Assembly (NCBI RefSeq): GCF_016863295.1
Contig: NZ_BOOP01000053.1
Location: 1 to 61,041 of the forward strand
Direction of reading: 5' to 3'
From: Planotetraspora phitsanulokensis
GTDB taxonomy: Bacteria > Actinomycetota > Actinomycetes > Streptosporangiales > Streptosporangiaceae
DNA length: 61,041 nt
Shown here: positions 1-61,041 of the stretch, one piece after another
Layout: every line of letters begins with the position of its first letter
Position numbering within the stretch: the stretch's first letter is position 1
Made by a program: the position numbers and the translations under genes
Notes under the pieces: generated by a model
Database searches by the model: none
What the model was told of the DNA's origin: nothing
Seen by the model: only the letters and a program-made list of their open reading frames with translations

Positions 1-432
1 AGCGGGGTCAGCCACGACCTGAATGTTCATACCGTGGCGTTTGTGCTTGCCGGAGTAATACGGCTTCTGCTCGGCGACGCGATCGATTGGGATCAGCGTG
101 CCGTCGAGGATGGCGTAGGCCAGTCGAGAAGCTCGAACGGCGGCAGCGTGTAAGTCGTCAGCGAGGGCTGCCAGGAGGTCGACCGACTCCCGCACATAGC
201 GCCAGGCTGTCGTGGTGCCGATGCCGAACCCAGCGGCCAGGCGGGCGTAGGTATCCCCGTTGCGCAGGTGAGCCAGCACCAGCAGCGCTTGCCGGCCCGG
301 ATCCAGGCGCCGCCACCGGCATCGATGTTGGGCACGCTGAGCGCGGATGAGATCAGCCAGGCGGACGAGCGTGCGGTTCGACAGCGGAATCGCGGCAGGG
401 TAAGACAGCAACGAGGCTCCCAGTCGGGGCAT
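1..432 (-). mobile_element. IS5-family transposase, 5' part (runs off window)
   Basis: This is the N-terminal part of a DDE transposase of the IS5 group (DDE_Tnp_4 / HARBI1-like). It begins at an ATG at 432 and is open through about 144 codons to the window edge. The reading contains a helix-turn-helix region (RNGDTYARLAAGFGIGTTTA), then the first DDE aspartate in AILDGTLIPIDRV, followed by YYSGKHKRHGMNIQVVAD. No stop or frameshift is seen in the visible part, so the copy could be intact beyond the edge. A partial inverted copy lies at 2192-2592. Confidence 0.85.
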
Positions 433-535
433 CGGATCCTAGTCGACTGCTGTCTTACCGGGGCCTCCCCTCACCCCGTATCTGGCCTCACTCCCATCAC
501 CGTGACCAGCATGATCACGATGGAAAAGGCTCACT
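348..535 (-). repeat. Inverted repeat copy A (IS5-type leader and 5' end)
   Basis: About 188 bp here are nearly identical, in inverted orientation, to 2192-2378. The segment covers the untranslated leader of the transposase and its first codons. The two copies flank the regulator/SnoaL module at 663-2089. They differ at scattered positions, so they are not a very recent duplication. Confidence 0.85.
399..459 (-). promoter_or_regulatory. Hairpin enclosing the transposase start codon
   Basis: Two perfectly complementary 12-nt arms (GGTAAGACAGCA at 399-410 and TGCTGTCTTACC at 448-459) enclose the transposase ATG at 432. The same structure is kept in the inverted copy at 2267-2278 and 2316-2327. 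In the transcript it would place the start codon in the loop, which could limit translation. That role is inferred; the arms are seen directly. Confidence 0.55.
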
Positions 536-662
536 GGTCATCAGGGGGACGATCTGGCGTTGCCGAGGGATCCAGTCCAGGTGCTGATCATCCTTGTTAC
601 GAACGAACACTGAACCTGAACCTCGCGCAGCGCAGACGACAGAACCTGATCACCCAACCCGG

Positions 663-1511
663 TCAGCTGAACGGCTGCAGGCCGATCGTCGCCAGCAGGT
701 CGAGCTGCCCGGCCGCCTCGCTGTCCTGCGCGCTGGTGTAGACGATCAACCGGAGGTCGGTGTCACGTACAGTGAGGAAGTCGCTGTCCATTGTGATCGG
801 TCCGATCTCGGGGTGCAGGAACGTCCGACTGCTCAAGCCGGGCTGGGGGGCGGCCAGGCGCTGCTCCCACAGGTCGGCGAAGTCTGTGCTGACTTCCAGC
901 AGATCGTCGATGAGGTCGCCGAGCAGCTTGTCCTTCGGATAGCGGCTTCGAGCCTCGCGCAGATCGGAGACCAGTTCCAGGCGGAGCAGGCGCTCCTCGG
1001 CCTCGGTGCGGATATAGCGTGTTGGAGCGCCGGTGAAGACGGTCCATGCGAGGTTCCGCTCACGCATCGGCAGTGCCGACGTGTCGCCGGCCAGGGCATA
1101 CGCGAGCGGGTTGGACGTGATGCACTGCCACGAGGCGTCGACGACCTGGACGGGCAGGTCGGTCAGGCGGTCCAGGATCCGCTGCACGCTCGGCGTGATG
1201 TGACGCTTGATGCTCCCGTGGGCCGGCTCGGCCTGATCCGCGACGCGGAAGAGATGTGCGCGCTCCTGGTCAGAAAGCCGCAGCACCCGGGCGAGCGACA
1301 TGAGCACCGACGGCGACGGGTGGATCGCGCGGCCCTGCTCCAAGCGGGCGAGGTATTCGACCGACAACCCGGAAAGCTGGGCGACCTCCTGCCGGCGCAG
1401 GCCGAGCACGCGGCGCCGGCCGCCCTCCGGAAGGCCTACCTCGGCGGGTGACACGCGGCCGCGCCAGAGGCGCAGGCTGCACGCGAGCTCGTTCGAATCT
1501 GAAACCACCAC
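663..1511 (-). CDS. XRE-family regulator with MmyB-like ligand-binding domain
   Basis: A 282-residue transcription factor. Residues ~10-75 form an XRE helix-turn-helix (VLGLRRQEVAQLSGLSVEYL, then LEQGR), and ~105-265 form the MmyB-like C-terminal domain, which binds fatty acids or similar ligands in characterised relatives. The GTG start at 1511 follows a GAGTGAGG stretch. It diverges from the SnoaL-like gene at 1685, so that gene is the likely target. Three other regulators of this family occur in the window (11182, 26540, 54220). Confidence 0.9.
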   Translation of the reverse strand: MVVSDSNELACSLRLWRGRVSPAEVGLPEGGRRRVLGLRRQEVAQLSGLSVEYLARLEQGRAIHPSPSVLMSLARVLRLSDQERAHLFRVADQAEPAHGSIKRHITPSVQRILDRLTDLPVQVVDASWQCITSNPLAYALAGDTSALPMRERNLAWTVFTGAPTRYIRTEAEERLLRLELVSDLREARSRYPKDKLLGDLIDDLLEVSTDFADLWEQRLAAPQPGLSSRTFLHPEIGPITMDSDFLTVRDTDLRLIVYTSAQDSEAAGQLDLLATIGLQPFS

Positions 1512-1684
1512 CTCACTCTAGGTCCGCGCGGCAGGCACAGGGTCGCCCTGCCAGTACGAGGCTCGGCAGGTCCATTTTGCCTGGTGTGCGGAGAGGTAAG
1601 TATCGGATCGCGGCCCCGTTCTGGGGCCGGCCGGATCAACCCGTCACCACGGGTGTGGCTACCAACAGAGTGGAGAGATTGACG

Positions 1685-2089
1685 ATGAGTACAGGCATGT
1701 CTGCAGAGGAGCTGCGCGAGTTCTACGGGCGGTACGTGGAGATGGCGAACACGCGTGACTTCGACGGGATGCGCGAGCTCCTTCACGACGAGGTCATCCT
1801 GGGCGGCACTCCAGTTGCCCGTGAAGCCATCATCACCGAGTTCCGCAAGCACACCGATGCCGTCCCGGACATCCACTGGGAGGTCCAGGAACTTCTCGTG
1901 GAGGGCGGTCACATCGCTGCTCGCGCGCTCGACACCGGAACGCCGGTGGCGGAGTGGAACGGTCTGGCCCCCAACGGAGCGAGCATCTCCGTCGCCGAGA
2001 CCGCGTTTTACGAGGTCGTGGACGGCCGATTCAAGGTCATGTGGTACATGATGGACGTCGACGCACTGCGGCAGCAGCTCGTCGGCTGA
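1685..2089 (+). CDS. SnoaL-like / NTF2-fold protein
   Basis: A 134-residue single-domain protein of the SnoaL-like (polyketide cyclase / NTF2 fold) group. The helical start (EELREFYGRYVEMANTRDFD) and the sequence LHDEVILGG fit the fold, which often serves as a small hydrolase, isomerase or cyclase. The ATG at 1685 is preceded by GGAGAG at 1672-1677. The longer frame upstream has no ribosome site and was not used. It is divergent from the MmyB-type regulator at 663-1511; substrate unknown. Confidence 0.85.
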   Translation: MSTGMSAEELREFYGRYVEMANTRDFDGMRELLHDEVILGGTPVAREAIITEFRKHTDAVPDIHWEVQELLVEGGHIAARALDTGTPVAEWNGLAPNGASISVAETAFYEVVDGRFKVMWYMMDVDALRQQLVG

Positions 2090-2191
2090 CCCACGATCGG
2101 TCCCCCGCAGGGTGACCTCGGTGTCCGCCAACGCCCATGCCCCCGCCGGAGTGACGCGAGATCGTCGCCGTCACTCCGGCGGCCACTTCCA

Positions 2192-2378
2192 AGTGAGCCT
2201 TTTCCATCGTGATCATGCTGGTCACGGTGATGGGGTTAGGCCAGATACGGGGTGAGGGGAGGCCCCGGTAAGACAGCAGTCGACCAAGATCCGATGCCCC
2301 AACCGGGAGCCTCGTTGCTGTCTTACCCTGCCGCGATTCCGCTGTCGAACTGTACCCTCGTCCGCCTGGCTGATCTCA
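2192..2378 (+). repeat. Inverted repeat copy B (IS5-type leader and 5' end)
   Basis: Inverted partner of 348-535. Similarity begins at AGTGAGCC (2192) and ends at TGATCTCA (2378), where an internal deletion of the transposase starts. Confidence 0.85.
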
Positions 2379-2592
2379 GCTGACCCCGCCGGCCGGCTCG
2401 TCTGGGCCTCGCAGGCCCTGCCAGGGAGAACGCACGACCTGACCGCCGCCCGAACGGTCGGCCTCATCGACGCACTCACCAGCAGCAACGTGAAGACGTT
2501 CGCCGACAAGGGATACCAAGGGGCCGGCGGCACCATCCGCACCCCGTTCAAACGCCACCGCCACCGGCCACGGCTCTCCCGCGCACAGAAGT
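2294..2592 (+). pseudogene. Internally deleted IS5-family transposase
   Basis: The ATG at 2294 opens the same protein as the transposase at 1-432, but after LVRLADL the sequence jumps to the C-terminal catalytic part (VWASQALPGRTHDLTAA, then TFADKGYQG and RTPFKRHR). Roughly 110 codons, including the first catalytic aspartate, are missing. The end of the gene is lost near 2592, where unrelated sequence begins. It cannot encode an active transposase. Confidence 0.8.
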
Positions 2593-2935
2593 TGGTGAGG
2601 CGGAAGCGGTCTTTCCACTCCGGCGCCTTGACGCCGGTCAACGCTGTGACCAGATCGGCGAGTTGCACCCACGATCAGCTGGACCAGTCCGGCCACGATC
2701 GCCCAAGCGCCCCACACGCGCAGCACCGCCGGGATACCGGACGCGCAGGAAGTCCGAGAAGACGGCACCGGCGGACCGTCGATGCCCGATCGGTCGCAGT
2801 TGGCCACAAGCGCCGTGGCGCCGCGGTCCAGTATGGCTTCGAGCGCGTCGAAGGTGTCGGGCTGGTCTGCGTCCGCGCCGCATACCTTGCCGTCGTTCAG
2901 GGGCAGGGACGGGCAAAGGACCGTTTGTGAGAACG
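2593..2935 (-). other. Mosaic of gene fragments
   Basis: No intact gene. The minus strand reads as three joined pieces: a short unidentified piece at about 2593-2665 (LADLVTALTGVKAPEWKD), an 84-bp copy of the membrane-protein gene at 57568 (2666-2749), and an unidentified coding-like piece at about 2755-2935 (NDGKVCGADADQPDTFDALE). Confidence 0.5.
2666..2749 (-). repeat. 84-bp copy of part of the membrane gene at 57568-58128
   Basis: This stretch matches 57765-57848 at 82 of 84 positions in the same orientation. It encodes the segment SGIPAVLRVWGAWAIVAGLV of the four-helix membrane protein found there. Sequence on both sides is unrelated to that gene. Confidence 0.85.
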
Positions 2936-3541
2936 CTAGCCGCGTACCGCAGCCAGACCCTGGTCGTACAGGTCAAGAATGTCGCCCTGCCCGTTGCCCT
3001 CGAGCCACGTCGCAGTGGCGGCATCGAAGCACGCGAACGCTGTCGCGACGATGGCACGGGCTTGCCCTCTGTCCATCCCCGAGGGGGCCAGCCTGGCTTC
3101 GAGCACTGGCAGTAGCTGCTCCTGGCAGCGCACGCGCTTCCCAAGATAGGCGGCGCGCAGCGAGTCGGTGTGGTGCACCAAGCGGAAGCGCTCCAGCGCC
3201 TGCTCGGGACTTGTATGGAGGGAGAGCGCGGCCTTGAATGCGGCACGCAACGCCTCCCACGCGCCGGCATCGGCGGGCTGCTTGCGGACGGTTTCCGTCA
3301 GAAGGGTGACGAACTGCTCCTCGCTGCCGCCGATGAGGTCTTCCTTGGTGCCGAAGTAACGGAAGAGGGTGCGCTGGGAGACGCCAGCCTCCCGGGCGAT
3401 CTGCGCGATGGTCGTCTCGTCGTACCCCTGCTGCGTGAACAGGCGCAACGCGGTTTGGAGGATCTCTTGGGTGGCCAGCCGCCGCGTGCGATCCCACAGT
3501 GTGGACGTAGTCGCCCCCTTGCCTTGTGTTCCCTGTGTCAC
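2936..3541 (-). CDS. TetR-family regulator
   Basis: A 201-residue TetR-type repressor. The N-terminal helix-turn-helix is clear at ~24-70 (TIAQIAREAGVSQRTLFRYF, GTKEDL), followed by a helical ligand-binding domain. It faces the short-chain dehydrogenase-like gene at 3727 and is the obvious regulator of it. A 9-bp inverted repeat lies in the shared intergenic region (3559-3595). Confidence 0.92.
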   Translation of the reverse strand: MTQGTQGKGATTSTLWDRTRRLATQEILQTALRLFTQQGYDETTIAQIAREAGVSQRTLFRYFGTKEDLIGGSEEQFVTLLTETVRKQPADAGAWEALRAAFKAALSLHTSPEQALERFRLVHHTDSLRAAYLGKRVRCQEQLLPVLEARLAPSGMDRGQARAIVATAFACFDAATATWLEGNGQGDILDLYDQGLAAVRG

Positions 3542-3558
3542 GTCATCAGCTTAGCGCA

Positions 3559-3595
3559 GCCTGCCAACCTGGCACTCACAACAAGTTTGGCAGGC
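3559..3595. promoter_or_regulatory. Candidate TetR operator
   Basis: GCCTGCCAA at 3559-3567 and TTGGCAGGC at 3587-3595 are perfect inverted 9-bp arms separated by 19 bp, between the TetR gene and its divergent neighbour. Position and symmetry fit an operator. Binding is inferred. Confidence 0.55.
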
Positions 3596-3726
3596 ACTGC
3601 CAGATGGGCGTACGCTGCCATGAAGTGAGACCGGGCGCCTGCACGGCGCTGTGCCTCGCAGTTCCTCTCTGCCTATGGCGACAGGGCTGGAGGCGTCCCC
3701 CGCGCAAATCAGCAAGGAGAACAACC

Positions 3727-4446
3727 GTGGCAACAAAGACAGCACTCATCACCGGCGGAACCAGCGGGATCGGCAAGGCCGCCGCGGAACTGCTCCACTC
3801 GCGCGGCTATCGCGTCATGGTCACCGGCCTCGGCGACCTCGATGACGCCGGCCTTCCCGCCGACGTCATCGCCGTCGAGGCCGACATCAGCTCCCTGACC
3901 GACATCGACCGGGCCGTGGACCAGGCGCGTGAGCACCTGGGCTCCCTCGACCTGCTCCACCTCAACGCGGGCCTGCCTCGTCCCGGCCTTTTGATCGAGT
4001 CCACCGACGAGGCCGCCTTCGACGCCCTGTTCGACATCAACGTCAAGGGCAACTTCTTCACACTGCAAAAGGCGCTCCCCCTACTGAATGAAGGCGCGTC
4101 CGTGGTGTTCACCGTCGGCGCCGGCGAGGGACTCGGCGCCGCCATGACCGCTTCCAAGGGAGCTCTGCTGCCTCTCGTGCGCTCCCTGGCCATCGAACTC
4201 GCCCCCCGCCGCATCCGCGTCAACGCGGTAAGCCCCGGCATGGTCAACACCCCCGCGTACAGCAAGATGGGTATCTCCCCGGACACGATCGCCTCCTGGG
4301 GTGAAAGCGTTCCCCTCGGCCGCGTCGGAGCCCCTGCCGACATCGCCGAAGCTGTCGCCTTCCTCGCATCCGATGGCGCCAGCTACATAACGGGCGACAA
4401 TCTGATCGTCTCCGGCGGCACCGGCGTCCACACCCGCCCTATGTAG
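3727..4446 (+). CDS. SDR-family protein lacking the catalytic tyrosine
   Basis: A 239-residue classical short-chain dehydrogenase/reductase fold. The GTG at 3727 follows AAGGAGA (3714-3720). The nucleotide-binding motif TGGTSGIGK is at residues 9-17 and LNAG near 79-82. In the active-site motif YxxxK, the tyrosine is replaced by methionine (residue 140, AMTASK), although Lys144 remains, and the usual serine region reads FTVGAGEG. Normal SDR catalysis is therefore doubtful. It is divergent from the TetR gene at 2936. Confidence 0.85.
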   Translation: MATKTALITGGTSGIGKAAAELLHSRGYRVMVTGLGDLDDAGLPADVIAVEADISSLTDIDRAVDQAREHLGSLDLLHLNAGLPRPGLLIESTDEAAFDALFDINVKGNFFTLQKALPLLNEGASVVFTVGAGEGLGAAMTASKGALLPLVRSLAIELAPRRIRVNAVSPGMVNTPAYSKMGISPDTIASWGESVPLGRVGAPADIAEAVAFLASDGASYITGDNLIVSGGTGVHTRPM

Positions 4447-4570
4447 GTGATGGCGGCGGCCCCAAGCCGATCAGCACCCTCGTGAGCTTCTGACGCTCCG
4501 CCGGGTCTTCAGACCGAGCCTGCCGTCCCGCTCACCGGCTGGGCAGTGGGTGCACGGGTGCACTACGGGG

Positions 4571-4607
4571 CCTCGAACTGGCCGCCGCCGCGGCGGCCAG
4601 TTCGAGG
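4571..4607. terminator. Strong hairpin 1 after the SDR gene
   Basis: A perfect 17-bp stem (CCTCGAACTGGCCGCCG with its complement) around a 3-nt loop. There is no U-tract, which is common for actinomycete terminators. It lies 125 bp downstream of the SDR stop. Confidence 0.5.
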
Positions 4608-4652
4608 TGGGAGTTCGTGTCCAGTTCGAACCGGCCGCAGGGGTTCACGTGG

Positions 4653-4688
4653 GCCCGAAACGGCGGGACAGGGCCCGCCGTTTCGGGC
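4653..4688. terminator. Strong hairpin 2, in tandem with hairpin 1
   Basis: A perfect 15-bp stem (GCCCGAAACGGCGGG with its complement) around a 6-nt loop, 45 bp beyond the first hairpin. Two such stems in tandem between gene units suggest a bidirectional terminator or a residue of a mobile element end. Confidence 0.5.
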
Positions 4689-4793
4689 GATGCACAGCTG
4701 GACATGGCCGGCGCGGCATCGGTCGCCCTCTTTGTCCAACCCAGCGGCCACGCCGGCTACCGACTCGGCGCCCGCGACGGTGGCCGCTTAAGA

Positions 4794-4952
4794 TCAACCC
4801 ACGGCACTACCTCGTCGAGCCTTTTGCACCGCTCCGAGGACGCGACCCATCCCGAACTCCCGCGCCATATCGGCACAGGTTCGACCTGTCGTACGAACCA
4901 GTCTCACCGCGTCTTGCTTGAACTCATCGCCGAACTTCGATGGTCGTGCCAC
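4794..4952 (-). pseudogene. IS3-family OrfA fragment
   Basis: From a GTG at 4952 the minus strand reads ARPSKFGDEFKQDAVRLVR and TCADMAREFGM, the characteristic start of IS3-family OrfA (Tnp_IS3 helix-turn-helix protein). The match stops after about 40 codons and continues in unrelated sequence to a stop at 4794. No OrfB follows. Confidence 0.7.
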
Positions 4953-5123
4953 CCGAAGGCTCCCCTCTATGGAACAAGATCCATTGTCAGGGGGCGTCCC
5001 CTCGGGGAACCTCAATCTCCGTGCTCGACGCGCGTATTGCTCGCGGCAGCGACGTTGGCTTGACGCGCCTCATCGCTGGCCACCCGTTCGGCGATGCGGT
5101 CGTTTTCGTTGTCCTCCACCTGT

Positions 5124-5495
5124 TCACAGCCATGTCGTCGCCAGCCAGACAGTGAGGGCCGCGGCGAGGAGGAGGGTGATGTTGAGGGCGATCCGGCGGT
5201 CCCCGCGGCTCAGGTGCAGGGTGGTCGCGCCGACCTGGAGGACCACGAAGCCGATGGCCGCGGCCAGGGCCAGCCAGGAGGCGATGCGGGTCAGCGGCGG
5301 GAGGAGCAACCCGATCGCGCCGAGTACCTCGATCACGCCGATGGCCCTGACGGCCGGGCTCGGCATGTCGTCCACCCAGGCCATCATCGGCCGGAGCCGT
5401 TCACGACTCCGGCCCACCTTCACCCCGCCCGCGTAGAGGTAGAAGAGAGCGAGCAGGCCGGCGACGATCCAATACGCGACGTTCACGGTGCCCAT
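5124..5495 (-). CDS. DoxX-like membrane protein
   Basis: A 123-residue integral membrane protein with four predicted hydrophobic helices, matching the DoxX/DoxX-like family in length and in the first-helix signature FYLYAGGVKV. The biochemical role of short DoxX-like proteins is not settled. It lies 43 bp downstream of the cupin gene on the same strand, so the two probably form an operon controlled by the divergent LysR gene. Confidence 0.8.
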   Translation of the reverse strand: MGTVNVAYWIVAGLLALFYLYAGGVKVGRSRERLRPMMAWVDDMPSPAVRAIGVIEVLGAIGLLLPPLTRIASWLALAAAIGFVVLQVGATTLHLSRGDRRIALNITLLLAAALTVWLATTWL

Positions 5496-5538
5496 CCGCG
5501 GGTGCCGTGCGTAGGCGGCCCGGAGAAGACGGGCAGCG

Positions 5539-6048
5539 TCACGCCTCCGCCTTCCGGGCGAAGTCGGTGGCGGGCTCGGTGGCGTAGCGGCGCATCGCCT
5601 GGATGTTCGCCTGCGGGGTCATCGCCCGGCCACCGGCGATCATGTCCTCCAGGTCGCGGAAGTACTGCACGTAGAGATCGGGCGTGAACGTGCTGAGCAT
5701 GACGGCCGGTTCGTCGGTCACGTTGGCGAAGGTGTGCGGGGCGCCGGGCGGGACCATCACGAGCGTGCCCGCCGTCGCGTCGTAGTCCTTGTCGCCGACC
5801 GTGAACCGCACCGCGCCGGAGATGATGTAGAAGCCCTCGTCGTGCTGGGCGTGGCGGTGCTGCGGCGGTCCAGGCGTGTGCGGTGCGAGGACGGATTCGG
5901 CAATTCCGAGGCGGTGCCCGGTGTTGCTGCCGTCTTCGAGGATACGCAGTCGCGTGGTGCCCAGGACGATCGTTTCGCCGTCGCCCGGGCTGACCACCGA
6001 TACGGCGGGGTCGGCGGTCGGCTCACTGGTCTTCGGTTGGTCGGTCAT
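5539..6048 (-). CDS. Cupin-domain protein
   Basis: A 169-residue single-cupin protein. Motif 1 is QHRHAQHDEGFYIISG (metal-binding histidines and glutamate) and motif 2 includes PPGAPHTF with the last histidine ligand. Such proteins are small dioxygenases, isomerases or sugar/metabolite-binding proteins; the substrate cannot be told. It is the first gene of a likely cupin-DoxX operon divergent from LysR at 6129. Confidence 0.88.
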   Translation of the reverse strand: MTDQPKTSEPTADPAVSVVSPGDGETIVLGTTRLRILEDGSNTGHRLGIAESVLAPHTPGPPQHRHAQHDEGFYIISGAVRFTVGDKDYDATAGTLVMVPPGAPHTFANVTDEPAVMLSTFTPDLYVQYFRDLEDMIAGGRAMTPQANIQAMRRYATEPATDFARKAEA

Positions 6049-6103
6049 GTCTCGATCTCACTGTCAGTGCACCACGCCTGTCCAAGATCTGTTCTGTGCC
6101 GCC

Positions 6104-6120
6104 GATACCGCACGGGTATC
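6104..6120. promoter_or_regulatory. Candidate LysR-type operator
   Basis: GATACC at 6104-6109 and GGTATC at 6115-6120 form an inverted repeat with a 5-bp spacer, 8 bp before the LysR start and in the divergent promoter region of the cupin gene. The A/T-rich symmetric shape fits an LTTR box. Confidence 0.5.
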
Positions 6121-6128
6121 GTCGCACC

Positions 6129-7004
6129 ATGGAGCTACGCACGCTGCGCTATTTCGTGGCGGTCGCCGACGAACTTCACTTCGGCCGGGCCGCCGCCCGG
6201 CTGCACATGAGTCAGCCGCCGCTGAGCCGGGCGATCAAGCAGTTGGAGACCGAGGTCGGTGCCCCGCTGTTCGACCGCTCGCCCGCCGGAGTCGCGCTCA
6301 CTCCGGTGGGGGCCGTGCTGCTAGACGAGGCGCGGGCCCTGCTCTACCAGGCCGACCGGTTGCGCGTACGCGTGGCCGCGGCGGCCGGCACCGCGGTCAT
6401 CACGGTGGGTTTCCTGGGGGACACCGCCGACCCGGGTGCGACCCGGCTGGCCGACGCCTACCGCCGCCGGCACCCGCAGGTCGAGGTCCGCATCCGCGAG
6501 ACCGACCTGACCGATCCCACCTGCGGGCTGCACGCCGGACTGGTCGACGTCGCCCTGACCCGCGGGCCGTTCGACGAGACCGGCCTGACCGTGCGGGAGT
6601 TGCGCGCCGACCCGGTGGGCGCGCTGGTGCGCGCGGACGATCCGCTTGCCGGGCGGGACAGCGTGAAGCTGGCCGATCTGGCCGACCGCCGCTGGTTCCT
6701 GTTCCCGGTGGGCACTGACCCCGTCTGGCAGTCGTACTGGAACGGCGGGGCGCCCCGGGAGGGGCCGGTGGTGCGGGCCGTCCAGGAGTGCCGGCAAGCC
6801 GTTCTCTGGAACGGCACGGTCGGCATGACTCTCCTGGACCATGAGCAGGCGGACGGGCTCGCCGTGGTGCCGCTGATCGACATGCCGCCGAGCTGTGTGG
6901 TGGTGGCGTGGAACAAGGGCGACACGAATCCGCTGATCCGCTCGTTCGTCCGGACCGCGATCGCCGCCTACCGCGACGGAGCACCCACTGCCGGCGCGGC
7001 GTGA
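6129..7004 (+). CDS. LysR-family transcriptional regulator
   Basis: A 291-residue LysR-type regulator. It begins ELRTLRYFVAVADELHFGRA, with the winged helix-turn-helix at residues 1-60 (AAARLHMSQPPLSRAIKQLE) and a periplasmic-binding-protein-like effector domain at ~90-285. It is divergent from the cupin/DoxX pair and likely controls it. The ATG at 6129 is set by family alignment. Confidence 0.93.
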   Translation: MELRTLRYFVAVADELHFGRAAARLHMSQPPLSRAIKQLETEVGAPLFDRSPAGVALTPVGAVLLDEARALLYQADRLRVRVAAAAGTAVITVGFLGDTADPGATRLADAYRRRHPQVEVRIRETDLTDPTCGLHAGLVDVALTRGPFDETGLTVRELRADPVGALVRADDPLAGRDSVKLADLADRRWFLFPVGTDPVWQSYWNGGAPREGPVVRAVQECRQAVLWNGTVGMTLLDHEQADGLAVVPLIDMPPSCVVVAWNKGDTNPLIRSFVRTAIAAYRDGAPTAGAA

Positions 7005-7458
7005 CCGAGATCCGGGTACTCGCTCTTCGGGCGGGCTCGGCGGCCGTTGACGGCCAGATCGCGGAACGACGGTGAGTCCCCGCCGGGGAGAAGCCCGACA
7101 ACCCCCGTGCCGTCGAGAAACCCACGCTCGGCACACCGACTTGCGACGCGGTGGACGCCAAAGGGATTGATCCCAACGTGATCCTCGGGCAACTGATCGC
7201 TCTCGCCAGGGAAATCGGCTCTCCCCTCGCGCCGTGGGAGACCTGACCTAAAAGGGTCGGGCGTGGGAGAGACCAGACGCAGGTTCGACCGCTGACCCGG
7301 GAGCAGGACACCGGCTCCGGCGAGGAGCTGGGCGAGTCGGAGCGTGAGGAGCCGACGCGGCTGCGCAGGCAAAGGGCGTGCTGGCCTCAAGGGCTGGGGT
7401 CTACGAGGCGCAGAGCAGCGAGCACGACTTGGGCACGACACCGGCCTCCTCGCAGCTC
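7005..7458. other. Intergenic, possible transposase debris
   Basis: No intact gene. The plus strand near 7295-7375 reads SEREEPTRLRRQR, weakly like the coiled-coil end of an IS3 OrfA. A short open plus-strand piece (DPNVILGQLIALAREIGS, about 7150-7245) ends at a TGA; its family is unknown. Confidence 0.3.
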
Positions 7459-7732
7459 TACCAGTACAAACGCAGAGTTATGTCAGTAGTCGCGCAGGGT
7501 TTTGTCAGCGCGGGCGCAGACTTATGTCAGTAACTGCGCAGAGTTATGTCAGTGGCTCTGAGCGGGGAGGTGCTCGTGCTGACGCTGGCCGCAGTGAGCT
7601 CTCCGTTGTCATGGGCTCTGCGTCGTGATCGACAATGCGTCTGATCAGGAAAACATCTCACGGCTAGTTGCCGGCAGCTTGGCCCACTGACAAAACTCTG
7701 CGCATTTACTGTCAGTAGCACTGCGCTCAACA
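7459..7732. mobile_element. Miniature element copy 1 with 22-bp iterated ends
   Basis: Four direct copies of a CGCAGAGTTATGTCAGT-like motif begin at 7471, 7493, 7515 and 7537, exactly 22 bp apart. About 140 bp further on, the motif appears twice in the opposite orientation (CACTGACAAAACTCTGCGC and the following CTGTCAGTAGCACTGCG), ending with CTCAACA at 7732. No gene fits inside. The layout resembles the ends of IS21, Tn7 or Tn5053-type elements, so a non-autonomous derivative is inferred. The left boundary is not resolved. Confidence 0.6.
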
Positions 7733-7858
7733 CCACCGCCCGCACTGGACACGCGAACCCGCCCAGATCGCGCACCGCCTTGACACCTGCCGGCGGCGGG
7801 TGAAATCACGTTCTTGCAAGATCTTCGTGCAGGGGTGAGCAGGAGTCCGGAAAGCCTC

Positions 7859-8803
7859 TCAGCTGGCCCGGCCCAAGGTCACGGTGCGGGATCCGGGTGC
7901 GAAGTCACCGAAGGACTGTTGCCAGGACTCACCGGGCCAGTAGTACGTCACACGGCCCTCGACGGGCCGGTAGCGGGCGGTGTAGAGCGTTACCGTCCCC
8001 TGCTCGTCGACGGATCGATACAGCGGCGGCTTCAGCATCGCCGCCACGTCCACGCCCGCGGCGCGGATGGCTCGCAGCCGCTCCTGCGTCCGCAAGGTCC
8101 GCTCCTGCTCGTCGGTCACCGGAAGGTGCTGGTGATTGGCGGCGCAGGCGTCCGGTGCCACCGTCGGTGGCATATCCGGTCCCACGAACACCGTCATCGC
8201 CTTCTTGGGATCGACAAGGGTGAGGTTCTGGGGGACGGCGACCGGCAGGGACCGCAGCCTGTCGACCGCCTCATCGACGGTGTCGCACGTCTCCAGCAGG
8301 TAGCGCACGAGGATGAGAATGGCGAAGCCGCGTCCGTAGACGGAACGTCCGCCCCAGGTGAGCGAGACCGCGAGACCGGCGTCGTTCATCCCATCCTGCA
8401 AGCCCCACAGCATGTCCTGCATCCCGATCACGGGGCGCAGGAAGCAGGAGGAGACGATGGTCCCCTCGCACTGATCGGGCTGTAGGTCATAGTTGCGCAG
8501 CAGAGTGCCGTTCCTGCCGATCTGGGTGCAGGCCGGGGAGAACGGCCGCAGTGCCGCGTGGGTGAGGAAGACTTCCGCCTCGGGCCGGTCGAGTTGGCCG
8601 GCCAGGCGGTCCAGAACCGGGACCAGTTCCGGCATGTGCGCACGGAACAGCGCCCGAACACGATCCGCGCCCTCCGGAGTCCTGCCCTCCGCGGTCAGCA
8701 GGCCCTCCATCTCCTGCCACAGGGCCCGGGCGTAGGCGGCCCACCGCCCGTCGCCGCCGTCGCCGACCTCGATCGCCTGGAAGGTCTTGTTCTGTTGCCG
8801 CAT
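7859..8803 (-). CDS. C45-family autoproteolytic acyltransferase/hydrolase
   Basis: A 314-residue member of the peptidase C45 / acyl-CoA:6-aminopenicillanate acyltransferase family, which are Ntn hydrolases cleaving themselves before a catalytic cysteine. The expected nucleophile is Cys92 in SPACTQIGRNGTLLRNYDL, with downstream family features around GGRSVYGRGF. The ATG at 8803 was preferred because GGGGAG precedes it and the upstream frame has low-quality coding sequence. It may act as an amidase or acyltransferase on small amides. No clear operon partner. Confidence 0.85.
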   Translation of the reverse strand: MRQQNKTFQAIEVGDGGDGRWAAYARALWQEMEGLLTAEGRTPEGADRVRALFRAHMPELVPVLDRLAGQLDRPEAEVFLTHAALRPFSPACTQIGRNGTLLRNYDLQPDQCEGTIVSSCFLRPVIGMQDMLWGLQDGMNDAGLAVSLTWGGRSVYGRGFAILILVRYLLETCDTVDEAVDRLRSLPVAVPQNLTLVDPKKAMTVFVGPDMPPTVAPDACAANHQHLPVTDEQERTLRTQERLRAIRAAGVDVAAMLKPPLYRSVDEQGTVTLYTARYRPVEGRVTYYWPGESWQQSFGDFAPGSRTVTLGRAS

Positions 8804-9400
8804 GGCTGCCACTCCCCTGTGAGAATCGGACGAGGGTGAGGGCAACCTAGCTAATTGTGCGGGTAATTCACCAGGTGGCCGCCATCGGCGACGGCCAGGC
8901 GCTGGATCTGATGAAGCCGCGCGAGCGTGGCCGATTCGGCCCTTGAGCAGCAACCAATCGGACAGTGGCGTTAGCGAGGCAGGGCGAGCGGAGTTACCGC
9001 CATTCGATGATCCGATGCGGATGCCGGCGCAGAAGGGCGTGCTCACCTGTTCGCCGTGTTCTTCGGCTGGCTCGAGTGATGGCTACGCTGTCGGCCCGCC
9101 TGGGATCGGTCGGTCGCTGTGGGTGATGTCGATGGAGCGGCGAGCGTGGTGAGTCGATCTAGCGACGGAGATGAGAGGTCGGCGATCGATGCCCGTAGGA
9201 GCCGGGCGATTCCTGGTTCGTGGACGGATCGCCTCTCGCCGTGCGTGCCACTCCCTGATCCGGATGGCCGGCGCCTTCAGGCGCGGATCGTCGCCTCGAC
9301 CGGCGGGCACGTCGCCGACGTCGATCGCTTCACCGTGATCGGAGTGAGGATCACCCGCTGATTTGCGTTAGAGCGCGCTCAAAGTCCTAGCGTCACATCC
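8804..9400. other. Intergenic without a recognisable gene
   Basis: Nearly 600 bp with no convincing coding sequence or strong repeat. The right end carries the promoter region of the SDR gene at 9401. Confidence 0.4.
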
Positions 9401-10261
9401 ATGACGACACAGACATGGATCATCACCGGCGCATCCCGCGGACTCGGGCGCGCACTGGCCGAGGCCGCCCTCGCGGCGGGCGACAACGTCGTGGCCGCGG
9501 TGCGCACCCCCGGCAGTGTCGCCGACCTGGCGGACGCGCACCCCGGCGCCTTCCTGGCCGCCCCCTTCGACGCCCGCGACGTCGCTGCGGCGTCCGCCCT
9601 CGTGCAGGCCGCGATCGACCGGTTCGGCCAGGTCGACGTGCTGGTCAACAACGCGGGACGGGCCGTGGTCGGAGCGGTCGAGGAGGTCGGCGACGAGCAG
9701 TTGCGCGAGCTGATGGACCTGCACCTGTTCGGCCCCGCCGCCCTCGTGCGGGCGGTGCTGCCCGGCATGCGCACCCGCGGCTCCGGCACCATCGTGCAGA
9801 TGAGCAGCCAGGGCGGGCGTATGTCCTTCCCCGGCGTGTCGGCCTACTCGGCGTCGAAGTTCGCCCTGGAAGGCTGGTCGGAGGCGCTGGCCGGAGAGGT
9901 CGCACCGTTCGGTGTCCGGGTGATGATCGTCGAGCCGAGCCGGTTCCGCACCGGGTTCAACGGCGCCGACGTGCTGGAGTTCGCCGAGCCGTCGGAGACC
10001 TACCGCCAGGTGCTCGCCGCCGTGCGCGCCGACATGGCCGGCACCGACGGCCGCCAGGAAGGCGACCCGGTGCGGGCGGCCGAGATCATCGTCTCGCTCG
10101 TGCACGGCGAGGAGGTGCCGCTGCGGCTGCCGCTCGGGCGCGAGGCGGTCGAGCGCATCTCCGGCGTCTACCGGCGCGGCCTGGCCGAGACCGCCCGCTG
10201 GGCCGAGGTCGCCCAGGACGCCGACTTCGCCGACGCGCCCGCCTCGGTCCGGCCCGTCTAG
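9401..10261 (+). CDS. SDR-family oxidoreductase
   Basis: A 286-residue classical SDR with an intact active site: cofactor motif TGASRGLG at 9-16, NNAG at 84-87, the serine in QMSSQGG, and YSASK as the catalytic tyrosine-lysine pair. It resembles the family of NAD(P)-dependent oxidoreductases of unknown substrate that begin with TWIITGASRGLG. It is followed after 10 bp by a MerR regulator on the same strand, suggesting co-transcription. Confidence 0.92.
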   Translation: MTTQTWIITGASRGLGRALAEAALAAGDNVVAAVRTPGSVADLADAHPGAFLAAPFDARDVAAASALVQAAIDRFGQVDVLVNNAGRAVVGAVEEVGDEQLRELMDLHLFGPAALVRAVLPGMRTRGSGTIVQMSSQGGRMSFPGVSAYSASKFALEGWSEALAGEVAPFGVRVMIVEPSRFRTGFNGADVLEFAEPSETYRQVLAAVRADMAGTDGRQEGDPVRAAEIIVSLVHGEEVPLRLPLGREAVERISGVYRRGLAETARWAEVAQDADFADAPASVRPV

Positions 10262-10271
10262 GCTGGCGGTC

Positions 10272-10769
10272 ATGGCCACTGACGACCTGATGACCAAGGT
10301 CCTCGAAGCGCTCGGCGACGCCCAGCCCACGGTGGAGGCGATCCACGACCTCACCGACCTGGCCGAGGTGCCCTCGTCGATGACGATCGCCGAGGTCGCC
10401 GACCGGCTCGCCCTCCCGGCGCATACGCTGCGCTACTACGAGCGGGCCGGGCTGGTCACCGTGGCCAGGGACAGCCAGGGTCACCGGGTCTACGACGCCG
10501 ACGCGGTGCGGCGGCTGGTGTTCCTGACCCGGATGCGGCTATCCGGGATGTCCATGCGCGAGCTGCAGCACTACATCGAGCTGGTCGACGCGGGCGAGCG
10601 CACGGTGCCCGAGCGGATGGCCATGCTGGTCGAGCACCGCGACACGATCGTGCGGCGGCTGCGCGAGCTGACGTTGTCGCTGGCGGCCGTCGACTACAAG
10701 ATCACCACGTACGGCGGGGCAACCGGCTCCGACGTCGAGCGCAGCCCGTCGCGGGAAGCCGCCGCCTAA
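10272..10769 (+). CDS. MerR-family regulator
   Basis: A 165-residue MerR-type regulator. An N-terminal extension of ~35 residues precedes the winged helix (TIAEVADRLALPAHTLRYYE, RAGLV, at ~38-105), followed by a dimerisation coiled coil (LVEHRDTIVRRLRELTLSL). No metal-binding cysteines are present, so it is a redox, drug or aldehyde sensor type rather than a metal sensor. It sits 10 bp after the SDR gene. Confidence 0.9.
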   Translation: MATDDLMTKVLEALGDAQPTVEAIHDLTDLAEVPSSMTIAEVADRLALPAHTLRYYERAGLVTVARDSQGHRVYDADAVRRLVFLTRMRLSGMSMRELQHYIELVDAGERTVPERMAMLVEHRDTIVRRLRELTLSLAAVDYKITTYGGATGSDVERSPSREAAA

Positions 10770-10859
10770 CCGCCCTTACGTGCCCATGTCGGGCAATCGC
10801 CCGACGCGGACCCGGGCAGCCCTCCCATACGCTCGCCACAGCTGATCGGCGCACAGTCG

Positions 10860-11052
10860 GGAGCGGGCCGGCCGTACTCGTTCGTGTGGCTGGACGCGCT
10901 CGCGCAGAAGGTCCGCGAGGGCGGGCGGATCGTCAACGTGCACGCCCTGATCGCCACCGCGGTCAACGCCAACGGCAACCGGGAGATCCTCGGCCTGGAC
11001 ATCACCAGCCGCGAGGACGACGCCGACTGGCTGGGGTTCCTGCGCAGCGTTC
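10860..11052 (+). pseudogene. IS256-family (mutator) transposase fragment
   Basis: About 64 codons of an IS256-type transposase: SFVWLDALAQKVREGGRIVN and NANGNREILGLDI, the segment carrying the first catalytic aspartate. Both ends are missing; the reading is lost near 11052. Confidence 0.8.
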
Positions 11053-11088
11053 GTCCTTGCGCGGTAGCGGAGCACCGCGAACGGTGGA

Positions 11089-11120
11089 CAGGCCGACCGT
11101 TCTCCGGACCGGTCGGCCTG
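11089..11120. terminator. Hairpin terminator candidate
   Basis: CAGGCCGACCG at 11089-11099 pairs with CGGTCGGCCTG at 11110-11120 around a 10-nt loop. It lies between the IS256 fragment and the 3' end of the converging MmyB-type regulator gene. Confidence 0.55.
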
Positions 11121-11181
11121 CTTCGCTTCCCACGGTCCACGGCCGAAGCGTCGCCCTCCGCCGACTGGCCCAACGACGGCA

Positions 11182-12009
11182 TCAGTGACTGTGGCGTCGG
11201 GTCGCGGTCATCGTGGCGAGCAGGGCCAGGGACTGCTCGTCCGGGGAGCCGGGCCGGGCGTGGAGGACGGTGAGCACCTGGCCGTCCTCTACCGGCATCG
11301 CGTGGAAGCGGAGGCTGATCACGCCCAGCTCCGGGTGTCGGAAGCTCTTCGCGCCCGCTGTGGTGGTGTGGACGTCGTGGCGGGCCCACAGTTCCCGGAA
11401 CTCCTGGCTGTGCAGCGACAGTTCGCCGATGAGTTCCGTCAGCTCGGGGTCGTCCCGCTCGGTTCCGATCCGGGCCCGGAAGTTGGCGACCGCGTCCGAC
11501 GCCGCCGCGTTCCAGTCCACATGTGTCTCCCGTGTCCCGGGGTCCAGGAACACCGCACGCAGCAGGTTCGTCCCGGGCACGTAGCAGGGGGCCAGCTCGC
11601 ACGCCAGGGCGTTCGATCCGACGACGTTCATCCGGCGGCTGGTCACCGTGGCCGGTGTCGTCGTCCAGGCGTCCAGCAGTTCCTGCACGGTGTCCGACAC
11701 CCGTTCCCGGGTGCGCGTGGCGGTCGGTGCCGGGCGGGCCAGGGCGTACAGGTGCTTCGTCAGCTCCTCGTCCAGCCGCAGCGCCCGGGCCAGCGACTCC
11801 AGGACGCTCTCCGAGGGGCGGTGGCCGCGTCCTTGCTCCAGGCGCACGTAGTAGTCCGCGCTCACTCCGGCCAGGAGGGCCAGTTCCTCGCGCCGCAGCC
11901 CTGCCACGCGGCGGCGGGCGTCGCTGCCGGCGTCGTCGAGGCCCACGTCTGCGGGACGGACCTGGGCGCGGCGAGCCCGGAGGAATTCGGCGAAAGCGGC
12001 GTTGTCCAT
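11182..12009 (-). CDS. XRE-family regulator with MmyB-like ligand-binding domain
   Basis: A 275-residue homologue of the regulator at 663. Residues ~10-75 hold the helix-turn-helix (VAGLRREELALLAGVSADYY, VRLEQGR) and ~105-265 the MmyB-like domain (WNAAASDAVANFRARIG). It starts at ATG 12009 and is divergent from the zinc alcohol dehydrogenase at 12137, its probable target. This regulator/dehydrogenase arrangement is frequent in actinomycetes. Confidence 0.92.
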   Translation of the reverse strand: MDNAAFAEFLRARRAQVRPADVGLDDAGSDARRRVAGLRREELALLAGVSADYYVRLEQGRGHRPSESVLESLARALRLDEELTKHLYALARPAPTATRTRERVSDTVQELLDAWTTTPATVTSRRMNVVGSNALACELAPCYVPGTNLLRAVFLDPGTRETHVDWNAAASDAVANFRARIGTERDDPELTELIGELSLHSQEFRELWARHDVHTTTAGAKSFRHPELGVISLRFHAMPVEDGQVLTVLHARPGSPDEQSLALLATMTATRRHSH

Positions 12010-12136
12010 GGCTTCAGGCTACGTTTGGCCGTCCTGTACGAGGGTGGCCCTGCGATTCCCAGTCATCGGCCACCGATGGTGGGGCGCCGAGGTCCGGCGA
12101 CAGCATGGGGGCGTTGTGAACGAGAGGAGATCCACC

Positions 12137-13183
12137 ATGCGAACGGTCAACGGCTGGGCCGCCCAGGCACCCGGGTCGGCGTTGGCACCCTGGCGCTTCG
12201 AGCGCCGTGAGCTGCGACCCACCGACGTCGCGCTGCGGGTGACACACGTGGGGGTGTGCTTCACCGACCTGGAGCACGTGCGGCCCGAACCGGGCCACGA
12301 GCGGCCGGACATCTTTCCGCTGGTGCCGGGCCACGAGATCGCGGGTGAGGTGGTGGCCGTCGGCACTGCGGTCACCGGCTTCCGGGTCGGTGATCCGGTC
12401 TGTGTGGGGAACATCGTCGATTCGTGCGGGGTGTGCGAGGCCTGCCGCAACGGTGATCAGGAGTTCTGCGCGGAGTTCCCGACCCTGACCTACGGGGGGC
12501 GCGACCGGCGCGACGGGTCCCTGACCCAGGGCGGGTTCAGCGACGAGTACGTTGCCGACCAGGCGTTCGTGTACCGGCGTCCCGAGGGGCTCGACCCGGC
12601 CGGAACCGCGCCGCTGATGTGCGCGGGGATCACCACCTGGGTGCCGCTCAGGCGGTGGGAGGTCGGCCCGGGGCAGACGGTCGGCATCATCGGCCTCGGC
12701 GGGCTCGGGCACGTCGCGGTGAAGCTGGCCAAGGCGCTCGGCGCCGAGGTCGTGGGCTTCACCACCTCACCCGACAAGGCGAAGGACATGCTGGAACTCG
12801 GTGCCCACGACGTGGTGGTGTCGACCGATGCCGAGGCCATGGCCGGACAGCGCGGGCGGTTCGACTTCATCCTCGACACTGTGCCCCGCGTGCACGATCT
12901 CTCGCCCTACCTGACGGCACTCCGCTACGACCGGACCCTGTGCACGCTCGGCATCGTGCCGGAGCTGTCCTTCACACCTCAGACCCTGCGGTTCGGACGC
13001 AAGCGGCTGGCGGGCGCGGGCAGCGGCGGCATCACCGACACCCGGGAGATGCTCGACTTCTGCGCCGCCCACGACGTGACCGCGACCGTCGAGGTACTGC
13101 CCGTCGCCGAGGTCAACACAGCACTGGACCGGCTGGCCGCGGGCGACGTCAAGTACCGGTTCGTCCTCGACCTCACGTCCTGA
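12137..13183 (+). CDS. Zinc-dependent NAD(P) alcohol dehydrogenase
   Basis: A 348-residue medium-chain dehydrogenase of the YahK/cinnamyl-alcohol type. Catalytic zinc ligands are in HVGVCFTDLEHV and VPGHEIAGEVV; the structural zinc cysteines are in DSCGVCEACRNGDQEFC; the Rossmann motif is GLGGLGHVAVKLAK. It reduces aldehydes or oxidises alcohols with NAD(P)H. ATG 12137 is preceded by GAGAGGAG. It is controlled most likely by the divergent MmyB-type regulator. Confidence 0.92.
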   Translation: MRTVNGWAAQAPGSALAPWRFERRELRPTDVALRVTHVGVCFTDLEHVRPEPGHERPDIFPLVPGHEIAGEVVAVGTAVTGFRVGDPVCVGNIVDSCGVCEACRNGDQEFCAEFPTLTYGGRDRRDGSLTQGGFSDEYVADQAFVYRRPEGLDPAGTAPLMCAGITTWVPLRRWEVGPGQTVGIIGLGGLGHVAVKLAKALGAEVVGFTTSPDKAKDMLELGAHDVVVSTDAEAMAGQRGRFDFILDTVPRVHDLSPYLTALRYDRTLCTLGIVPELSFTPQTLRFGRKRLAGAGSGGITDTREMLDFCAAHDVTATVEVLPVAEVNTALDRLAAGDVKYRFVLDLTS

Positions 13184-13204
13184 CGAAAGGCCTGTCCATT
13201 TGAC

Positions 13205-13380
13205 GGCTCGCCCGGAGGGGCTGCAAGACACACGAGCTTCGGTGCCCTAGCAGGGCTACCACTACAAACGCAGAGTTTTGTCAGTGTTCGCGCAGGGTTT
13301 TGACAGCACGGGCGCATAGTTATGTCAGTAACTGCGCAGAGTTATGTCAGTGGCTCTGAGAGGAAGATGCTCGTGCTGAC
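13205..13380. mobile_element. Miniature element copy 2, left part only
   Basis: Four direct copies of the CGCAGAGTTNTGTCAGT motif start at 13269, 13291, 13313 and 13335, again spaced by exactly 22 bp. The similarity to copy 1 ends abruptly at GTGCTGAC (13380). Upstream, 13205-13268 shares GGCTCGCCCGGAGG and following bases with copy 3. The right end is missing, and a truncated SnoaL-like gene begins immediately at the break. Confidence 0.6.
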
Positions 13381-13515
13381 GGGGCGTCCCTCGGGTGCGA
13401 GCGGAGCCTCGTGGATCGCGTCGCCCGTGTACATCGAGACGAAGGCGGCCGTGGCTTCGCGCCGTAGCGCGTCCAGCGCTTTCGTGAACCAGTCGGGAAC
13501 GGGTGTGGTGGTCAT
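13381..13515 (-). pseudogene. SnoaL-like protein, N-terminal fragment
   Basis: From an ATG at 13515 about 45 codons read as the start of an NTF2/SnoaL-like protein (FTKALDALRREATAAFVSMY, then GDAIHEAPLAPEGRP). The gene is cut at 13380 by the repeat element. Its ATG overlaps the stop of the hydrolase fragment (ATGA), indicating a former operon. Confidence 0.6.
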
Positions 13516-13655
13516 TTGCTCTCCAGGCGGCCGATGGCGTCGAGGCGTGCGAACGCGGACGTCGCCGTCGGCCAGGCCGAGGTGTCGGACGTGAGGGTGT
13601 CGCGCAGGAACGCCCAGCTCATTCGTTGGATCACGGCCACGCGTACCGGGTCCCC
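13512..13655 (-). pseudogene. Alpha/beta hydrolase, C-terminal fragment
   Basis: The last ~45 residues of a dienelactone-hydrolase or chlorophyllase-like protein are recognisable (VIQRMSWAFLRDTL, ending LDAIGRLESK). The rest of the gene is lost at about 13655, where the TetR fragment on the other strand begins. Identification is by terminal motif only. Confidence 0.45.
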
Positions 13656-14102
13656 AGGCGGGCCGATCTGGTACTCGCGGTGCTGCAGCACGATGTCGAC
13701 GAGTGCTTCGAAACGGCCCGGGAGCTCGCCGCGGCGCACCCGCCGATGTGTGCCCTCACCTTGTGGCTCGACCGCTACTGCGCGTTCGTCCTCACCAAAC
13801 ACGGTCTCGCAGCGGCGCTGCACTCCGGCGAGGCGACCTTCGCCGGACTCGGTGCGCAACTGCTGGAGCGGCTGGAGCCGGCACTTGACGAGTTGGTGCA
13901 GGCCGCCCGAGCCGCCGGGGAAATGGGGGACGGGGCGAGCGCGATGGATCTCCTCCGCGCGGTCGCACACCTGTGCACGCCCGGCCCGTCCCATATCGAC
14001 TACACCCGCCGCATGATCACGCTCCTGCTCGCCGGACTGCGGCAGGGCTCGGCGGCGCAACGTGCCGATCCGGCTGCTTGGGCCACCGACGAAACTCGCT
14101 GA
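13656..14102 (+). pseudogene. TetR-family regulator, C-terminal fragment
   Basis: About 148 codons of a TetR ligand-binding domain (LVLAVLQHDVDECFETAREL, then LLRAVAHLCTPG and MITLLLAGLR) without the DNA-binding N-terminus. Upstream of ~13656 the sequence is a piece of an unrelated hydrolase gene on the opposite strand. It cannot bind DNA as a normal TetR protein. Confidence 0.65.
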
Positions 14103-14259
14103 GCAGCCGCGAGGCAGGGCGCCGGGTTGTCGATTCCGCGCTAATCAAGATCATCTTCCATCCTTGCAAGCGCTCAAACAGGCCGGCTCTGCGTGGAGGA
14201 TCCCCGGGCGAGGCCACCGGGGACGGCCTGTCGGCTGACGGCACCGAGAGCCGTCGTCC

Positions 14260-14800
14260 TTGGCGCAGCGTTCGCCAAATTGCTGAAGTACTTCGGGTTC
14301 GCGGAGCATCACCTGGCTGAATGCGGTGAACGACCAGGTCGCGGGCATCGGGCAGATGTCGTGACCGGCACCCCGCGCGACTCCCTGCAGATCCTGGACG
14401 CCCTGCTGAACCTCGGCGGCGGGGTGAAGCCGGAGATGGTGGCCACCGACAGTCCCGCCACAAGCTCGCCCGCGACATCTGCCACGGTAAGAAGGGCACC
14501 ATCCACCAGGCATACCGGGACGGCATGGAGGACCAGCTCGGATCGCTCGGCCTGGTGCTGAACGCCGTGGTGCTGTGGACGACGCGGTACATCGACGCCG
14601 CCGTCGCCCGGCTCCGCGCGCAAGGCCACGAGATCAAGGACGAGGACGTCGCCCGGCTGTCCCCGCTCAAGCACTGTAACCTCAACGTCCTGGGCCGCTA
14701 CAGCTTCACGGCCTCCCAGTCCGTCGAGGGCCTGCGCCCGCTGCGCGACCCGGACGGCGTCGACCTCGACGATGACGACGACGAGAAGTTGGGGGCCGCG
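14260..14800 (+). pseudogene. Tn3-family transposase remnant
   Basis: Pieces of the DDE_Tnp_Tn3 domain in different frames: LLNLGGGVKPEMVATD near 14400-14450, ICHGKKGTIHQAYRDGMEDQ from ~14475, and the end LGLVLNAVVLWTTRYIDAAV, LSPLKHCNLNVLGRYSF. A large internal segment is deleted near 14455. No resolvase or 38-bp-type inverted repeats were noticed nearby. Confidence 0.8.
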
Positions 14801-14806
14801 GCCCCC

Positions 14807-15766
14807 TCACGTGATCTGGATGATGTGCTTGCCGCGGACGCCACCGGCTTCCAGGGCCCGGTGGGCGTCGGCTATCCGGTCGAGAGGGTGGACGGTGTCC
14901 ACGACGGGGACGATGTCGCCGTGCTCCGCGTAACGGGTGATCTCGGTCAGCAGCTCGGTTTCGGGGTTGCCGCTGAAGACGCGTATGCGTCTGCTCCCGT
15001 GGACGGTCGAGGCGAGGATGGTGGCGAGGCTGGGGAGAAGCCTGTTGAAGTCGGGGGTGACGGCGACCATGCGCCCGCCGGGTGCCAGCAGGCGGCGGAA
15101 GCGGGACTGCTGCGTGCCGGCGGTGTCGACGATGACGTCGAAACGGCCCAGCTCGGAGAGGCGAGTCGTACGGTAGTCGAGTGCTTCGTCGGTGCCCAGG
15201 CCTCGGACGAAGTCGAGGTTTTTCGCGCCCGCGAGAGCGACGACGTGGGCACCGAAGAGCTTGCCAATCTGCACCGCGACGCTGCCCACGCCTCCGCTGC
15301 CCCCGCGCACTAGGAGTCGCTCACCGGGTTTGATGACGGCCTTCTCGCGCAGGGCGGTCACCGCCGTGGCCCCGCCGGCGAGCAGTGAGATGGCCTGCAC
15401 CGGGGTGAGGTTCTCCGGAGCGGGGGCGATCTGGCGGGGGCGTACGGCGACGTACTCGGCCATGCTGCCCGTCTTGCGCCCCAGCAGCCCCCACACCCGG
15501 TCCCCTTCACGTACTCCGGTGACCGACGAACCGACTTCGGCGACCTCCCCGGCGAAGTCGATTCCGCTCGTCTTGGGGAAAGTATGGCCGGTTACCAGAC
15601 GCATTTTCCCGGCCCGATCGAGCAGCTCGCCACCGTTGACGCTGGCGACGTGCACCCGCACCAGCACCTCGTCGGGCGTGGGGGTAGGCGTCGGCCGCTC
15701 GCCCACGTAGAGGACCTCCGGGGGGCCGTATCGGTCGAAGAGGGCTGCGCGCATGTCGCTCATCAT
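14807..15766 (-). CDS. NADP-dependent quinone oxidoreductase-like protein
   Basis: A 319-residue zinc-free medium-chain dehydrogenase. It has the GroES-like fold (DEVLVRVHVASVNGGELLDR), the nucleotide motif VRGGSGGVGSVAVQIGK and a C-terminus ending AGGVRGKHIIQI, as in NADPH:quinone reductases. It reduces quinones or enones with NADPH. It is divergent from the TetR gene at 15879 across an inverted repeat. The neighbouring Tn3 remnant ends just beyond its 3' end. Confidence 0.9.
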   Translation of the reverse strand: MMSDMRAALFDRYGPPEVLYVGERPTPTPTPDEVLVRVHVASVNGGELLDRAGKMRLVTGHTFPKTSGIDFAGEVAEVGSSVTGVREGDRVWGLLGRKTGSMAEYVAVRPRQIAPAPENLTPVQAISLLAGGATAVTALREKAVIKPGERLLVRGGSGGVGSVAVQIGKLFGAHVVALAGAKNLDFVRGLGTDEALDYRTTRLSELGRFDVIVDTAGTQQSRFRRLLAPGGRMVAVTPDFNRLLPSLATILASTVHGSRRIRVFSGNPETELLTEITRYAEHGDIVPVVDTVHPLDRIADAHRALEAGGVRGKHIIQIT

Positions 15767-15827
15767 CTCGTCCTGTGTCGCGTTTCGGAGCTGCGGAGGC
15801 GCTGTGTGCGCCCGCTGGTACGCTCAC

Positions 15828-15863
15828 GCTAAACCGGTAAGTGGATGACATCGTCCGTTTAGC
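15828..15863. promoter_or_regulatory. Candidate TetR operator
   Basis: GCTAAACCGG (15828-15837) and CCGTTTAGC (15855-15863) are nearly perfect inverted arms in the promoter region shared by the quinone oxidoreductase and TetR genes. Confidence 0.5.
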
Positions 15864-15878
15864 TTGAAGTGAGAGACA

Positions 15879-16565
15879 TTGCCTGCTCAGCCATCTCACA
15901 AGCCGTCCGGGCACGTCGGCGATGTGCCCGGCGATGCAGACCCGGCGGGCCTGCGCGCCGATGCCCGGCGTAACCGGGAACGCATCCTTGAAGCTGCGCG
16001 CGAGGTGTTCGCGGCCCAGGGCATTGACGCCCCTATAAGCGCCGTCGCCCGCCGCGCCGGCGTCGGCGTGGCCACCCTCTACCGCCGCTTCCCCACCCGC
16101 ACTGCGCTTGCCACCGCTGCCTTTGCCGAGCAACTCGCCCTGTGCGCGGCAGCCTTCGACGAGGCCCTTACGGACCCTGATCCCGGGCACGGCCTGTACG
16201 CACTCCTGGAGAAGGTGTGCACCACACAGGTGACCGACCGCGGCTTCGCCCCCGTATTCCTGGATCAGTTCCCCGATGCCCTTGATCGCGATCACGAACG
16301 CGACTGCGCCGAAGAGGGTCTGGCGCGGCTGGTCCAGCGTGCCCGCGAGACCGGACAGCTGCGCGACGACTTCGACCCCGCCGATATCACCCTCCTACTC
16401 CTGGCCAACAGCGGCCTCGCCGGACAACCGCGAGAAACCGCCCTCGCTGCCTCCCGGCGCCTGCTCGCCTATCTCTTCCAGGCTTTCCAGGCACAGCGCC
16501 CTGGCTCTCTCCCACCTCCCGCGATGGAACTGCGCGAAATCCGCCAGCCACCGGGCCGCCCGTGA
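15879..16565 (+). CDS. TetR-family regulator
   Basis: A 228-residue TetR-type repressor. A ~25-residue leader precedes the helix-turn-helix (ISAVARRAGVGVATLYRRFP, TRTAL). The open frame begins with TTG at 15879, 15 bp after the inverted repeat, so a later start is possible. It likely represses the divergent quinone oxidoreductase and itself. Confidence 0.88.
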   Translation: MPAQPSHKPSGHVGDVPGDADPAGLRADARRNRERILEAAREVFAAQGIDAPISAVARRAGVGVATLYRRFPTRTALATAAFAEQLALCAAAFDEALTDPDPGHGLYALLEKVCTTQVTDRGFAPVFLDQFPDALDRDHERDCAEEGLARLVQRARETGQLRDDFDPADITLLLLANSGLAGQPRETALAASRRLLAYLFQAFQAQRPGSLPPPAMELREIRQPPGRP

Positions 16566-16782
16566 GCCCGATCACGCACCGTGCCAACGGTGAGCATTCC
16601 TCGCACTTGCACAGGGGCCTCTAACAAATGACCAGTTGCGAGAGTTCTGCGAACGCCCCGGAGCCGATCACGTTTCCCCCAACTCGACCTGACCCAGGTC
16701 TGCAAGCGGAGGTCATAGCTCGCTACCACAACGCGCGAAATCATGACCAGTGACACCGGCTACTGCTATCTAGGCGAACGAG

Positions 16783-17086
16783 GGCTCGCCCGGAGGTACT
16801 GCGAGACAAACGCGTTTCGGTGGGACAGCGGTCTCCTAGTAGCCCTACCAGGGCAAACGCAGAGTTTGTCAGTAGTTGCGCAGGGTTTTGACAGTGCAGG
16901 CGCAGGGTTATGTCGGTGGCACCGAGAGGGAGACCGCTGGCCGGCAGTGGGCTCTCTGTCGCATCGGCTCTGCGTCGTGATCGATAATGCGCCTGACCAC
17001 GGCAAACATCTCACGCTTGGGTTGCTGGCAGCTTGGCCCACTGACAAAACTCTGCGCATTTACTGTCAGTAGCACTGCGCTCAACA
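16783..17086. mobile_element. Miniature element copy 3 with iterated ends
   Basis: Three direct motif copies begin at 16858, 16879 and 16901 (one T is deleted, and one repeat lost, relative to copy 1). The core GGCTCTGCGTCGTGATCGA and the right end (CACTGACAAAACTCTGCGC onward to CTCAACA at 17086) match copy 1. The left flank from GGCTCGCCCGGAGG matches copy 2. The element has no coding capacity. Confidence 0.6.
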
Positions 17087-17244
17087 GGGAGACCCGGGTC
17101 ACCGGCACGGACTGGTACAGCCGTCCCGAGGACCTCGCTGTAGGCCGGGTGCGCTGGACCAAATCCCGGCATCGACACGGCGCTGGTCATCGACGCTACC
17201 TGACCTGGTAGGGGGCCTCGCTGGTCGCAGCGCCCCGCGTCCTG

Positions 17245-18930
17245 CTAGCTCAACTCTGAGCGGAACTGGTCGTCGCGCCACTCGTCGGGCCGCGCCTCGT
17301 TCTCGCGCCCACGCAGTTCAACTCGGCGGATCTTGCCGGACAGAGTCTTGGGCAGTTCGGAGAACTCGATGCGGCGTACCCGCTGATAGGGGTTCAACCG
17401 CCTGCGAGCGTGCTTGAAGATCGACAGTGCCGTCTCCTTTGTCGGCTCGTGCCCCGGCGCCAGCGCGATGTAGGCCTTGGGTACGGCCAGGCGAATCGGA
17501 TCCGGCGCCGGAACGACGGCCGCCTCCGCGACTGCGGGGTGCTCGATCAGGACCGATTCCAGCTCGAACGGACTGATCTTGTAGTCACTCGCCTTGAAGA
17601 CGTCATCGGTGCGCCCGACGTAGAAGATGTATCCCTCGTCGTCGACCGTGGCCACATCGCCGGTGTGGTAATAACCGCCGGCCATCGCCTCGGCCATGCG
17701 TTCCGGATCGGACTGGTATCCCTTCATCAGGGACAGCGGTCTGCGGGCCAACTCCAGGCAGATCTCCCCCTCACCCGACCCGGTCAACGGCTTGTGGGTG
17801 CCGACGTCGACCAGGACCACGGGAACGCCCGGCAGCGGACGACCCATCGAGCCCAGCTTGACCTCGGTCCCGGGCACGTTGCCGACCTGCGCGGTCGTCT
17901 CCGTCTGCCCGAACCCGTCCCGGATCGTCAGCCCCCAGGCACGCCGGACCTGTTCGATCACCTCGGGATTCAACGGCTCCCCGGCGCCGACCGCCTCACG
18001 CAGCCCTGGAGGGCGCTCCCCCAACTCCGCCTTGACCAGCATCCGCCACACCGTCGGCGGCGCGCAGAACGAGTTGACCTCACGCGCGCGGATCTGCGTC
18101 AGCAGCGCGGCGGCGTCGAAACGGCTGTAGTTGTAGACGAACACGGTTGCCTCGGCGATCCACGGCGCGAAGAAGCATGACCACGCATGTTTGGCCCATC
18201 CGGGAGATGAAATGTTCAGGTGTACGTCGCCCGGCTGGATCCCCAGGAAGTACATGGTCGGCAGATGCCCGACCGGATAGGACACCTGGGTGTGCTCGAC
18301 CAGCTTCGGGCGAGATGTCGTCCCCGAGGTGAAGTAGAGCAACACCGGGTCATCCGCCGACGTCCGCGGATGCTCTGTCGGCGCCCACTCCAGCGTCGCC
18401 GCCTCCCGCAGATCGGCCCAGCCGTCAGCCGGCCCGACACTGATCCGCGTGAACGCTCCCTGCACCTCGCCCAGCCGCGCCGTGTCGGCCGCGTTGCAGA
18501 TCAGATGCCGCGCACCACTGCGGGCGATCCGCTCGGCCACGTCCGCCGCCGTGACGGCGGTCGTGGTGGGCAGCACGACCGCCCCCAACTTCATGATCGC
18601 CAGCATCGACTCCCACAGTTCCACCTGATTACCCAGCATCAGGAGAACCGGGTCACCCTTCACCACGCCGTTCGACGCCAGCCACGACGCCAGGCGATCC
18701 GACGCCCGAGCCATCTCATCGAAGCTCCGCTCGATCGCCGAACCGTCCTCCTCTACGATCACCAGAGCCGGCCGGTCGTTGCCGCGCGCGATTGCGTCGA
18801 ACCAGTCGACCGCCCAGTTGAAGCGGTCACCGAGCTGCGGCCACTGGAACTCCGCCACAGCCCGCCTGTAGTCACCCCGCATCGACAGGAGTTGGTCCCG
18901 GCTCGCCCGGTAAGCACTGGTCGCGTCCAT
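17245..18930 (-). CDS. Acyl-CoA synthetase (AMP-forming)
   Basis: A 561-residue ANL-superfamily enzyme that activates a carboxylic acid with ATP and couples it to CoA. The ATP motif YFTSGTTSRPK lies at ~199-209, the adenylation motif GFGQTETT near 370, the hinge FKASDYKISPFELE near 460, and the catalytic lysine in KTLSGKIRR near the C-terminus. It best fits medium-chain or benzoate-type acyl-CoA synthetases. The ATG at 18930 has a GAGGAG site; the longer frame upstream is not used. It stands alone. Confidence 0.93.
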   Translation of the reverse strand: MDATSAYRASRDQLLSMRGDYRRAVAEFQWPQLGDRFNWAVDWFDAIARGNDRPALVIVEEDGSAIERSFDEMARASDRLASWLASNGVVKGDPVLLMLGNQVELWESMLAIMKLGAVVLPTTTAVTAADVAERIARSGARHLICNAADTARLGEVQGAFTRISVGPADGWADLREAATLEWAPTEHPRTSADDPVLLYFTSGTTSRPKLVEHTQVSYPVGHLPTMYFLGIQPGDVHLNISSPGWAKHAWSCFFAPWIAEATVFVYNYSRFDAAALLTQIRAREVNSFCAPPTVWRMLVKAELGERPPGLREAVGAGEPLNPEVIEQVRRAWGLTIRDGFGQTETTAQVGNVPGTEVKLGSMGRPLPGVPVVLVDVGTHKPLTGSGEGEICLELARRPLSLMKGYQSDPERMAEAMAGGYYHTGDVATVDDEGYIFYVGRTDDVFKASDYKISPFELESVLIEHPAVAEAAVVPAPDPIRLAVPKAYIALAPGHEPTKETALSIFKHARRRLNPYQRVRRIEFSELPKTLSGKIRRVELRGRENEARPDEWRDDQFRSELS

Positions 18931-19149
18931 GGGGGGCTCCTCGGTGGATCGCTCGTAGAGCGAGGATGCACACGTTACGTCTGAGCGGATACCCCCGAAC
19001 GGGGGTAGTCCCATCAGAACGCGGTACCTCGGAACCGTCCAGGGTCGTTCTGGTCAGGCAAGCCAGAACGCCGGCCAGCACTACTTCGGCCGTTTGCCGA
19101 ACCGGCAACCGACGACCAAGCCGGTGGTCTCTCCGCACGCCGGGTGATC

Positions 19150-19470
19150 TCAGTGGAGGGCCTTCTCCAGCTGCGACTTGCTCATGGACGAGCGGCCCTT
19201 GATGTTGCGGCGCTTGGCTTCCGCGTAGAGCTGTTCCTTGGTGCGTCCTCCCGCTCCGCTGTGCGACCGCTGCCCGCCACGGCGGGAAGAGGACATGTCT
19301 TTGGTGGACGTGCGGCTCGCGGTACGGGACTCACCGGAACGGGCGCGTTCCTTGTTCACGGTGCGGGCGGCGATCTCCTTGGCCCTCTTGTCGCTCTCTC
19401 CGCGCTTCTTGGCACTGTCCTTGATGTGCTCGTACTGCCGTTCCCGCTTGGGACTGGACCCACGTGGCAT
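19150..19470 (-). CDS. DUF7218-like basic protein (often labelled plasmid stabilization protein)
   Basis: A 106-residue, very basic protein beginning PRGSSPKRERQYEHIKDSAK, a start shared by a widespread actinobacterial family. The C-terminal 35 residues (TKEQLYAEAKRRNIKGRS onward) form a Rho N-terminal/SAP-like helix-extended-loop motif suggesting nucleic-acid binding. The function is unknown; the plasmid label is historical. The ATG at 19470 has GAGG upstream. Confidence 0.8.
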   Translation of the reverse strand: MPRGSSPKRERQYEHIKDSAKKRGESDKRAKEIAARTVNKERARSGESRTASRTSTKDMSSSRRGGQRSHSGAGGRTKEQLYAEAKRRNIKGRSSMSKSQLEKALH

Positions 19471-19951
19471 GGTCCTCACCTCGCTGAAGTGGCCTTTCTG
19501 CGCGACTACCCGCCATGTTCGGGCTCACATCCTGCCTGCGGAGCACTGCGACAAGCCGGCGCCCGAGGTCCACCGGCCCCAGCCGCCGCAGGGCCAGTAC
19601 CCGTCCGGCCAATACCCGCAGCCGTACGCCTCCCCTGCGGGGTTCACGCCGGTCCCCCACCCGCAGCAGCCGGCTCACCCGCAGGGCTTCGGTTACTCGC
19701 CTGTGCAGATGACGACGGTCAAGCAGCGCGGCTTTAACCCGATCACGCTCCTCATCCACCTGTTCCTGTGGGTCTTCGTGCACTCGTGGCTGATAGTCCT
19801 CCCGATCGGGTTCTGGCTGCTCATTGCCATCCCTGTCACGTTCATCGGCTGGAACGTGAAGAAGACCGTGCCTGTCCAGCACATGCCCGGCCAACTGCCC
19901 CCCCGCAGTAGCAGCCGACGGCAGAACGCTCCGCACCCCGCTCTCGCCTGA
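19469..19951 (+). CDS. Proline/glutamine-rich small membrane protein
   Basis: The clear part runs from about 19555: a Pro/Gln/Tyr-rich segment (PQGQYPSGQYPQPYASPAGF), then a membrane region of one long or two short helices (ITLLIHLFLWVFVHSWLIVL, FWLLIAIPVTFIGWNV). The true start is uncertain: the only in-frame ATG (19469) overlaps the start region of the divergent gene, so a 5' deletion is possible. No function can be assigned. Confidence 0.45.
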   Translation: MVLTSLKWPFCATTRHVRAHILPAEHCDKPAPEVHRPQPPQGQYPSGQYPQPYASPAGFTPVPHPQQPAHPQGFGYSPVQMTTVKQRGFNPITLLIHLFLWVFVHSWLIVLPIGFWLLIAIPVTFIGWNVKKTVPVQHMPGQLPPRSSSRRQNAPHPALA

Positions 19952-20012
19952 AGGGGCGGGCGCCCTGCTTGTGCGCTGTGCCATCTCATGACATTGGTGC
20001 CTCGCTCTCAGG

Positions 20013-21002
20013 TCAGGCTTGGCGGCCGTAGGACGCGAGGCGTTCGGCGAGCGCGATGACGAGGTCGCGCAGTTCATCGGGGCGCTCGATAACGAACGGC
20101 CGGTCGAGTGAGGCGAGTACCGGCGGCAGCCAGTCGAGCCGTGCCGCCCGTAGCTCGACGCGCAGCCAGCGTTCGGCCGCCCGGTCCTGGCCTGTCGCGG
20201 GCTCGTGCTCCGCCAGGCTCGCGATGCTGGCGGGAAGGTGGGCGCGGATCTGCTCAACTGTCCCGTGGATCCGCAAGGTCACCTCATGCTGGTACTCAGC
20301 CGTGGCGAACCCTGACAACACGCGTTGTGCCGGACCGGGACCCACGGGCGCTTCGAATGAGCCGGGCAGGGTCCTCGCGTCTGCGATGCGCTCGAGCCGG
20401 AAGGTTCGGTCCTCGCTGATCCGGGCGTCCTTGCCCGTGACGTACCACCGGCCCGAATGGGCGACGATCCCGTACGCGTGCAGTGTGCGTTCGCTGCGCC
20501 GTCCGTTGCGGTCGGTGTAGCGGATAGAGACCGGTCGGCGGTGGCGTACCGCATCGGCGATGGTGAGCAGGACCTCAGAGTCCGGGGTGTCGAACTCGCC
20601 GGGCTGATCCGTGAAGGCGAGAGCCTCCAGGAGTGTGTCGAGCCGACGGGCGATGTGCTTGGGCAGCACCCGCCGGATCTTGGCCGATGCCGTCTCGTTT
20701 GCCGTGTGCTGCGTCGTCGTCAACCCTGCTCGGCGGCCGGCGACCAGGCCGAGCAGCACGGCCAGCGCCTCATCGTCGCTGAGCATGAGCGGAGGCAAGC
20801 GGTACCCGGGAGCGAGCCGGTACCCGCCGTAGCGGCCGCGCACCGATTCCACGGGCACATCGAGGTCGATCAGCTGGTCCACATACCGCCGCACGGTGCG
20901 CCCTTCGACGTCGAGCCGGTCGGCGAGTTCGGCCATGGTCCGGGTGCCGCCCGACTGCAGCAGCTCCAGGAGTGTCAGCACGCGGCCAGTGGGTCGAGGC
21001 AT
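20013..21002 (-). CDS. WYL-domain transcriptional regulator
   Basis: A 329-residue DeoR-like/WYL regulator. The N-terminal HTH_11 domain is at 1-60 (TMAELADRLDVEGRTVRRYV), the WYL domain around 140-215 (SGRWYVTGKDARISEDRTFR), and a WCX-type C-terminal extension follows. WYL domains bind ligands or nucleic acid. ATG 21002 was preferred to a GTG 6 bp upstream. It is divergent from the VOC protein at 21096. Confidence 0.9.
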   Translation of the reverse strand: MPRPTGRVLTLLELLQSGGTRTMAELADRLDVEGRTVRRYVDQLIDLDVPVESVRGRYGGYRLAPGYRLPPLMLSDDEALAVLLGLVAGRRAGLTTTQHTANETASAKIRRVLPKHIARRLDTLLEALAFTDQPGEFDTPDSEVLLTIADAVRHRRPVSIRYTDRNGRRSERTLHAYGIVAHSGRWYVTGKDARISEDRTFRLERIADARTLPGSFEAPVGPGPAQRVLSGFATAEYQHEVTLRIHGTVEQIRAHLPASIASLAEHEPATGQDRAAERWLRVELRAARLDWLPPVLASLDRPFVIERPDELRDLVIALAERLASYGRQA

Positions 21003-21095
21003 GTGCACAACTTAACGCGAATACTGGACCGATTCTGTCCACTATTTCTCCTAGCCTGCGACGTGCACGCCTCCAGTACAGCCAAGGAGATCCCT

Positions 21096-21494
21096 ATGGA
21101 CTTCGTCTCGATCCGCATCATCACCAGCAACGTCGCGCGCCTCGTCGAGTTCTACGAGCGAGCCACAGGGGTGCAGGCGATGTGGGCCACCGACGACTTC
21201 GCCGAACTCAAGACCGCGGGCGCGACCCTCGCGATCGCCGGCACCCGCACCGTCCCGCTGTTCGCCCCGGGCTCTGCCCGCCCGGCGGACAACCACAGCG
21301 TGATCACCGAGTTCCTCGTCGACGACGTGGACCGCGTTCACCGGAACCTGACCGGCTTCGTCACCGACTTCGTCAACGAGCCCACCACGATGCCCTGGGG
21401 CAACCGGTCGCTGCTGTTCCGCGACCCCGACGGCAACCTCGTCAACTTCTTCACCCCCGTCACCCCAGCGGCCATCGAAAAGTTCGCACGTTGA
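21096..21494 (+). CDS. VOC-family (glyoxalase/dioxygenase fold) protein
   Basis: A 132-residue single VOC protein: two beta-alpha-beta-beta-beta modules starting ITSNVARLVEFYERATGVQA and ending LLFRDPDGNLVNFFTPV. Family members include glyoxalase I, bleomycin-resistance and fosfomycin-resistance proteins; the substrate is unknown. AAGGAGA at 21084-21090 fixes the start. It is paired with the WYL regulator. Confidence 0.88.
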   Translation: MDFVSIRIITSNVARLVEFYERATGVQAMWATDDFAELKTAGATLAIAGTRTVPLFAPGSARPADNHSVITEFLVDDVDRVHRNLTGFVTDFVNEPTTMPWGNRSLLFRDPDGNLVNFFTPVTPAAIEKFAR

Positions 21495-21910
21495 CGCCAC
21501 GCACAGTCGCTCACGCGGGAGCCCTGAGATCCCAGGGCTCCCGATGAACGCGTCCGCCGAGTCCAGGAGCGCCACCAGCCGGCTGCTTGACATCCATAGG
21601 AGCATCGGGACGAACGGGCAAGGTGCGGCGAACCCCCTTCACACCGATCGCTGCCGCCTCTTCGACCGGCTGGCGGAGAAGTAACGGTGCTACCGTTATC
21701 GCCGTACCGATAATTCACCTATTCGCACACAAATAGTGCATTTCGCCTGGTAGGGCGGTACATGGCAGGCGAACCATCGCCTGTGGCCCGGGACATCGTC
21801 ACATCGGCGGCGGGTGCCGGTTCGTGGCTTGTGGCGAAGGGCGGCCTGGCAGGGAGCCGGCAGTCGGACGCGTGTCCACGTAGTGCCTTCATCTTTCTCG
21901 AAAGGTTGTC
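21495..21910. promoter_or_regulatory. Intergenic region with a TAACGGT palindrome
   Basis: A short open stretch at ~21544-21684 (MNASAESRSATSRLLDIH) may be gene debris. At 21682-21698 there is a perfect inverted repeat TAACGGT-GCT-ACCGTTA, in a locally AT-rich stretch upstream of the F420 oxidoreductase. It is a candidate operator, but no adjacent regulator gene is evident. Confidence 0.4.
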
Positions 21911-22753
21911 ATGAGCTCTCCTTCGTTCCGCTTCGGAGCCGCTCTCCTCAGTTCCGGATCCTCACGTTCGAAGTGGATCGCCCGGGTGCAGGAGGTCAAG
22001 GATCTGGGGTACGACGTCCTGCAGGCGGGCGACCATTTCGGCATGCCGGCGCCGTTCCCGTCGCTGGTGGCGGCGGGCGAGGTGCCCGGGATCGGGCTGG
22101 GAACGTACGTGCTCAACGCCGGGATCCAGCACCCCGCATACCTCGCCCGGGATGTGGCCGACATCTGGCGGCTCACTGACGGCCGGCTGGAGCTGGGGCT
22201 GGGCGCCGGCTACGTGCCGGCGGAGTTCGAGGCGGCGGGCCTGCCGTTCGGCACGCCGGGGTCGCGGCTGCGCAGGCTCGAAGAGGTGGTCACCGAACTG
22301 CGGAAACTGCTGGCTGCCCAGCCCGACACGCCGCGACCGCCGATCTTGCTGGCCGGTGCGGGCGACCGCATGATGTCGATGGCGGCCCGTACCGCCGACA
22401 TCATCAGTTTCTCCATCGTGGCCGGGTTTGGCACGGGCACCCCGGAGGAGGCTCTGGCCTCCCGGGTGCAGCGGGTCCGGGAAGCGGCGGGCGAGCGGAT
22501 CGCCGACATCAAGCTGAACCTCTTCGTGGCCGGCGTCGGCGCCAAGGTGGCCGACATCGACCTGTCGATGCTCAGCACGGCCATGGGCGTGCCGCCCGAG
22601 ACACTGGCGGAACTGCCCAGCGTCCTGATCGGCTCGCCGCAGCAGATTGCCGACACCCTGCTGCGGTACCGCGAGGAGTACGGCATCAGCTACATCAGCG
22701 TCATGGAGGATCACATGAGGACGTTCGCCGAGGTCATTCCGCTGCTGCGATGA
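21911..22753 (+). CDS. F420-dependent luciferase-like oxidoreductase
   Basis: A 280-residue LLM-class flavin/F420 enzyme resembling the TIGR03621 group. Signature stretches are SRSKWIARVQEVKDLGYDVL, DRLELGLGAGYV-type sequence (GRLELGLGAGYVPAEFEAAG) and PPILLAGAGDRMMSMAA. These enzymes use reduced F420 or FMNH2 on unknown substrates. The ATG at 21911 is supported by family alignment. There is no operon partner. Confidence 0.9.
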   Translation: MSSPSFRFGAALLSSGSSRSKWIARVQEVKDLGYDVLQAGDHFGMPAPFPSLVAAGEVPGIGLGTYVLNAGIQHPAYLARDVADIWRLTDGRLELGLGAGYVPAEFEAAGLPFGTPGSRLRRLEEVVTELRKLLAAQPDTPRPPILLAGAGDRMMSMAARTADIISFSIVAGFGTGTPEEALASRVQRVREAAGERIADIKLNLFVAGVGAKVADIDLSMLSTAMGVPPETLAELPSVLIGSPQQIADTLLRYREEYGISYISVMEDHMRTFAEVIPLLR

Positions 22754-23068
22754 CCGCCGGCATTCGTCCAGAACGCGGCGGGCGGCATCGCCGCGTCTGT
22801 CTGGATGAGCCGGCACCAGTGGACAGTGACCCGCACTGTCACCGTCCGCCGCGATGACCGATGGGAGCGCAAGTACAAAGACGGACCAGGGCTGGCCGGA
22901 CTCGACTGGGTCAACAGCACCGCGACCGCCGCGAGACGATCGCCGCGCTCTGGACCAGAAAGGCCATCAAGCGGTGTCCCGCCCGGCCTGCTCGACGAGT
23001 CCAGGGCCCTTTCAAGATCGTTACCTATGTAGCTTGCGGGAAGTCCGCCCGTCTTGTCGCGACAGACT
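22754..23068. other. Intergenic with unidentified coding-like piece
   Basis: The plus strand from ~22775 reads coding-like sequence (WMSRHQWTVTRTVTVRRDDR, KYKDGPGLAGLDWVN) but is open at neither a clear start nor a family end. I cannot assign it. It may be a gene remnant. Confidence 0.3.
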
Positions 23069-24283
23069 CTAGGCCGCGAAGGGGAGCCGGAGAACGAAGC
23101 GGGCACCGGTGGGGTGGTCGGCGACATACAGATGCCCGCCGTAGGCGATGGCGATCTCACGGGCGATGGCCAGCCCGAGCCCAGAGCCGCCGGGATCCCT
23201 GCGGCGGGCATCGTCCAGACGGCAGTGGCGTTCGAAGACTCTTTCGCGGTCAGCTGGAGCAATGCCGGCGCCGTTGTCGATGACTTCTATGACCGCGTTC
23301 GGCGGATCGGCGGCGACGATGATCTCGATCGTCGTAGAGGCGTGCCGTTCGGCGTTGTCGATCAGGTTGCCCAGGAGGCGGGCGAGCCGGGTCCGGGATG
23401 CCTGCACCACCACCTGCTCATCCAGCCGGGTAACGACGGCGACGGTCAGACTGCGGCGTTCCAGTTCGTCCGTCACCAGGTGGGCGAGGTCCACCCGTTC
23501 GGTGGCGGCGGGCAGTGCGGTGTCCAGGCGGGCGAGTTCCAGCAGGTCGGCCACGATGTCGTTGAGTCGCTCGGCGTCCAATTGCAGCCTGTGCAGGGTT
23601 GATTGCAGGTCGATGTGAGGCTCTGAGTGTGCGAGCTCAAGCTCGATCAGCAGCCCGGTGATCGGGTTACGCAGATCGTGTGAGGCGTCCAACAGGAACC
23701 GCCGCTGCCGGTCGGCGGCTTCTCGTAACGCCGACGCGGTCTGTTTGAGGTTCTCGTTGCACGCTTTGACCTCGCGCGCACGGACGTAGACGTCCTTCCT
23801 GATCGCCTCAAGCTCAGGTCGTGCCTCCATGACGCCACGCTTGCCCGACCGCCTCAGCTGCTGAAGGAAGTCAGTGACCTCCTCCGTGCGGTGGATGATC
23901 AGTTCCACTTCGCCGTCGGGGCCCAGGATGGGCGTGCTGATCGTGCTCCAGTACCGCTCGACGAACATCCCCGAACTGCAGTTCGTCTCGATGTCGAATC
24001 TCTGCAACGGCATGTCGTCCGGTTCGCCGGTGGCGATAACCCGTTCCAGCGATGCACGCAGGCTCAACGGCCCCTGCACGTCAGGATCGTGGGGAAGGTT
24101 CGGATTGCAGGGGAAGGCGGTGAAGAGGTGCCTGCCGAGCACGTCGGCCGGGCTCCGCCCGGTCGCCTTCAGAAAGGAGTCACTGGCTGCCACCACGACG
24201 AAGTCCGGCGTCAGTAACAGTGCCGGGAGCACGAGGAGCTTGAACACCGCCCGGTAATCAATCTCCCGATCCTCGCAATCCAT
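23069..24283 (-). CDS. PAS-domain sensor histidine kinase (orphan)
   Basis: A 404-residue kinase without transmembrane segments, thus probably cytoplasmic. A PAS domain spans ~10-140, a coiled linker ~155-190, HisKA with the phosphorylated histidine in DASHDLRNPITG (His202), and HATPase_c at ~295-400 (NLIDNAERHA, DNGAGIAPADRERVFERH, GGSGLGLAIAREI). The ATG at 24283 follows GAAGAGG. No response regulator is adjacent, so its partner is elsewhere or lost. Confidence 0.92.
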   Translation of the reverse strand: MDCEDREIDYRAVFKLLVLPALLLTPDFVVVAASDSFLKATGRSPADVLGRHLFTAFPCNPNLPHDPDVQGPLSLRASLERVIATGEPDDMPLQRFDIETNCSSGMFVERYWSTISTPILGPDGEVELIIHRTEEVTDFLQQLRRSGKRGVMEARPELEAIRKDVYVRAREVKACNENLKQTASALREAADRQRRFLLDASHDLRNPITGLLIELELAHSEPHIDLQSTLHRLQLDAERLNDIVADLLELARLDTALPAATERVDLAHLVTDELERRSLTVAVVTRLDEQVVVQASRTRLARLLGNLIDNAERHASTTIEIIVAADPPNAVIEVIDNGAGIAPADRERVFERHCRLDDARRRDPGGSGLGLAIAREIAIAYGGHLYVADHPTGARFVLRLPFAA

Positions 24284-24496
24284 ATCACCTCTTCCCATAC
24301 CTCCCGAAGTTATGAGACGCCTTGCGCAGGAGTCAAAGGAACGCATTTGTACATTTCGGCAGGTAAGGGGTGCTGGTCGACGGCCCGGCAGTGGTGCGGC
24401 GCAGTTGACGGGGGCACCAGCAGTAACATTTTCACCGAGTACGACTCCCGGCACAAAAGGGCCAAGCGGGGGCGTGCTGATCCGCCCCGGCCGGCC

Positions 24497-24874
24497 TCAC
24501 TCACCCTGATGCGTACGAGGCCGCCCGGCACCGGATGTGGATCCCTGGTCTCTCCGCGGCCGTTTGGCGGCTGCGGAGACGACACTGTCGAGCAGGCATG
24601 GAAACAGCGCGTCGAGGTCGGCCTTGCGCAGGGAGTTCATCTTCGCGGTGCCTTGATAGACCTGGTTGATGACCCCGGCCTCGCGCAGGACGCGGTAGTG
24701 ATGCGTCCCGGTGGACTTGCTGACGGCGAGGTCGATCTCCGAGCACGCGGCCTCGCCCTCGGTCCTGGCGAGAAAGCACACCACCTCCAGGCGCGCGGGA
24801 TCGGCGAGCGCGTGCAGTACCGCCTCCAGCCGGATCTCCTCGACGCTCGGATGCTCTAGGACCCTGACGGACAT
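24497..24874 (-). CDS. ArsR-family winged-helix regulator
   Basis: A 125-residue HTH_5/HTH_20 regulator: LHALADPARLEVVCFLART then CSEIDLAVSKSTGTHHYRVL as recognition helix, and an arginine-rich tail. Two cysteines are present (CFLART, ACSEID) but the classic metal CVC motif is not, so it may sense redox state or an organic ligand. It is divergent from the Old Yellow Enzyme gene at 25010, with a long palindrome between them. Confidence 0.9.
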   Translation of the reverse strand: MSVRVLEHPSVEEIRLEAVLHALADPARLEVVCFLARTEGEAACSEIDLAVSKSTGTHHYRVLREAGVINQVYQGTAKMNSLRKADLDALFPCLLDSVVSAAAKRPRRDQGSTSGAGRPRTHQGE

Positions 24875-24904
24875 CGGCACTCCCTCACCTCGCACTGCCC
24901 TCGA

Positions 24905-24943
24905 TACTACGGCAATCATCGTAATACGATGATCGCCGTAGTA
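24905..24943. promoter_or_regulatory. 39-bp palindromic operator for the ArsR/OYE pair
   Basis: TACTACGGC, A, ATCATCGTA, A, TACGATGAT, C, GCCGTAGTA: two nested perfect 9-bp arm pairs around one central base, with one mismatched position. Further half-site-like copies (GTAGTACGATGGTCGTCGTA) follow to ~24977. It lies between the divergent starts. Confidence 0.7.
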
Positions 24944-25009
24944 CGATGGTCGTCGTAGTATGGTGGTTGTCGTACTAGGAGACGATGTCGAACGAACCGA
25001 GGGGCACCC

Positions 25010-26104
25010 ATGCTGTTCGACCCCATCACCCTGCGCTCCCTGACAGTCCCCAACCGTGTCTGGATGTCGCCGATGTGCCAGTACTCGGCCGCGACGGACG
25101 GCCCGGAGGCGGGAGTGCCGCACGACTGGCACCTCTCCCACCTGGCGGCTCGGGCGGTGGGCGGAACCGGGCTGATCTTCACCGAAGCCACATCGGTCTC
25201 CCCGGAGGGCCGGATCAGTCCCGGGGACCTGGGGCTGTGGAACGGACGCCAGGAGCATGCGTTCACCCGTATCACCCGGTTCCTCAGCCGACACGGCACG
25301 GTACCTGGCATTCAGCTCGCGCACGCCGGGCGCAAGGCGTCCACGGACCGGCCATGGCGCGGCGGCCAGCCGATCGCCGTCGCCGACGGCGGCTGGCGGC
25401 CTGTCGCGCCGAGCCCGATCCCGTTCGCCAAGGGTCACCCGGTGCCGCGAGAGCTGACGGTGGAGGAGATCCAGCGCGTCGTGGACGACTTCGTCCGGGC
25501 GGCGCAGCGTGCCCTGCGAGCGGGTTTCCGGGTGGTGGAGGTGCACGGCGGGCACGGTTACCTGATCGGCGAGTTCCTCTCTCCGCACAGCAACCACCGC
25601 ACCGACGCCTACGGCGGCCCGTTCGAGAACCGCATCCGTCTCGCACTGGAAATCGTCGACGCCGTACGCGCCGTCTGGCCCGAGGAACTCCCGGTGTTCT
25701 TCCGCGTCTCGGCCACCGACTGGCTCACCGAGAACCCCGACGACGAGCGCGAAGGCTGGACCGTGGACGATACCGTGCGCCTGGCCAAGGAACTGTTCTC
25801 CCACCGCGTCGACCTGCTCGACACCTCCAGCGGAGGAAACGCGCCCGGCGCGAGGATCCTCACCGGCCCCGGCTACCAGGTGCCGTTCGCGGCCCGGGTC
25901 CGCGCCGAGACCGGCATGCCGGTGGCCGCCGTCGGCCAGATCACCGAGCCGCACCAGGCCGAGGAGATCCTCACCTCAGGCCAGGCCGACGCCGTCCTGC
26001 TCGGCCGCGAGCTCCTGCGCGACCCCCACTGGCCGCACCGGGCTGCCCGCGAGCTGGGGGTCGCGCCCCTCCCCTGGCCTGACCAGTACGACTACGCCCT
26101 CTGA
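25010..26104 (+). CDS. Old Yellow Enzyme-type NADH:flavin oxidoreductase
   Basis: A 364-residue FMN-dependent ene-reductase of the YqjM-like branch. It begins LFDPITLRSLTVPNRVWMSP with MCQYSA carrying the branch-typical cysteine, then QLAHAGRKAST, the substrate-binding EVHGGHGYLIGEFLSPHSN, and the FMN phosphate motif near QADAVLLGRELL. It reduces activated C=C bonds with NAD(P)H. Control by the divergent ArsR protein is likely. Confidence 0.94.
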   Translation: MLFDPITLRSLTVPNRVWMSPMCQYSAATDGPEAGVPHDWHLSHLAARAVGGTGLIFTEATSVSPEGRISPGDLGLWNGRQEHAFTRITRFLSRHGTVPGIQLAHAGRKASTDRPWRGGQPIAVADGGWRPVAPSPIPFAKGHPVPRELTVEEIQRVVDDFVRAAQRALRAGFRVVEVHGGHGYLIGEFLSPHSNHRTDAYGGPFENRIRLALEIVDAVRAVWPEELPVFFRVSATDWLTENPDDEREGWTVDDTVRLAKELFSHRVDLLDTSSGGNAPGARILTGPGYQVPFAARVRAETGMPVAAVGQITEPHQAEEILTSGQADAVLLGRELLRDPHWPHRAARELGVAPLPWPDQYDYAL

Positions 26105-26539
26105 CCACAGAGGATCTCCTCGACGGTCTTGAGGCCAGTAACAGGGCCGGTGAATGGCGTTCCCGCTCTCGGCCCAACCGGTGATGTCGCGTTCGAGTTC
26201 CTTCTTGATGGGGGGCGTCGGGTCAGACCGGCGCGGCCGCTACTGCGGGGTCGGACGGTGCCGGATTGGGCAGCGCCAGATAGCAGCACTTGCACAACAA
26301 CGTCGTCGAGTCGACGGACAGGACCGCGATCCAGCGGCTGGTCCGCCGTGCGGCGCACCGACGGCAGGCGAACTGGATGGCGCTGCTGACCTGATGCAGC
26401 TACACCTCGCCACGCCGTGAGGGTGACACCGATGGGGGCGGTCTTGGATCCGGAGACGCGGGCGGTCTCTCGGGTGGTGCGGGGGCCCGCTCGTTTCATG
26501 ATCAGGTTACGGGAGTGTGCTAGCTGAGTTGGGTCCTAC
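26105..26539. other. Intergenic with unidentified fragment
   Basis: No intact gene. A plus-strand piece near 26280-26390 (LHNNVVESTDRTAIQRLVRR, then QANWMALL and a stop) looks like the end of a coding sequence I do not recognise. The rest shows nothing convincing. Confidence 0.3.
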
Positions 26540-27364
26540 TCAGCGCCGGCTGGCAGACAACCTGGCCAGGGCGTCGTCGGATGGGGTGCCGGGCTCGGCA
26601 TGTGCGACAAAGAGTCGCTGGCCGGGGGCACCGTCGATGGCGAACGTCGCAAGCCAGAGAGTCAGATCGCCGACGCGATGATGGTGGTAGCGCCCTATAT
26701 CATGCGCTTTGATCCGTATGTCATAATTTTCCCATATTCGGCGAAAGTCCTCGCTTGCGAGCGATAGCTCCTCCACTAGGGCGAGAACCGATGGGTCGTC
26801 GAGGTCTGCACCGACTGCGGCGCGCATATGGGCGACCATGAACCGTGCCTCGCGTTCCCAGTCGAGGAAGACTTCTCGTGACGCCGGGTTGAGGAAGTTC
26901 AGTCGAAGCAGGTTGTCACTATAGGACAAATCCTCAAGGAAGGCTGCGGCCGCGGCGTTTTGCGCGAGCACATCTAACCGGCGGTTTACCACAAACGCCA
27001 GGGCATGCTCCCAGTTGTTCACGAGGCGTAGAACGGACGGGGAGACGCGGTCGGCCACATGCGTACGTCTGAAACTTCCTCGCGTAGAACGGGCAAGCTC
27101 ATACAGGTGTTCTGTGGCCTCGTAGTCAAGGCCGAAGACCCCGGCCAAGGCGTTTAGCACAGCATCGGAGGGGCTGCGTTCCCTTCCCTGCTCCAGTCGC
27201 ATGTAGTAGTCGACGCTGACTCCTGCCAGCATTGCGACCTCGCCGCGGCGCAACCCTGGCGTGCGGCGGCTGCCCGCACCTCGCAGTAGCCCCGCCCGTT
27301 CGACGGTTGTCGCCTGCCGTCGGGCACGGAGGAACTCGCCTAAGAGGCTTTCCACGCCAGACAC
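26540..27364 (-). CDS. XRE-family regulator with MmyB-like ligand-binding domain
   Basis: A 274-residue regulator from the GTG at 27364. Helix-turn-helix: TPGLRRGEVAMLAGVSVDYY and MRLEQGRERSPSD; MmyB-like domain includes FLNPASREVFLDWEREARFM. It is close to the protein at 54220. Both start right after TTCTTACT with no purine-rich ribosome site. No intact partner gene is adjacent, unlike the copies at 663 and 11182. The frame is open 13 codons further upstream. Confidence 0.88.
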   Translation of the reverse strand: MSGVESLLGEFLRARRQATTVERAGLLRGAGSRRTPGLRRGEVAMLAGVSVDYYMRLEQGRERSPSDAVLNALAGVFGLDYEATEHLYELARSTRGSFRRTHVADRVSPSVLRLVNNWEHALAFVVNRRLDVLAQNAAAAAFLEDLSYSDNLLRLNFLNPASREVFLDWEREARFMVAHMRAAVGADLDDPSVLALVEELSLASEDFRRIWENYDIRIKAHDIGRYHHHRVGDLTLWLATFAIDGAPGQRLFVAHAEPGTPSDDALARLSASRR

Positions 27365-27403
27365 AGTAAGAAGTTCTATGGCAAGGTATGGCAAAGCGGT
27401 CAC

Positions 27404-27670
27404 TACTTGTCAGTAACTTGAAGGGATGGTTCACTCTCGCGAGTGATCTTCCGGGGCCATATCGGGCCCCTGATCGTGAGCTTCGCCAGGTGCCCGTGCT
27501 CGTCGGCCGGTCATGGTGTCCAAGGCACCAGGACGCCAGCGAGCACGGGCGTGGTTTCGTTAGGCGCTCACGTTCCGACCATCAGGTCGGGACGTCCGCG
27601 CGATTCGGCGACGTATTAGCCGGCGGTGACGGGCCCGGGAGCACCCGGAACACCCGTGCCTGGGGCCGTA
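27404..27670. other. Intergenic with a long-range inverted repeat
   Basis: CCCGTGCTCG at 27493-27502 and CGAGCACGGG at 27540-27549 form a 10-bp inverted repeat with a 37-nt loop. No coding sequence is convincing. It may be a terminator for the secreted-protein gene or an element remnant. Confidence 0.35.
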
Positions 27671-28021
27671 TTAGTCCTCGGCCTCGGCCTTGGACTCGGA
27701 CTCGTCGTCCTGCTTCTGCCACGGGGTGGCGTCGTTGTCGTGCTTCTGGAACGGCGTCACGACCAGGGTGAAGTCACGCAGCAGGTGCTGACGCTGGAAC
27801 TCGTGCTGGCGCTCGTGCTGCCACTGGCGGAGGTGGTTCCGGTTGTGGTTGCTGTTCCGCTGGCCGCGGCCCCAACCGCCGCCGCAGCCGCCGCCGCAGC
27901 CGCCCATGACGGTGGTGGCGTTCGCGGTGCCGGCGGTGACAGCGGTGCCGAGAGCGACGGCTCCGCCGGTCAGCGCGGTGCTGATGGCGAGAACCCCGAC
28001 GAGGCTCTTGAAGTTAGGCAT
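27671..28021 (-). CDS. Small secreted glycine/cysteine and His/Gln/Asn-rich protein
   Basis: A 116-residue protein with a clear Sec signal peptide (NFKSLVGVLAISTALTGGAV, cleavage probably after TANA). The mature part opens with a GGCGGGCGGGWGRG stretch containing two cysteines, continues with a hydrophilic stretch rich in His, Asn, Arg and Gln, and ends very acidic (ESESKAEAED). AAGGGGAA precedes the ATG at 28021. No family is recognised; a cell-surface or metal-binding role is possible. Confidence 0.7.
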   Translation of the reverse strand: MPNFKSLVGVLAISTALTGGAVALGTAVTAGTANATTVMGGCGGGCGGGWGRGQRNSNHNRNHLRQWQHERQHEFQRQHLLRDFTLVVTPFQKHDNDATPWQKQDDESESKAEAED

Positions 28022-28564
28022 GCTATTTCCCCTTTTGACAACTTTACCTTTGCGCTAACTTTCCCCTGGAATTAGGGAAACGCACCTATGGCCATGCTTA
28101 GTGCGCCATAAGCGCATTGCCTTATTTTCCGTGCCGAGCGGCCGATAAACGATAGTCGATGGCTTTTGTTGTTCGCTTATCTCTTTATTGACTACGCTGA
28201 CCTACAGTGAGCGTAATTGATGCGAAATGGACTTTATGTCGGATCTAATACGTCCGGATATGGGCGATATTTCGCTTCCCTGATGAGCTGTGCCGTCGCG
28301 GTTCCCTCAGGGGCAATGCCTGCACCGGAGGGGACCTCGTCGAGGGAATAGCACATACCAGCGCGCCGAAAGCGTGGGCCTAGGGACCGGTGCCGTGCCA
28401 CGACGGATGCCGCTCGCGATTACGAATGCCATATGACAACCAGATCGGCCTTGGTAAGTACCGCCTCATATGGGAGGACATGACCGCTTAGTTCTAGCGG
28501 GGCGTACCGCTGCGGCATAACGATCGGAGCATCCGTACGGCGAAGCACAGCGAGGTCGGTTGGT
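28022..28564. other. AT-rich intergenic region
   Basis: Roughly 28040-28290 is far richer in A and T than anything else in the window (for example TTTATTGACTACGCTGAC). It lies upstream of the secreted-protein gene and contains no gene. It may be a long promoter/leader region or DNA of foreign origin. Confidence 0.5.
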
Positions 28565-29619
28565 ATGGCGCGTATACGAGGGGTGAGATGGTCACGCCGG
28601 CGCCTGATCGAGGCCGGCGATGTGCCAGTGCAAGCGGCCCTACCGTCACGAGTCGAGTCGTTGGAACAGCGCCTGTCCCAGCTTCGCGAGCCACGTCCGC
28701 GAGCTGGTGGATCAGCTTGGCCGTGCTGGCGGTGGCCGCCACGCCTGACTGCCTGGCTGCTGTTACACGGCCTGCCCGCGCCGGCCATCCCCACCGGGAA
28801 CTCCAGCAACGCCAGCCCTGCTCCGACCCCACTTGGTCCCGCAAGCATCCAGGTCTCGACCGCGATCAGCGAGGCCGTCAGTACCGCGCTGACCGCCGGT
28901 ACCGCGGTGGGTGCCGCGTTCACCCTGGCACTCGCATTTCGGCGGCAACGCCATCAGGAACTCACGATGGTGCTGACGGCCCTGCAGGCAGAGCGCGATG
29001 CGGCGTTCGCCGAACGGGATGCTGAGCGGGACGCCGCGCACGCCGAGCGCGTCGCCGAACACACCAGACAGGACGCGCTCGAGCGGCGAATCACGGATCT
29101 GTACACCAAGGCCGCCGAACAGCTTGGTCACTCGCAAGCCGCAGTCCGATTGGCTGGCTTGTACTCGCTGGAGCGCCTGGCGCAAGACAACGTGAGCCTA
29201 CGACAGACCGTCGTGAACGTCATCTGCGCGTACCTGCGCACGCCATACACCCCGCTGGCGGAGATCGACCAGGCGAGGGCTCGCCGGATGGCGTTGCGGG
29301 AGGCGCGCCGCCGCTACCGCGCTTTCCGGACAGAGAGGATCACTGGGGCTCCGCTGTCCTCTTCGATGGGGCGACCTTCTCCGGAAAAGCCACGTTCAAC
29401 GACGTGCGTGATCCGACGAAGGTAAAGCTGGAAGGCGCCAAAGTGATCGATCCCCGGGCGCCGCACAACTGGCCGGCCGGATGGGAGCTCAAGCCTGCAC
29501 GGACCGGGTCTGGGGCGGTGCTCACACAGGAGCAGGAGTCCGCGAGTAGCAACCCGTTAGCGGGCAGCGGCGGAGCTCCGCCCAGCGGCAGAATCGCCGA
29601 ACCGTCTACTCCTGAGTAG
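28565..29619 (+). pseudogene. Frameshifted pentapeptide-repeat membrane protein
   Basis: The middle part is well preserved: a membrane helix (STALTAGTAVGAAFTLALAF), a coiled coil rich in ERDAE, and the conserved LYTKAAEQLGHSQAAVRLAG and YSLERLAQDN stretch that precedes pentapeptide repeats in actinomycete proteins. At about 29330 the frame changes, and the C-terminal part (HWGSAVLFDGATFSGKATFN, then KVKLEGAKVIDP) continues in another frame to 29619. Another frame change near 28735 splits the first membrane helix. Most repeats are missing. Confidence 0.65.
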
Positions 29620-29690
29620 CTTACGGGAAGTCGAACTGAATACCCTCATAACGTATACGGTCTCCGCGAGGTATATAGGCACCCCCACCC

Positions 29691-30395
29691 CTACCGTGCC
29701 CTCACGAATCGCGCCCGCTCGCCCGGCGAGAGCCGCTCCGTCGCATAGCGGACTGTGATGCGCGGCAGCTCGGCGAGATGCCTCGCGAGGAACGCCACCA
29801 TCAGCGGCTCGTCCCGGCGGCCGATCTCTCGCAGCATCCAGCCGAGCGCCTTGTGGATCAGCGGTTCCTGATCCTGACACAACGTGTGGACCAGGTGGAA
29901 CGTTGGCTCGAAGCGCCCCTCGCGAATCAGCGCCAACGTGGCCAGCACCGCGATCCTGCGGTCCCATAGCCACGACGACGCGGCCAGTTCGTTCAGAACA
30001 TCCAGGACGTCCAAAGGCCCATCCAAAAGCCACGGCCCGAGCACGACGTGCGCGGAACCGTCCACTAGGTCCCAGTTGTCCACGCAGTCGGTACGCGCCA
30101 GGTAGAAGTCGACCAGAGCCTTGCGATCCGCACCACGCGCCGTCCGCACCTGCTCGGCCAGGATGAGGAGCCCAGCGAACCGCTCCTCGTGGACGCGGCT
30201 GTGTAGCAGCACATCCACATCCTTAAGCACCATGTTGCGGTACGCACGGGCCAGCCTGCGCAGCACCGGCACCCGGACGCCCAGCAGTTCGTCGTCGCCC
30301 GCGGGGCTAAGCACCCGCAACTGCTGTGCGCGGACCCCGGGCTCCGCCAGATCCCGCAGCTCGGCTCGTAATGCCTCGAGCGAAACGATCGTCAT
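29691..30395 (-). CDS. AlkD-like DNA alkylation repair glycosylase
   Basis: A 234-residue HEAT-repeat protein of the DNA_alkylation (AlkD) family, which removes positively charged alkylated bases from DNA. Family features include GVRVPVLRRLARAYRN, the conserved TDCVDNWDLVDGSA segment with Trp and Asp near the base-binding site, and LIHKALGWMLREIGRRDE. Length is normal for the family. It is a stand-alone gene with no visible damage-response site. Confidence 0.92.
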   Translation of the reverse strand: MTIVSLEALRAELRDLAEPGVRAQQLRVLSPAGDDELLGVRVPVLRRLARAYRNMVLKDVDVLLHSRVHEERFAGLLILAEQVRTARGADRKALVDFYLARTDCVDNWDLVDGSAHVVLGPWLLDGPLDVLDVLNELAASSWLWDRRIAVLATLALIREGRFEPTFHLVHTLCQDQEPLIHKALGWMLREIGRRDEPLMVAFLARHLAELPRITVRYATERLSPGERARFVRAR

Positions 30396-30447
30396 GACGG
30401 CGGACGTTAGCGCAGGACACCGCCATCCGCCGCCGTGGTCCGGCCTA

Positions 30448-31098
30448 GGGCTTGTACGGAGTTGAGATCAGAGCGATTCGCCTGCGCTTGGGTCTGCGAC
30501 CCTGGTAGGCCAGCGCCATGGCTAAGACCTCACCGACGAGGAATGGTCGTTGATCGAGCCTCATCTGCCGCTGGGTGAGCGAGGCCCGATCCCCGACCTA
30601 TGGCAGCAGTTCAACGCCGTGATGTGGCGGTTTCGCACCAGCAGTCCGTGGCGGGATCTGCCCGCCGAGTACGGGCCCTGGTCCACGGTCTTGACCGGTT
30701 CCGGTCATGGGCGATGGCGGGAGTTTTCGAGCAGCTGATGCAGGCAATGATCGCCGAGGCCGCGGCCCGGGGGCAGGTCGACCTCGACCTGGCCACCGTG
30801 GACTCCACCACGTCCGTGCCTACCTGCGCCGGCGCGGTATCAAGCCGGTCATTCCGGAGAAGGCCGACCAGGCGGCCCACCACAAGAAGCGCAGCTCCCA
30901 TGGTGGCCGCCCGGTCAGTCACGATCCCGATCTCTACAAGGAGCGCAACACGGCGGAACGCTGCATCAATCGGATCAAAGAGTGGCGCGGGTTGGCCTTC
31001 CGCTTCGACAAGACGCCCAGAAGCTACCTGGGCGGTCTTCATTTACGCGGAGCCATCTTGTGGATGAGAAGTCTTCAATCCGAACTCCGTACAGGTCC
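30448..31098 (+). mobile_element. Internally deleted IS5-family (IS427-like) insertion sequence
   Basis: Terminal repeats GGGCTTGTACGGAGTT (left) and GGACCTGTACGGAGTT (right, inverted) are flanked by a TA duplication (30446-30447, 31099-31100), as expected for IS427-type elements. Inside, transposase pieces occur in several frames: LIEPHLPLGERGPIPDLWQQ from ~30550, VDLDLATVDSTT, then YLRRRGIKPVIPEKADQAAH and ERNTAERCINRIKEWRGLAF. The catalytic centre is deleted. Confidence 0.85.
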
Positions 31099-31284
31099 TA
31101 GTAGCGGCGGGCTCCTGGCCTGGCCGTGCGCCACGACGGTAGGGATTACTTTCCGGTACCCGAACGCGAACTCGAGGCCATGATCGGCGTCGACACCCGT
31201 ACCTGAAGGAAAGCGATTCGCTGGCGTTCGGCCGCGCGGCCGACTATGGAGAGCAGCTTCGGGACTTGTGGCGGATGCCCGTCC

Positions 31285-32148
31285 TCAATGGGTGAGGAAG
31301 TCTCTGATCGCGACGGCGAACGTGTCGGTCGCCTCCAGCGGGGTGAAGTGGCCGACGCCGGCGAGCCGGTCGAAGCGGTGAGCGGTGAAGAAGTCGCCGA
31401 GCCTGTCCCCCCAGGCGAGAGGGAAGATGGGATCGTTTTCCTGCCAGAGCACTCTGGTCGGGGTCGACAACCTGTCATCGGCGGCTGGTGTCTGCTCATG
31501 CGCATATGCGATCAACGGATTGCCCGAGGACCGGTACCACATGATCGATGCCGTGAACGAGCCCGGTGGGGAGTACATCCGAGTCAGGTGATCGAGCCGT
31601 GACTTGGCTATCACGTACCCCGGTCCCGACCAGTGGTTCCAGAAGTGCTGTAGGTAGGCGCGGACCGCGGCGGGGTCGCCGTCGACCAGGTCATCCGCGA
31701 GTTGAAGTTGGTGGAATGAGGTGTACCAGAACTCCTTGACCGCTTCCAGGTCGAGAACGCGGCGGCCCGCGCCGGGCAGCGGGGGTGACACCACCAGGGC
31801 GCGCACCAGGTCGGGACGCATTCGCGCGGCGCATTGCGCGATGAAGCTGCCAATGTCGTAACCAGCCACAACGGCGCCGGAGATTCCGAGTTGTTCCATT
31901 AGAGCGATGACGGCCGAAGCCTGCGCCGTACCGGAGTAGAACTCCTCGGCGTCGGCGAGATGCTTGTCGGATTCCCCGAAACCGCGCAGGTCCGGAACGA
32001 TGACCTCGGCCTCATCCGCCAGCAGGGGGACGAGCTCGTCGTAGTCGGTTCTGTCTCCTGGCCAGCCGTGCAGTAGAACCACGCTCTGCCCTGAGCCGTG
32101 ACGGTCGAAGGCAAGACGGAACCCCTGGAACGGTTCTGAATATGGCAT
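31285..32148 (-). CDS. Alpha/beta hydrolase of the epoxide hydrolase/dehalogenase type
   Basis: A 287-residue hydrolase. The oxyanion motif is LLHGWPGD at ~26-33, the nucleophile elbow AGYDIGS supplies Asp rather than Ser, as in epoxide hydrolases and haloalkane dehalogenases, and the catalytic histidine lies in GVGHFTPLEA. It likely opens epoxides or removes halogens from small molecules. It has no close regulator. Confidence 0.88.
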   Translation of the reverse strand: MPYSEPFQGFRLAFDRHGSGQSVVLLHGWPGDRTDYDELVPLLADEAEVIVPDLRGFGESDKHLADAEEFYSGTAQASAVIALMEQLGISGAVVAGYDIGSFIAQCAARMRPDLVRALVVSPPLPGAGRRVLDLEAVKEFWYTSFHQLQLADDLVDGDPAAVRAYLQHFWNHWSGPGYVIAKSRLDHLTRMYSPPGSFTASIMWYRSSGNPLIAYAHEQTPAADDRLSTPTRVLWQENDPIFPLAWGDRLGDFFTAHRFDRLAGVGHFTPLEATDTFAVAIRDFLTH

Positions 32149-32479
32149 CGACCTACCCCCGTCAGATCAGTGTGCCTTGATGCTCCTTTCCCCTCCGAGA
32201 GCCGAGCACTACTCCCGGCCATGGGGCGCTCCGCTTCGGCGGCACGCAGAACGGCCTGATCAGCCGTTCGTGGGGCCCGGCGGGCTATTCCTGCCTCCGG
32301 GAGCGCTACGCACCGGCGGCTGTAGGCTCCCCCGGCGGTATCCACGCAGCAATACCCGGGGACAACCGGTGGCTGAGCATGACCTCCAGTTCCCGCCCGG
32401 AGGTGGTCGATCTGCAGCGTACGTTCTATGCAGCCGAAGCCCACCTGGCCGTGGTACTGAAGCCGAGGTACTGAAGAAG
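32149..32479. other. Intergenic with possible N-terminal fragment
   Basis: The plus strand at ~32380-32475 reads TSSSRPEVVDLQRTFYAAEA and then stops, perhaps the start of a lost SnoaL-like protein. Nothing else is recognised. Confidence 0.25.
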
Positions 32480-32925
32480 CGGGTGACCTGGCCGCCGTCA
32501 AGGAGATCTCCGATGATCCCGAGTGCCTCGGCGAACATCTCGTGGCGGATGCTGGCGGACGGCTAGCCCTTGCCGACGACGTGCTCGTTGAGGTTCTCCC
32601 CCGAGCCGAGTCCCAGGGTGAACCGCCCCTGCGTGAGCACGCCCATGGTTGCGGCTTTCTGGGCGACCACCGCCGGGTGGTAACGCATGATCGGGCACGT
32701 CACGTACGTCACGTACGTCATGAGCGGCAGGTCCCCGGTCGCTTGGGCGGCCGCGCCCAGCACCGATCACGCGTACGGCGAGTGCCCCATCTCCTCCAGC
32801 CAGGGGAAGTAGTGGTCGGATATCACGGCGTAGGCGAACCCTGCCTCCTGCGCGGCGACCACGTCGCGGACGAGCTGTCGCGCCGGGGTCTGCTCGCACA
32901 ACATCGTGTAACCGATCTGCAGCAT
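32480..32925 (-). pseudogene. F420-dependent LLM oxidoreductase with two nonsense codons
   Basis: From ATG 32925 the N-terminal half of a TIGR03557-type F420 enzyme (glucose-6-phosphate dehydrogenase-like) is read in one frame: LQIGYTMLCEQTPARQLVRD, SDHYFPWLEEMGHSPYA, then TGA (32767-32769), GRFTLGLGSGENLNEHVVGK, then TAG (32563-32565), SIRHEMFAEALGIIGDLLDG. Both stops sit where the family normally has tryptophan. The 3' half is missing beyond ~32480. Confidence 0.85.
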
Positions 32926-32980
32926 GTCGGCTCCTCCATGGTGGTCCTCCCTCATACGGCCCGGATCCGGGACCTGACGG

Positions 32981-33430
32981 TCAGGCGATGGAGTCGTAGA
33001 CGACGGCGGTGACCGTGCCGTACCCCAGGTGGGGAAGAACGTCGCTCACCCAGCTCGCGGGGCTCCATTCGCGCGGATCGGTCAGCCTGAGCACGGCCGC
33101 GGGTACGTCGCTGGCGGCCATGGCCAGCAGTCCGAGCGCCGCGGCGGCGGCAGGAAGGGGGACGTTTCGCAGGGTCACCCGCGACAGGCCATATGCTGCG
33201 CCCAACCCGAGCCCGATGCCGACCCCCAGGAGGGGCCCCAGCCCCTGCTTGCGGTTTCCGGCCATCTCACCGAGATCAAGCCCGACCCGTTCGGCCAGCT
33301 CGCCAGCGGTCTGCTCGGGGACAGTGCTCGAGGGCCGGCCCCGGACGGCCTGGTCGAGGTAGGTCACGATGTTGAGGGCTACGGTGCCGGTCGCTCCAGC
33401 CACCATGCCCTTGACGAGTTCACGACGCAT
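32981..33430 (-). CDS. Glycine-rich small membrane protein, unknown function
   Basis: A 149-residue protein with an N-terminal hydrophobic segment (LVKGMVAGATGTVALNIVTY) and a GxGxGxG-rich membrane segment (LLGVGIGLGLGAAYGLSRV), followed by another hydrophobic stretch. Similar proteins are common in actinomycetes and have no assigned function. It reads intact. The neighbouring F420 gene is broken, so this gene may be a survivor of a larger cluster. Confidence 0.65.
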   Translation of the reverse strand: MRRELVKGMVAGATGTVALNIVTYLDQAVRGRPSSTVPEQTAGELAERVGLDLGEMAGNRKQGLGPLLGVGIGLGLGAAYGLSRVTLRNVPLPAAAAALGLLAMAASDVPAAVLRLTDPREWSPASWVSDVLPHLGYGTVTAVVYDSIA

Positions 33431-34224
33431 CGGTCCCTCCGATTCGATGCGACCCGGATATCGCTGTGGGCCGCTCGTCAGGCGTACAGGGTGAACTCAC
33501 CTCAGCGGCGCGCCTCAAACACTCCCGATTCGGCGCTTTGGGCGATCCTCGGCAAAGCGGCCTGGCCGCGTTGCCGTCGTGGTGGCCGCCGTTTGCCAAG
33601 CGCCGGTCTGTCGGCCGGCGGGATCGTTGAGAGCGCCCGCGGCGGAGTCGACATCGCCAAGCAGGAGATGTCGCGCGTGAAGGCGCATATGGCGAAGTAC
33701 TAGGCAAACTTCGGAGACACGGCCCCCTTGGGACGATGAGCCGGTCAAGCACAAGCCGAACATAACTGTACGTAATGGTCGTTTGTGGAATGTAACCGGG
33801 GGAGGCTCTTCCTTCAGGCGCCGGCCACGGGCGTCCGCTGTGTGAACTCTTCGGCGAAGTCGGGCTCGTCGTGGTCGGTCTCCTGCTCCGCCCGTCGATC
33901 GGCCAGCGGAATGTTCCTGTCATCCGGCTCTTGCCGTGCGATGCGACCCACATCCGGTTGGCAGCCGTCGTGTTTATCGTCGCTCTGATCGCGGCAGTAT
34001 TGCACCGTCGTCCGCTGCTACCTGGCCTTACGTCTACGTCACCATCAGGAAGATCGCCTGCGGACGCCCGAACAGTGCCGCGCAGAAAGCGAGTATCGGC
34101 CCGCGCTGTTTCAGATGTGGATCTTTCTGCTCGAACCGGCTGCCAGGGCGTCGCACGCGGTTGAGCGGCGCTGTGCACGGAATGATGGTCGGCGAGTTCG
34201 CCTGATAGTTGACGGGAGCCATGA
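33431..34224. other. Gene-poor stretch with fragments
   Basis: About 800 bp without an intact recognisable gene. A plus-strand tail at ~33625-33703 (GGVDIAKQEMSRVKAHMAKY) ends a lost gene. A minus-strand open stretch at 33814-34005 encodes 63 hydrophilic residues (ARQEPDDRNIPLADRRAEQE), possibly real but unsupported. The promoter of the F420 gene lies at the right end. Confidence 0.35.
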
Positions 34225-35094
34225 ATGCGGATCGGTGTCGTCTTTCCCCAGACTGAGATCGGCGCGGACGTAGGCGCGGTGCGCGCCTACGGGCAAGGGG
34301 TCGAGGAGCTCGGTTTCCGGCACGTGATGGCCTATGACCACGTCGTCGGCGCCGACCCGGCGGTCCACGAGGGCTGGCAAGGTGTCTACGACGTGCGGAC
34401 CACGTTCCACGAACCGATGGTCCTGTTCGGCTACCTCGCAGCGCTGACCTCGCTGGAACTCGTCACCGCCATCATCATCCTGCCCCAGCGACAGACGGCC
34501 CTGGTAGCCAAGCAGGCGGCGGAAGTCGACCTGCTCAGTGCCGGCCGGTTGCGGCTGGGCGTGGGCCTGGGGTGGAACCAGGTCGAGTACGAAGCCCTCG
34601 GCCAGGACTTCACCACCCGGGGCAGGCGCATCGAGGAGCAGGTCGAGTTGTTGCGCCAGTTGTGGACCGAACGATCGGTCACCTTCGACGGCACCTATGA
34701 CCGGGTAACCGGAGCGGGGCTGGCGCCCCTGCCGACGCAGCGGCCAATCCCCATCTGGTTCGGCGCACAGTCGCCCGCGGCGTACCGCCGTGCTGGACGA
34801 CTCGCCGACGGCTGGTTCCCGCAGATGTCCCCAGGCCCGAAGCTGGATGAGGCCAAGACGATGGTCGAGGAGGCCGCCGCGCAGGCGGGACGCGACCCCT
34901 CCATGCTCGGCATGGAAGGCCGGGTCAACTGGACAGGCAACGCGGAGGAGCTGAACGATCTGGCCCGCCGGTGGCGGGAGTCCGGCGCCACTCACATCGC
35001 CATCAACACCATGAAAGCGGGACTGCGCTCGGTCGACGAACACCTGTCCGCGCTGGAGACCGCAGCCGAGACGCTCGAACCGCGGAATGACTAA
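34225..35094 (+). CDS. F420-dependent luciferase-like oxidoreductase (TIGR03619-like)
   Basis: A 289-residue LLM-class enzyme starting MRIGVVFPQTEIGADVGAVR. Typical stretches are HVMAYDHVVGADP, LSAGRLRLGVGLGWNQVEYE, PIPIWFGAQSPAAYRRAGRL and DGWFPQMSPGP. Relatives oxidise or reduce unknown small molecules with coenzyme F420. The second of two overlapping ATG codons (34225) gives the family frame and has GGGAG upstream. There is no regulator beside it. Confidence 0.92.
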   Translation: MRIGVVFPQTEIGADVGAVRAYGQGVEELGFRHVMAYDHVVGADPAVHEGWQGVYDVRTTFHEPMVLFGYLAALTSLELVTAIIILPQRQTALVAKQAAEVDLLSAGRLRLGVGLGWNQVEYEALGQDFTTRGRRIEEQVELLRQLWTERSVTFDGTYDRVTGAGLAPLPTQRPIPIWFGAQSPAAYRRAGRLADGWFPQMSPGPKLDEAKTMVEEAAAQAGRDPSMLGMEGRVNWTGNAEELNDLARRWRESGATHIAINTMKAGLRSVDEHLSALETAAETLEPRND

Positions 35095-35384
35095 CCGGTT
35101 CCCGGCAAACGGACTCAGGAGATCAGGCCGGGCGATCTTCGTGGCACAGATGTACGGCATCCCGCTGGGGGTTGGCGAGGGGTACGCGCCGCAGCAGCCT
35201 CGCGCGGCATCGCTTCCACCATTGTGCGGACGCTCTCCTCGTTGGAGACGATGTCCGGGAGTTGACCGCGCGGCCTTTCCGGCCGTCGAGACGGCCGGCA
35301 CGATCCCTCATGTCACGCTTCGGTTGATGATCGACATGATCAATCCGGAAGTGGATCGTCCGCAACCGCTCGTACCATGGCGGC

Positions 35385-35741
35385 ATGGCCATCGCTCGCT
35401 TCCCCAGCATCGTCATCGACTGTCCAGATCCTGGTGCGCTCGCAAAGTTCTACGGCGCGATGTTGGATTGGAAGGTCGACGTCTCCTCCGACTGGGCGGA
35501 GGTCCGCGCGGAGTACGGTCAGTGCATCTCCTTCCAGCAGGTGGATGGGTATACGCCGCCGGTGTGGCCAACCCAAGAGCTGCCCCAGCAGATGCACCTC
35601 GATGTGATCGTTGACGACCTCGATGCCGCCGAGGCGGCAGTGCTCGATATCGGCGCAACCAAACACCCGCACCAGCCCGGCACCTCCTTCCGGGTCTTCC
35701 TCGACCCGGCGGGGCACCCCTTCTGCCTCTGCGTGAACTGA
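35385..35741 (+). CDS. VOC-family protein
   Basis: A 118-residue glyoxalase-fold protein of the subgroup beginning ARFPSIVIDCPDPGALAKFY and ending FLDPAGHPFCLCVN. The subgroup is common in actinomycetes and of unknown substrate. The gene is intact. The 290 bp before it contain only a minus-strand coding-like scrap (LPDIVSNEESVRTMVEAM). Confidence 0.87.
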   Translation: MAIARFPSIVIDCPDPGALAKFYGAMLDWKVDVSSDWAEVRAEYGQCISFQQVDGYTPPVWPTQELPQQMHLDVIVDDLDAAEAAVLDIGATKHPHQPGTSFRVFLDPAGHPFCLCVN

Positions 35742-36123
35742 TCCGGACGGGCGGCGGGCTACCGTCCTCGTCGGTCCTCCGCGCCCCTGCGCCTCATCCA
35801 CACCGTCATGTGGATGATCCCGCCAGTGCCACCATGGCCGCGATGATCGTCCCCGCCACGACGTCGCCCGCCGTCGCGGCGCCCATCAGTGCCGGGCCTG
35901 CGTATGGTGCGCCTCCCGGCACGGCCCGCACACCTGCACCGGGACCCGGCCCAGGCTCGGCGACACCCGCACCACGGTGCCGACCGATGCTGCACGCGGC
36001 CGGCAGCCAGCTTGTCCATCAGGCGCTCCACGCGTCGGGTGTCAAAGAACGAGTTGAGCACGCAATCGCACTCTTCCGCAGCCGCGGGATGGGCCGGACA
36101 CCCCTCGGTCCAATGGAGACGGC
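35742..36123. other. Intergenic, no gene supported
   Basis: Open frames exist on both strands but their proline/alanine/arginine composition looks like GC-driven noise. No recognisable family. Confidence 0.3.
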
Positions 36124-36915
36124 CTATGACCAGCTGATTGTCCCGAGGTCGTAGTACTTGTTGAAGTCCGGCGACGGATCTCCGGGGTAATGGCCCTCGC
36201 TGCCGTACGGCGGGTCCATGTACTGGAGCCCTGTGATCGGCCGCGACGGGGTCGACACGTTGAACACGCAGGTGACCCATCGATCGCCCCTGTGATCGAA
36301 CGACTCCGGCTGGGGGGTCTCCGGACAGTTGGGCAGGTCTCCGACGAACCCCATGAGGATGACGTCGGACGGGCCTCCGTCGCGGAACACGGGACTGAAC
36401 CGGAGCGGGTACAACGACAGGGCGTTGCCGCTTTCGTTGGTGATGACGACATTGGAGTAGTACGCCGTGCGAGTCTTGAGCAACGCCCGGCTGTCGGCGT
36501 CGAAGTCGCCCCCGATGGTGGTGGCCGGGGCACGCCGGATCGGGTGCACGATGATGCCCAGCACGCCTTCGGAGTAGGTCTTCCTCGAGCGGTCGTACTG
36601 ACGGACGGGCACGATCGCCTTCTGCCCGAACCGCAGTCGCGTCCCCGGCCGGGTCATCTTCCCGGTCAGCCGCACTGGCCGGGTCGGCGGCGTGGTCGTG
36701 CCGAACGAGGATGGGACCGGTGTCGCCGGCGACGAAGCCGGGGCAAGGGGTGGCGTCGGGGATCCAGGTGAGGAGACTGGCCGCGTGGTATCGCGGGCTG
36801 TGGAACAGCCCGACGCCGGCAGCCCGCCGATCAGAACGAGGGCGCAGGACAAGGCCCTGACCCGGCGAAGCGGGGACCTGTCCGTGGCAGACCTGGGAAT
36901 GTTGCTCACACGCAT
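36124..36915 (-). CDS. Secreted lipoprotein, unknown function
   Basis: A 263-residue protein with a lipoprotein signal: basic N-region, hydrophobic core ALSCALVLIGGL, and lipobox LPASGC, so it is anchored outside the membrane. A Pro/Ser/Thr linker (SPGSPTPPLAPASSP) follows, then a beta-rich domain (KAIVPVRQYDRSRKTYSEGV, YYSNVVITNESGNALSLYPL) like the DUF4352-type immunoglobulin-like fold in extracellular proteins. GGGGGAG precedes ATG 36915. Confidence 0.75.
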   Translation of the reverse strand: MRVSNIPRSATDRSPLRRVRALSCALVLIGGLPASGCSTARDTTRPVSSPGSPTPPLAPASSPATPVPSSFGTTTPPTRPVRLTGKMTRPGTRLRFGQKAIVPVRQYDRSRKTYSEGVLGIIVHPIRRAPATTIGGDFDADSRALLKTRTAYYSNVVITNESGNALSLYPLRFSPVFRDGGPSDVILMGFVGDLPNCPETPQPESFDHRGDRWVTCVFNVSTPSRPITGLQYMDPPYGSEGHYPGDPSPDFNKYYDLGTISWS

Positions 36916-37158
36916 GATGTCTCCCCCGGGGACCGGTCTTGAAGTAGTGCGACTCGAGGCTTCCCAAGGAGAGGTATCGACGAATGCCTCCCGCCGCAAG
37001 GGGGCCCGATCCGATCGTCAGGATCGGCCCTTCCTGACGTGCCGGGGGCCATGGCGGCCGGGCGGCTATGCTCAGTCGTCGATCGTCGCGGTGGCCTCGA
37101 TCGTGGCAGTGAGAGTGCCGCCGATGCCCACCAGGGCGACGAGGAACTCGTTCGTCAT

Positions 37159-38691
37159 GCGGTCGATCTCCCGGCCAAGGCGAACGCGACCTTCCGGTTC
37201 CTGCACGACGTGAAGGTGCCGGCGATGCTGCACGGGCGGGTGGTGCGGCCCACAGGACGCAACGCCACGCAACCCGTCATCGACAATCTCGACCGGGCCA
37301 AGGCGATCGCGGGCTTCGTCGACGTCGTGCAACGCGACCGGTTCATCGGCGTGGTGGCCACGTCGGGGTGGGCCGCATCCGCCGCGGCCTCCTCCAGGAC
37401 CGGCATAACGGTCAGCTGGACCAACGGGCCCAAGATGATCGCTCAGGTCGACCTTCCTACGGCGGTCCGCGACCCGGCCAATCACTACACCTCGATGGTC
37501 GAGATCGATGAGAACGTCGACCCGATCCTCGCCGGCGCCGACAAGGTGCTGAGCTCGCAGTACTTCTCCCCCTTCCACATGCACGCCGGGATGGGCGCGT
37601 CCAGCGCGGTCGCCGACGTCCGTCAAGCACCGGACCCGGAAACGGGCATCCAGGCGACCATCTGGTCGGGCACCCAGGACGTCAACGCCCTCGCCGGGGC
37701 GATCGCTCCGCTGCTCGGACTCCCCCGTTCCGCCGTCCGGGTGATCTACGTGGAAGCGACCGGGTGCTACGGGCACAACGGTGCCGACGACTGTGCCGCC
37801 GATGCCGCTGTGCTCTCCCAGGCCGTCGGCAAGCCGGTGCGCGTGCAGTGGACCCGGCAGGACGAACACGGCTGGGAGCCGCTCGGCGGAGCTCAGGCAC
37901 ACGCCATGCGGGGTGCTCTGGGCTCCGACGGCATCATCGCCTGGTCGCATCTGAACTACGCGGCGACCGCGAACAGCAGGCCGGTCGCCGGTGTTCCGGG
38001 CACGCTGCTGGCGGGTGCGCTCATGGGCTTTCCGCCGGCTCCACTGCCGAGCACCTCGGTGGACACGTCGGGACGCAACGCGCCCGTGACGTACGACTTC
38101 CCGCAGCGGGTCCAGGCCCGCCTCCTCAAGAGTTTCGAGACGACCGGTCCGGCGTCCGCCGTACCTGCGAGCCCGCTGACGTACCGGATCCCGCGCACGA
38201 CCGCCCTCCGGTCACTCGGTGGCTTCTCGAACAGCTTCGCCAACGAGTCGTTCTTCGACGAACTCGCCCACGCCGGCGGCCACGACCCCCTGGAACTGCG
38301 GATCGCCTCGCTGACCGACCCGCGGGCGGTCGCGGTCTGCGAGGCGCTGCGTGACGTGTGGCGCCGACGGCCGGCCGGTGGAGACGGCACGGGCGCCGGC
38401 GTCGCGTTCCAGCAGTACGAAGTCGTCAACGCGTATGCCGCCACCTACGTCGAGGTGGAGGTCGACTCCGTCACCGGCAAGGTGACCGTCACCCGGGTGG
38501 TCGTCGCGCACGACTGCGGCCTCATCATCAATCCCGACGGACTCCGCAACCAGATCGAGGGCAACGTCGTCCAGGGCATCGGACGCACCCTCAAGGAGCA
38601 GGTGTCCTACACCGACGACCGCATCACATCGGTGACCTGGCAGACGAACGCCTCCAATCCGGGGTACGAGGTGATTATGGATTCGTTGTAG
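37159..38691 (+). pseudogene. Molybdenum hydroxylase large-subunit fragment
   Basis: About 510 codons of a xanthine dehydrogenase/isoquinoline oxidoreductase-type molybdopterin-binding subunit. Recognisable are LHDVKVPAMLHGRVVRP, IWSGTQDVNALAGAIAPLLG, CYGHNGADDCAADAA and HDCGLIINPDGLRNQIEGNV. The N-terminal part before LHDVKV and the end after NPGYEVI are lost (unrelated tail to a stop at 38691). The iron-sulfur and FAD partners are absent. Confidence 0.85.
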
Positions 38692-38742
38692 CACCAATGG
38701 GTGTGGGCCTCGACAGGCGATGATTTGGCTTATTCGGGTCCG

Positions 38743-39015
38743 TCATGCAACCGCTGAGAGGGCCGTCGGGGTCGCGCAGAACAGCGAGCGTGGGGTGAGG
38801 AAGTCACGGTGCCAGAGACCTGGCCCGTTCCACCCGCCTGCTGCTGGATCGGTGTATTCCCGCCAGGCCGTCCACAGCCCGTGTAGCCAGGCCAATGCCT
38901 CATCGTGCTCGGTGTTCCGCAGGTAACACGGGGACTCACCCAGCGCGTCGGCGATGGCCCGAGCTGTGTGTTCTTCAGCTCTACCAAGCTCCCGCGACAG
39001 GGCTCGAACCCAACT
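38743..39015 (-). pseudogene. DUF4913-like fragment
   Basis: The minus strand reads EALAWLHGLWTAWREYTDPA then GLWHRDFLTPRSLF, resembling DUF4913, a domain of actinomycete plasmids and integrative elements. There is no start codon at the beginning of the similarity, which butts against the MarR gene end, so the 5' part is missing. Assignment is by pattern only. Confidence 0.4.
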
Positions 39016-39035
39016 TTCACAGTTCTGATCAGTAG

Positions 39036-39518
39036 CTAGCCGGCCTCGCGTTCGGCCGCCTGGAGCCGCCGCCACTTCTCCATCGACCGCTTGATCTCCT
39101 CGCGCATGAACGCGAAGAACCGGCGGGTCTCGTCCAGCCGCCGCCCGGCGGGGGAATCGAGATCCAAGACCGCGATGCCCTCGTCGGCGCCGGCCTGTAT
39201 CCGGACCAGCATCGGGTCGGACTGGCTGACGAAGTGGCTCCAGGTGTGCTCGTGGATCCGGCAGAAGTCGTGCCGGGTACCGGGTTCGCGGCCGCGTTCG
39301 ACCAGCCGCACCTGCACCAGGTATTTGACCGCCCCCGAGATCGCCGACGCGCCGACGCCCAGTCGCTCGGCGAGCTCGGCGGCCGACAGCTTGCCGGAGT
39401 CGGTGACCAGCAGCGCGGCGTACACGCGCGAGGCCATCCGGGGCATGCCGGATTCGACCATGATCTGCGCGAACCGTTCCCGGAAATCGGCAATGGCGCC
39501 CTCGTTCGCTCGCGTCAC
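39036..39518 (-). CDS. MarR/GbsR-type winged-helix regulator
   Basis: A 160-residue regulator from the GTG at 39518, preceded by AAGGGGG. It contains a winged helix (KLSAAELAERLGVGASAISG, AVKYLVQVRLVERG) and a C-terminal helical dimer region. It resembles GbsR-type MarR relatives. An alternative GTG at 39575 lies inside the inverted repeat. It is divergent from the methyltransferase at 39608. Confidence 0.88.
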   Translation of the reverse strand: MTRANEGAIADFRERFAQIMVESGMPRMASRVYAALLVTDSGKLSAAELAERLGVGASAISGAVKYLVQVRLVERGREPGTRHDFCRIHEHTWSHFVSQSDPMLVRIQAGADEGIAVLDLDSPAGRRLDETRRFFAFMREEIKRSMEKWRRLQAAEREAG

Positions 39519-39562
39519 CGAAGCCCCCTTCCTCGTCGCGGCCTCAACAGTTTTACCGGAAA

Positions 39563-39586
39563 TCACGAACTTCACAAAATTCGTGA
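39563..39586. promoter_or_regulatory. Candidate MarR-type operator
   Basis: TCACGAA at 39563-39569 and TTCGTGA at 39580-39586 form a perfect inverted repeat with a 10-bp spacer between the regulator and methyltransferase starts. Confidence 0.6.
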
Positions 39587-39607
39587 AATAAGAGTAGTGT
39601 CTCTGTA

Positions 39608-40423
39608 GTGAAGGACACTGAACTCGTCGGAGTACAGAAGACCCTCAGCCCCGTCCTCAAGGCAAAAGCACTGGACAACCGACTGCCGGACCCGATCCTC
39701 GGCGACGAATACGCCGAGCAGGCGATGCGCCGCCTCGACCCCGACTACGACAACGGCAGATTCGGCACCAGCCAGATCGGCCTCGCCGCCGTGGTGCGCG
39801 CCAAGGCCCACGACGACTGGGCCCGAAGCTTCCTCGCCGATCACCCCGACGCGGTGGTGCTGCACCTGGGCTGCGGCCTCGACGCCCGGGTGTACCGGAT
39901 CGACCCGCCCGCCACCGTTGACTGGTACGACCTGGACTACCCCTCCGTCATCGAACTGCGGCAACAATTCCTGCCGCCGCGCGAGCACTACACCCTGATC
40001 GACTCCAGCGTCACCGACCTGACCTGGCTGGAACGTATCCCCCGCGGCCGACCGGTGTTGATGATCGCCGAGGGACTGGCGCCCTACCTGACCGAGACTG
40101 ACGTCCGGCGGCTGCTGACCGGCGTCGTCGATGCCTTCCCCACCGGCCAAATACAGTGCGACACCGTGTCGGTCTGGGCGTGGCGCACCTCGAAATGGGA
40201 CCCCTTTCTGCGCAAATACGACGCCCAGTTCCACTGCGGCTTCAACGACCCGGCCGTGCTGGCCGATTGGCACCCGCGGCTCAAATACGTCGACGAGGCA
40301 CCGATGTACGACTCACCAATGCTGATGGCCAAGGCACCGGCGAACGTACGCCGCATGTACCGCCTCATGAACCTGTTGCCGGGCATGAAACGGTCCACCC
40401 GCATCGTGCGGTTCCGGTTCTAA
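39608..40423 (+). CDS. Class I SAM-dependent methyltransferase, LCM/TcmP-like
   Basis: A 271-residue member of the leucine-carboxyl-methyltransferase-like family that includes TcmP-type O-methyltransferases of polyketide pathways. The SAM motif is VVLHLGCGLDARVYRI at ~83-98, followed by WYDLDYPSVIELRQQF and MIAEGLAPYLTETDVRRLL. The GTG at 39608 is followed directly by the family N-terminus. The divergent MarR-type protein is the likely regulator; substrate unknown. Confidence 0.9.
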   Translation: MKDTELVGVQKTLSPVLKAKALDNRLPDPILGDEYAEQAMRRLDPDYDNGRFGTSQIGLAAVVRAKAHDDWARSFLADHPDAVVLHLGCGLDARVYRIDPPATVDWYDLDYPSVIELRQQFLPPREHYTLIDSSVTDLTWLERIPRGRPVLMIAEGLAPYLTETDVRRLLTGVVDAFPTGQIQCDTVSVWAWRTSKWDPFLRKYDAQFHCGFNDPAVLADWHPRLKYVDEAPMYDSPMLMAKAPANVRRMYRLMNLLPGMKRSTRIVRFRF

Positions 40424-40455
40424 CGCGCCGACGGTATCCGAAATGGCCTTTGAGC

Positions 40456-40505
40456 TGGTCGAGCGACAGAATTCAAACCTGCGACTTCTTACTCCCAAGC
40501 ACTCT
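40456..40505 (-). tRNA. tRNA-Pro 3'-end remnant (possible att site)
   Basis: The minus strand ends in CGCTCGACCA after a T-arm-like GCAGGTTTGAATTCTGT (five stem pairs counting G-U) and anticodon-arm residue TTGGGAGTAAGAAGTC. The anticodon stem is defective and the 5' half is absent. Such 3' pieces remain where integrative elements insert into tRNA genes. Not a functional tRNA. Confidence 0.4.
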
Positions 40506-40646
40506 TTGTGACCCGTCTGCTCCTGCGACAACAGGTGGGCTGACGGACCCGCCTTGCGCTGTCTTTCGCTGATCTCCACGGTTTGTCATGGTCGTGTGCC
40601 CTGGGTGTGCCCTGCCAACTCCCGGTCGACGACTGAGCCTCCCCGG

Positions 40647-41021
40647 TCAGCCCGCCGTTCGCGGTGGGTGTGCGCGCGCGGGTCGCCGCCACGGCCAGTG
40701 GCCCCCCAACTCGACCTCGAGGGAGAAACTAAGGAACGTCCGCACCAGCACGATCACCGCGAGCACCCCCACGCCGGCGAACGTTGGCGAGACCGCAACC
40801 GTACGGATGATGTCACCGGCGACCAGAAACTCCAGCCCGAGCAGGATGGCCCGGCCCAGGCTCTGGCGGTACAGCTGGTACACGTCCGAGAACTCCTTGC
40901 CGCGGTGGAGTAGCCGACGTATGAACACACCCGTAGCAATCAAGGCACCGCACACGATGACGGCCACTCCGGCAACGTCCACCGCCGTGCCCACCGTCTC
41001 AATCGTGGTCGCGAGTTCCAT
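40647..41021 (-). CDS. DUF1622 membrane protein
   Basis: A 124-residue protein with three hydrophobic helices and the family centre YRQSLGRAILLGLEFLVAGD (DUF1622), followed by VRTFLSFSLEVELGG. The function is unknown. The start at ATG 41021 has GGAGGAG upstream. The C-terminus is arginine-rich. Confidence 0.85.
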   Translation of the reverse strand: MELATTIETVGTAVDVAGVAVIVCGALIATGVFIRRLLHRGKEFSDVYQLYRQSLGRAILLGLEFLVAGDIIRTVAVSPTFAGVGVLAVIVLVRTFLSFSLEVELGGHWPWRRPARAHPPRTAG

Positions 41022-41192
41022 GACGGCTCCTCCGTTCGAGCTCGCACTCGGCACCTTGTAGCGCCCCCGGTGAGGCGAGCGTTATGGCCGGACTGCTGGC
41101 CGCTGTCGACCGGCTCGCCGTGGTCGGAAAACGCGATCGGCGGGCCGCCAGTGGGCGGGCACTGTTAGACGCTGCGCCCGCCAAGTCGTTCC

Positions 41193-42062
41193 TCACTCTT
41201 CCTTCGGGGCCATGAGGTCTTGTCCGCGGATGTGCGGGGACTGGGCAAGCTTGACGCTGCCATAGAAGATCAGGCCCACGCCGAGGAGTTCGAGCACGAC
41301 CCAGGCGCCCAGGCGAATGCTCTCGCCGAAGAGCGCGACTCCGAGGCCGATGCTCGTCACGGGGTCGGTGACGTTGAGCGTCGGCTGGACGACGACGAGG
41401 TTGCCGCTCTGCAGGGCGGTTTGCAGCACGAAAACGCTGAATATGCCTGCGGCGACCATGGCATAGACCGGCCAGGTGGTCAGTACAGCGGCCTTTTCTG
41501 TGGCGAAGAGACGGGTGCTCTCCTTCATCAGCGCGGCGGTGACGGCGAACCCCAGACCGGACGCGATGCCGAGCAGCGCCGCACGGCGCGAGCCACTCTT
41601 GATCTTGGCCATCCCGATAAGGAACGCAGCGATGCCCCCGCAGACGATCGCGGTGATCACCCAGTCCTGGGCGGTCGGGGCCTGGTGCCCTCCCCCGGGG
41701 CTGGCGGAGGCGAGCAGTAGCGCCAGCCCGAGGGTCACGGAGATGATGGCCAGCCACAGCTGACGGTTCAGTTTGATCCCGAACATGAGCCAGATGATGA
41801 GCATGGTGAACGGCAACTCCATGATGAGGAGCGGCTGTACCAGGGAGAGCATGCCGAAGTTCAGCGCGCTCGCCTGGAAGAGGAAGCCACCGATCATGGC
41901 GCCGATGCCGCCCAGCCAGACCGGTCTGCGCATCATGTCCCAAAGCAACGACAGCTTGAACGCCTCGCTCTGTGGGGCGGTCCGTGCCGCGCGGCGCTGT
42001 AGTACGGAGGAGAGGGCGTTGCAGGCCGCCGCGCACACGGCAAGGATCACCGTGAGCAACAA
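41193..42062 (-). CDS. DMT-superfamily transporter
   Basis: A 289-residue membrane protein with about nine to ten helices in two EamA-like halves. It begins LTVILAVCAAACNALSSVLQ and includes LNFGMLSLVQPLLIMELPFT. It belongs to the actinomycete DMT family with resemblance to NIPA-type magnesium transporters. The substrate is not predictable. The 297 bp upstream contain no convincing gene. Confidence 0.85.
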   Translation of the reverse strand: MLLTVILAVCAAACNALSSVLQRRAARTAPQSEAFKLSLLWDMMRRPVWLGGIGAMIGGFLFQASALNFGMLSLVQPLLIMELPFTMLIIWLMFGIKLNRQLWLAIISVTLGLALLLASASPGGGHQAPTAQDWVITAIVCGGIAAFLIGMAKIKSGSRRAALLGIASGLGFAVTAALMKESTRLFATEKAAVLTTWPVYAMVAAGIFSVFVLQTALQSGNLVVVQPTLNVTDPVTSIGLGVALFGESIRLGAWVVLELLGVGLIFYGSVKLAQSPHIRGQDLMAPKEE

Positions 42063-42359
42063 AGCTCACCTGGTCTTCCGGCCCGAGGCCGCCTGCTGAT
42101 CGTCGGTGGAGGTCATAGGGCTTCGCACATGCTCCGGCGGTCTCGTGGCGCTCGACATCTCGAGCATCTGGCGAACGCGCTGGTGGCGCACGCGCCCCAC
42201 GCCGCATGCGGACATAGCCGGGACCCACCTTTGTGCTCCCCTTTGCGCCCTCCCCCGCGCGGCTCTTCGCGTGGCCGTCCTCGGGTTCTCCGGCTTTCCC
42301 CGAAAGGCGAAAACGAGGTCAGTCAGTGCACGGAGGAGCACAGGTGTAGGGCTCTCCGT

Positions 42360-43049
42360 TCAGCCTTGTGAGCCTTCCGGAACGCCGTCGTCCATCATGG
42401 TGCTCTCGGAGTCGGTCAGATAGACGTGCTGGTGACCGTTACCGGCATCTGTATTGAGTTGGTCGAGTTGCACAGCGCCGACCGACCATGAAGAAACCGC
42501 GAGCGCTGTCTGCCGCGCCGAAAGATCGATGACTGCCGGTCGGCGATCCGCCGGCACGCCGGCCGCCACGATGTAGGTGTCCACGGCCGTGTTCAGCAGG
42601 TTGACCGCGTTACGCAGGGCATTGCGCGCGACGTTGACTGCTGTGGATCCCGAGACGGTCTCCTCATAGCGCTGCCGCTCCTGCTCCATGATCTTCTTCC
42701 ATTCGGACAGCTGAGCGGCAGTAGCTGTTACGGCGGCGGGCCCGTTTTCGGGCGCTACCTTGGCCAAGCCTTCGACGACGGGAGTCACCGTCTCCTTCGT
42801 CTTGCGTGCCATGGCGGTCAGTTCGGTGATCTGCGTGACCTCACGGCGGGCCTCGTCCCGCTGCATCTCCGCCACCGCTCGATCTGACTCACTCGTCCCT
42901 GCGTTAGCGATGCCCAGACCAACGGGCACGCCCAGGACGAAGGCCAGCACAATGCCGATCACCAACCACAACGTGCGCCTGCTGCCCGGCTGAACGCCGA
43001 CGGCAGGGGGGCCAGCGGCGTACCTGGTCATGGTTGTCTTCCGTGTCAT
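42360..43049 (-). CDS. Membrane-anchored coiled-coil protein, unknown
   Basis: A 229-residue protein. A single membrane helix near 28-50 (LWLVIGIVLAFVLGVPVGLG) is followed by a long helical region (AVAEMQRDEARREVTQITEL, KKIMEQERQRYEE) predicted to form coiled coil, then a short domain. The start at ATG 43049 is supported by GGAGGG. No family is recognised. Confidence 0.7.
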   Translation of the reverse strand: MTRKTTMTRYAAGPPAVGVQPGSRRTLWLVIGIVLAFVLGVPVGLGIANAGTSESDRAVAEMQRDEARREVTQITELTAMARKTKETVTPVVEGLAKVAPENGPAAVTATAAQLSEWKKIMEQERQRYEETVSGSTAVNVARNALRNAVNLLNTAVDTYIVAAGVPADRRPAVIDLSARQTALAVSSWSVGAVQLDQLNTDAGNGHQHVYLTDSESTMMDDGVPEGSQG

Positions 43050-43287
43050 CCGTTTCCCTCCGATGTCGATCATCCAAGGAAAACGCGGATCAGCTATTCC
43101 GTCCAGCCCGTCCTTGTTGTGATGTGAGATGCCACAGGGGCCGTAGTGATCATCTGATATGCCTCGACCCACCTCGAAGGGCATCTCCTGCCGTCCGTAG
43201 CCGTTCGATGACCGCTCCGGCACGTCGTCCGGCCTCACCTCGGTTGACGGACCTCGTCCTCGAATTAGCGACCCGATCGAGCACTGG

Positions 43288-43624
43288 CTAAGAGACGACC
43301 TGTTGGTGGCGCTTCGAGGAAGTGGCGCGCGCACCGTTCTTCCAGGCCTGGGCGACGAGCGGCACGCCAGGGCGGTAGGACAGGTGCACATACGACGGCG
43401 CGTCCAGCAGCACGATGTCGGCGCGCGCACCAGGCGCGAGATGCCCCACGTCGGGACGGCGCAACGCCCGGGCTCCACCCATGGTGGTCGCCCACACCGC
43501 CTCACCCGGCGTCATGGACATGTCGCGCACGGCCAGGGCGATGCAGAACAGGATGTTGGTCGTATAGCTGGAACCGGGATTGCAGTCGGCGGCCAACGCA
43601 ACCGTCACTCCGGCGTCGAGCAGG
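43288..43624 (-). pseudogene. hutI: Imidazolonepropionase (HutI) C-terminal fragment
   Basis: The last ~110 residues of HutI are clear: [73 protein letters not shown]. The enzyme of histidine degradation is otherwise absent. The fragment is joined out of frame to the tautomerase piece at 43624. Confidence 0.85.
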
Positions 43625-43725
43625 CGGCCGCCTCGGCGATCGCGGCGATCAGCTTGTCCCCCAACTCCTTCTTCTGTTCGGCGCTCAGGTAGTCCTTGAG
43701 GACGTGCACGCGCACATAAACGATG
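43621..43725 (-). pseudogene. 4-oxalocrotonate tautomerase-like fragment
   Basis: About 35 codons ([32 protein letters not shown]) match the N-terminal half of tautomerase-family proteins. An AGGAGA site lies in front, but the codon at the expected start (43723-43725) is ATC rather than ATG. The 3' half is replaced by the HutI fragment. It lies 35 bp after the carbonic anhydrase gene. Confidence 0.6.
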
Positions 43726-43759
43726 GCTCTCTCCTGATCGAATGATGTGCCGGACGGTT

Positions 43760-44284
43760 TCAGGGTTCTCGTGGTGGGACGACGGTGTCGACAAGGCCGG
43801 TGAGGACGTCGTAGACGAGTCCGGAGACCTGGATGTCGTCGAGGCAGGGTTCGGCGCGCAGCGCGGCGACGTCGCGGGCGACGGCGGCCCGCGGGTCGCC
43901 GACGGCGACGGCGGGCAGGTTCTCCTCGGCCACCTCGAAGTAGGAGGTCAGCATGTCGGCCCGGTTCTGGATGAGCGCGATGCCGCACTGGGTGTGCTGG
44001 AGTACGACGATGTGCCTCTCGGACGTGATGTCGGGCTGGTTGGCCCGCGCCACCTCCTGAAGTATGAGCAGTTGCTCGATCGTCCGCGGGGTGACCCGTC
44101 CGCCGGGGTTGCGCAGCACGGCGATCTCGCCCTGCTGGGCGCCGAGTACGACGGCTGGATCCACCCGGGGGTCGAGGCAGGTGATGACGGTGGTGTTCAG
44201 GCTCGGCCGCATACGCAGCCGCGGGTCGAATCGCGTCTCGGCGAACGCTCGGTTCCGGCGGATGAGGGCTTCCAGGATGTTCAT
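43760..44284 (-). CDS. Beta-class carbonic anhydrase
   Basis: A 174-residue zinc enzyme interconverting CO2 and bicarbonate. Zinc and catalytic residues are in TCLDPRVDP (Cys, Asp-Arg pair) and QHTQCG (His and second Cys ligand). The length is short but usual for this actinomycete subgroup. AAAGGAA precedes ATG 44284. It follows the SDR gene on the same strand after 160 bp, so may be at the end of the operon that starts with NmrA at 47387. Confidence 0.88.
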
Positions 44285-44446
44285 GGTGTGTTCCTTTAGG
44301 ACACGGACACTGAGTCGATGTTCAGGAAGATGAGCTGCCGGCCCGGGGTGGTGTTGTCGGGTTGGCAGCGCAGTACGAACCCCGGCGGGGCGTGCCCGGT
44401 GTGATCGCCATGAGGGCATGACCGACCACACCGGGCTGCCGCCGAG

Positions 44447-45151
44447 CTATCGCGATGCGAGAGCCGGGTACAGGGCGGTGACGGGCTGGGAGAGCGCGGC
44501 GTGCACGCCCTTGGTCATGTCGTCGACGAGCACCTCGTGCTCGTCCGCCTCCAGCGCGTCGAATATCGACGCGACGACGTCGGACGGCTTGTGCTTGTCG
44601 GGCGAGGGGTTGTCCGCTTGCATCGGTGTGTCGGTCGGGCCGAAGTAGACGCCGAGCACCTGCACTCCGTCCGGTGCCAGTTCGAGCCGGATGGCGTTCG
44701 TCGCCATCCACAGGCCGGCCTTGGAGACGCTGTGGGCCTTGCCGATCGCGAACCAGCTGAGCACGGAACCCACGTTGACCAGCGCGCCCTTGGCCGACCG
44801 GAGGGCGGGTGCGAGGGCACGGGTGAGGCGGATCGGTCCGACCAGGTTCGTCGCGATGGTCGCCGTGATCTCCTCGATCGGGGCGCTCAACAGGTCGCCT
44901 CGGGGGAAGATGGCCGCGTTGTTCACCAGGACGGTGGTGTCGCCGGCCTCGCCCGCGGCCCGGTCGATCGAGGCGGGGTCGGTCAGGTCAAGGCGCAGCG
45001 GCACGACGCGCGTGTCGTCCCAGTCCTTCGGGTTTCGCGCGGCGGCGTAGACACGGGCGGCGCCTCGCTCGAGGGCGGCCTGGACGAGTGCGGTACCGAG
45101 CCCGCCGTTGGCGCCCGTGACGAGGACGGTCGCGTTGTTCAGCGATGTCAT
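44447..45151 (-). CDS. SDR-family protein with His in place of the catalytic Tyr
   Basis: A 234-residue SDR starting with cofactor motif VTGANGGLGTAL and NNAA at 77-80. At the YxxxK site the sequence is AHSVSKAG: residue 140 is His (codon CAC at 44732-44734) while Lys144 is intact. A TAC to CAC single-base change would explain it. It lies 51 bp after the MFS gene in the same operon. A related broken copy at 48545 retains the tyrosine (AYPSTK). Confidence 0.85.
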   Translation of the reverse strand: MTSLNNATVLVTGANGGLGTALVQAALERGAARVYAAARNPKDWDDTRVVPLRLDLTDPASIDRAAGEAGDTTVLVNNAAIFPRGDLLSAPIEEITATIATNLVGPIRLTRALAPALRSAKGALVNVGSVLSWFAIGKAHSVSKAGLWMATNAIRLELAPDGVQVLGVYFGPTDTPMQADNPSPDKHKPSDVVASIFDALEADEHEVLVDDMTKGVHAALSQPVTALYPALASR

Positions 45152-45202
45152 GTTCTTGTTCCCTTCACTCAGGAGTGATCTCTTGCGGTGAGAAGGCCGG
45201 CG

Positions 45203-46474
45203 CTAGGCCGCATGGGCCTTCCGGCGCCGTGCAGTGCGCGTGCCGGTGACGACCACGCCGACCATGGCCACGACCGCGATGACGATCCCGAAGCCGGTCG
45301 CCATGGACGTCACGCCGACGGCCCCGGCGAACTGGCCGGCGATGATCGCGGGGACGCCCATGGCGAGATAGCCCACGAGGTAGATGGCGGTGAACAACCC
45401 CGCGCGCTCGTGAGCCTCCACCTCGGGCACGAGTCCCCGGGTGATCCCCGAGAACGACGCACCGAGCCCCGCGCCGCCCAACACGGCGGCGGCCCACAGG
45501 AAGGGCAGTGCTTCAGCGCGGACGCTCACGATGAACTCGAGCGCGCCGAGGGTTGTCGCACTGGCCCCGAGAAGCCTCAAGTGGTGAGGCCGCACGCCGG
45601 TCGTGACCGCCGACACCACGGTCCCGACGCCGAAGGTGACGAACGCGACCAACGCACCGACGAGTGGGGTTCCGGCCCCGAACACGGCGCCCATCACGAT
45701 GGGGACCAGGCCCAGGAACAGCGCCATCGTCATGAACGCGCTGATCACGACGGGCATGGTCGATGCGAAGAAAGCGCGCACCTGGGGTGGCACCGAGACG
45801 CGCGGGACCAGCGACGCCAGCGCGCCCGGCTTGCGGGACGACGTCTCCGGAGTGAACACGGTGAAGACGGTTCCGGCGGCCATGACCACGACGAGAACCA
45901 GCCAGACCGTGAACGCGGGGTCGGAGACGAACTGGGCGAGCAGGCCCGCGAAGAGCGCTCCGATGCCCAGGCCCGCCAGGGGCGCCATGCTGGTCATCAG
46001 GGCCCCGAGCTTCTTGTGCCGCTCGGGAGCGAGTTCCACGACCGCGGCGCTGAGCGAGCTGGAGGCCGCCCCGGTGGCGACTCCCTGGACGATGCGGGCG
46101 GCGATGAGCCAGCCGATCGAGGGCGCGAACAGGAACACCAGCATCGCCGCCAGCTCGACCGCGAGCGCCGCGATCATGAGCGGGCGCCGGCCGACGTGGT
46201 CGGACAGCGATCCGATCACGAGGATCGCGATCAGGAGCGCGATCGCGTAGACGCCGAACGCGAGGGTCAGCTCCCACGGCGCCAGGCCCCAGTTCCGCTG
46301 GTAGATCGGGAGGAGCGGCGTCGGGGCGCCGGCCGCGACGAGGATCGCCACCATCGCCGCCGAGATGCCGGCGAAGCCGACGGTGCGCGGCAGGTACGGC
46401 CGGCGCGAGGAGGGGTTTCGCGCTCGCCGGCCTTCGGGGCCGGAAAGCAACCCAACCGTGTCTGGATTGGTCAC
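45203..46474 (-). CDS. MFS transporter
   Basis: A 423-residue major facilitator with 12 predicted helices. The loop 2-3 signature GSLSDHVGRRPLMIAA is present, with LVPIVMGAVFGAGTPL in the second half. It is of the drug:H+ antiporter type and probably exports a small toxic compound. Its start lies 13 bp after the NmrA-like gene's stop, making a tight operon NmrA-MFS-SDR. Confidence 0.92.
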   Translation of the reverse strand: MTNPDTVGLLSGPEGRRARNPSSRRPYLPRTVGFAGISAAMVAILVAAGAPTPLLPIYQRNWGLAPWELTLAFGVYAIALLIAILVIGSLSDHVGRRPLMIAALAVELAAMLVFLFAPSIGWLIAARIVQGVATGAASSSLSAAVVELAPERHKKLGALMTSMAPLAGLGIGALFAGLLAQFVSDPAFTVWLVLVVVMAAGTVFTVFTPETSSRKPGALASLVPRVSVPPQVRAFFASTMPVVISAFMTMALFLGLVPIVMGAVFGAGTPLVGALVAFVTFGVGTVVSAVTTGVRPHHLRLLGASATTLGALEFIVSVRAEALPFLWAAAVLGGAGLGASFSGITRGLVPEVEAHERAGLFTAIYLVGYLAMGVPAIIAGQFAGAVGVTSMATGFGIVIAVVAMVGVVVTGTRTARRRKAHAA

Positions 46475-46487
46475 AGCACCACCTAGG

Positions 46488-47387
46488 TCAGTCTCTGCGG
46501 CCGTTGAGGAGGTCGGCGTGCGCGCGGGCGTACTCGCCGACCGTCATCGACCGGCGGTCGGTGAGTTTCTCGATGTTGTCGTCGGCGCCCGACATGCGGC
46601 CGTTCTGGTAGTCGAGCATCGCGCCGGTGATGTGCGCGACGCCGTAGGGGGGCACGCCGGCCGCCTCGAGGTGCGCGGCATACTCCGCCATGGGCGGGTT
46701 CTCAAAGACGATCTTCCTGCCCAGGGCCTCGGTGAGTTCAGCCGCCATCTGCTCGTGGCCCATCTCGACCGGGCCGGAGAGCGGGATGGTGGTGCCGATG
46801 TGCTCTTCGGGGTGCAGCAGCAGCGCGGCGATGGCGCGCCCCTGGTCCTCGGCGGCGACGGGGGAACTGGTGCCCTCGCCCACCGGCATGTACAGGACGC
46901 CCTCCCGCAGCTTCGGCAGCATCCAGGGGTACTGCAACCACTCGAGGAAGAGGGTCGGGCGGAGATGGACGACGTTCAGCCCGGACCAGTTGAGCACCTT
47001 TTCGGCGATGTAGGTGTCGCGGCACGAGGGGCTGGTGGACTCGCGGTTCGCGGACCGCTGGGAGCAGTTGAGGACCGCCTTGACGCCCGTCTCCTTCGCG
47101 GCCTGGGTGAAGTTGACGGTCGCGTGGATGAGCCCCGGCGCGACCGGATAGCACAGATATGCCGCGTCCACGCCTTCCATGGCCGGCCGGAGGGTGTTGG
47201 GGTCCAGGAAGTCTCCGACGACGACCTCGGCTCCCTGGTCGGCGAGGGCCTGGGAACGTGCGTCGATGCTGCGCACCATGGCCCTGACGTTGAGGCCGAG
47301 GGCGATGGACTCCCGGACGGTCGCTCGCCCGGTGTCACCGGTCGCTCCCGAGACGAGGACGGTCTTGCTTGTCGCTGATGAGGACAT
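46488..47387 (-). CDS. NmrA/NAD(P)H-binding family protein
   Basis: A 299-residue atypical SDR (NmrA-like). The nucleotide motif is VLVSGATGDTGRATV at ~9-23, then FLDPNTLRPAMEGVDAAYLC. Members reduce quinones or act as redox sensors. The ATG at 47387 follows GCGGAGAA; an upstream in-frame start at 47411 lacks a site. First gene of the operon opposite the HxlR regulator at 47794. Confidence 0.9.
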   Translation of the reverse strand: MSSSATSKTVLVSGATGDTGRATVRESIALGLNVRAMVRSIDARSQALADQGAEVVVGDFLDPNTLRPAMEGVDAAYLCYPVAPGLIHATVNFTQAAKETGVKAVLNCSQRSANRESTSPSCRDTYIAEKVLNWSGLNVVHLRPTLFLEWLQYPWMLPKLREGVLYMPVGEGTSSPVAAEDQGRAIAALLLHPEEHIGTTIPLSGPVEMGHEQMAAELTEALGRKIVFENPPMAEYAAHLEAAGVPPYGVAHITGAMLDYQNGRMSGADDNIEKLTDRRSMTVGEYARAHADLLNGRRD

Positions 47388-47793
47388 GTTGTTCTCCGCT
47401 GGTCGATTCACGATGCGGTGGTGGACTGGGTGGAGTCAGCAGCCCCGTGCCGAACGGATCGGGGATCTTCGTGACGTACGGCACGAGCCGAGCGGCCGCG
47501 ATCCCGACCGGCAGGGTGCACCGGGAGTCTCCCGGCGCCGGCTCGCGTGACGAGCAGCCCGCCGATCACGGGTTCGAGGTGACGGCGAAAACGTCCGGGC
47601 CCGCCGTGGGTGCGGCGAGCTACGGGGACCACGCGCGGGCCGTGCGTGACCGCCCGTCGCAACTCCTCGACCCGGACGGTCGCCCAGGTCCGTTCGGGCA
47701 TGTCAGTGACCCTAGGCTCGCTACTTCGTTTTTGCAAGTCAACTTCACAAGACGAATCGAACTGTAAGTTAAAGAGTTTGCTATGGTTGAAGC
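47388..47793. other. Divergent intergenic region of NmrA and HxlR genes
   Basis: Around 400 bp. The last 70 bp before the HxlR start are AT-rich and contain TTCACAAGACGAATCGAACT-type sequence, a likely promoter/operator zone. A minus-strand open stretch starting at about 47701 (PERTWATVRVEELRRAVTHG) might be a gene remnant. Confidence 0.35.
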
Positions 47794-48441
47794 ATGAAGC
47801 GTCGTGATTACGGGCAGTACTGTGGCCTGGCCCGGGCGTTGGAGCTCGTGGGCGAACGATGGGCGCTGCTGATCGTGCGCGATCTCGCGGTGCGGCCGCA
47901 CCGCTACACCGACCTGCTCGACGGGCTGCCGGGCATTCCCACCAACGTGCTCTCCACCCGGCTCAAGGAGCTCGAGCAGTCGGGCATCGTCGAACGCCGC
48001 GTCGCGCCGGCGCCGCAGCGCGGCGTCCTCTACACGCTGACCTCCGTCGGCCGCGAACTCGAACCGGCCATCTTCGCCCTCGGGCGCTGGGGAGCCGTGC
48101 ACACGGGCGAGCCGCGGCCGGGCGAGATCGTCACGCCCGAGTCGCTGATCATGAACCTGCGGGGAGTCTTCGACGCCGAAGCCGCGGCCGGGGTGACCGC
48201 GACCTGGGAGGTCCGCGCCCCCGACCTGGTGGTGCACCTCATGGTCACCGACGGGAAGCTCGAAGCCGGCGTAGGCCCGGCTCCAGGCGAGCCCGATCTT
48301 GCGATCGCCTTCCAGCCGGACGGGCTCCCCTCCTACTGGGCGCTCATGCGGGCGGCCAAGTGCGGGTTGGTCGAACTGTCCGGGCGCCGCGAACTGTTGA
48401 ACACCTTCCTGCGCCTGTTCGCCATCCCCCAGCCGGCCTGA
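47794..48441 (+). CDS. HxlR-type winged-helix regulator
   Basis: A 215-residue HxlR/MarR-type regulator beginning MKRRDYGQYCGLARALELVG with ERWALLIVRDLAVRPHRYTD and a winged helix to ~100. The single early cysteine (YCGL) is the conserved HxlR redox/electrophile-sensing position. An SCP2-like C-terminal domain (~120-205) follows, which could bind a lipophilic ligand. It probably controls the divergent NmrA-MFS-SDR operon. Confidence 0.9.
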   Translation: MKRRDYGQYCGLARALELVGERWALLIVRDLAVRPHRYTDLLDGLPGIPTNVLSTRLKELEQSGIVERRVAPAPQRGVLYTLTSVGRELEPAIFALGRWGAVHTGEPRPGEIVTPESLIMNLRGVFDAEAAAGVTATWEVRAPDLVVHLMVTDGKLEAGVGPAPGEPDLAIAFQPDGLPSYWALMRAAKCGLVELSGRRELLNTFLRLFAIPQPA

Positions 48442-48544
48442 AGCAGGTCGTAAGCCCCCCGTCGGGGCGCTCCAGGATCGCGGCGACAGCCGCCGCCCAG
48501 CCCACCTTGCGGAACGCCGGCCGGGACAGACGGCCCGTCGCGTA

Positions 48545-48961
48545 CTAGTTGTCGGCGAGCTGCGGGTAGAGCGCTTCGAGCGGACCGGACAGCTTCTGCT
48601 TGACGTCGCGGCTGATGTCGTCGCATATCACTTCGAGGTCGCCGGCTTCGAGGCCGTCGTAGATGACGGCGACCATGTCGCGCGGGTCGGCCTTGGGCAC
48701 GTCGAGCTCCGCGATGAGCGGGGTGTCCGTGAAGGCGAGGTGCGCGCCGACGACCTGGATGTTCTGCGCGGCGAGTTCGAGCCGCAGACCGTTGGTCAGG
48801 GACCAGAACGCGGACTTGGTCGAGGGGTAGGCCGAGGGCGTGGCCAGCCAGCTCAGCCCGGAGTGGATGTCGACCAGCGCGCCACCGCCGTTGGCCGCGA
48901 GGACCGGCGCGAACGCCTGCGCCACGGCGAGCGGACCGAACACGTTGGTCTCGTACAGCGC
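48545..48961 (-). pseudogene. SDR-family protein, C-terminal fragment
   Basis: The C-terminal ~135 residues of an SDR: NVFGPLAVAQAFAPVLAANG, the active site AYPSTKSAFW with tyrosine and lysine intact, and DPRDMVAVIYDGLEAGDLEV. The cofactor-binding N-terminus is missing: from about 48961 the sequence passes into unrelated DNA beside the recombinase remnant. Confidence 0.8.
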
Positions 48962-49021
48962 GGGGTGTCGACTCGTGCGGCCAGGTACACGCGATTGAGT
49001 TCGCCCAGTTCAGCGGTGGCC

Positions 49022-49684
49022 CTACTGATCGGTGGGGAGATGGCTGACGGCGTCTTCGAGGTCGGCGTGGGTAGGCAGGGTGTAGCGGCGGGTGGTGTCG
49101 AGGCGGGTGTGGCCGAGGAGTTCGGCGACGACGACGATGTCGACGCCCGCGCGCAGGAGGTTGGTCGCCAAGGTGTGCCGCAGGATGTGGGCGGAAAGGG
49201 CGAGGGCGCCCACGTCGTCGAGGATGTCGGCGTCAGTGGCGAGTTCGTCCATGAGCTGGTCGACCGCCCGGGTCGACAGACGCCCGCCGCGGCGATTGAG
49301 GAACAGCGCCGGGGTGTCGGCGCCGGGCCAGGAGGCGCAGTCGGTGCGCCACTCGGTGATGGAGATCCGCGCGGTGCCGTCCAGGAGCGGGATCTCGCGG
49401 GAGGTCTCGCCCTTGCCGGAGCGGACGATGAGCTTGCCTTTGCGCGCCGAGAGCGGGACGTCGTCGTCGTCCAGAGCGACGAGCTCGGCGATCCGGACGC
49501 CGGAGTAGAACAGCAGCCGGTCGCGGGCGAGGGGCCGGCGTTCGACGGCGCGCAGGTAGCGCTTCTGCTGGCGGGCGTCCAGGGCGCGGGGCGCGAGCTT
49601 GGGGGCGTCGTCGCGGCGGACGACGGCGGGGCCGAGTCCGAGCTGGGTGAAGAAGTGGTCCAACGCGGTGAGGTGCTGGGGCGG
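49022..49684 (-). pseudogene. Tyrosine recombinase without N-terminal domain
   Basis: The catalytic domain of a XerC/D-like integrase is complete: SGVRIAELVALDDDDV (first Arg), HILRHTLATNLLRAG (His-Leu-Arg), LLGHTRLDTTRRYTLP (His and nucleophilic Tyr). The N-terminal SAM-like core-binding domain is missing; similarity begins at QHLTALDHFFTQLGLG and the reading upstream of 49684 is unrelated. The protein is probably unable to bind its sites. Its original mobile element cannot be seen. Confidence 0.8.
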
Positions 49685-49791
49685 ATCGGCGTCGGCTGCC
49701 CGACCAGAGACAGCGATGTGCAAACGCAGCCGGAGGCCCGATCTTGTGTCACCGTTCGCAGTGGACTTCTTCGCGTACCCGCTCAGATCGG

Positions 49792-50373
49792 TCAACGGCG
49801 CACCCGATAGCGCAGGTGAAGCACCCGGTTGCCCTGAATCACCACGTCAGGATCCTCCAACAGGTGCTGCGCGTGGACCGACCCGAAGTAGCGCTTGCCG
49901 GACCCGAACACGACGGGTACGACGTCCATGCGCACCTCGTCGATCAGGCCCGCGGCAAGCACCTGGCCACCGACGTCGCCAGCGGCGACCTCGACCGTGC
50001 GGTCACCCGCGAGCTCCTGCGCCTTGGCCATGGCTGCCTCGACGCCGTCGACGAAGTGAAACGGCGCCTCGGGGTCCCAACCCTCGGGCATCGGCCGGTG
50101 CGACACGACGACCACGTGGTCGATGCCGCCCGGAGGCTTCCCGTCCCAGCCGTCCGTCATGTCGAAGACGTGGCGGCCGACGATCGTGACTCCGATCTGG
50201 TCCCAGTACGGTCGGGTGTAGTCGTAGGACGTCTGCGACACCTTCAGCTCGCCGCTCTCGTCCAACGGGACGTCACCGCTGGACAACCAGTCGAACAGCG
50301 GTCCGGGCTGGTCATTCTCGTCCGCGACGAAGCCGTCCACCGACACCGAGCTGTACATGACCACCTTGCCCAC
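49792..50373 (-). CDS. Dihydrofolate reductase-like (RibD C-terminal) protein
   Basis: A 193-residue protein of the YwjB/YyaP group beginning VVMYSSVSVDGFVADENDQ, with GVTIVGRHVFDMTDGWDGKP, VEVAAGDVGGQVLAAGLIDE and VPVVFGSGKRYFGS. The fold is DHFR/RibD-like and probably NADPH-dependent; the substrate is unknown. It lies 66 bp after the AraC gene on the same strand, so the two may be co-transcribed. Confidence 0.9.
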   Translation of the reverse strand: MGKVVMYSSVSVDGFVADENDQPGPLFDWLSSGDVPLDESGELKVSQTSYDYTRPYWDQIGVTIVGRHVFDMTDGWDGKPPGGIDHVVVVSHRPMPEGWDPEAPFHFVDGVEAAMAKAQELAGDRTVEVAAGDVGGQVLAAGLIDEVRMDVVPVVFGSGKRYFGSVHAQHLLEDPDVVIQGNRVLHLRYRVRR

Positions 50374-50439
50374 GGGGCTCTCCTCTGCATTGGGGTGCCC
50401 CCAAATTAGCGTGTCGTGAGCTGTCGCTCTTGTAAGAAA

Positions 50440-51279
50440 TCAATCGGCCGGCAGCGGCCAGCCGTCCATCACGTGGCCGGGATGTTCGCGCAGGAACCGC
50501 CGCCGGACTTCGACGTACCGGGTCGGCGTGAGCCCGGTGAACGCCCGGAACTCGTGGCCGAAGTGCGCCTGGTCGAAGTAGCCTGCGCCACCGGCGAGGT
50601 CGCCCCAGTCGATCGGTCCGGCGGGGTTGATCGCGAACACGGTGGCGGCGAAGCGGTAGGTGCGGGCCAGCCGCTTCGGCGTGACGCCGATGAGCTCCTT
50701 GAACCGCTGTGCCAGATGAGTGCTGCTGACACCGGCTGCCACGCTCAGGTCGCCGATCGCCACCGCCCCGCTGGTCGCCGCGATGACGCTGCTCATATGG
50801 CGGACCAGCCCCAGACCGGCGGTCTCGCACAGCCGTCGCATCAGCTCCTCCTCGAGCAGCGTCAGCATCTCGTGCGGTCCGTCCGCCGTGGCCAGCCGGT
50901 CTCGCAGCTCAGCAATGGCGGGCCGGCCCCAAACCTGCTCTACCGTCACCGGCCGGTCACACAGCTCGGCCGCGGGCATCGGCAGGAACGGCGCCAGCCC
51001 CCACGGCTTGACGTGCACGCCGACGGACCGGGTCCGGAGTGGGTAGCCGAACTCCAACGCGCGGGTGGGCATGGTGACCACGCAGCCGTCGGCGTACTCG
51101 GCCGTCTCGATGTCGGTGCCGGCGCGGATGCGGAACGGCGCCCCGAGGTTGACGATGAGCAACGCCGACGGCATCGGCGGCAGCATCAGCCGGGCGTACG
51201 GCGGCGCACCCTCCAGGTAGTAAAGGTCGTCGATCAGCCCGTCCAGCGGTGGTCGCGGCACTCTGGACACGTACTCCAC
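50440..51279 (-). CDS. AraC-family regulator
   Basis: A 279-residue regulator from a GTG at 51279. The N-terminal AraC-like sensory domain (PPLDGLIDDLYYLEGAPPYA) is followed at ~180-275 by two helix-turn-helices (DLSVAAGVSSTHLAQRFKEL, FDQAHFGHEFRAFTGLTPTR). The GTG lies directly after GATACTGTCGGC, and no ribosome site is evident, suggesting a leaderless mRNA. It likely controls the DHFR-like gene downstream. Confidence 0.9.
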   Translation of the reverse strand: MEYVSRVPRPPLDGLIDDLYYLEGAPPYARLMLPPMPSALLIVNLGAPFRIRAGTDIETAEYADGCVVTMPTRALEFGYPLRTRSVGVHVKPWGLAPFLPMPAAELCDRPVTVEQVWGRPAIAELRDRLATADGPHEMLTLLEEELMRRLCETAGLGLVRHMSSVIAATSGAVAIGDLSVAAGVSSTHLAQRFKELIGVTPKRLARTYRFAATVFAINPAGPIDWGDLAGGAGYFDQAHFGHEFRAFTGLTPTRYVEVRRRFLREHPGHVMDGWPLPAD

Positions 51280-51639
51280 GCCGACAGTATCGCCGACGCC
51301 CGCCGGCATCGCGCGCCGGATGGTCCAGCCGCGCTGCCGCCGCAACGGGCAATGCCCGCACGCCAGGCGCGCCATGCCGTATCGCAACGAACCCCTTAGT
51401 GGACATCTCCTCGAAGGGCAGGCGTAGCCATGCCGGGCCGGACCCTCGATGGCCAACATCCACACGTCGAAGAAACGGCCTAGGTCTGATCCCTGAACCC
51501 AGAGTTGCGTCAGCCAGCGGGAACCGTCGCCTGAGCGTCTCGCTACGGGTGTGGCCAAATAGCTCCCAGATCGCCTCCTCGGTGAACGTCTTGACGGTCT
51601 CGCCGTCCTTGGGGCGCTCGATCGTGCCTCCCACTACGG
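51280..51639 (-). other. Unidentified minus-strand gene fragments
   Basis: A minus-strand piece starts near 51634 (GGTIERPKDGETVKTFTEEA, IWELFGHT) and appears to change frame near 51550 (RWLTQLWVQGSDLGRFFDVW). It may be a decayed small gene; no family is recognised. Confidence 0.3.
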
Positions 51640-51665
51640 TTGAGAATGCTGCTTTCGCAGGCCTT

Positions 51666-51906
51666 TCAGAAGCAGTGCACGTCGAGGACCGCCCTGGCGA
51701 ACGCCTCCGGAGCCTCCTGCGGGAACCACGGGCCCGTGTGGTGGGCCGGACTCGGCGTAGCCGACGTTCAGGACGCCGGCCTCGACGTTCCTGAGCGTGG
51801 GCGCCGAGGCGGGCGTCGCGGGGGAACCTGTGGGGAGAACCGCTGCAGGGAGAGCCGTCGCTGCGGCTCCGCCGACCACCAATTTGGAGAACGTACGCCT
51901 GTTCAT
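51666..51906 (-). pseudogene. Tat-exported alpha/beta hydrolase, internally deleted
   Basis: From ATG 51906 a twin-arginine signal (MNRRTFSKLVVGGAAATALP) and the mature start LNVGYAESGP are readable. The sequence then jumps, in another frame, to a hydrolase C-terminus (GPWFPQEAPEAFARAVLDVH) ending at 51666. About 220 internal residues, including the nucleophile, are missing. Confidence 0.65.
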
Positions 51907-51961
51907 TTCATCGAACTTCCGTGTGCGAAGGAACCGCGCCTTGGCTGCACCGCGGCGCGCA

Positions 51962-52612
51962 CTATGACGAGCCGGTTCGTCGTTGACCTGGCTCTTCGGC
52001 CCATTGGGAATGGTTCTTTCTGGCCCACGCGGTCGTCACCGAGCCCGTGCGCATCCCCCGCCTCGCCTCGGGGTCCCGGTACGCCAGCCGGATGTGCGCG
52101 AAGACGACAACGGCGATGGCCAGCGCCGTCACGTCGTGCACGAAGATCGCGCTCGCGCGGGAGATCGCCGGCAGAGCCCTGGTAAACCACATCAGCAAAC
52201 CGGTGAACGTCATGAGCGGTACTGCTCCGGCGATCCAGCCTGCGTAGATCTTCTGCCCAGCGTTGAACTTGCCGGCCGGGCGCGGTCCCGGCGTGCCCCT
52301 GCGTACCGCGCGCAGCCACTGCCCGTCGTACGGCGCCAGCCGGTTGAGCCTGCGCAGGTCGGCGCGGAACGCGCGCGAGGCGAGACCGAGGAGGACCGGC
52401 GCGGGCAGCAGGAGCCCTGACCACTCGTGGACGACGACCATCAGATGGCGACGGCCGAACAGCTGAGCCAGCGGCGGGAAGTACAGGCAGGCTGCCGTCC
52501 CCGTGCACAGCAGCATAAGAGCGGCGGTGGAGCGGTGGACCAGGCGCTCGCCACGGCTGAACCGCCTGAGCAACGGCTCAGGCCTCCTGGTCGAGCCAGC
52601 CGTCGACGTCAT
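51962..52612 (-). CDS. Cytochrome b subunit for the molybdopterin oxidoreductase
   Basis: A 216-residue membrane cytochrome of the formate dehydrogenase gamma/cytochrome b561 type, with four helices. Candidate haem ligands are His26 (LVHRSTAAL), His62 (VVHEWSGLLL), His159 (FVHDVTALAI) and His173 (FAHIRLAY). Its start overlaps the end of the molybdopterin gene by 35 bp, so they are translationally coupled. It likely links that enzyme to the quinone pool. Confidence 0.85.
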   Translation of the reverse strand: MTSTAGSTRRPEPLLRRFSRGERLVHRSTAALMLLCTGTAACLYFPPLAQLFGRRHLMVVVHEWSGLLLPAPVLLGLASRAFRADLRRLNRLAPYDGQWLRAVRRGTPGPRPAGKFNAGQKIYAGWIAGAVPLMTFTGLLMWFTRALPAISRASAIFVHDVTALAIAVVVFAHIRLAYRDPEARRGMRTGSVTTAWARKNHSQWAEEPGQRRTGSS

Positions 52613-53270
52613 AACCGTACTCCTCCCAATAACCCGGGATGACCTTGTCGGTGACGGAGATGCCGGACAGCCATTTGGCGGACTTGTAGAAGTACATCGG
52701 GGCCACGTAGAGCCGTACGGGACCGCCGTGCTCGTGGGTGAGCGGCTCGTCCAGCATGTCCAGGGCGATCAGTACGTCGGCCCGGCGGGCCTGCTCGAGT
52801 GTGAGACTCTCGGTGTAGACACCGTCGAAGCATGTGAAGCGGACCGCCTTGCCCTTGGCGCGCACCCCGGCCGCGTCGAGCAGGTCCGAGAGCAGGACTC
52901 CGGCGAAGGGGACGTCCGGCACCCGCCAGCCGTCGGTGCACCTCGCCTCGCCGACGATTCGGGTCTGGGGCAGCGCGCGCAGCTCGCCCAGCGTGTACGT
53001 CCCGGGCCGCTCGACCAGACCGCCGATCTCCAGCTGGTAGTCGGCCGCGGTCTTCCTGGGCACCGAGGCCGCGACGCTGTAGTAGCGAAAGCCGCCCGGG
53101 TTGGGCAGCAGTCCGCTGAGCCCGGTGGGGTCGTGCTGGGAGACGGCCCCGAGGACCCGCTCCCAGCCGTTCTGTACGAAAGGTGCGGTGACGATACCGG
53201 CGGCGCCCAGGCCCAGCATCGAGAGCATCACCCGGCGCGCGATCGGCGGGCCGCTCTCCGGCTCACTCAC
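52578..53270 (-). CDS. Molybdopterin-dependent oxidoreductase (sulfite oxidase/YedY fold)
   Basis: A 230-residue Oxidored_molyb enzyme. A twin-arginine-like anchor (ARRVMLSMLGLGAAGIVTAP) directs it across the membrane; the molybdenum-ligating cysteine is Cys111 in GEARCTDGWRVP; HGGPVRLYVAPMYFYKSAKW is the family C-terminal signature. The GTG at 53270 was preferred to a longer upstream frame. With the cytochrome b it forms a membrane redox module for an unknown sulfoxide, sulfite or similar substrate. Confidence 0.87.
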   Translation of the reverse strand: MSEPESGPPIARRVMLSMLGLGAAGIVTAPFVQNGWERVLGAVSQHDPTGLSGLLPNPGGFRYYSVAASVPRKTAADYQLEIGGLVERPGTYTLGELRALPQTRIVGEARCTDGWRVPDVPFAGVLLSDLLDAAGVRAKGKAVRFTCFDGVYTESLTLEQARRADVLIALDMLDEPLTHEHGGPVRLYVAPMYFYKSAKWLSGISVTDKVIPGYWEEYGYDVDGWLDQEA

Positions 53271-53805
53271 AGTCGTGTTTCCAGCAGCCGCGGCGCCCTG
53301 CCGCGGTGGACGGCGGGGTCTGGGAAGCCTTCCGGTCTCGCACACGACTGACCTTGCCCTCGCACCCTCCGGCGACGTACGCCGTGGTGGTCGGGGGGAC
53401 ATGCCGCTCTGCAAGAGCTGCGCTGATGGGCGGATGTTTCATCAACTCGGTACTCCTCATCTTCGGTCCGTCTCAGGCGAGCGCGGTCGGCGACGGTGAA
53501 CTGCGCGCGTCGATCAGCGGATACGCGATGAGCAGGGCGTCCGTCACGGCGGAGGGCTCGGGAATTCGAAATCAACTCTCCTGGGACAGGCCGCCCGGGG
53601 ACCCCAGGGAGGACACTGGCCGGAGCCCTGGTTCTGTCGTGTTCCGGTGGGCTGCACGGATGGTCGACGGCGCTCCCGGAATCGCTAGGAGCGTTCCATC
53701 AATCGCTACGGCCGCCGAATAACGAGCCGATTGCACTGCCTGGTTGCGCCGCTTCTCCCAGTTCGGCCTGGGATCTTTTCCTCGGCGACAGCAGGAGGAA
53801 CGCCC
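53271..53805. other. Intergenic with possible IS4-type scrap
   Basis: No intact gene. The minus strand at ~53650-53720 reads AVAIDGTLLAIPGAPSTIRA, faintly like the region around the first aspartate of IS4-family transposases. Weak evidence. Confidence 0.25.
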
Positions 53806-54183
53806 ATGCTCAGGACGAGCGACGCACTCGGTTACGCAGTCATCGACGTGGAAACGACCGGCCTCCGGCCCTCCTGGCATCGAATGGTCGAGGTGGGGAT
53901 CGTCCACCTCGACCCCGCGGGCGAGATTACGGGCGAGTGGACCACCCTGGTTAATCCTGAACGTGATCTAGGCCCTCGGCACATCCACGGCATCACCGCG
54001 GCTGACATCCGTCACGCCCCCACGTTCGGTGAGATCGCCGGAGCCGTGGCGACACTTCTGCGGGGCAGGATCGTGAACGCCCACAACGCACAGGATGTGC
54101 ACGTCGGCGTGGGCTACCACGTTGACGAATGCCATGGGGTCGTCGCTGAGTTCAAACCACTCGGTGTCGTCGATGCGGGCTGA
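53806..54183 (+). pseudogene. DEDDh 3'-5' exonuclease, 3' truncated
   Basis: ATG 53806 follows a strong AGGAGGAA site. The DnaQ-like Exo I motif is YAVIDVETTGL, and Exo II begins at GRIVNAHNA, where family members continue FDLGFL. Here the sequence changes at ~54095 into unrelated DNA, and the frame ends at 54183. The Exo III motif is absent, so it is inactive. Confidence 0.75.
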
Positions 54184-54219
54184 GTTCAGCACGAACCGGC
54201 GTCCGGATGACTTAGTTGA

Positions 54220-55056
54220 CTAGTGAATACGGGGACTCATTGCACTCAGCTTGGTCAGGGCCTCCTCGGAGGGACTCCCGGGCTCCGCCTGGAGTGTGAA
54301 AAGGCGCTGGCCGGGGGCGCTATCTACGGAGAACGACTCATGCCACAGGTCCAGCTCGCCGACAAGGGGATGACGCAGGCGAACGATGTCGGAGCGGATG
54401 AGGCCTACGTCGTGGCGAGCCCACATCCGTCGAAAGTCCTCGCTTTCCGTCAAGAGCTCCTCGACCAGCTGGAGCAGGAACGGATCCTCATGGTCCACCC
54501 CGAGGGCGGCGCGTAGGTGGGCAACCATGGAACAGGCCTCCCGTTCCCAGTCCACCCACAACAATCCACTGGCCGCCGAGCTGAGGAAAATCATGCGCAG
54601 AAAGTTGTCGGTGTGCTCCAACCCTTCGACGAGAGCGGCAGACAACGTGTTGTGGACCAGCACATCTGTTCGACGGTTGCACACGCACGCCGGCACGTGG
54701 TTCCACCTGTCCATGAGCCGTAGTACATGCGCATTGACCTGGTCACCCCCGTCTTCGGCGCCGCGGCTACGTACCCGGGGTCGGGCGAGCTGGTGTAGAT
54801 GCTCGGTGGCTTCGGCGTCAAGGTGGAACACCCGAGCCAGGGCCTCGAGCACCCGATCCGACGGACGGCGTTCTCTGCCCTGCTCCAACCTTGTGTAGTA
54901 ATCGACGCTGACATCGGCCAGCAGGGCCACCTCGTCCCGGCGCAGCCCCGGCGTCCGGCGGCGGTCGTCACCCAACGGCAAGCCCACCTTGTTGGGAGGC
55001 ATGGCCTGACGCCGAGCGCGAAGGAAGTCGCCGAGAGTGCTCGACATGCCGGCCAT
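54220..55056 (-). CDS. XRE-family regulator with MmyB-like ligand-binding domain
   Basis: A 278-residue regulator closely related to that at 26540. Helix-turn-helix: TPGLRRDEVALLADVSVDYY and TRLEQGRERRPSD; MmyB-like domain: WVDWEREACSMVAHLRAALG. ATG 55056 directly follows TTTCTTACT without a ribosome site, the same context as the relative, favouring this start over the longer open frame. No intact partner gene is adjacent. Confidence 0.9.
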   Translation of the reverse strand: MAGMSSTLGDFLRARRQAMPPNKVGLPLGDDRRRTPGLRRDEVALLADVSVDYYTRLEQGRERRPSDRVLEALARVFHLDAEATEHLHQLARPRVRSRGAEDGGDQVNAHVLRLMDRWNHVPACVCNRRTDVLVHNTLSAALVEGLEHTDNFLRMIFLSSAASGLLWVDWEREACSMVAHLRAALGVDHEDPFLLQLVEELLTESEDFRRMWARHDVGLIRSDIVRLRHPLVGELDLWHESFSVDSAPGQRLFTLQAEPGSPSEEALTKLSAMSPRIH

Positions 55057-55224
55057 AGTAAGAAATCGCAGGTCAAGCCAATACAAAAGGGCGTGCCATG
55101 AGAGTTGGCGTCCAGTGATGACCGAGCTCGGCGTCGACCAGGTATCCACGGACCTTCCGGGACTCGCAGAAGCAGCCCACGCCGCGGGGGGCGATCACGT
55201 TCATCGTCGGCGTCGGCGGCCGTC

Positions 55225-55794
55225 TCAGGAAAGCTGCGCCTCCAGTGAGTGGCGGGCGGCAGCGAGGATGTCCTCGGACAGGTCCGTGCCCGCGGTGGCA
55301 CGGGCCAGGAGAATGGCTCCGACGAGGGTGGCGGTCGCGGCCAGGCCGTCCTCGCGGTCGGTGTCCGACAGCCAGTCGGCGAACTCTCGCACGCCGGCGG
55401 CGTAGGTCTCACGGCGGCCTGTGTCGTCGTCATCTGTCTTTGCGATATCGCTGGCAAGGCCCGCGGCGGCGCAGCCGGTCCCGGGTTCGTCCCTGTGGTC
55501 GGGCGAGAGGTACTCGTCCAGGAGTGCCTTGCGTGCCGTCGTGGCGTCGGGGTGGGCCTCGCTCAGGCCCGCCAGGTATGCGCCGCGTTCCTCGAACGCG
55601 CGAATGGTTGCTTCGGCCACGAGCGCTTCCTTGGAGCCGAACTGCTTGTAGAACCCGCCAGGTGTCAGTCCGATGGCCTTCATGACATCGGCGACGGTGA
55701 CTCCCTGCACGCCGCGCTCGCGGAACAGGCGCGCAGCCTCCGCGACGGCGCTGGCCCGGTTCTCCAGGGCCTGGGCTTGGGACACACGGCTCAC
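55225..55794 (-). CDS. TetR-family regulator
   Basis: A 189-residue repressor from the GTG at 55794 (another GTG at 55815 is possible). Helix-turn-helix: VTVADVMKAIGLTPGGFYKQ followed by FGSKEAL. The C-terminal domain includes GCAAAGLASDIAKTDD, typical of AcrR/TetR_C regulators of NmrA- or SDR-like genes. It is divergent from NmrA-like 56166. Confidence 0.9.
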   Translation of the reverse strand: MSRVSQAQALENRASAVAEAARLFRERGVQGVTVADVMKAIGLTPGGFYKQFGSKEALVAEATIRAFEERGAYLAGLSEAHPDATTARKALLDEYLSPDHRDEPGTGCAAAGLASDIAKTDDDDTGRRETYAAGVREFADWLSDTDREDGLAATATLVGAILLARATAGTDLSEDILAAARHSLEAQLS

Positions 55795-55826
55795 TGGGGG
55801 ACATCCCCTCTCCACTTAGAGGTTCA

Positions 55827-55870
55827 ACGATATCTATCGTAGCGGACCGCACTTCCATCCGAAGGTCCGC
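55827..55870. promoter_or_regulatory. Two candidate TetR operators
   Basis: ACGATATCTATCGT (55827-55840) is a nearly perfect palindrome with 6-bp arms. GCGGACC (55842-55848) and GGTCCGC (55864-55870) form a second inverted repeat. Both lie just upstream of the TetR start. Confidence 0.5.
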
Positions 55871-56114
55871 TTTCTGTGGGTATGCCAGGCTTCACGCAGC
55901 GTGACGAGCTCGACCTTCTTAGATGTCAGTCATAATCTAAATGCGATCCCAGGTTCTGCCGCCCTGACATAGCTGATGCCGGAGAGGTGGCGGACGGCCG
56001 CTCGTGGGCCCGTCGCCCTTACTGGTTCCAGGGCGGCGCAGCCCCGGCCGCGATCCCCTCTGCAGCCCGGCCTGGCGCTGGGCCTGCGAGCGATCTTGCT
56101 GACTCGGCACACCC

Positions 56115-56151
56115 GCGGCGCTCCGCAAAGTGCGCGGCGCTCCGCAAAGTG
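56115..56151 (+). repeat. 18-bp tandem duplication before the NmrA-like gene
   Basis: GCGGCGCTCCGCAAAGTG occurs at 56115-56132 and 56134-56151, a 19-bp period. It lies in the leader of the gene at 56166 and could be a double regulatory site or a recent slippage duplication. Confidence 0.7.
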
Positions 56152-56165
56152 GAAGAAGAGACGAA

Positions 56166-57053
56166 ATGACCATGATTCTGATCACCACCGCCAACGGCAC
56201 CACCGGCCGGCCGATGGTCGACTACCTGCTCAAGGACGGCTTCAACGTCCGCGCCATGGTGCGCAGTGACGATGCACGGGCACAGGAACTGCGCGAGGCG
56301 GGCGCCGAGGTCGTCTTCGGTGACCTCCTCAACTTCCGCGACGTGCGTGCGGCCTTGGAGGGGGTCCAGCGTGCCTACTTCAACTACCCGGTGGGGGACG
56401 GCCTGGTGGAGGCGGCCGTCATGTTCGCGCAAGCCGCAAAGGAGCAGAATCTCGAGCTCATCGTGAACATGTCGCAGATTCAGTCGCGCCCCTACGCGCG
56501 CAGCAAGGCCACCCAGAACCACTGGCTGTCCGAGCAGGTCTTCGACTGGTCCGGCGTCCCGACCACTCACCTGCGGATCACGTTCTTCATGCAGTGGCTC
56601 CTCTACATCTCCGGGCTCATCCGCTATGGCCGCTACGTGATGCCCTTCAATGGGGACAGCCGCTTCGCTCCGATCGCCGGCCGTGACATCGCACTGACCG
56701 CCGCCAACGTCTTCGCCTCGCCCGAGAAGCACGGCGGCCAGATCTACACGCTCACGGGCCCGGTGGAGTACAGCCACCAGGAGCTCGCGGCCGAGGTGAG
56801 CCGCGTGCTGGGCAAGGACCTTCCCTTCGAGCAGGTCACCGTGACCACGTTCCTTGAGTTGATCGGTCTGGGGAACGACACCGCCAAGCTCAAGCACTTC
56901 GAGGCGGTCACCATCGACCAGCAGGAGGGGCGCCTGGCAGGCGTCAGCGACGCGGCCCCGAGCATCAACGGCCAGCCGCTGGTGACGGTCGAGGAGTTCA
57001 TCAACGAGAACCGCTCCCTGTTCGAGCTCGACTACACCACGTCGGCAAGCTGA
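56166..57053 (+). CDS. NmrA-family NAD(P)-binding protein
   Basis: A 295-residue atypical SDR. Cofactor motif: ILITTANGTTGRPMVDYLL; then VRAALEGVQRAYFNYPVGDG and EFINENRSLFEL near the end. It is a distant relative of the protein at 46488. Such proteins reduce quinones or act as redox sensors. GAAGAAGAG precedes the ATG. Control by the divergent TetR protein is likely. Confidence 0.9.
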   Translation: MTMILITTANGTTGRPMVDYLLKDGFNVRAMVRSDDARAQELREAGAEVVFGDLLNFRDVRAALEGVQRAYFNYPVGDGLVEAAVMFAQAAKEQNLELIVNMSQIQSRPYARSKATQNHWLSEQVFDWSGVPTTHLRITFFMQWLLYISGLIRYGRYVMPFNGDSRFAPIAGRDIALTAANVFASPEKHGGQIYTLTGPVEYSHQELAAEVSRVLGKDLPFEQVTVTTFLELIGLGNDTAKLKHFEAVTIDQQEGRLAGVSDAAPSINGQPLVTVEEFINENRSLFELDYTTSAS

Positions 57054-57288
57054 CTTCCCCCTGGTGCGTGACCTGTTCAGGCTGATCGATGTCGACGACA
57101 ACGACCTGGGGCAGACCGTCGACGCGCTCGAGACCGCCGCCGACGGCATGCGAGCACTCGACCGCACGCAGCCGGTGACCGCGGACAACGACAGTGAGTG
57201 GTCCCCGGCCGGGACCGGTGTGGGCGCTGTACGCGCGGGTGGCCGACATGCGGCTGGTGCGCGCCGAGCTGGCCGAAGCAACGGGCCG

Positions 57289-57518
57289 GTGAGCGTGGCG
57301 GCCTTCATCGCTTCCCAGAAGACCGCCCATGGCGATCCCCACGCACTGACCTGCCGAGTATTGGGTGTCTCGCAGGCCTGGAGGACTTGTCCTCCCGCCG
57401 GATGCTCGGCTACGCCACCTCCGCCCATATCTCCGACTTCGACAACACCCGCCGCCGGCACAGCGCTGCCGACGGACTAGGACCAGCCGAGTACGAGCAA
57501 CAGATCATGGCCGCCTGA
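57289..57518 (+). pseudogene. IS3-family OrfB, internally deleted
   Basis: A GTG at 57289 opens SVAAFIASQKTAHGDPHALT and CRVLGVSQAW, the start of IS3-type OrfB. The reading then shifts to pieces of the integrase core (DLSSRRMLGYATSAH) and its end (NTRRRHSAADGLGPAEYEQQ). The catalytic centre is missing. Confidence 0.8.
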
Positions 57519-57567
57519 ACAGCCGCCGGTCCCGAGGACGACGACGTCGTAAGTGTTGCCGTCCAGG

Positions 57568-58128
57568 TCAGTTTCCCTTCGCGGCGCGGCCGAGACGGAA
57601 GGCCGAGATGAGGAAGAAGATGCCGCCGGGGATGGCGTATCCGGCCGCGTTGATCAGCGTCGGGCTGTCGGCGGAGGCGCCAACGATGAACGACGCACCG
57701 GCGAGTACGGAGATGCCGCCGCTGATGATCATCGGCCACTGGCCGCCCATCTTGCGGCGAGTGACACCCACGATCAGCTGGACCAGCCCGGCCACGATCG
57801 CCCAAGCGCCCCACACCCGCAGCACCGCCGGGATACCGGACGCGCAGGCGACGGCCACGCCGATGGCGGTGATCAGACTGACCGCGATGTTCACGTACAG
57901 CAGGGCAGGTGATCCGGTGGTGCGCGACGCGCGGGCGTCGATGATGGCGGCGCCCACGTCGAACAGCGGGTAGAGCACGAGCAGAGTGACCGCGAGCGGA
58001 CCCAGGTTCGAGGCGGTCGTGAACATCACGAGGGCCCAGACGATGGCGAAAGCGAACCGGACGAAGTACAGCCGCCGCAGTGCGGACGCGGTTCTGGAAA
58101 TGCCGGGCGAAGCAGCGATAGTGCTCAT
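57568..58128 (-). CDS. HdeD/DUF308-like membrane protein
   Basis: A 186-residue integral membrane protein with about six short helices, resembling the HdeD/DUF308 family, whose members are linked to stress responses in bacteria. Examples are YFVRFAFAIVWALVMFTTAS and GGISVLAGASFIVGAS. An 84-bp piece of this gene is copied at 2666-2749. It is divergent from the TetR gene at 58472 across a region with two identical 14-bp repeats. Confidence 0.8.
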   Translation of the reverse strand: MSTIAASPGISRTASALRRLYFVRFAFAIVWALVMFTTASNLGPLAVTLLVLYPLFDVGAAIIDARASRTTGSPALLYVNIAVSLITAIGVAVACASGIPAVLRVWGAWAIVAGLVQLIVGVTRRKMGGQWPMIISGGISVLAGASFIVGASADSPTLINAAGYAIPGGIFFLISAFRLGRAAKGN

Positions 58129-58386
58129 GGTGATCCTTTCGGTGGATGAGTGACGAGGAGAGCGGTTCAGCGCGGCCGTGGTCGCCCTTCTCGATCAGGT
58201 GGGCGACCAGCGATCGCCTGGTCCTGCCTGCCGACCAGGCACCAGGACGGGATGGTCTGCCAGGCCGCCGCCTCGCTCGTGCCGGTGGAGGCGCTCCCGG
58301 CGGATGGCGCTGCGCGACGCCCCTGGTCGCGCGGAAGCCACTGGTGCGTACGTGAATACGACGAGCCGCTGCTGGATCTCCCCCCT

Positions 58387-58453
58387 AGACCGAACGTTCT
58401 GTCGCGGCTCAGCATGGCAACCTGCCGCGCAGACTGTCAAGACCGAACGTTCT
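58387..58453. promoter_or_regulatory. Two identical TetR operator candidates
   Basis: AGACCGAACGTTCT occurs at 58387-58400 and 58440-58453, each with the palindrome GAACGTTC, in the 343-bp divergent intergenic region. The second lies 18 bp before the TetR start, suggesting autoregulation and control of both directions. Confidence 0.65.
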
Positions 58454-58471
58454 ATCCGCTAGGATGGTGGC

Positions 58472-59080
58472 ATGTCCAGCCAATCCGAAGGCCGGCCGTC
58501 CGAAGCGCGGTCCCGGCTGCTCAACACGGCCACCCGGCTCTTCTACGCGGAGGGCATCCACGCCGTCGGCATCGATCGCATCGTCGCCGAAGCGCAGGTG
58601 ACGCGGGCCACCCTCTACCGGCACTTCCCCGGCAAGGAAGACCTTGTCCTCGCCTATCTGAACGAGGTCGACCGAGCTATGCGGGGTCAGGCGGACAAGG
58701 CCGTCGCCGCCGGACTACCGGCCGCCGGCACCATCCAGGCCCTCAGTAAGTCCATCGCCCAGGGCATCCAGTCCCCCGGCTTCCGGGGATGTGCCTTCCT
58801 TAACGCTGCCGCCGAGTATCCCGACCCCGAGTCCCCGGTGCGCAAGGCCGTGCTCGCCCACCGCCAATGGTTCCTGGAAACCGTCACGGAACTGCTGGCC
58901 AAGATCCAGGAGACCGGCGCCGAGCCTGCCGCCCGCCACTTCGTGATGATGCGCGACGGCGCCATGGCCGCCGGCTGCCTGTTCGACCCAGTGCTGATCT
59001 GCGAGACCTTCCTGCGCGGAGTCGAGAGGCTCCTGCAGGTTTATGCCGCCACCGACTACAGCGGACCGGCGGGCGCCTGA
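58472..59080 (+). CDS. TetR-family regulator
   Basis: A 202-residue TetR-type repressor: HTH in AVGIDRIVAEAQVTRATLYR followed by HFPGKEDLVLAYL, and C-terminal domain with FRGCAFLNAAAEYPDPESPV. This type (TetR_C_16/LmrA-like) commonly controls membrane or redox genes. It is divergent from the HdeD-like gene at 57568 and likely represses it. Confidence 0.92.
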   Translation: MSSQSEGRPSEARSRLLNTATRLFYAEGIHAVGIDRIVAEAQVTRATLYRHFPGKEDLVLAYLNEVDRAMRGQADKAVAAGLPAAGTIQALSKSIAQGIQSPGFRGCAFLNAAAEYPDPESPVRKAVLAHRQWFLETVTELLAKIQETGAEPAARHFVMMRDGAMAAGCLFDPVLICETFLRGVERLLQVYAATDYSGPAGA

Positions 59081-59102
59081 AGCCGCAGGCCTACGCTCAG
59101 GA

Positions 59103-59560
59103 ATGAAGCCCGGCGAGCGCCTGGCCGTCGTCGGCCTCTCGGGAGCCGGCAAGTCCACCCTGGGCAAGCTGCCGGCCGGCATCGACCGCCCCCGCCTGGG
59201 CACGGTCACCGTCGGCTCGGTGCCCGTCGTCGACCTCTCCCCCGCCCGACTCCGCGAGCACGTCGTCCTGGTCACCCAGGAACAGCACCTGTTCTTCGGA
59301 CCGTCCGCGACAACCTGCTGCTGGCAGATCCGACGGCCGGCGACGACCGCCTGGGCAAGGCGCCGACTGGGTCCAGCAGCTCGCCCTGGCCAGGGTCATC
59401 CTGGCCGACCCGCACACCGTCATCCTCGACGAGCCCACCCCCATGCTCGACCCTCGTACGGCCAGGTCATGGACAACGGCCGGGTGGTGGAGGTCGGAGC
59501 CCATGACGAGCTGGTCGCGGCGGGCGGGATGTACGAGGCGCTGTGGAGGTCGTGGCACGG
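59103..59560 (+). pseudogene. ABC exporter ATP-binding domain, frameshifted
   Basis: Walker A is present (VVGLSGAGKSTLGK) with EHVVLVTQEQHLFFG as Q-loop. The frame then changes several times: VRDNLLLADPTAGDD, QQLALARVILADPHTVILDE (Walker B), and VMDNGRVVEVGAHDELVAAG at the end. The signature motif has been lost in a deletion. The membrane domain is absent. Confidence 0.8.
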
Positions 59561-59869
59561 CTCGTTGAGCTGGAGCGCCTGGGCGGTGAAGGCTTCACCG
59601 ACGAACTCGCCGACCGGGTCGCGGCACAGGTCAGCGCGGAAGCGATGAAGCGACGGCTAGCGAAGGCGGTCGCGGGCCTGTCCGCCGACCAGCGCGACGT
59701 TCTGCTGCTCGTGGTCCTGGCCGACCTCACCTACGAAGAGGTGGCGCAGGCGCTGGACGTGCCGTACGGAACCGTCTGCTCACGGTTCAGCAGGTCGCGG
59801 ACCAAACTGCGAGAGGCGTTGGGCGGGGTCGACCCCATGCTCGGCCAGGAAGGGCCTACCGATGGATGA
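59543..59869 (+). pseudogene. ECF sigma factor, C-terminal region only
   Basis: About 100 codons carrying sigma region 4 (LSADQRDVLLLVVLADLTYE, EEVAQALDVPYGTVCSRFSR). Region 2, which contacts the -10 element and core polymerase, is missing: the piece begins where the ABC fragment ends. The stop overlaps the next start, the usual arrangement of ECF sigma genes with CU044_5270 genes. Confidence 0.8.
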
Positions 59870-60986
59870 GTTGCAGACAGTCCGGGAGCTCTTCGAGGAA
59901 CCGCCGGCGCCGGACGCCGGGGTAGTCGCCCGGTCTCGTCTCCTCGCGACCGGATCACGCCGCCGCAAGTCGCGGTTGCGCTGGGCAGTCCCCGGCCTCG
60001 GCTTGGCCGCAGCAACAGCCGTCGCCGTCGCTGTGGCGGTGCCCCGGACGTCTCCTGGACCGCCTGTCGCCGGACCGGCCGACTCACCTGCCCGGACGGT
60101 ACTGCTCAACGCGGCATTACAAGCCGATCATCAGCCCACGAAGGTCGGGAAGTACTGGCATGTTGAGACGCGTGCCCGCTGGTTCCAAAAAGTGAAGCCC
60201 GGCGGATACATGATCGTCGAAACCGCCAGGTTCTCCACGTGGTAGGCCGCCGACCGATCCAAAGCCTCCGTCCAGCGGGTGCAGTACATGGGCGCCCGTC
60301 CGGCGACCTCGGCGGACAAGGCGGCATGGCGGCGTGCGGGCTCACCCCACACTTTCGAGACCGTCGGAGGGAAGCGATTCACGACAAGTCCGAGCAAACC
60401 CGTCGTGAGTCGGGGGGTGAACGCTCTGTCGATTCCCGGTGTGAGAGAGCCCAGCCTGCGCCAGTTGCAGGAGCTCCCCGCCGACCCTGATCGGCTCCGG
60501 GACTGGTTCCTCTCGCTCCCGAACAGCCCGACGCAGCCGGCTCCTCAGGTCGGGGTCACCCCGCAGGGACTTCCTGACGCGACACTCGCGCCTGTGCCGT
60601 CACCGGTTCTGAATGATGCACAGATCAACGAATGGCTCTTTGGGGCGGCCAGCAAGATGATCCTCGAGTCTCCGATCACACCGGCGGGGCGGGCTGCAGT
60701 CCTCCGCATGCTCGCTGACATCCCCGGCGTCGAACTGATCGGCAAGGTGCACGACGCCGACGGGAGGGCAGGAACAGCCATCGCCTGGAACCATCGCACG
60801 CCGGACGGTAAGAAGGAGGTGCACTCGCAGGCCCGGCTCATCATCGACGTCAAGACGGGACGAGCCCTAGCCGCAGAAGATGTGGTCACCGGACCCAACA
60901 ACATGCTCTATCCAGGCATACCAATCGGAGATGTCGCCGGCACCAGCACGGTGAAGGCCGGCTGGACCGACAAGGCGCCAGGCTGA
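59862..60986 (+). pseudogene. CU044_5270-family protein interrupted by one amber codon
   Basis: One continuous frame from ATG 59862 encodes a cytoplasmic start (DELQTVRELFEEPPAPDAGV), a membrane helix (LGLAAATAVAVAVAV), and an exported domain, broken only by TAG at 60243-60245. The sequence beyond (ADRSKASVQRVQYMGARPAT, VREPSLRQLQELPADPDRLR, ending GWTDKAPG) is well preserved. The family is thought to include anti-sigma-like membrane proteins. Only a short N-terminal protein would be made without readthrough. Confidence 0.8.
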
Positions 60987-61041
60987 TGTAGGCGATGTCA
61001 CATTCCGCCGGTCGCGGGCGGCGGCGGGCGAGAACACGCCC

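Follow-up and report, generated by a model that had tools for sequence, protein, structure and literature searches.

The window analysed here, a stretch of 61,041 nucleotides of Planotetraspora phitsanulokensis DNA (contig NZ_BOOP01000053.1), contains three short segments with iterated 22-bp motifs, and the question that it raises is what these segments are and how they came to lie there. An earlier note had proposed a non-autonomous actinomycete family moved by transposases of the Mu/TnsB type, with plasmid iterons as the main alternative. The three repeat-sharing copies that it described are not a product of chance, as 12 occurrences of CGCAGNGTTNTGTCAGT (up to two mismatches) were counted in the window, every one of them within the copies, whereas 100 dinucleotide shuffles averaged 0.12 and never exceeded 1. 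The features concerned are listed in Table 1.

Table 1. Coordinates of the repeat copies and their associated features in the window.
Feature	Position	Strand	Description
Copy 1	7399..7732	+	From left to right, a segment of ~70 bp, an array of four 22-bp direct sites, a spacer of ~130 bp and a pair of inverted sites, closed by the right terminus CTCAACA; left limit is that of homology with P. mira L080:275 and no proven terminus
Copy 1 direct sites (n=4)	7471..7553	+	Starts 7471, 7493, 7515 and 7537, exact
Copy 1 right end	7686..7732	-	TGTTGAGCGCAG..TGACAGT..CGCAGAGTTTTGTCAGTG
jetD fragment at copy 1 right junction	7733..7783	+	P. mira 399-aa ORF, JetD_C 1.8e-54
Copy 2	13202..13381	+	Limited to the left segment and a four-site direct array; no right part
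Copy 2 direct sites (n=4)	13269..13351	+	Starts 13269, 13291, 13313 and 13335, exact
Segment shared with P. mira	14776..17086	+	97.5-98% identical to G002 C37:192663-194985
Copy 3	16780..17086	+	Layout as in copy 1 (left segment, direct array, spacer, inverted pair, CTCAACA), but with three direct sites
Copy 3 right end	17040..17086	-	Two inverted sites; CTCAACA ends at 17086

The 22-bp period was found to be exact in copies 1 and 2, as had been noted, while the direct sites of copy 3 start at 16858, 16879 and 16901, i.e. with a spacing of 21 then 22, and its site at 16858 has one base deleted (read by eye). Copies 1 and 3 do indeed end with two inverted sites and CTCAACA, and their final 66 bp are identical at 65 of 66 positions; on the other side, shared sequence reaches 40-80 bp to the left of the iterons. 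The number of direct sites is 4, 4 and 3 in copies 1, 2 and 3, respectively, as against 2-4 in P. mira. No gene spans a copy from flank to flank, as judged by inspection of translations, and an RNA element was rejected, as positions 7000-17400 gave no match to Rfam at an E-value of up to 1. The suggested genome search with copy 1 returned seven BLAST matches in the 9.17-Mb genome, all within the three window loci. Elsewhere in five Planotetraspora genomes the motif (up to one mismatch) is confined to related loci and one weak match (G004:C18), the reversed-motif control giving 0.

Comparison with these relatives revealed a sharp right end. Among seven right-end copies (two in the window and five in P. 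mira), the right 66 bp are alike at 49-65 of 66 positions, while the next 60 bp beyond the end agree at 11-22 of 60, which is chance level; short related fragments in two genomes (G001 and G004), which were excluded from this comparison, end otherwise, in CTCACCA and CTCAACG. The jetD gene is unbroken in P. mira and its match to the flank of copy 1 starts exactly at 7733; a complete empty site was not found. Similarly, the identity of the segment that carries copy 3 to P. mira extends precisely to CTCAACA, and from there on the two genomes have different sequences.

Such a layout resembles plasmid replication iterons, in which Rep would bind the direct repeats and the inverted copies would lie in the rep promoter: iteron origins carry direct repeats plus fewer inverted copies, and the small units with 22-bp direct repeats and fewer inverted ones described here look iteron-like. 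However, no replication family was detected in the 20 window ORFs scanned (up to 19.0 kb; 11 of the 20 matched nothing), copy 3 DNA gave no match to phage records or to 72,556 plasmid records, the CTCAACA boundary is sharp with unrelated flanks in seven copies, and elements with target duplications bear the same end type (see below). We therefore regard this explanation as very improbable.

The left side of the copies presents a different picture. TGTTGA is absent from the iteron side of every A copy (the type to which the window copies belong), and of the target-site duplications that the earlier note had suggested looking for, none was convincing in the six A copies examined. In five of these six the right-flank 5-mer is absent from the 400 bp leftward; in the sixth, P. 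mira L079, it lies 267 bp away and is followed by TG, in surroundings which appear to be coding and do not resemble element B. For this reason a 535-bp form of this sixth copy, taken as full-length with its candidate start there, was rejected. No duplication supported a left terminus placed at TGCAC, or where the shared 80 bp begin, and these were likewise rejected. Viewed as MITEs, the window copies are short, have at most the right terminus intact (in copies 1 and 3), and show neither a convincing duplication nor an Rfam match; they are degenerate, and their left termini were probably lost through decay, one-ended events or adjacent rearrangement.

The right end, read inwards, consists of 5'-TGTTGA followed by TGACAGT..TGTCAGT sites, and this pattern was observed in 16 of the 297 genomes sampled from the family, at 25 places in all, with a reversed-pattern control of 0. 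The architecture is that of a TGTTGA-type terminus with ~22-bp iterated TGTCAGT sites, one end having more than the other, and the elements that display it hold either passenger genes only or a four-gene TnsB-like/TnsC-like operon. Exact 5-bp target duplications were detected in five of eight end pairings on relatives (L162, L192:1417-3161, L131, L167 and L200) and were absent in the other three. Inside the five duplication-flanked elements lie passengers, the TnsB operon or remains of that operon; L200 has the arrangement of copy 1, with four direct and two inverted sites, and L167, with tnsB and Y scraps between its duplicated ends, has the appearance of a derivative formed by internal deletion. 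Tandem pentapeptide genes in L059 had been considered as integron-like cassettes, an idea which was dropped once a 5-bp duplication appeared.

The operon encodes a TnsB-like DDE transposase (B), a TnsC/MuB-like ATPase (C), an unassigned protein (X) and a protein with a helix-turn-helix (Y), in the order B-C-X-Y in N. quinghaiensis, P. mira and further genomes, while P. phitsanulokensis itself has C-X-Y plus a separate B on contigs other than that of the window. Against PDB, the TnsB profile matched TnsB of ShCAST (7.6e-30), Tn6677 (8.8e-13) and Tn7 (8e-5) as well as a chain named Integrase (1.8e-8), and the TnsC profile matched target DNA activator B (MuB; 4e-12) and ShTnsC (8e-6). The D, D and E residues are invariant in all six TnsB proteins compared, and PF05621 (TniB) was matched by TnsC in four of eight members at E up to 0.01, exceeding the curated cut-off in L200. 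No Pfam match to TnsA or TniQ/TnsD was obtained among the operon proteins scanned, nor any TniQ match for X or Y (nine members each). A recombinase of the tyrosine type is present in L162 and L200, and one of the serine type in NZ_CP109423.1. Viral contigs were seen to carry four distant TnsB relatives (24-25%) and one TnsC relative.

The full element sought between such ends was thus found in relatives as far as the TnsB/TnsC operon is concerned, but no transposase was found adjoining the exact CGCAGAGTTTTGTCAGT site type. In P. mira the tnsB gene is situated close to ends of a different type (TTTGCCA..GATGTCAG), and the stretches scanned in P. phitsanulokensis around the B and C-X-Y genes showed no iterated ends of the TGTCAG type; for these two reasons no cognate transposase could be assigned to CGCAGAGTTTTGTCAGT.

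The ends might instead belong to an insertion sequence of the IS481 or IS21 type. A TGTTGAG end with 22-bp repeats on contig C37 of P. phitsanulokensis lies ~780 bp from a transposase fragment which we take to be of the IS481 type, and in relatives long transposases (535-614 aa), presumably IS481-like, occur near iterated repeats that at some loci are inverted at the opposite end. However, the ends near these long transposases have other motifs (TTGACA or CAGGACATG types) and the C37 fragment matched the rve region only, so that IS481 was rejected as the source. IS21, which the earlier note had named among possible mobilisers, was also rejected: its NCBIfam model gave scores of 20.6 and 22.6 bits, the cut-off being 160, and IstB matches in P. 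phitsanulokensis were only partial, none being full-length. For IS481, IS3 and IS21 together, two TnsB proteins scored 20-62 bits against cut-offs of 224, 160 and 160. Given also the contents of the five duplication-flanked elements, an insertion sequence of either type appears improbable, whereas the Mu/TnsB class as such was upheld by the shared ends and the duplications.

A more serious competitor is that the copies are remnants of one or more large TnsB elements which decayed in place and were spread solely by recombination and segmental duplication, never having been mobile as short units. The A copies without convincing duplications, the 2.3-kb segment common to P. mira up to CTCAACA, the abutting ends (A-B and C-B) and the clustering of copies on a single contig, both in P. 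phitsanulokensis and in P. mira, all favour it. Nevertheless, six copies have the same left array, conserved spacer and right end with unrelated right flanks, and since this short layout recurs in such diverse surroundings, independent decay is hard to credit; we consider the remnant explanation unlikely, if less so than the preceding alternatives.

The best reading is that the copies are satellites of a Tn7-like lineage of actinomycetes which were mobilised in trans and are by now mostly stranded, and we place at roughly 80% the probability that they represent degenerate and non-autonomous (MITE-like) satellites belonging to an actinomycete branch of the TnsB type (Mu/Tn7/Tn5053 superfamily). 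The 22-bp units are predicted sites for a TnsB-like transposase, the left array providing four (or three) direct sites and the right end two inverted sites plus TGTTGA. A TnsB-like DDE transposase would act in trans with a TnsC/MuB-like ATPase, pairing both arrays, cutting at TG..CA and then joining the element to staggered (5 bp) target DNA; elements without TnsA would be expected to give cointegrates, which a recombinase may resolve. It is probably this class of transposase that moved the window copies. More tentatively, and with slightly less than even confidence, the operon may define an undescribed actinomycete TnsB/TnsC lineage in which X and Y, as new core proteins, replace TnsA and TniQ, perhaps as target selector, and whose end type is shared by gene-less satellites (A and B) and by single-passenger ones (kinase-lectin and pentapeptide protein units); X would possibly be AAA-like, as a second and degenerate protein of this kind, while Y would have a helix-turn-helix plus a winged helix. 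If this is true, the miniature and passenger-only derivatives with TnsB-type ends would imply that Tn7-like machinery feeds an economy of trans-mobilised satellites in antibiotic-producing actinomycetes, and X and Y would be candidates for target selection other than by TniQ.

Concerning known systems, Tn7 and Tn7-like elements, including Tn6677 (I-F3 CAST) and ShCAST (V-K), likewise combine a TnsB-like DDE transposase and a TnsC-like ATPase with arrays of ~20-bp TnsB sites at both ends; the target duplication of Tn7 is 5 bp, and the end of Tn6677 also starts with TGTTGA. They differ from the present operon, which has no TnsA or TniQ/TnsD Pfam match among the proteins scanned and in which X and Y come after C, and from the gene-less window copies. 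Tn5053/Tn402 (TniABQR) resembles it in a TnsA-less core with a recombinase and in the TniB matches of TnsC, but differs in that no TniQ was detected here, in the B-C-X-Y order and in the tyrosine or serine type of the recombinase. According to the survey by Benler et al. 2021 (PMC8649781), Tn7 has three sites on the left and four on the right, and the Actinobacteria-dominated clade 2 likewise comprises actinobacterial TnsB elements, none of which, as stated there, has been experimentally characterised. The survey required TnsB HMM scores of 60 or more, in contrast to the 20.7-32.2 bits of our TnsB proteins on PF00665, a comparison qualified by its custom HMMs, which may still include this branch. 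Tn7706 of Rhodococcus erythropolis, an actinobacterial Tn7-like transposon, is described as encoding tnsA, tnsB, tniQ and tniB (PMC12915292), while neither the tnsA nor the tniQ family was detected in our operon. Bacterial MITEs and TIMEs (PMC10969869, PMC13367494) are similarly short, gene-less and trans-mobilised, but TIMEs are Tn3-derived, whereas our copies have TnsB-type ends and lack the left terminus. No description of the branch's short satellites was found. The proposal of a mobile, non-coding actinomycete family of the Mu/TnsB type is supported in part; the overall kind of element is already known, and it is X, Y and the short satellites that distinguish this branch.

In the window, the iterated 22-bp motif was found 12 times when up to two mismatches were allowed, compared to 0.12 expected, and every occurrence lies within one of the three copies, which is in agreement with the family described in the earlier note. 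Copies 1 and 3 display the full layout, in which a left segment of 40-80 bp is followed by direct sites (four in copy 1, three in copy 3), a spacer, a pair of inverted sites and CTCAACA, thereby bearing out the ends ascribed to them, while copy 2 breaks off within the spacer at 13381. Searching with copy 1 in the 9.17 Mb genome, of which the window represents the entire contig C53, revealed no further copy beyond the window loci; a single related right tip is present at C5:45140. Five related copies were identified in the congener Planotetraspora mira (P. mira).

These five copies lie on a single contig, four of them with left arrays and one as a right end only, and P. mira carries an additional separate end at C48:61944. 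Short fragments are present in two other Planotetraspora genomes, G001 and G004, with visible right tips of CTCACCA or CTCAACG. The number of direct sites ranges from two to four, in 22-bp steps. Seven copies from the window and P. mira have a right end (hereafter A copies, as are the others of the window type). Their last 66 bp agree at 49-65 of 66 positions, and agreement in the 60 bp beyond falls to the chance level (11-22 of 60), from which we conclude that the right boundary is real and located at CTCAACA in all seven. A related short element, element B (TGTTGAGCGCAG..), is present in both G001 and G003, P. mira has two copies of it, and a fragment lies in contig C37 of the own genome; an A copy stands beside it at locus L077, and another end type does so in P. 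mira C36.

Comparison of the junctions indicated that copy 1 is followed, without a single intervening base, by 51 bp matching P. mira C37:13154-13204 (92%). In P. mira this stretch belongs to a JetD gene (Wadjet type, 399 aa) that is uninterrupted, and the left portion of that gene does not adjoin copy 1. Copy 3 and the sequence to its left (2.3 kb in total) are 97.5% identical to P. mira, the identity stopping exactly at CTCAACA, beyond which lie fragments of a Tn3-type transposase gene in P. mira and, from 17245 onwards, an AMP-binding gene in the window. No gene running across a copy was observed upon inspection of translations, and a terminal TGTTGA is absent from the iteron side of every A copy. 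The target-site duplications sought at the flanks, as the earlier note had suggested, did not materialise convincingly at any of six A copies: the right-flank 5-mer is missing within 400 bp for five, and for the sixth it occurs at a distance of 267 bp, where it precedes TG and is embedded in apparently coding sequence that does not resemble element B. Based on the missing left terminus, the lack of a convincing duplication and the junction comparisons, the A copies are located at rearranged junctions, and any of three processes could have produced these: one-ended transposition, adjacent deletion or recombination.

A gapped end pattern (TGTTGA followed by two TGTCAGT-type sites) was matched at 25 places, which are spread over 16 of the 297 family genomes scanned (an even sample of a larger group) and 7 of 68 genera, the reversed pattern giving no place in the same 297 genomes; a stricter form was found at three places when 394 genomes of the class were scanned, with two of these genomes represented. 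Several of these places form inverted pairs, and exact 5-bp duplications were present at five of the eight end pairings tested (see table), the pairings 511-10774 (L162), 3191-13760 (L192) and 6117-15225 (L197) having none. The content of the L167 unit is as that of an internal-deletion derivative would be. Ends of L200 and L199 are of related make-up with other starts (TGCCAAG and TGTCGAC) instead of TGTTGA.

Elements, repeats and other features of the window and of loci from relatives
Feature	Location	Size	Remarks
Copies 1, 2 and 3	window 7399-7732, 13202-13381, 16780-17086
Element	L162	10.5 kb	exact 5-bp duplication
Element	L200	8.9 kb	exact 5-bp duplication
Unit	L192	1,745 bp	exact 5-bp duplication; pentapeptide-repeat protein inside
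Unit	L131	3,040 bp	exact 5-bp duplication; protein kinase with ricin-type lectin domain inside
Unit	L167	3,479 bp	exact 5-bp duplication; scraps of tnsB and Y inside
Tandem paralogous pentapeptide-type genes (two), Nocardiopsis quinghaiensis	L059/L192 1417-4883		first gene between transposon ends with 5-bp duplication
Convergence of own C-X-Y modules	G000:C50:34642-34748 (L196 4643-4749)	107 bp between Y genes	modules 28-52% identical, protein by protein; similar convergent arrangement in P. mira
ORF between two P. mira Y genes	L205 12976-14184	402 aa	no Pfam match
Inverted repeats	window 348-535, 2192-2378	147 nt (94%), 43 nt (100%)	about 1.7 kb between them holds MmyB-like regulator ORF
Direct repeat	window 2656-2749, 57755-57848	94 nt	96% identical, near both contig ends
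Remnant left of copy 1	window 7217-7392		resembles an element of G001:C4, presumably IS3-like; more matches at 57275-57527
Segments	window 5500-7104, 17245-19015		about 52 kb apart on G001 contig C5, only about 10 kb apart in window; copies 1 and 3 near borders of these 10 kb
Transposases, which we take to be IS481-like	L087-L090, L097	535-614 aa	unusually long open frame; iterated repeats nearby in some loci

The gene order B-C-X-Y is conserved in L162, in L200 and in additional loci where no end pair was confirmed, the products being 531-614 aa (B, where open), 251-274 aa (C), 454-582 aa (X, in most loci) and 250-317 aa (Y, in L200 assigned from position and not through BLAST). B contains rve and Mu-transpos_C domains with an invariant D-D-E, and its profile matches TnsB of ShCAST (7.6e-30), Tn6677 (8.8e-13) and Tn7 (8e-5), while C matches MuB (4e-12) and ShTnsC (8e-6), with a TniB match in four of eight members. 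X yielded a single PDB match (E 0.59) and weak AAA_22 matches in three of nine members, some possibly having extra sequence at the start, and Y gave helix-turn-helix and winged-helix matches. No TniQ or TnsA family was detected among the operon proteins scanned, the remaining element genes having been partly scanned. A recombinase is encoded nearby, of the tyrosine type in L162 and L200 and of the serine type in plasmid NZ_CP109423.1, where iterated sites again follow Y. In the annotation of this plasmid, B is a Mu transposase C-terminal domain-containing protein, C an ATP-binding protein, X a hypothetical protein and Y a helix-turn-helix regulator. An in-frame stop is present in tnsB of L162, and matches to tnsB and X of L192 and X of L197 are spread over more than one frame.

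Of 100 sampled family genomes, 10 contain relatives of the own tnsB, as does one of the four other Planotetraspora genomes. As regards plasmids, relatives of the TnsC gene lie within 15 kb of a record end in 32 of 52 plasmids of at least 150 kb among the matches listed (4.6 expected), a count uncorrected for plasmid kinship and record topology and drawn from 60 of 96 matching records, eight below 150 kb being excluded. The outermost gene of NZ_CP109355.1, which is linear, is helicase-associated.

In L200, which is flanked by a 5-bp duplication, four direct sites at one end face two inverted sites at the opposite end, the same arrangement as in the window element. Elements with a TnsB/TnsC operon and 5-bp duplications were encountered in relatives (L162 and L200), none being tied to the exact sites of the window. 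In the own genome, contig C51 begins with a tnsB of 561 aa, and C50 carries a convergent pair of C-X-Y modules; the P. mira tnsB is 51% identical and shares a contig with the P. mira A copies. Since the ends near the latter gene are of another type than A ends and scans of C51 and C50:18000-37999 revealed no iterated ends of the TGTCAG type around the own operon genes, no transposase could be matched to the A sites. As a class assignment, we consider it about 80% probable that the window copies represent TnsB-type ends mobilised in trans. The copies themselves are ordinary decayed pieces, and it is the lineage they come from that is of interest.

In the literature searched, no account of miniature derivatives of this TnsB branch was encountered, and the only paper retrieved on Planotetraspora together with transposons was the genome report of a different genus. 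In the sections of Benler et al. 2021 (PMC8649781) drawn upon here, an Actinobacteria-dominated TnsB clade without an experimentally characterised member is described, as is the gain of resolvases by TnsA-less elements. The TnsB threshold given in those sections is 60 bits, as against 20.7-32.2 bits on PF00665 for the B proteins of this study, custom models also having been used there. The same paper indicates that multiple ends may be generated when one element inserts into or beside another that is already present, as observed here for the ends adjoining element B at L077 and in P. mira C36.
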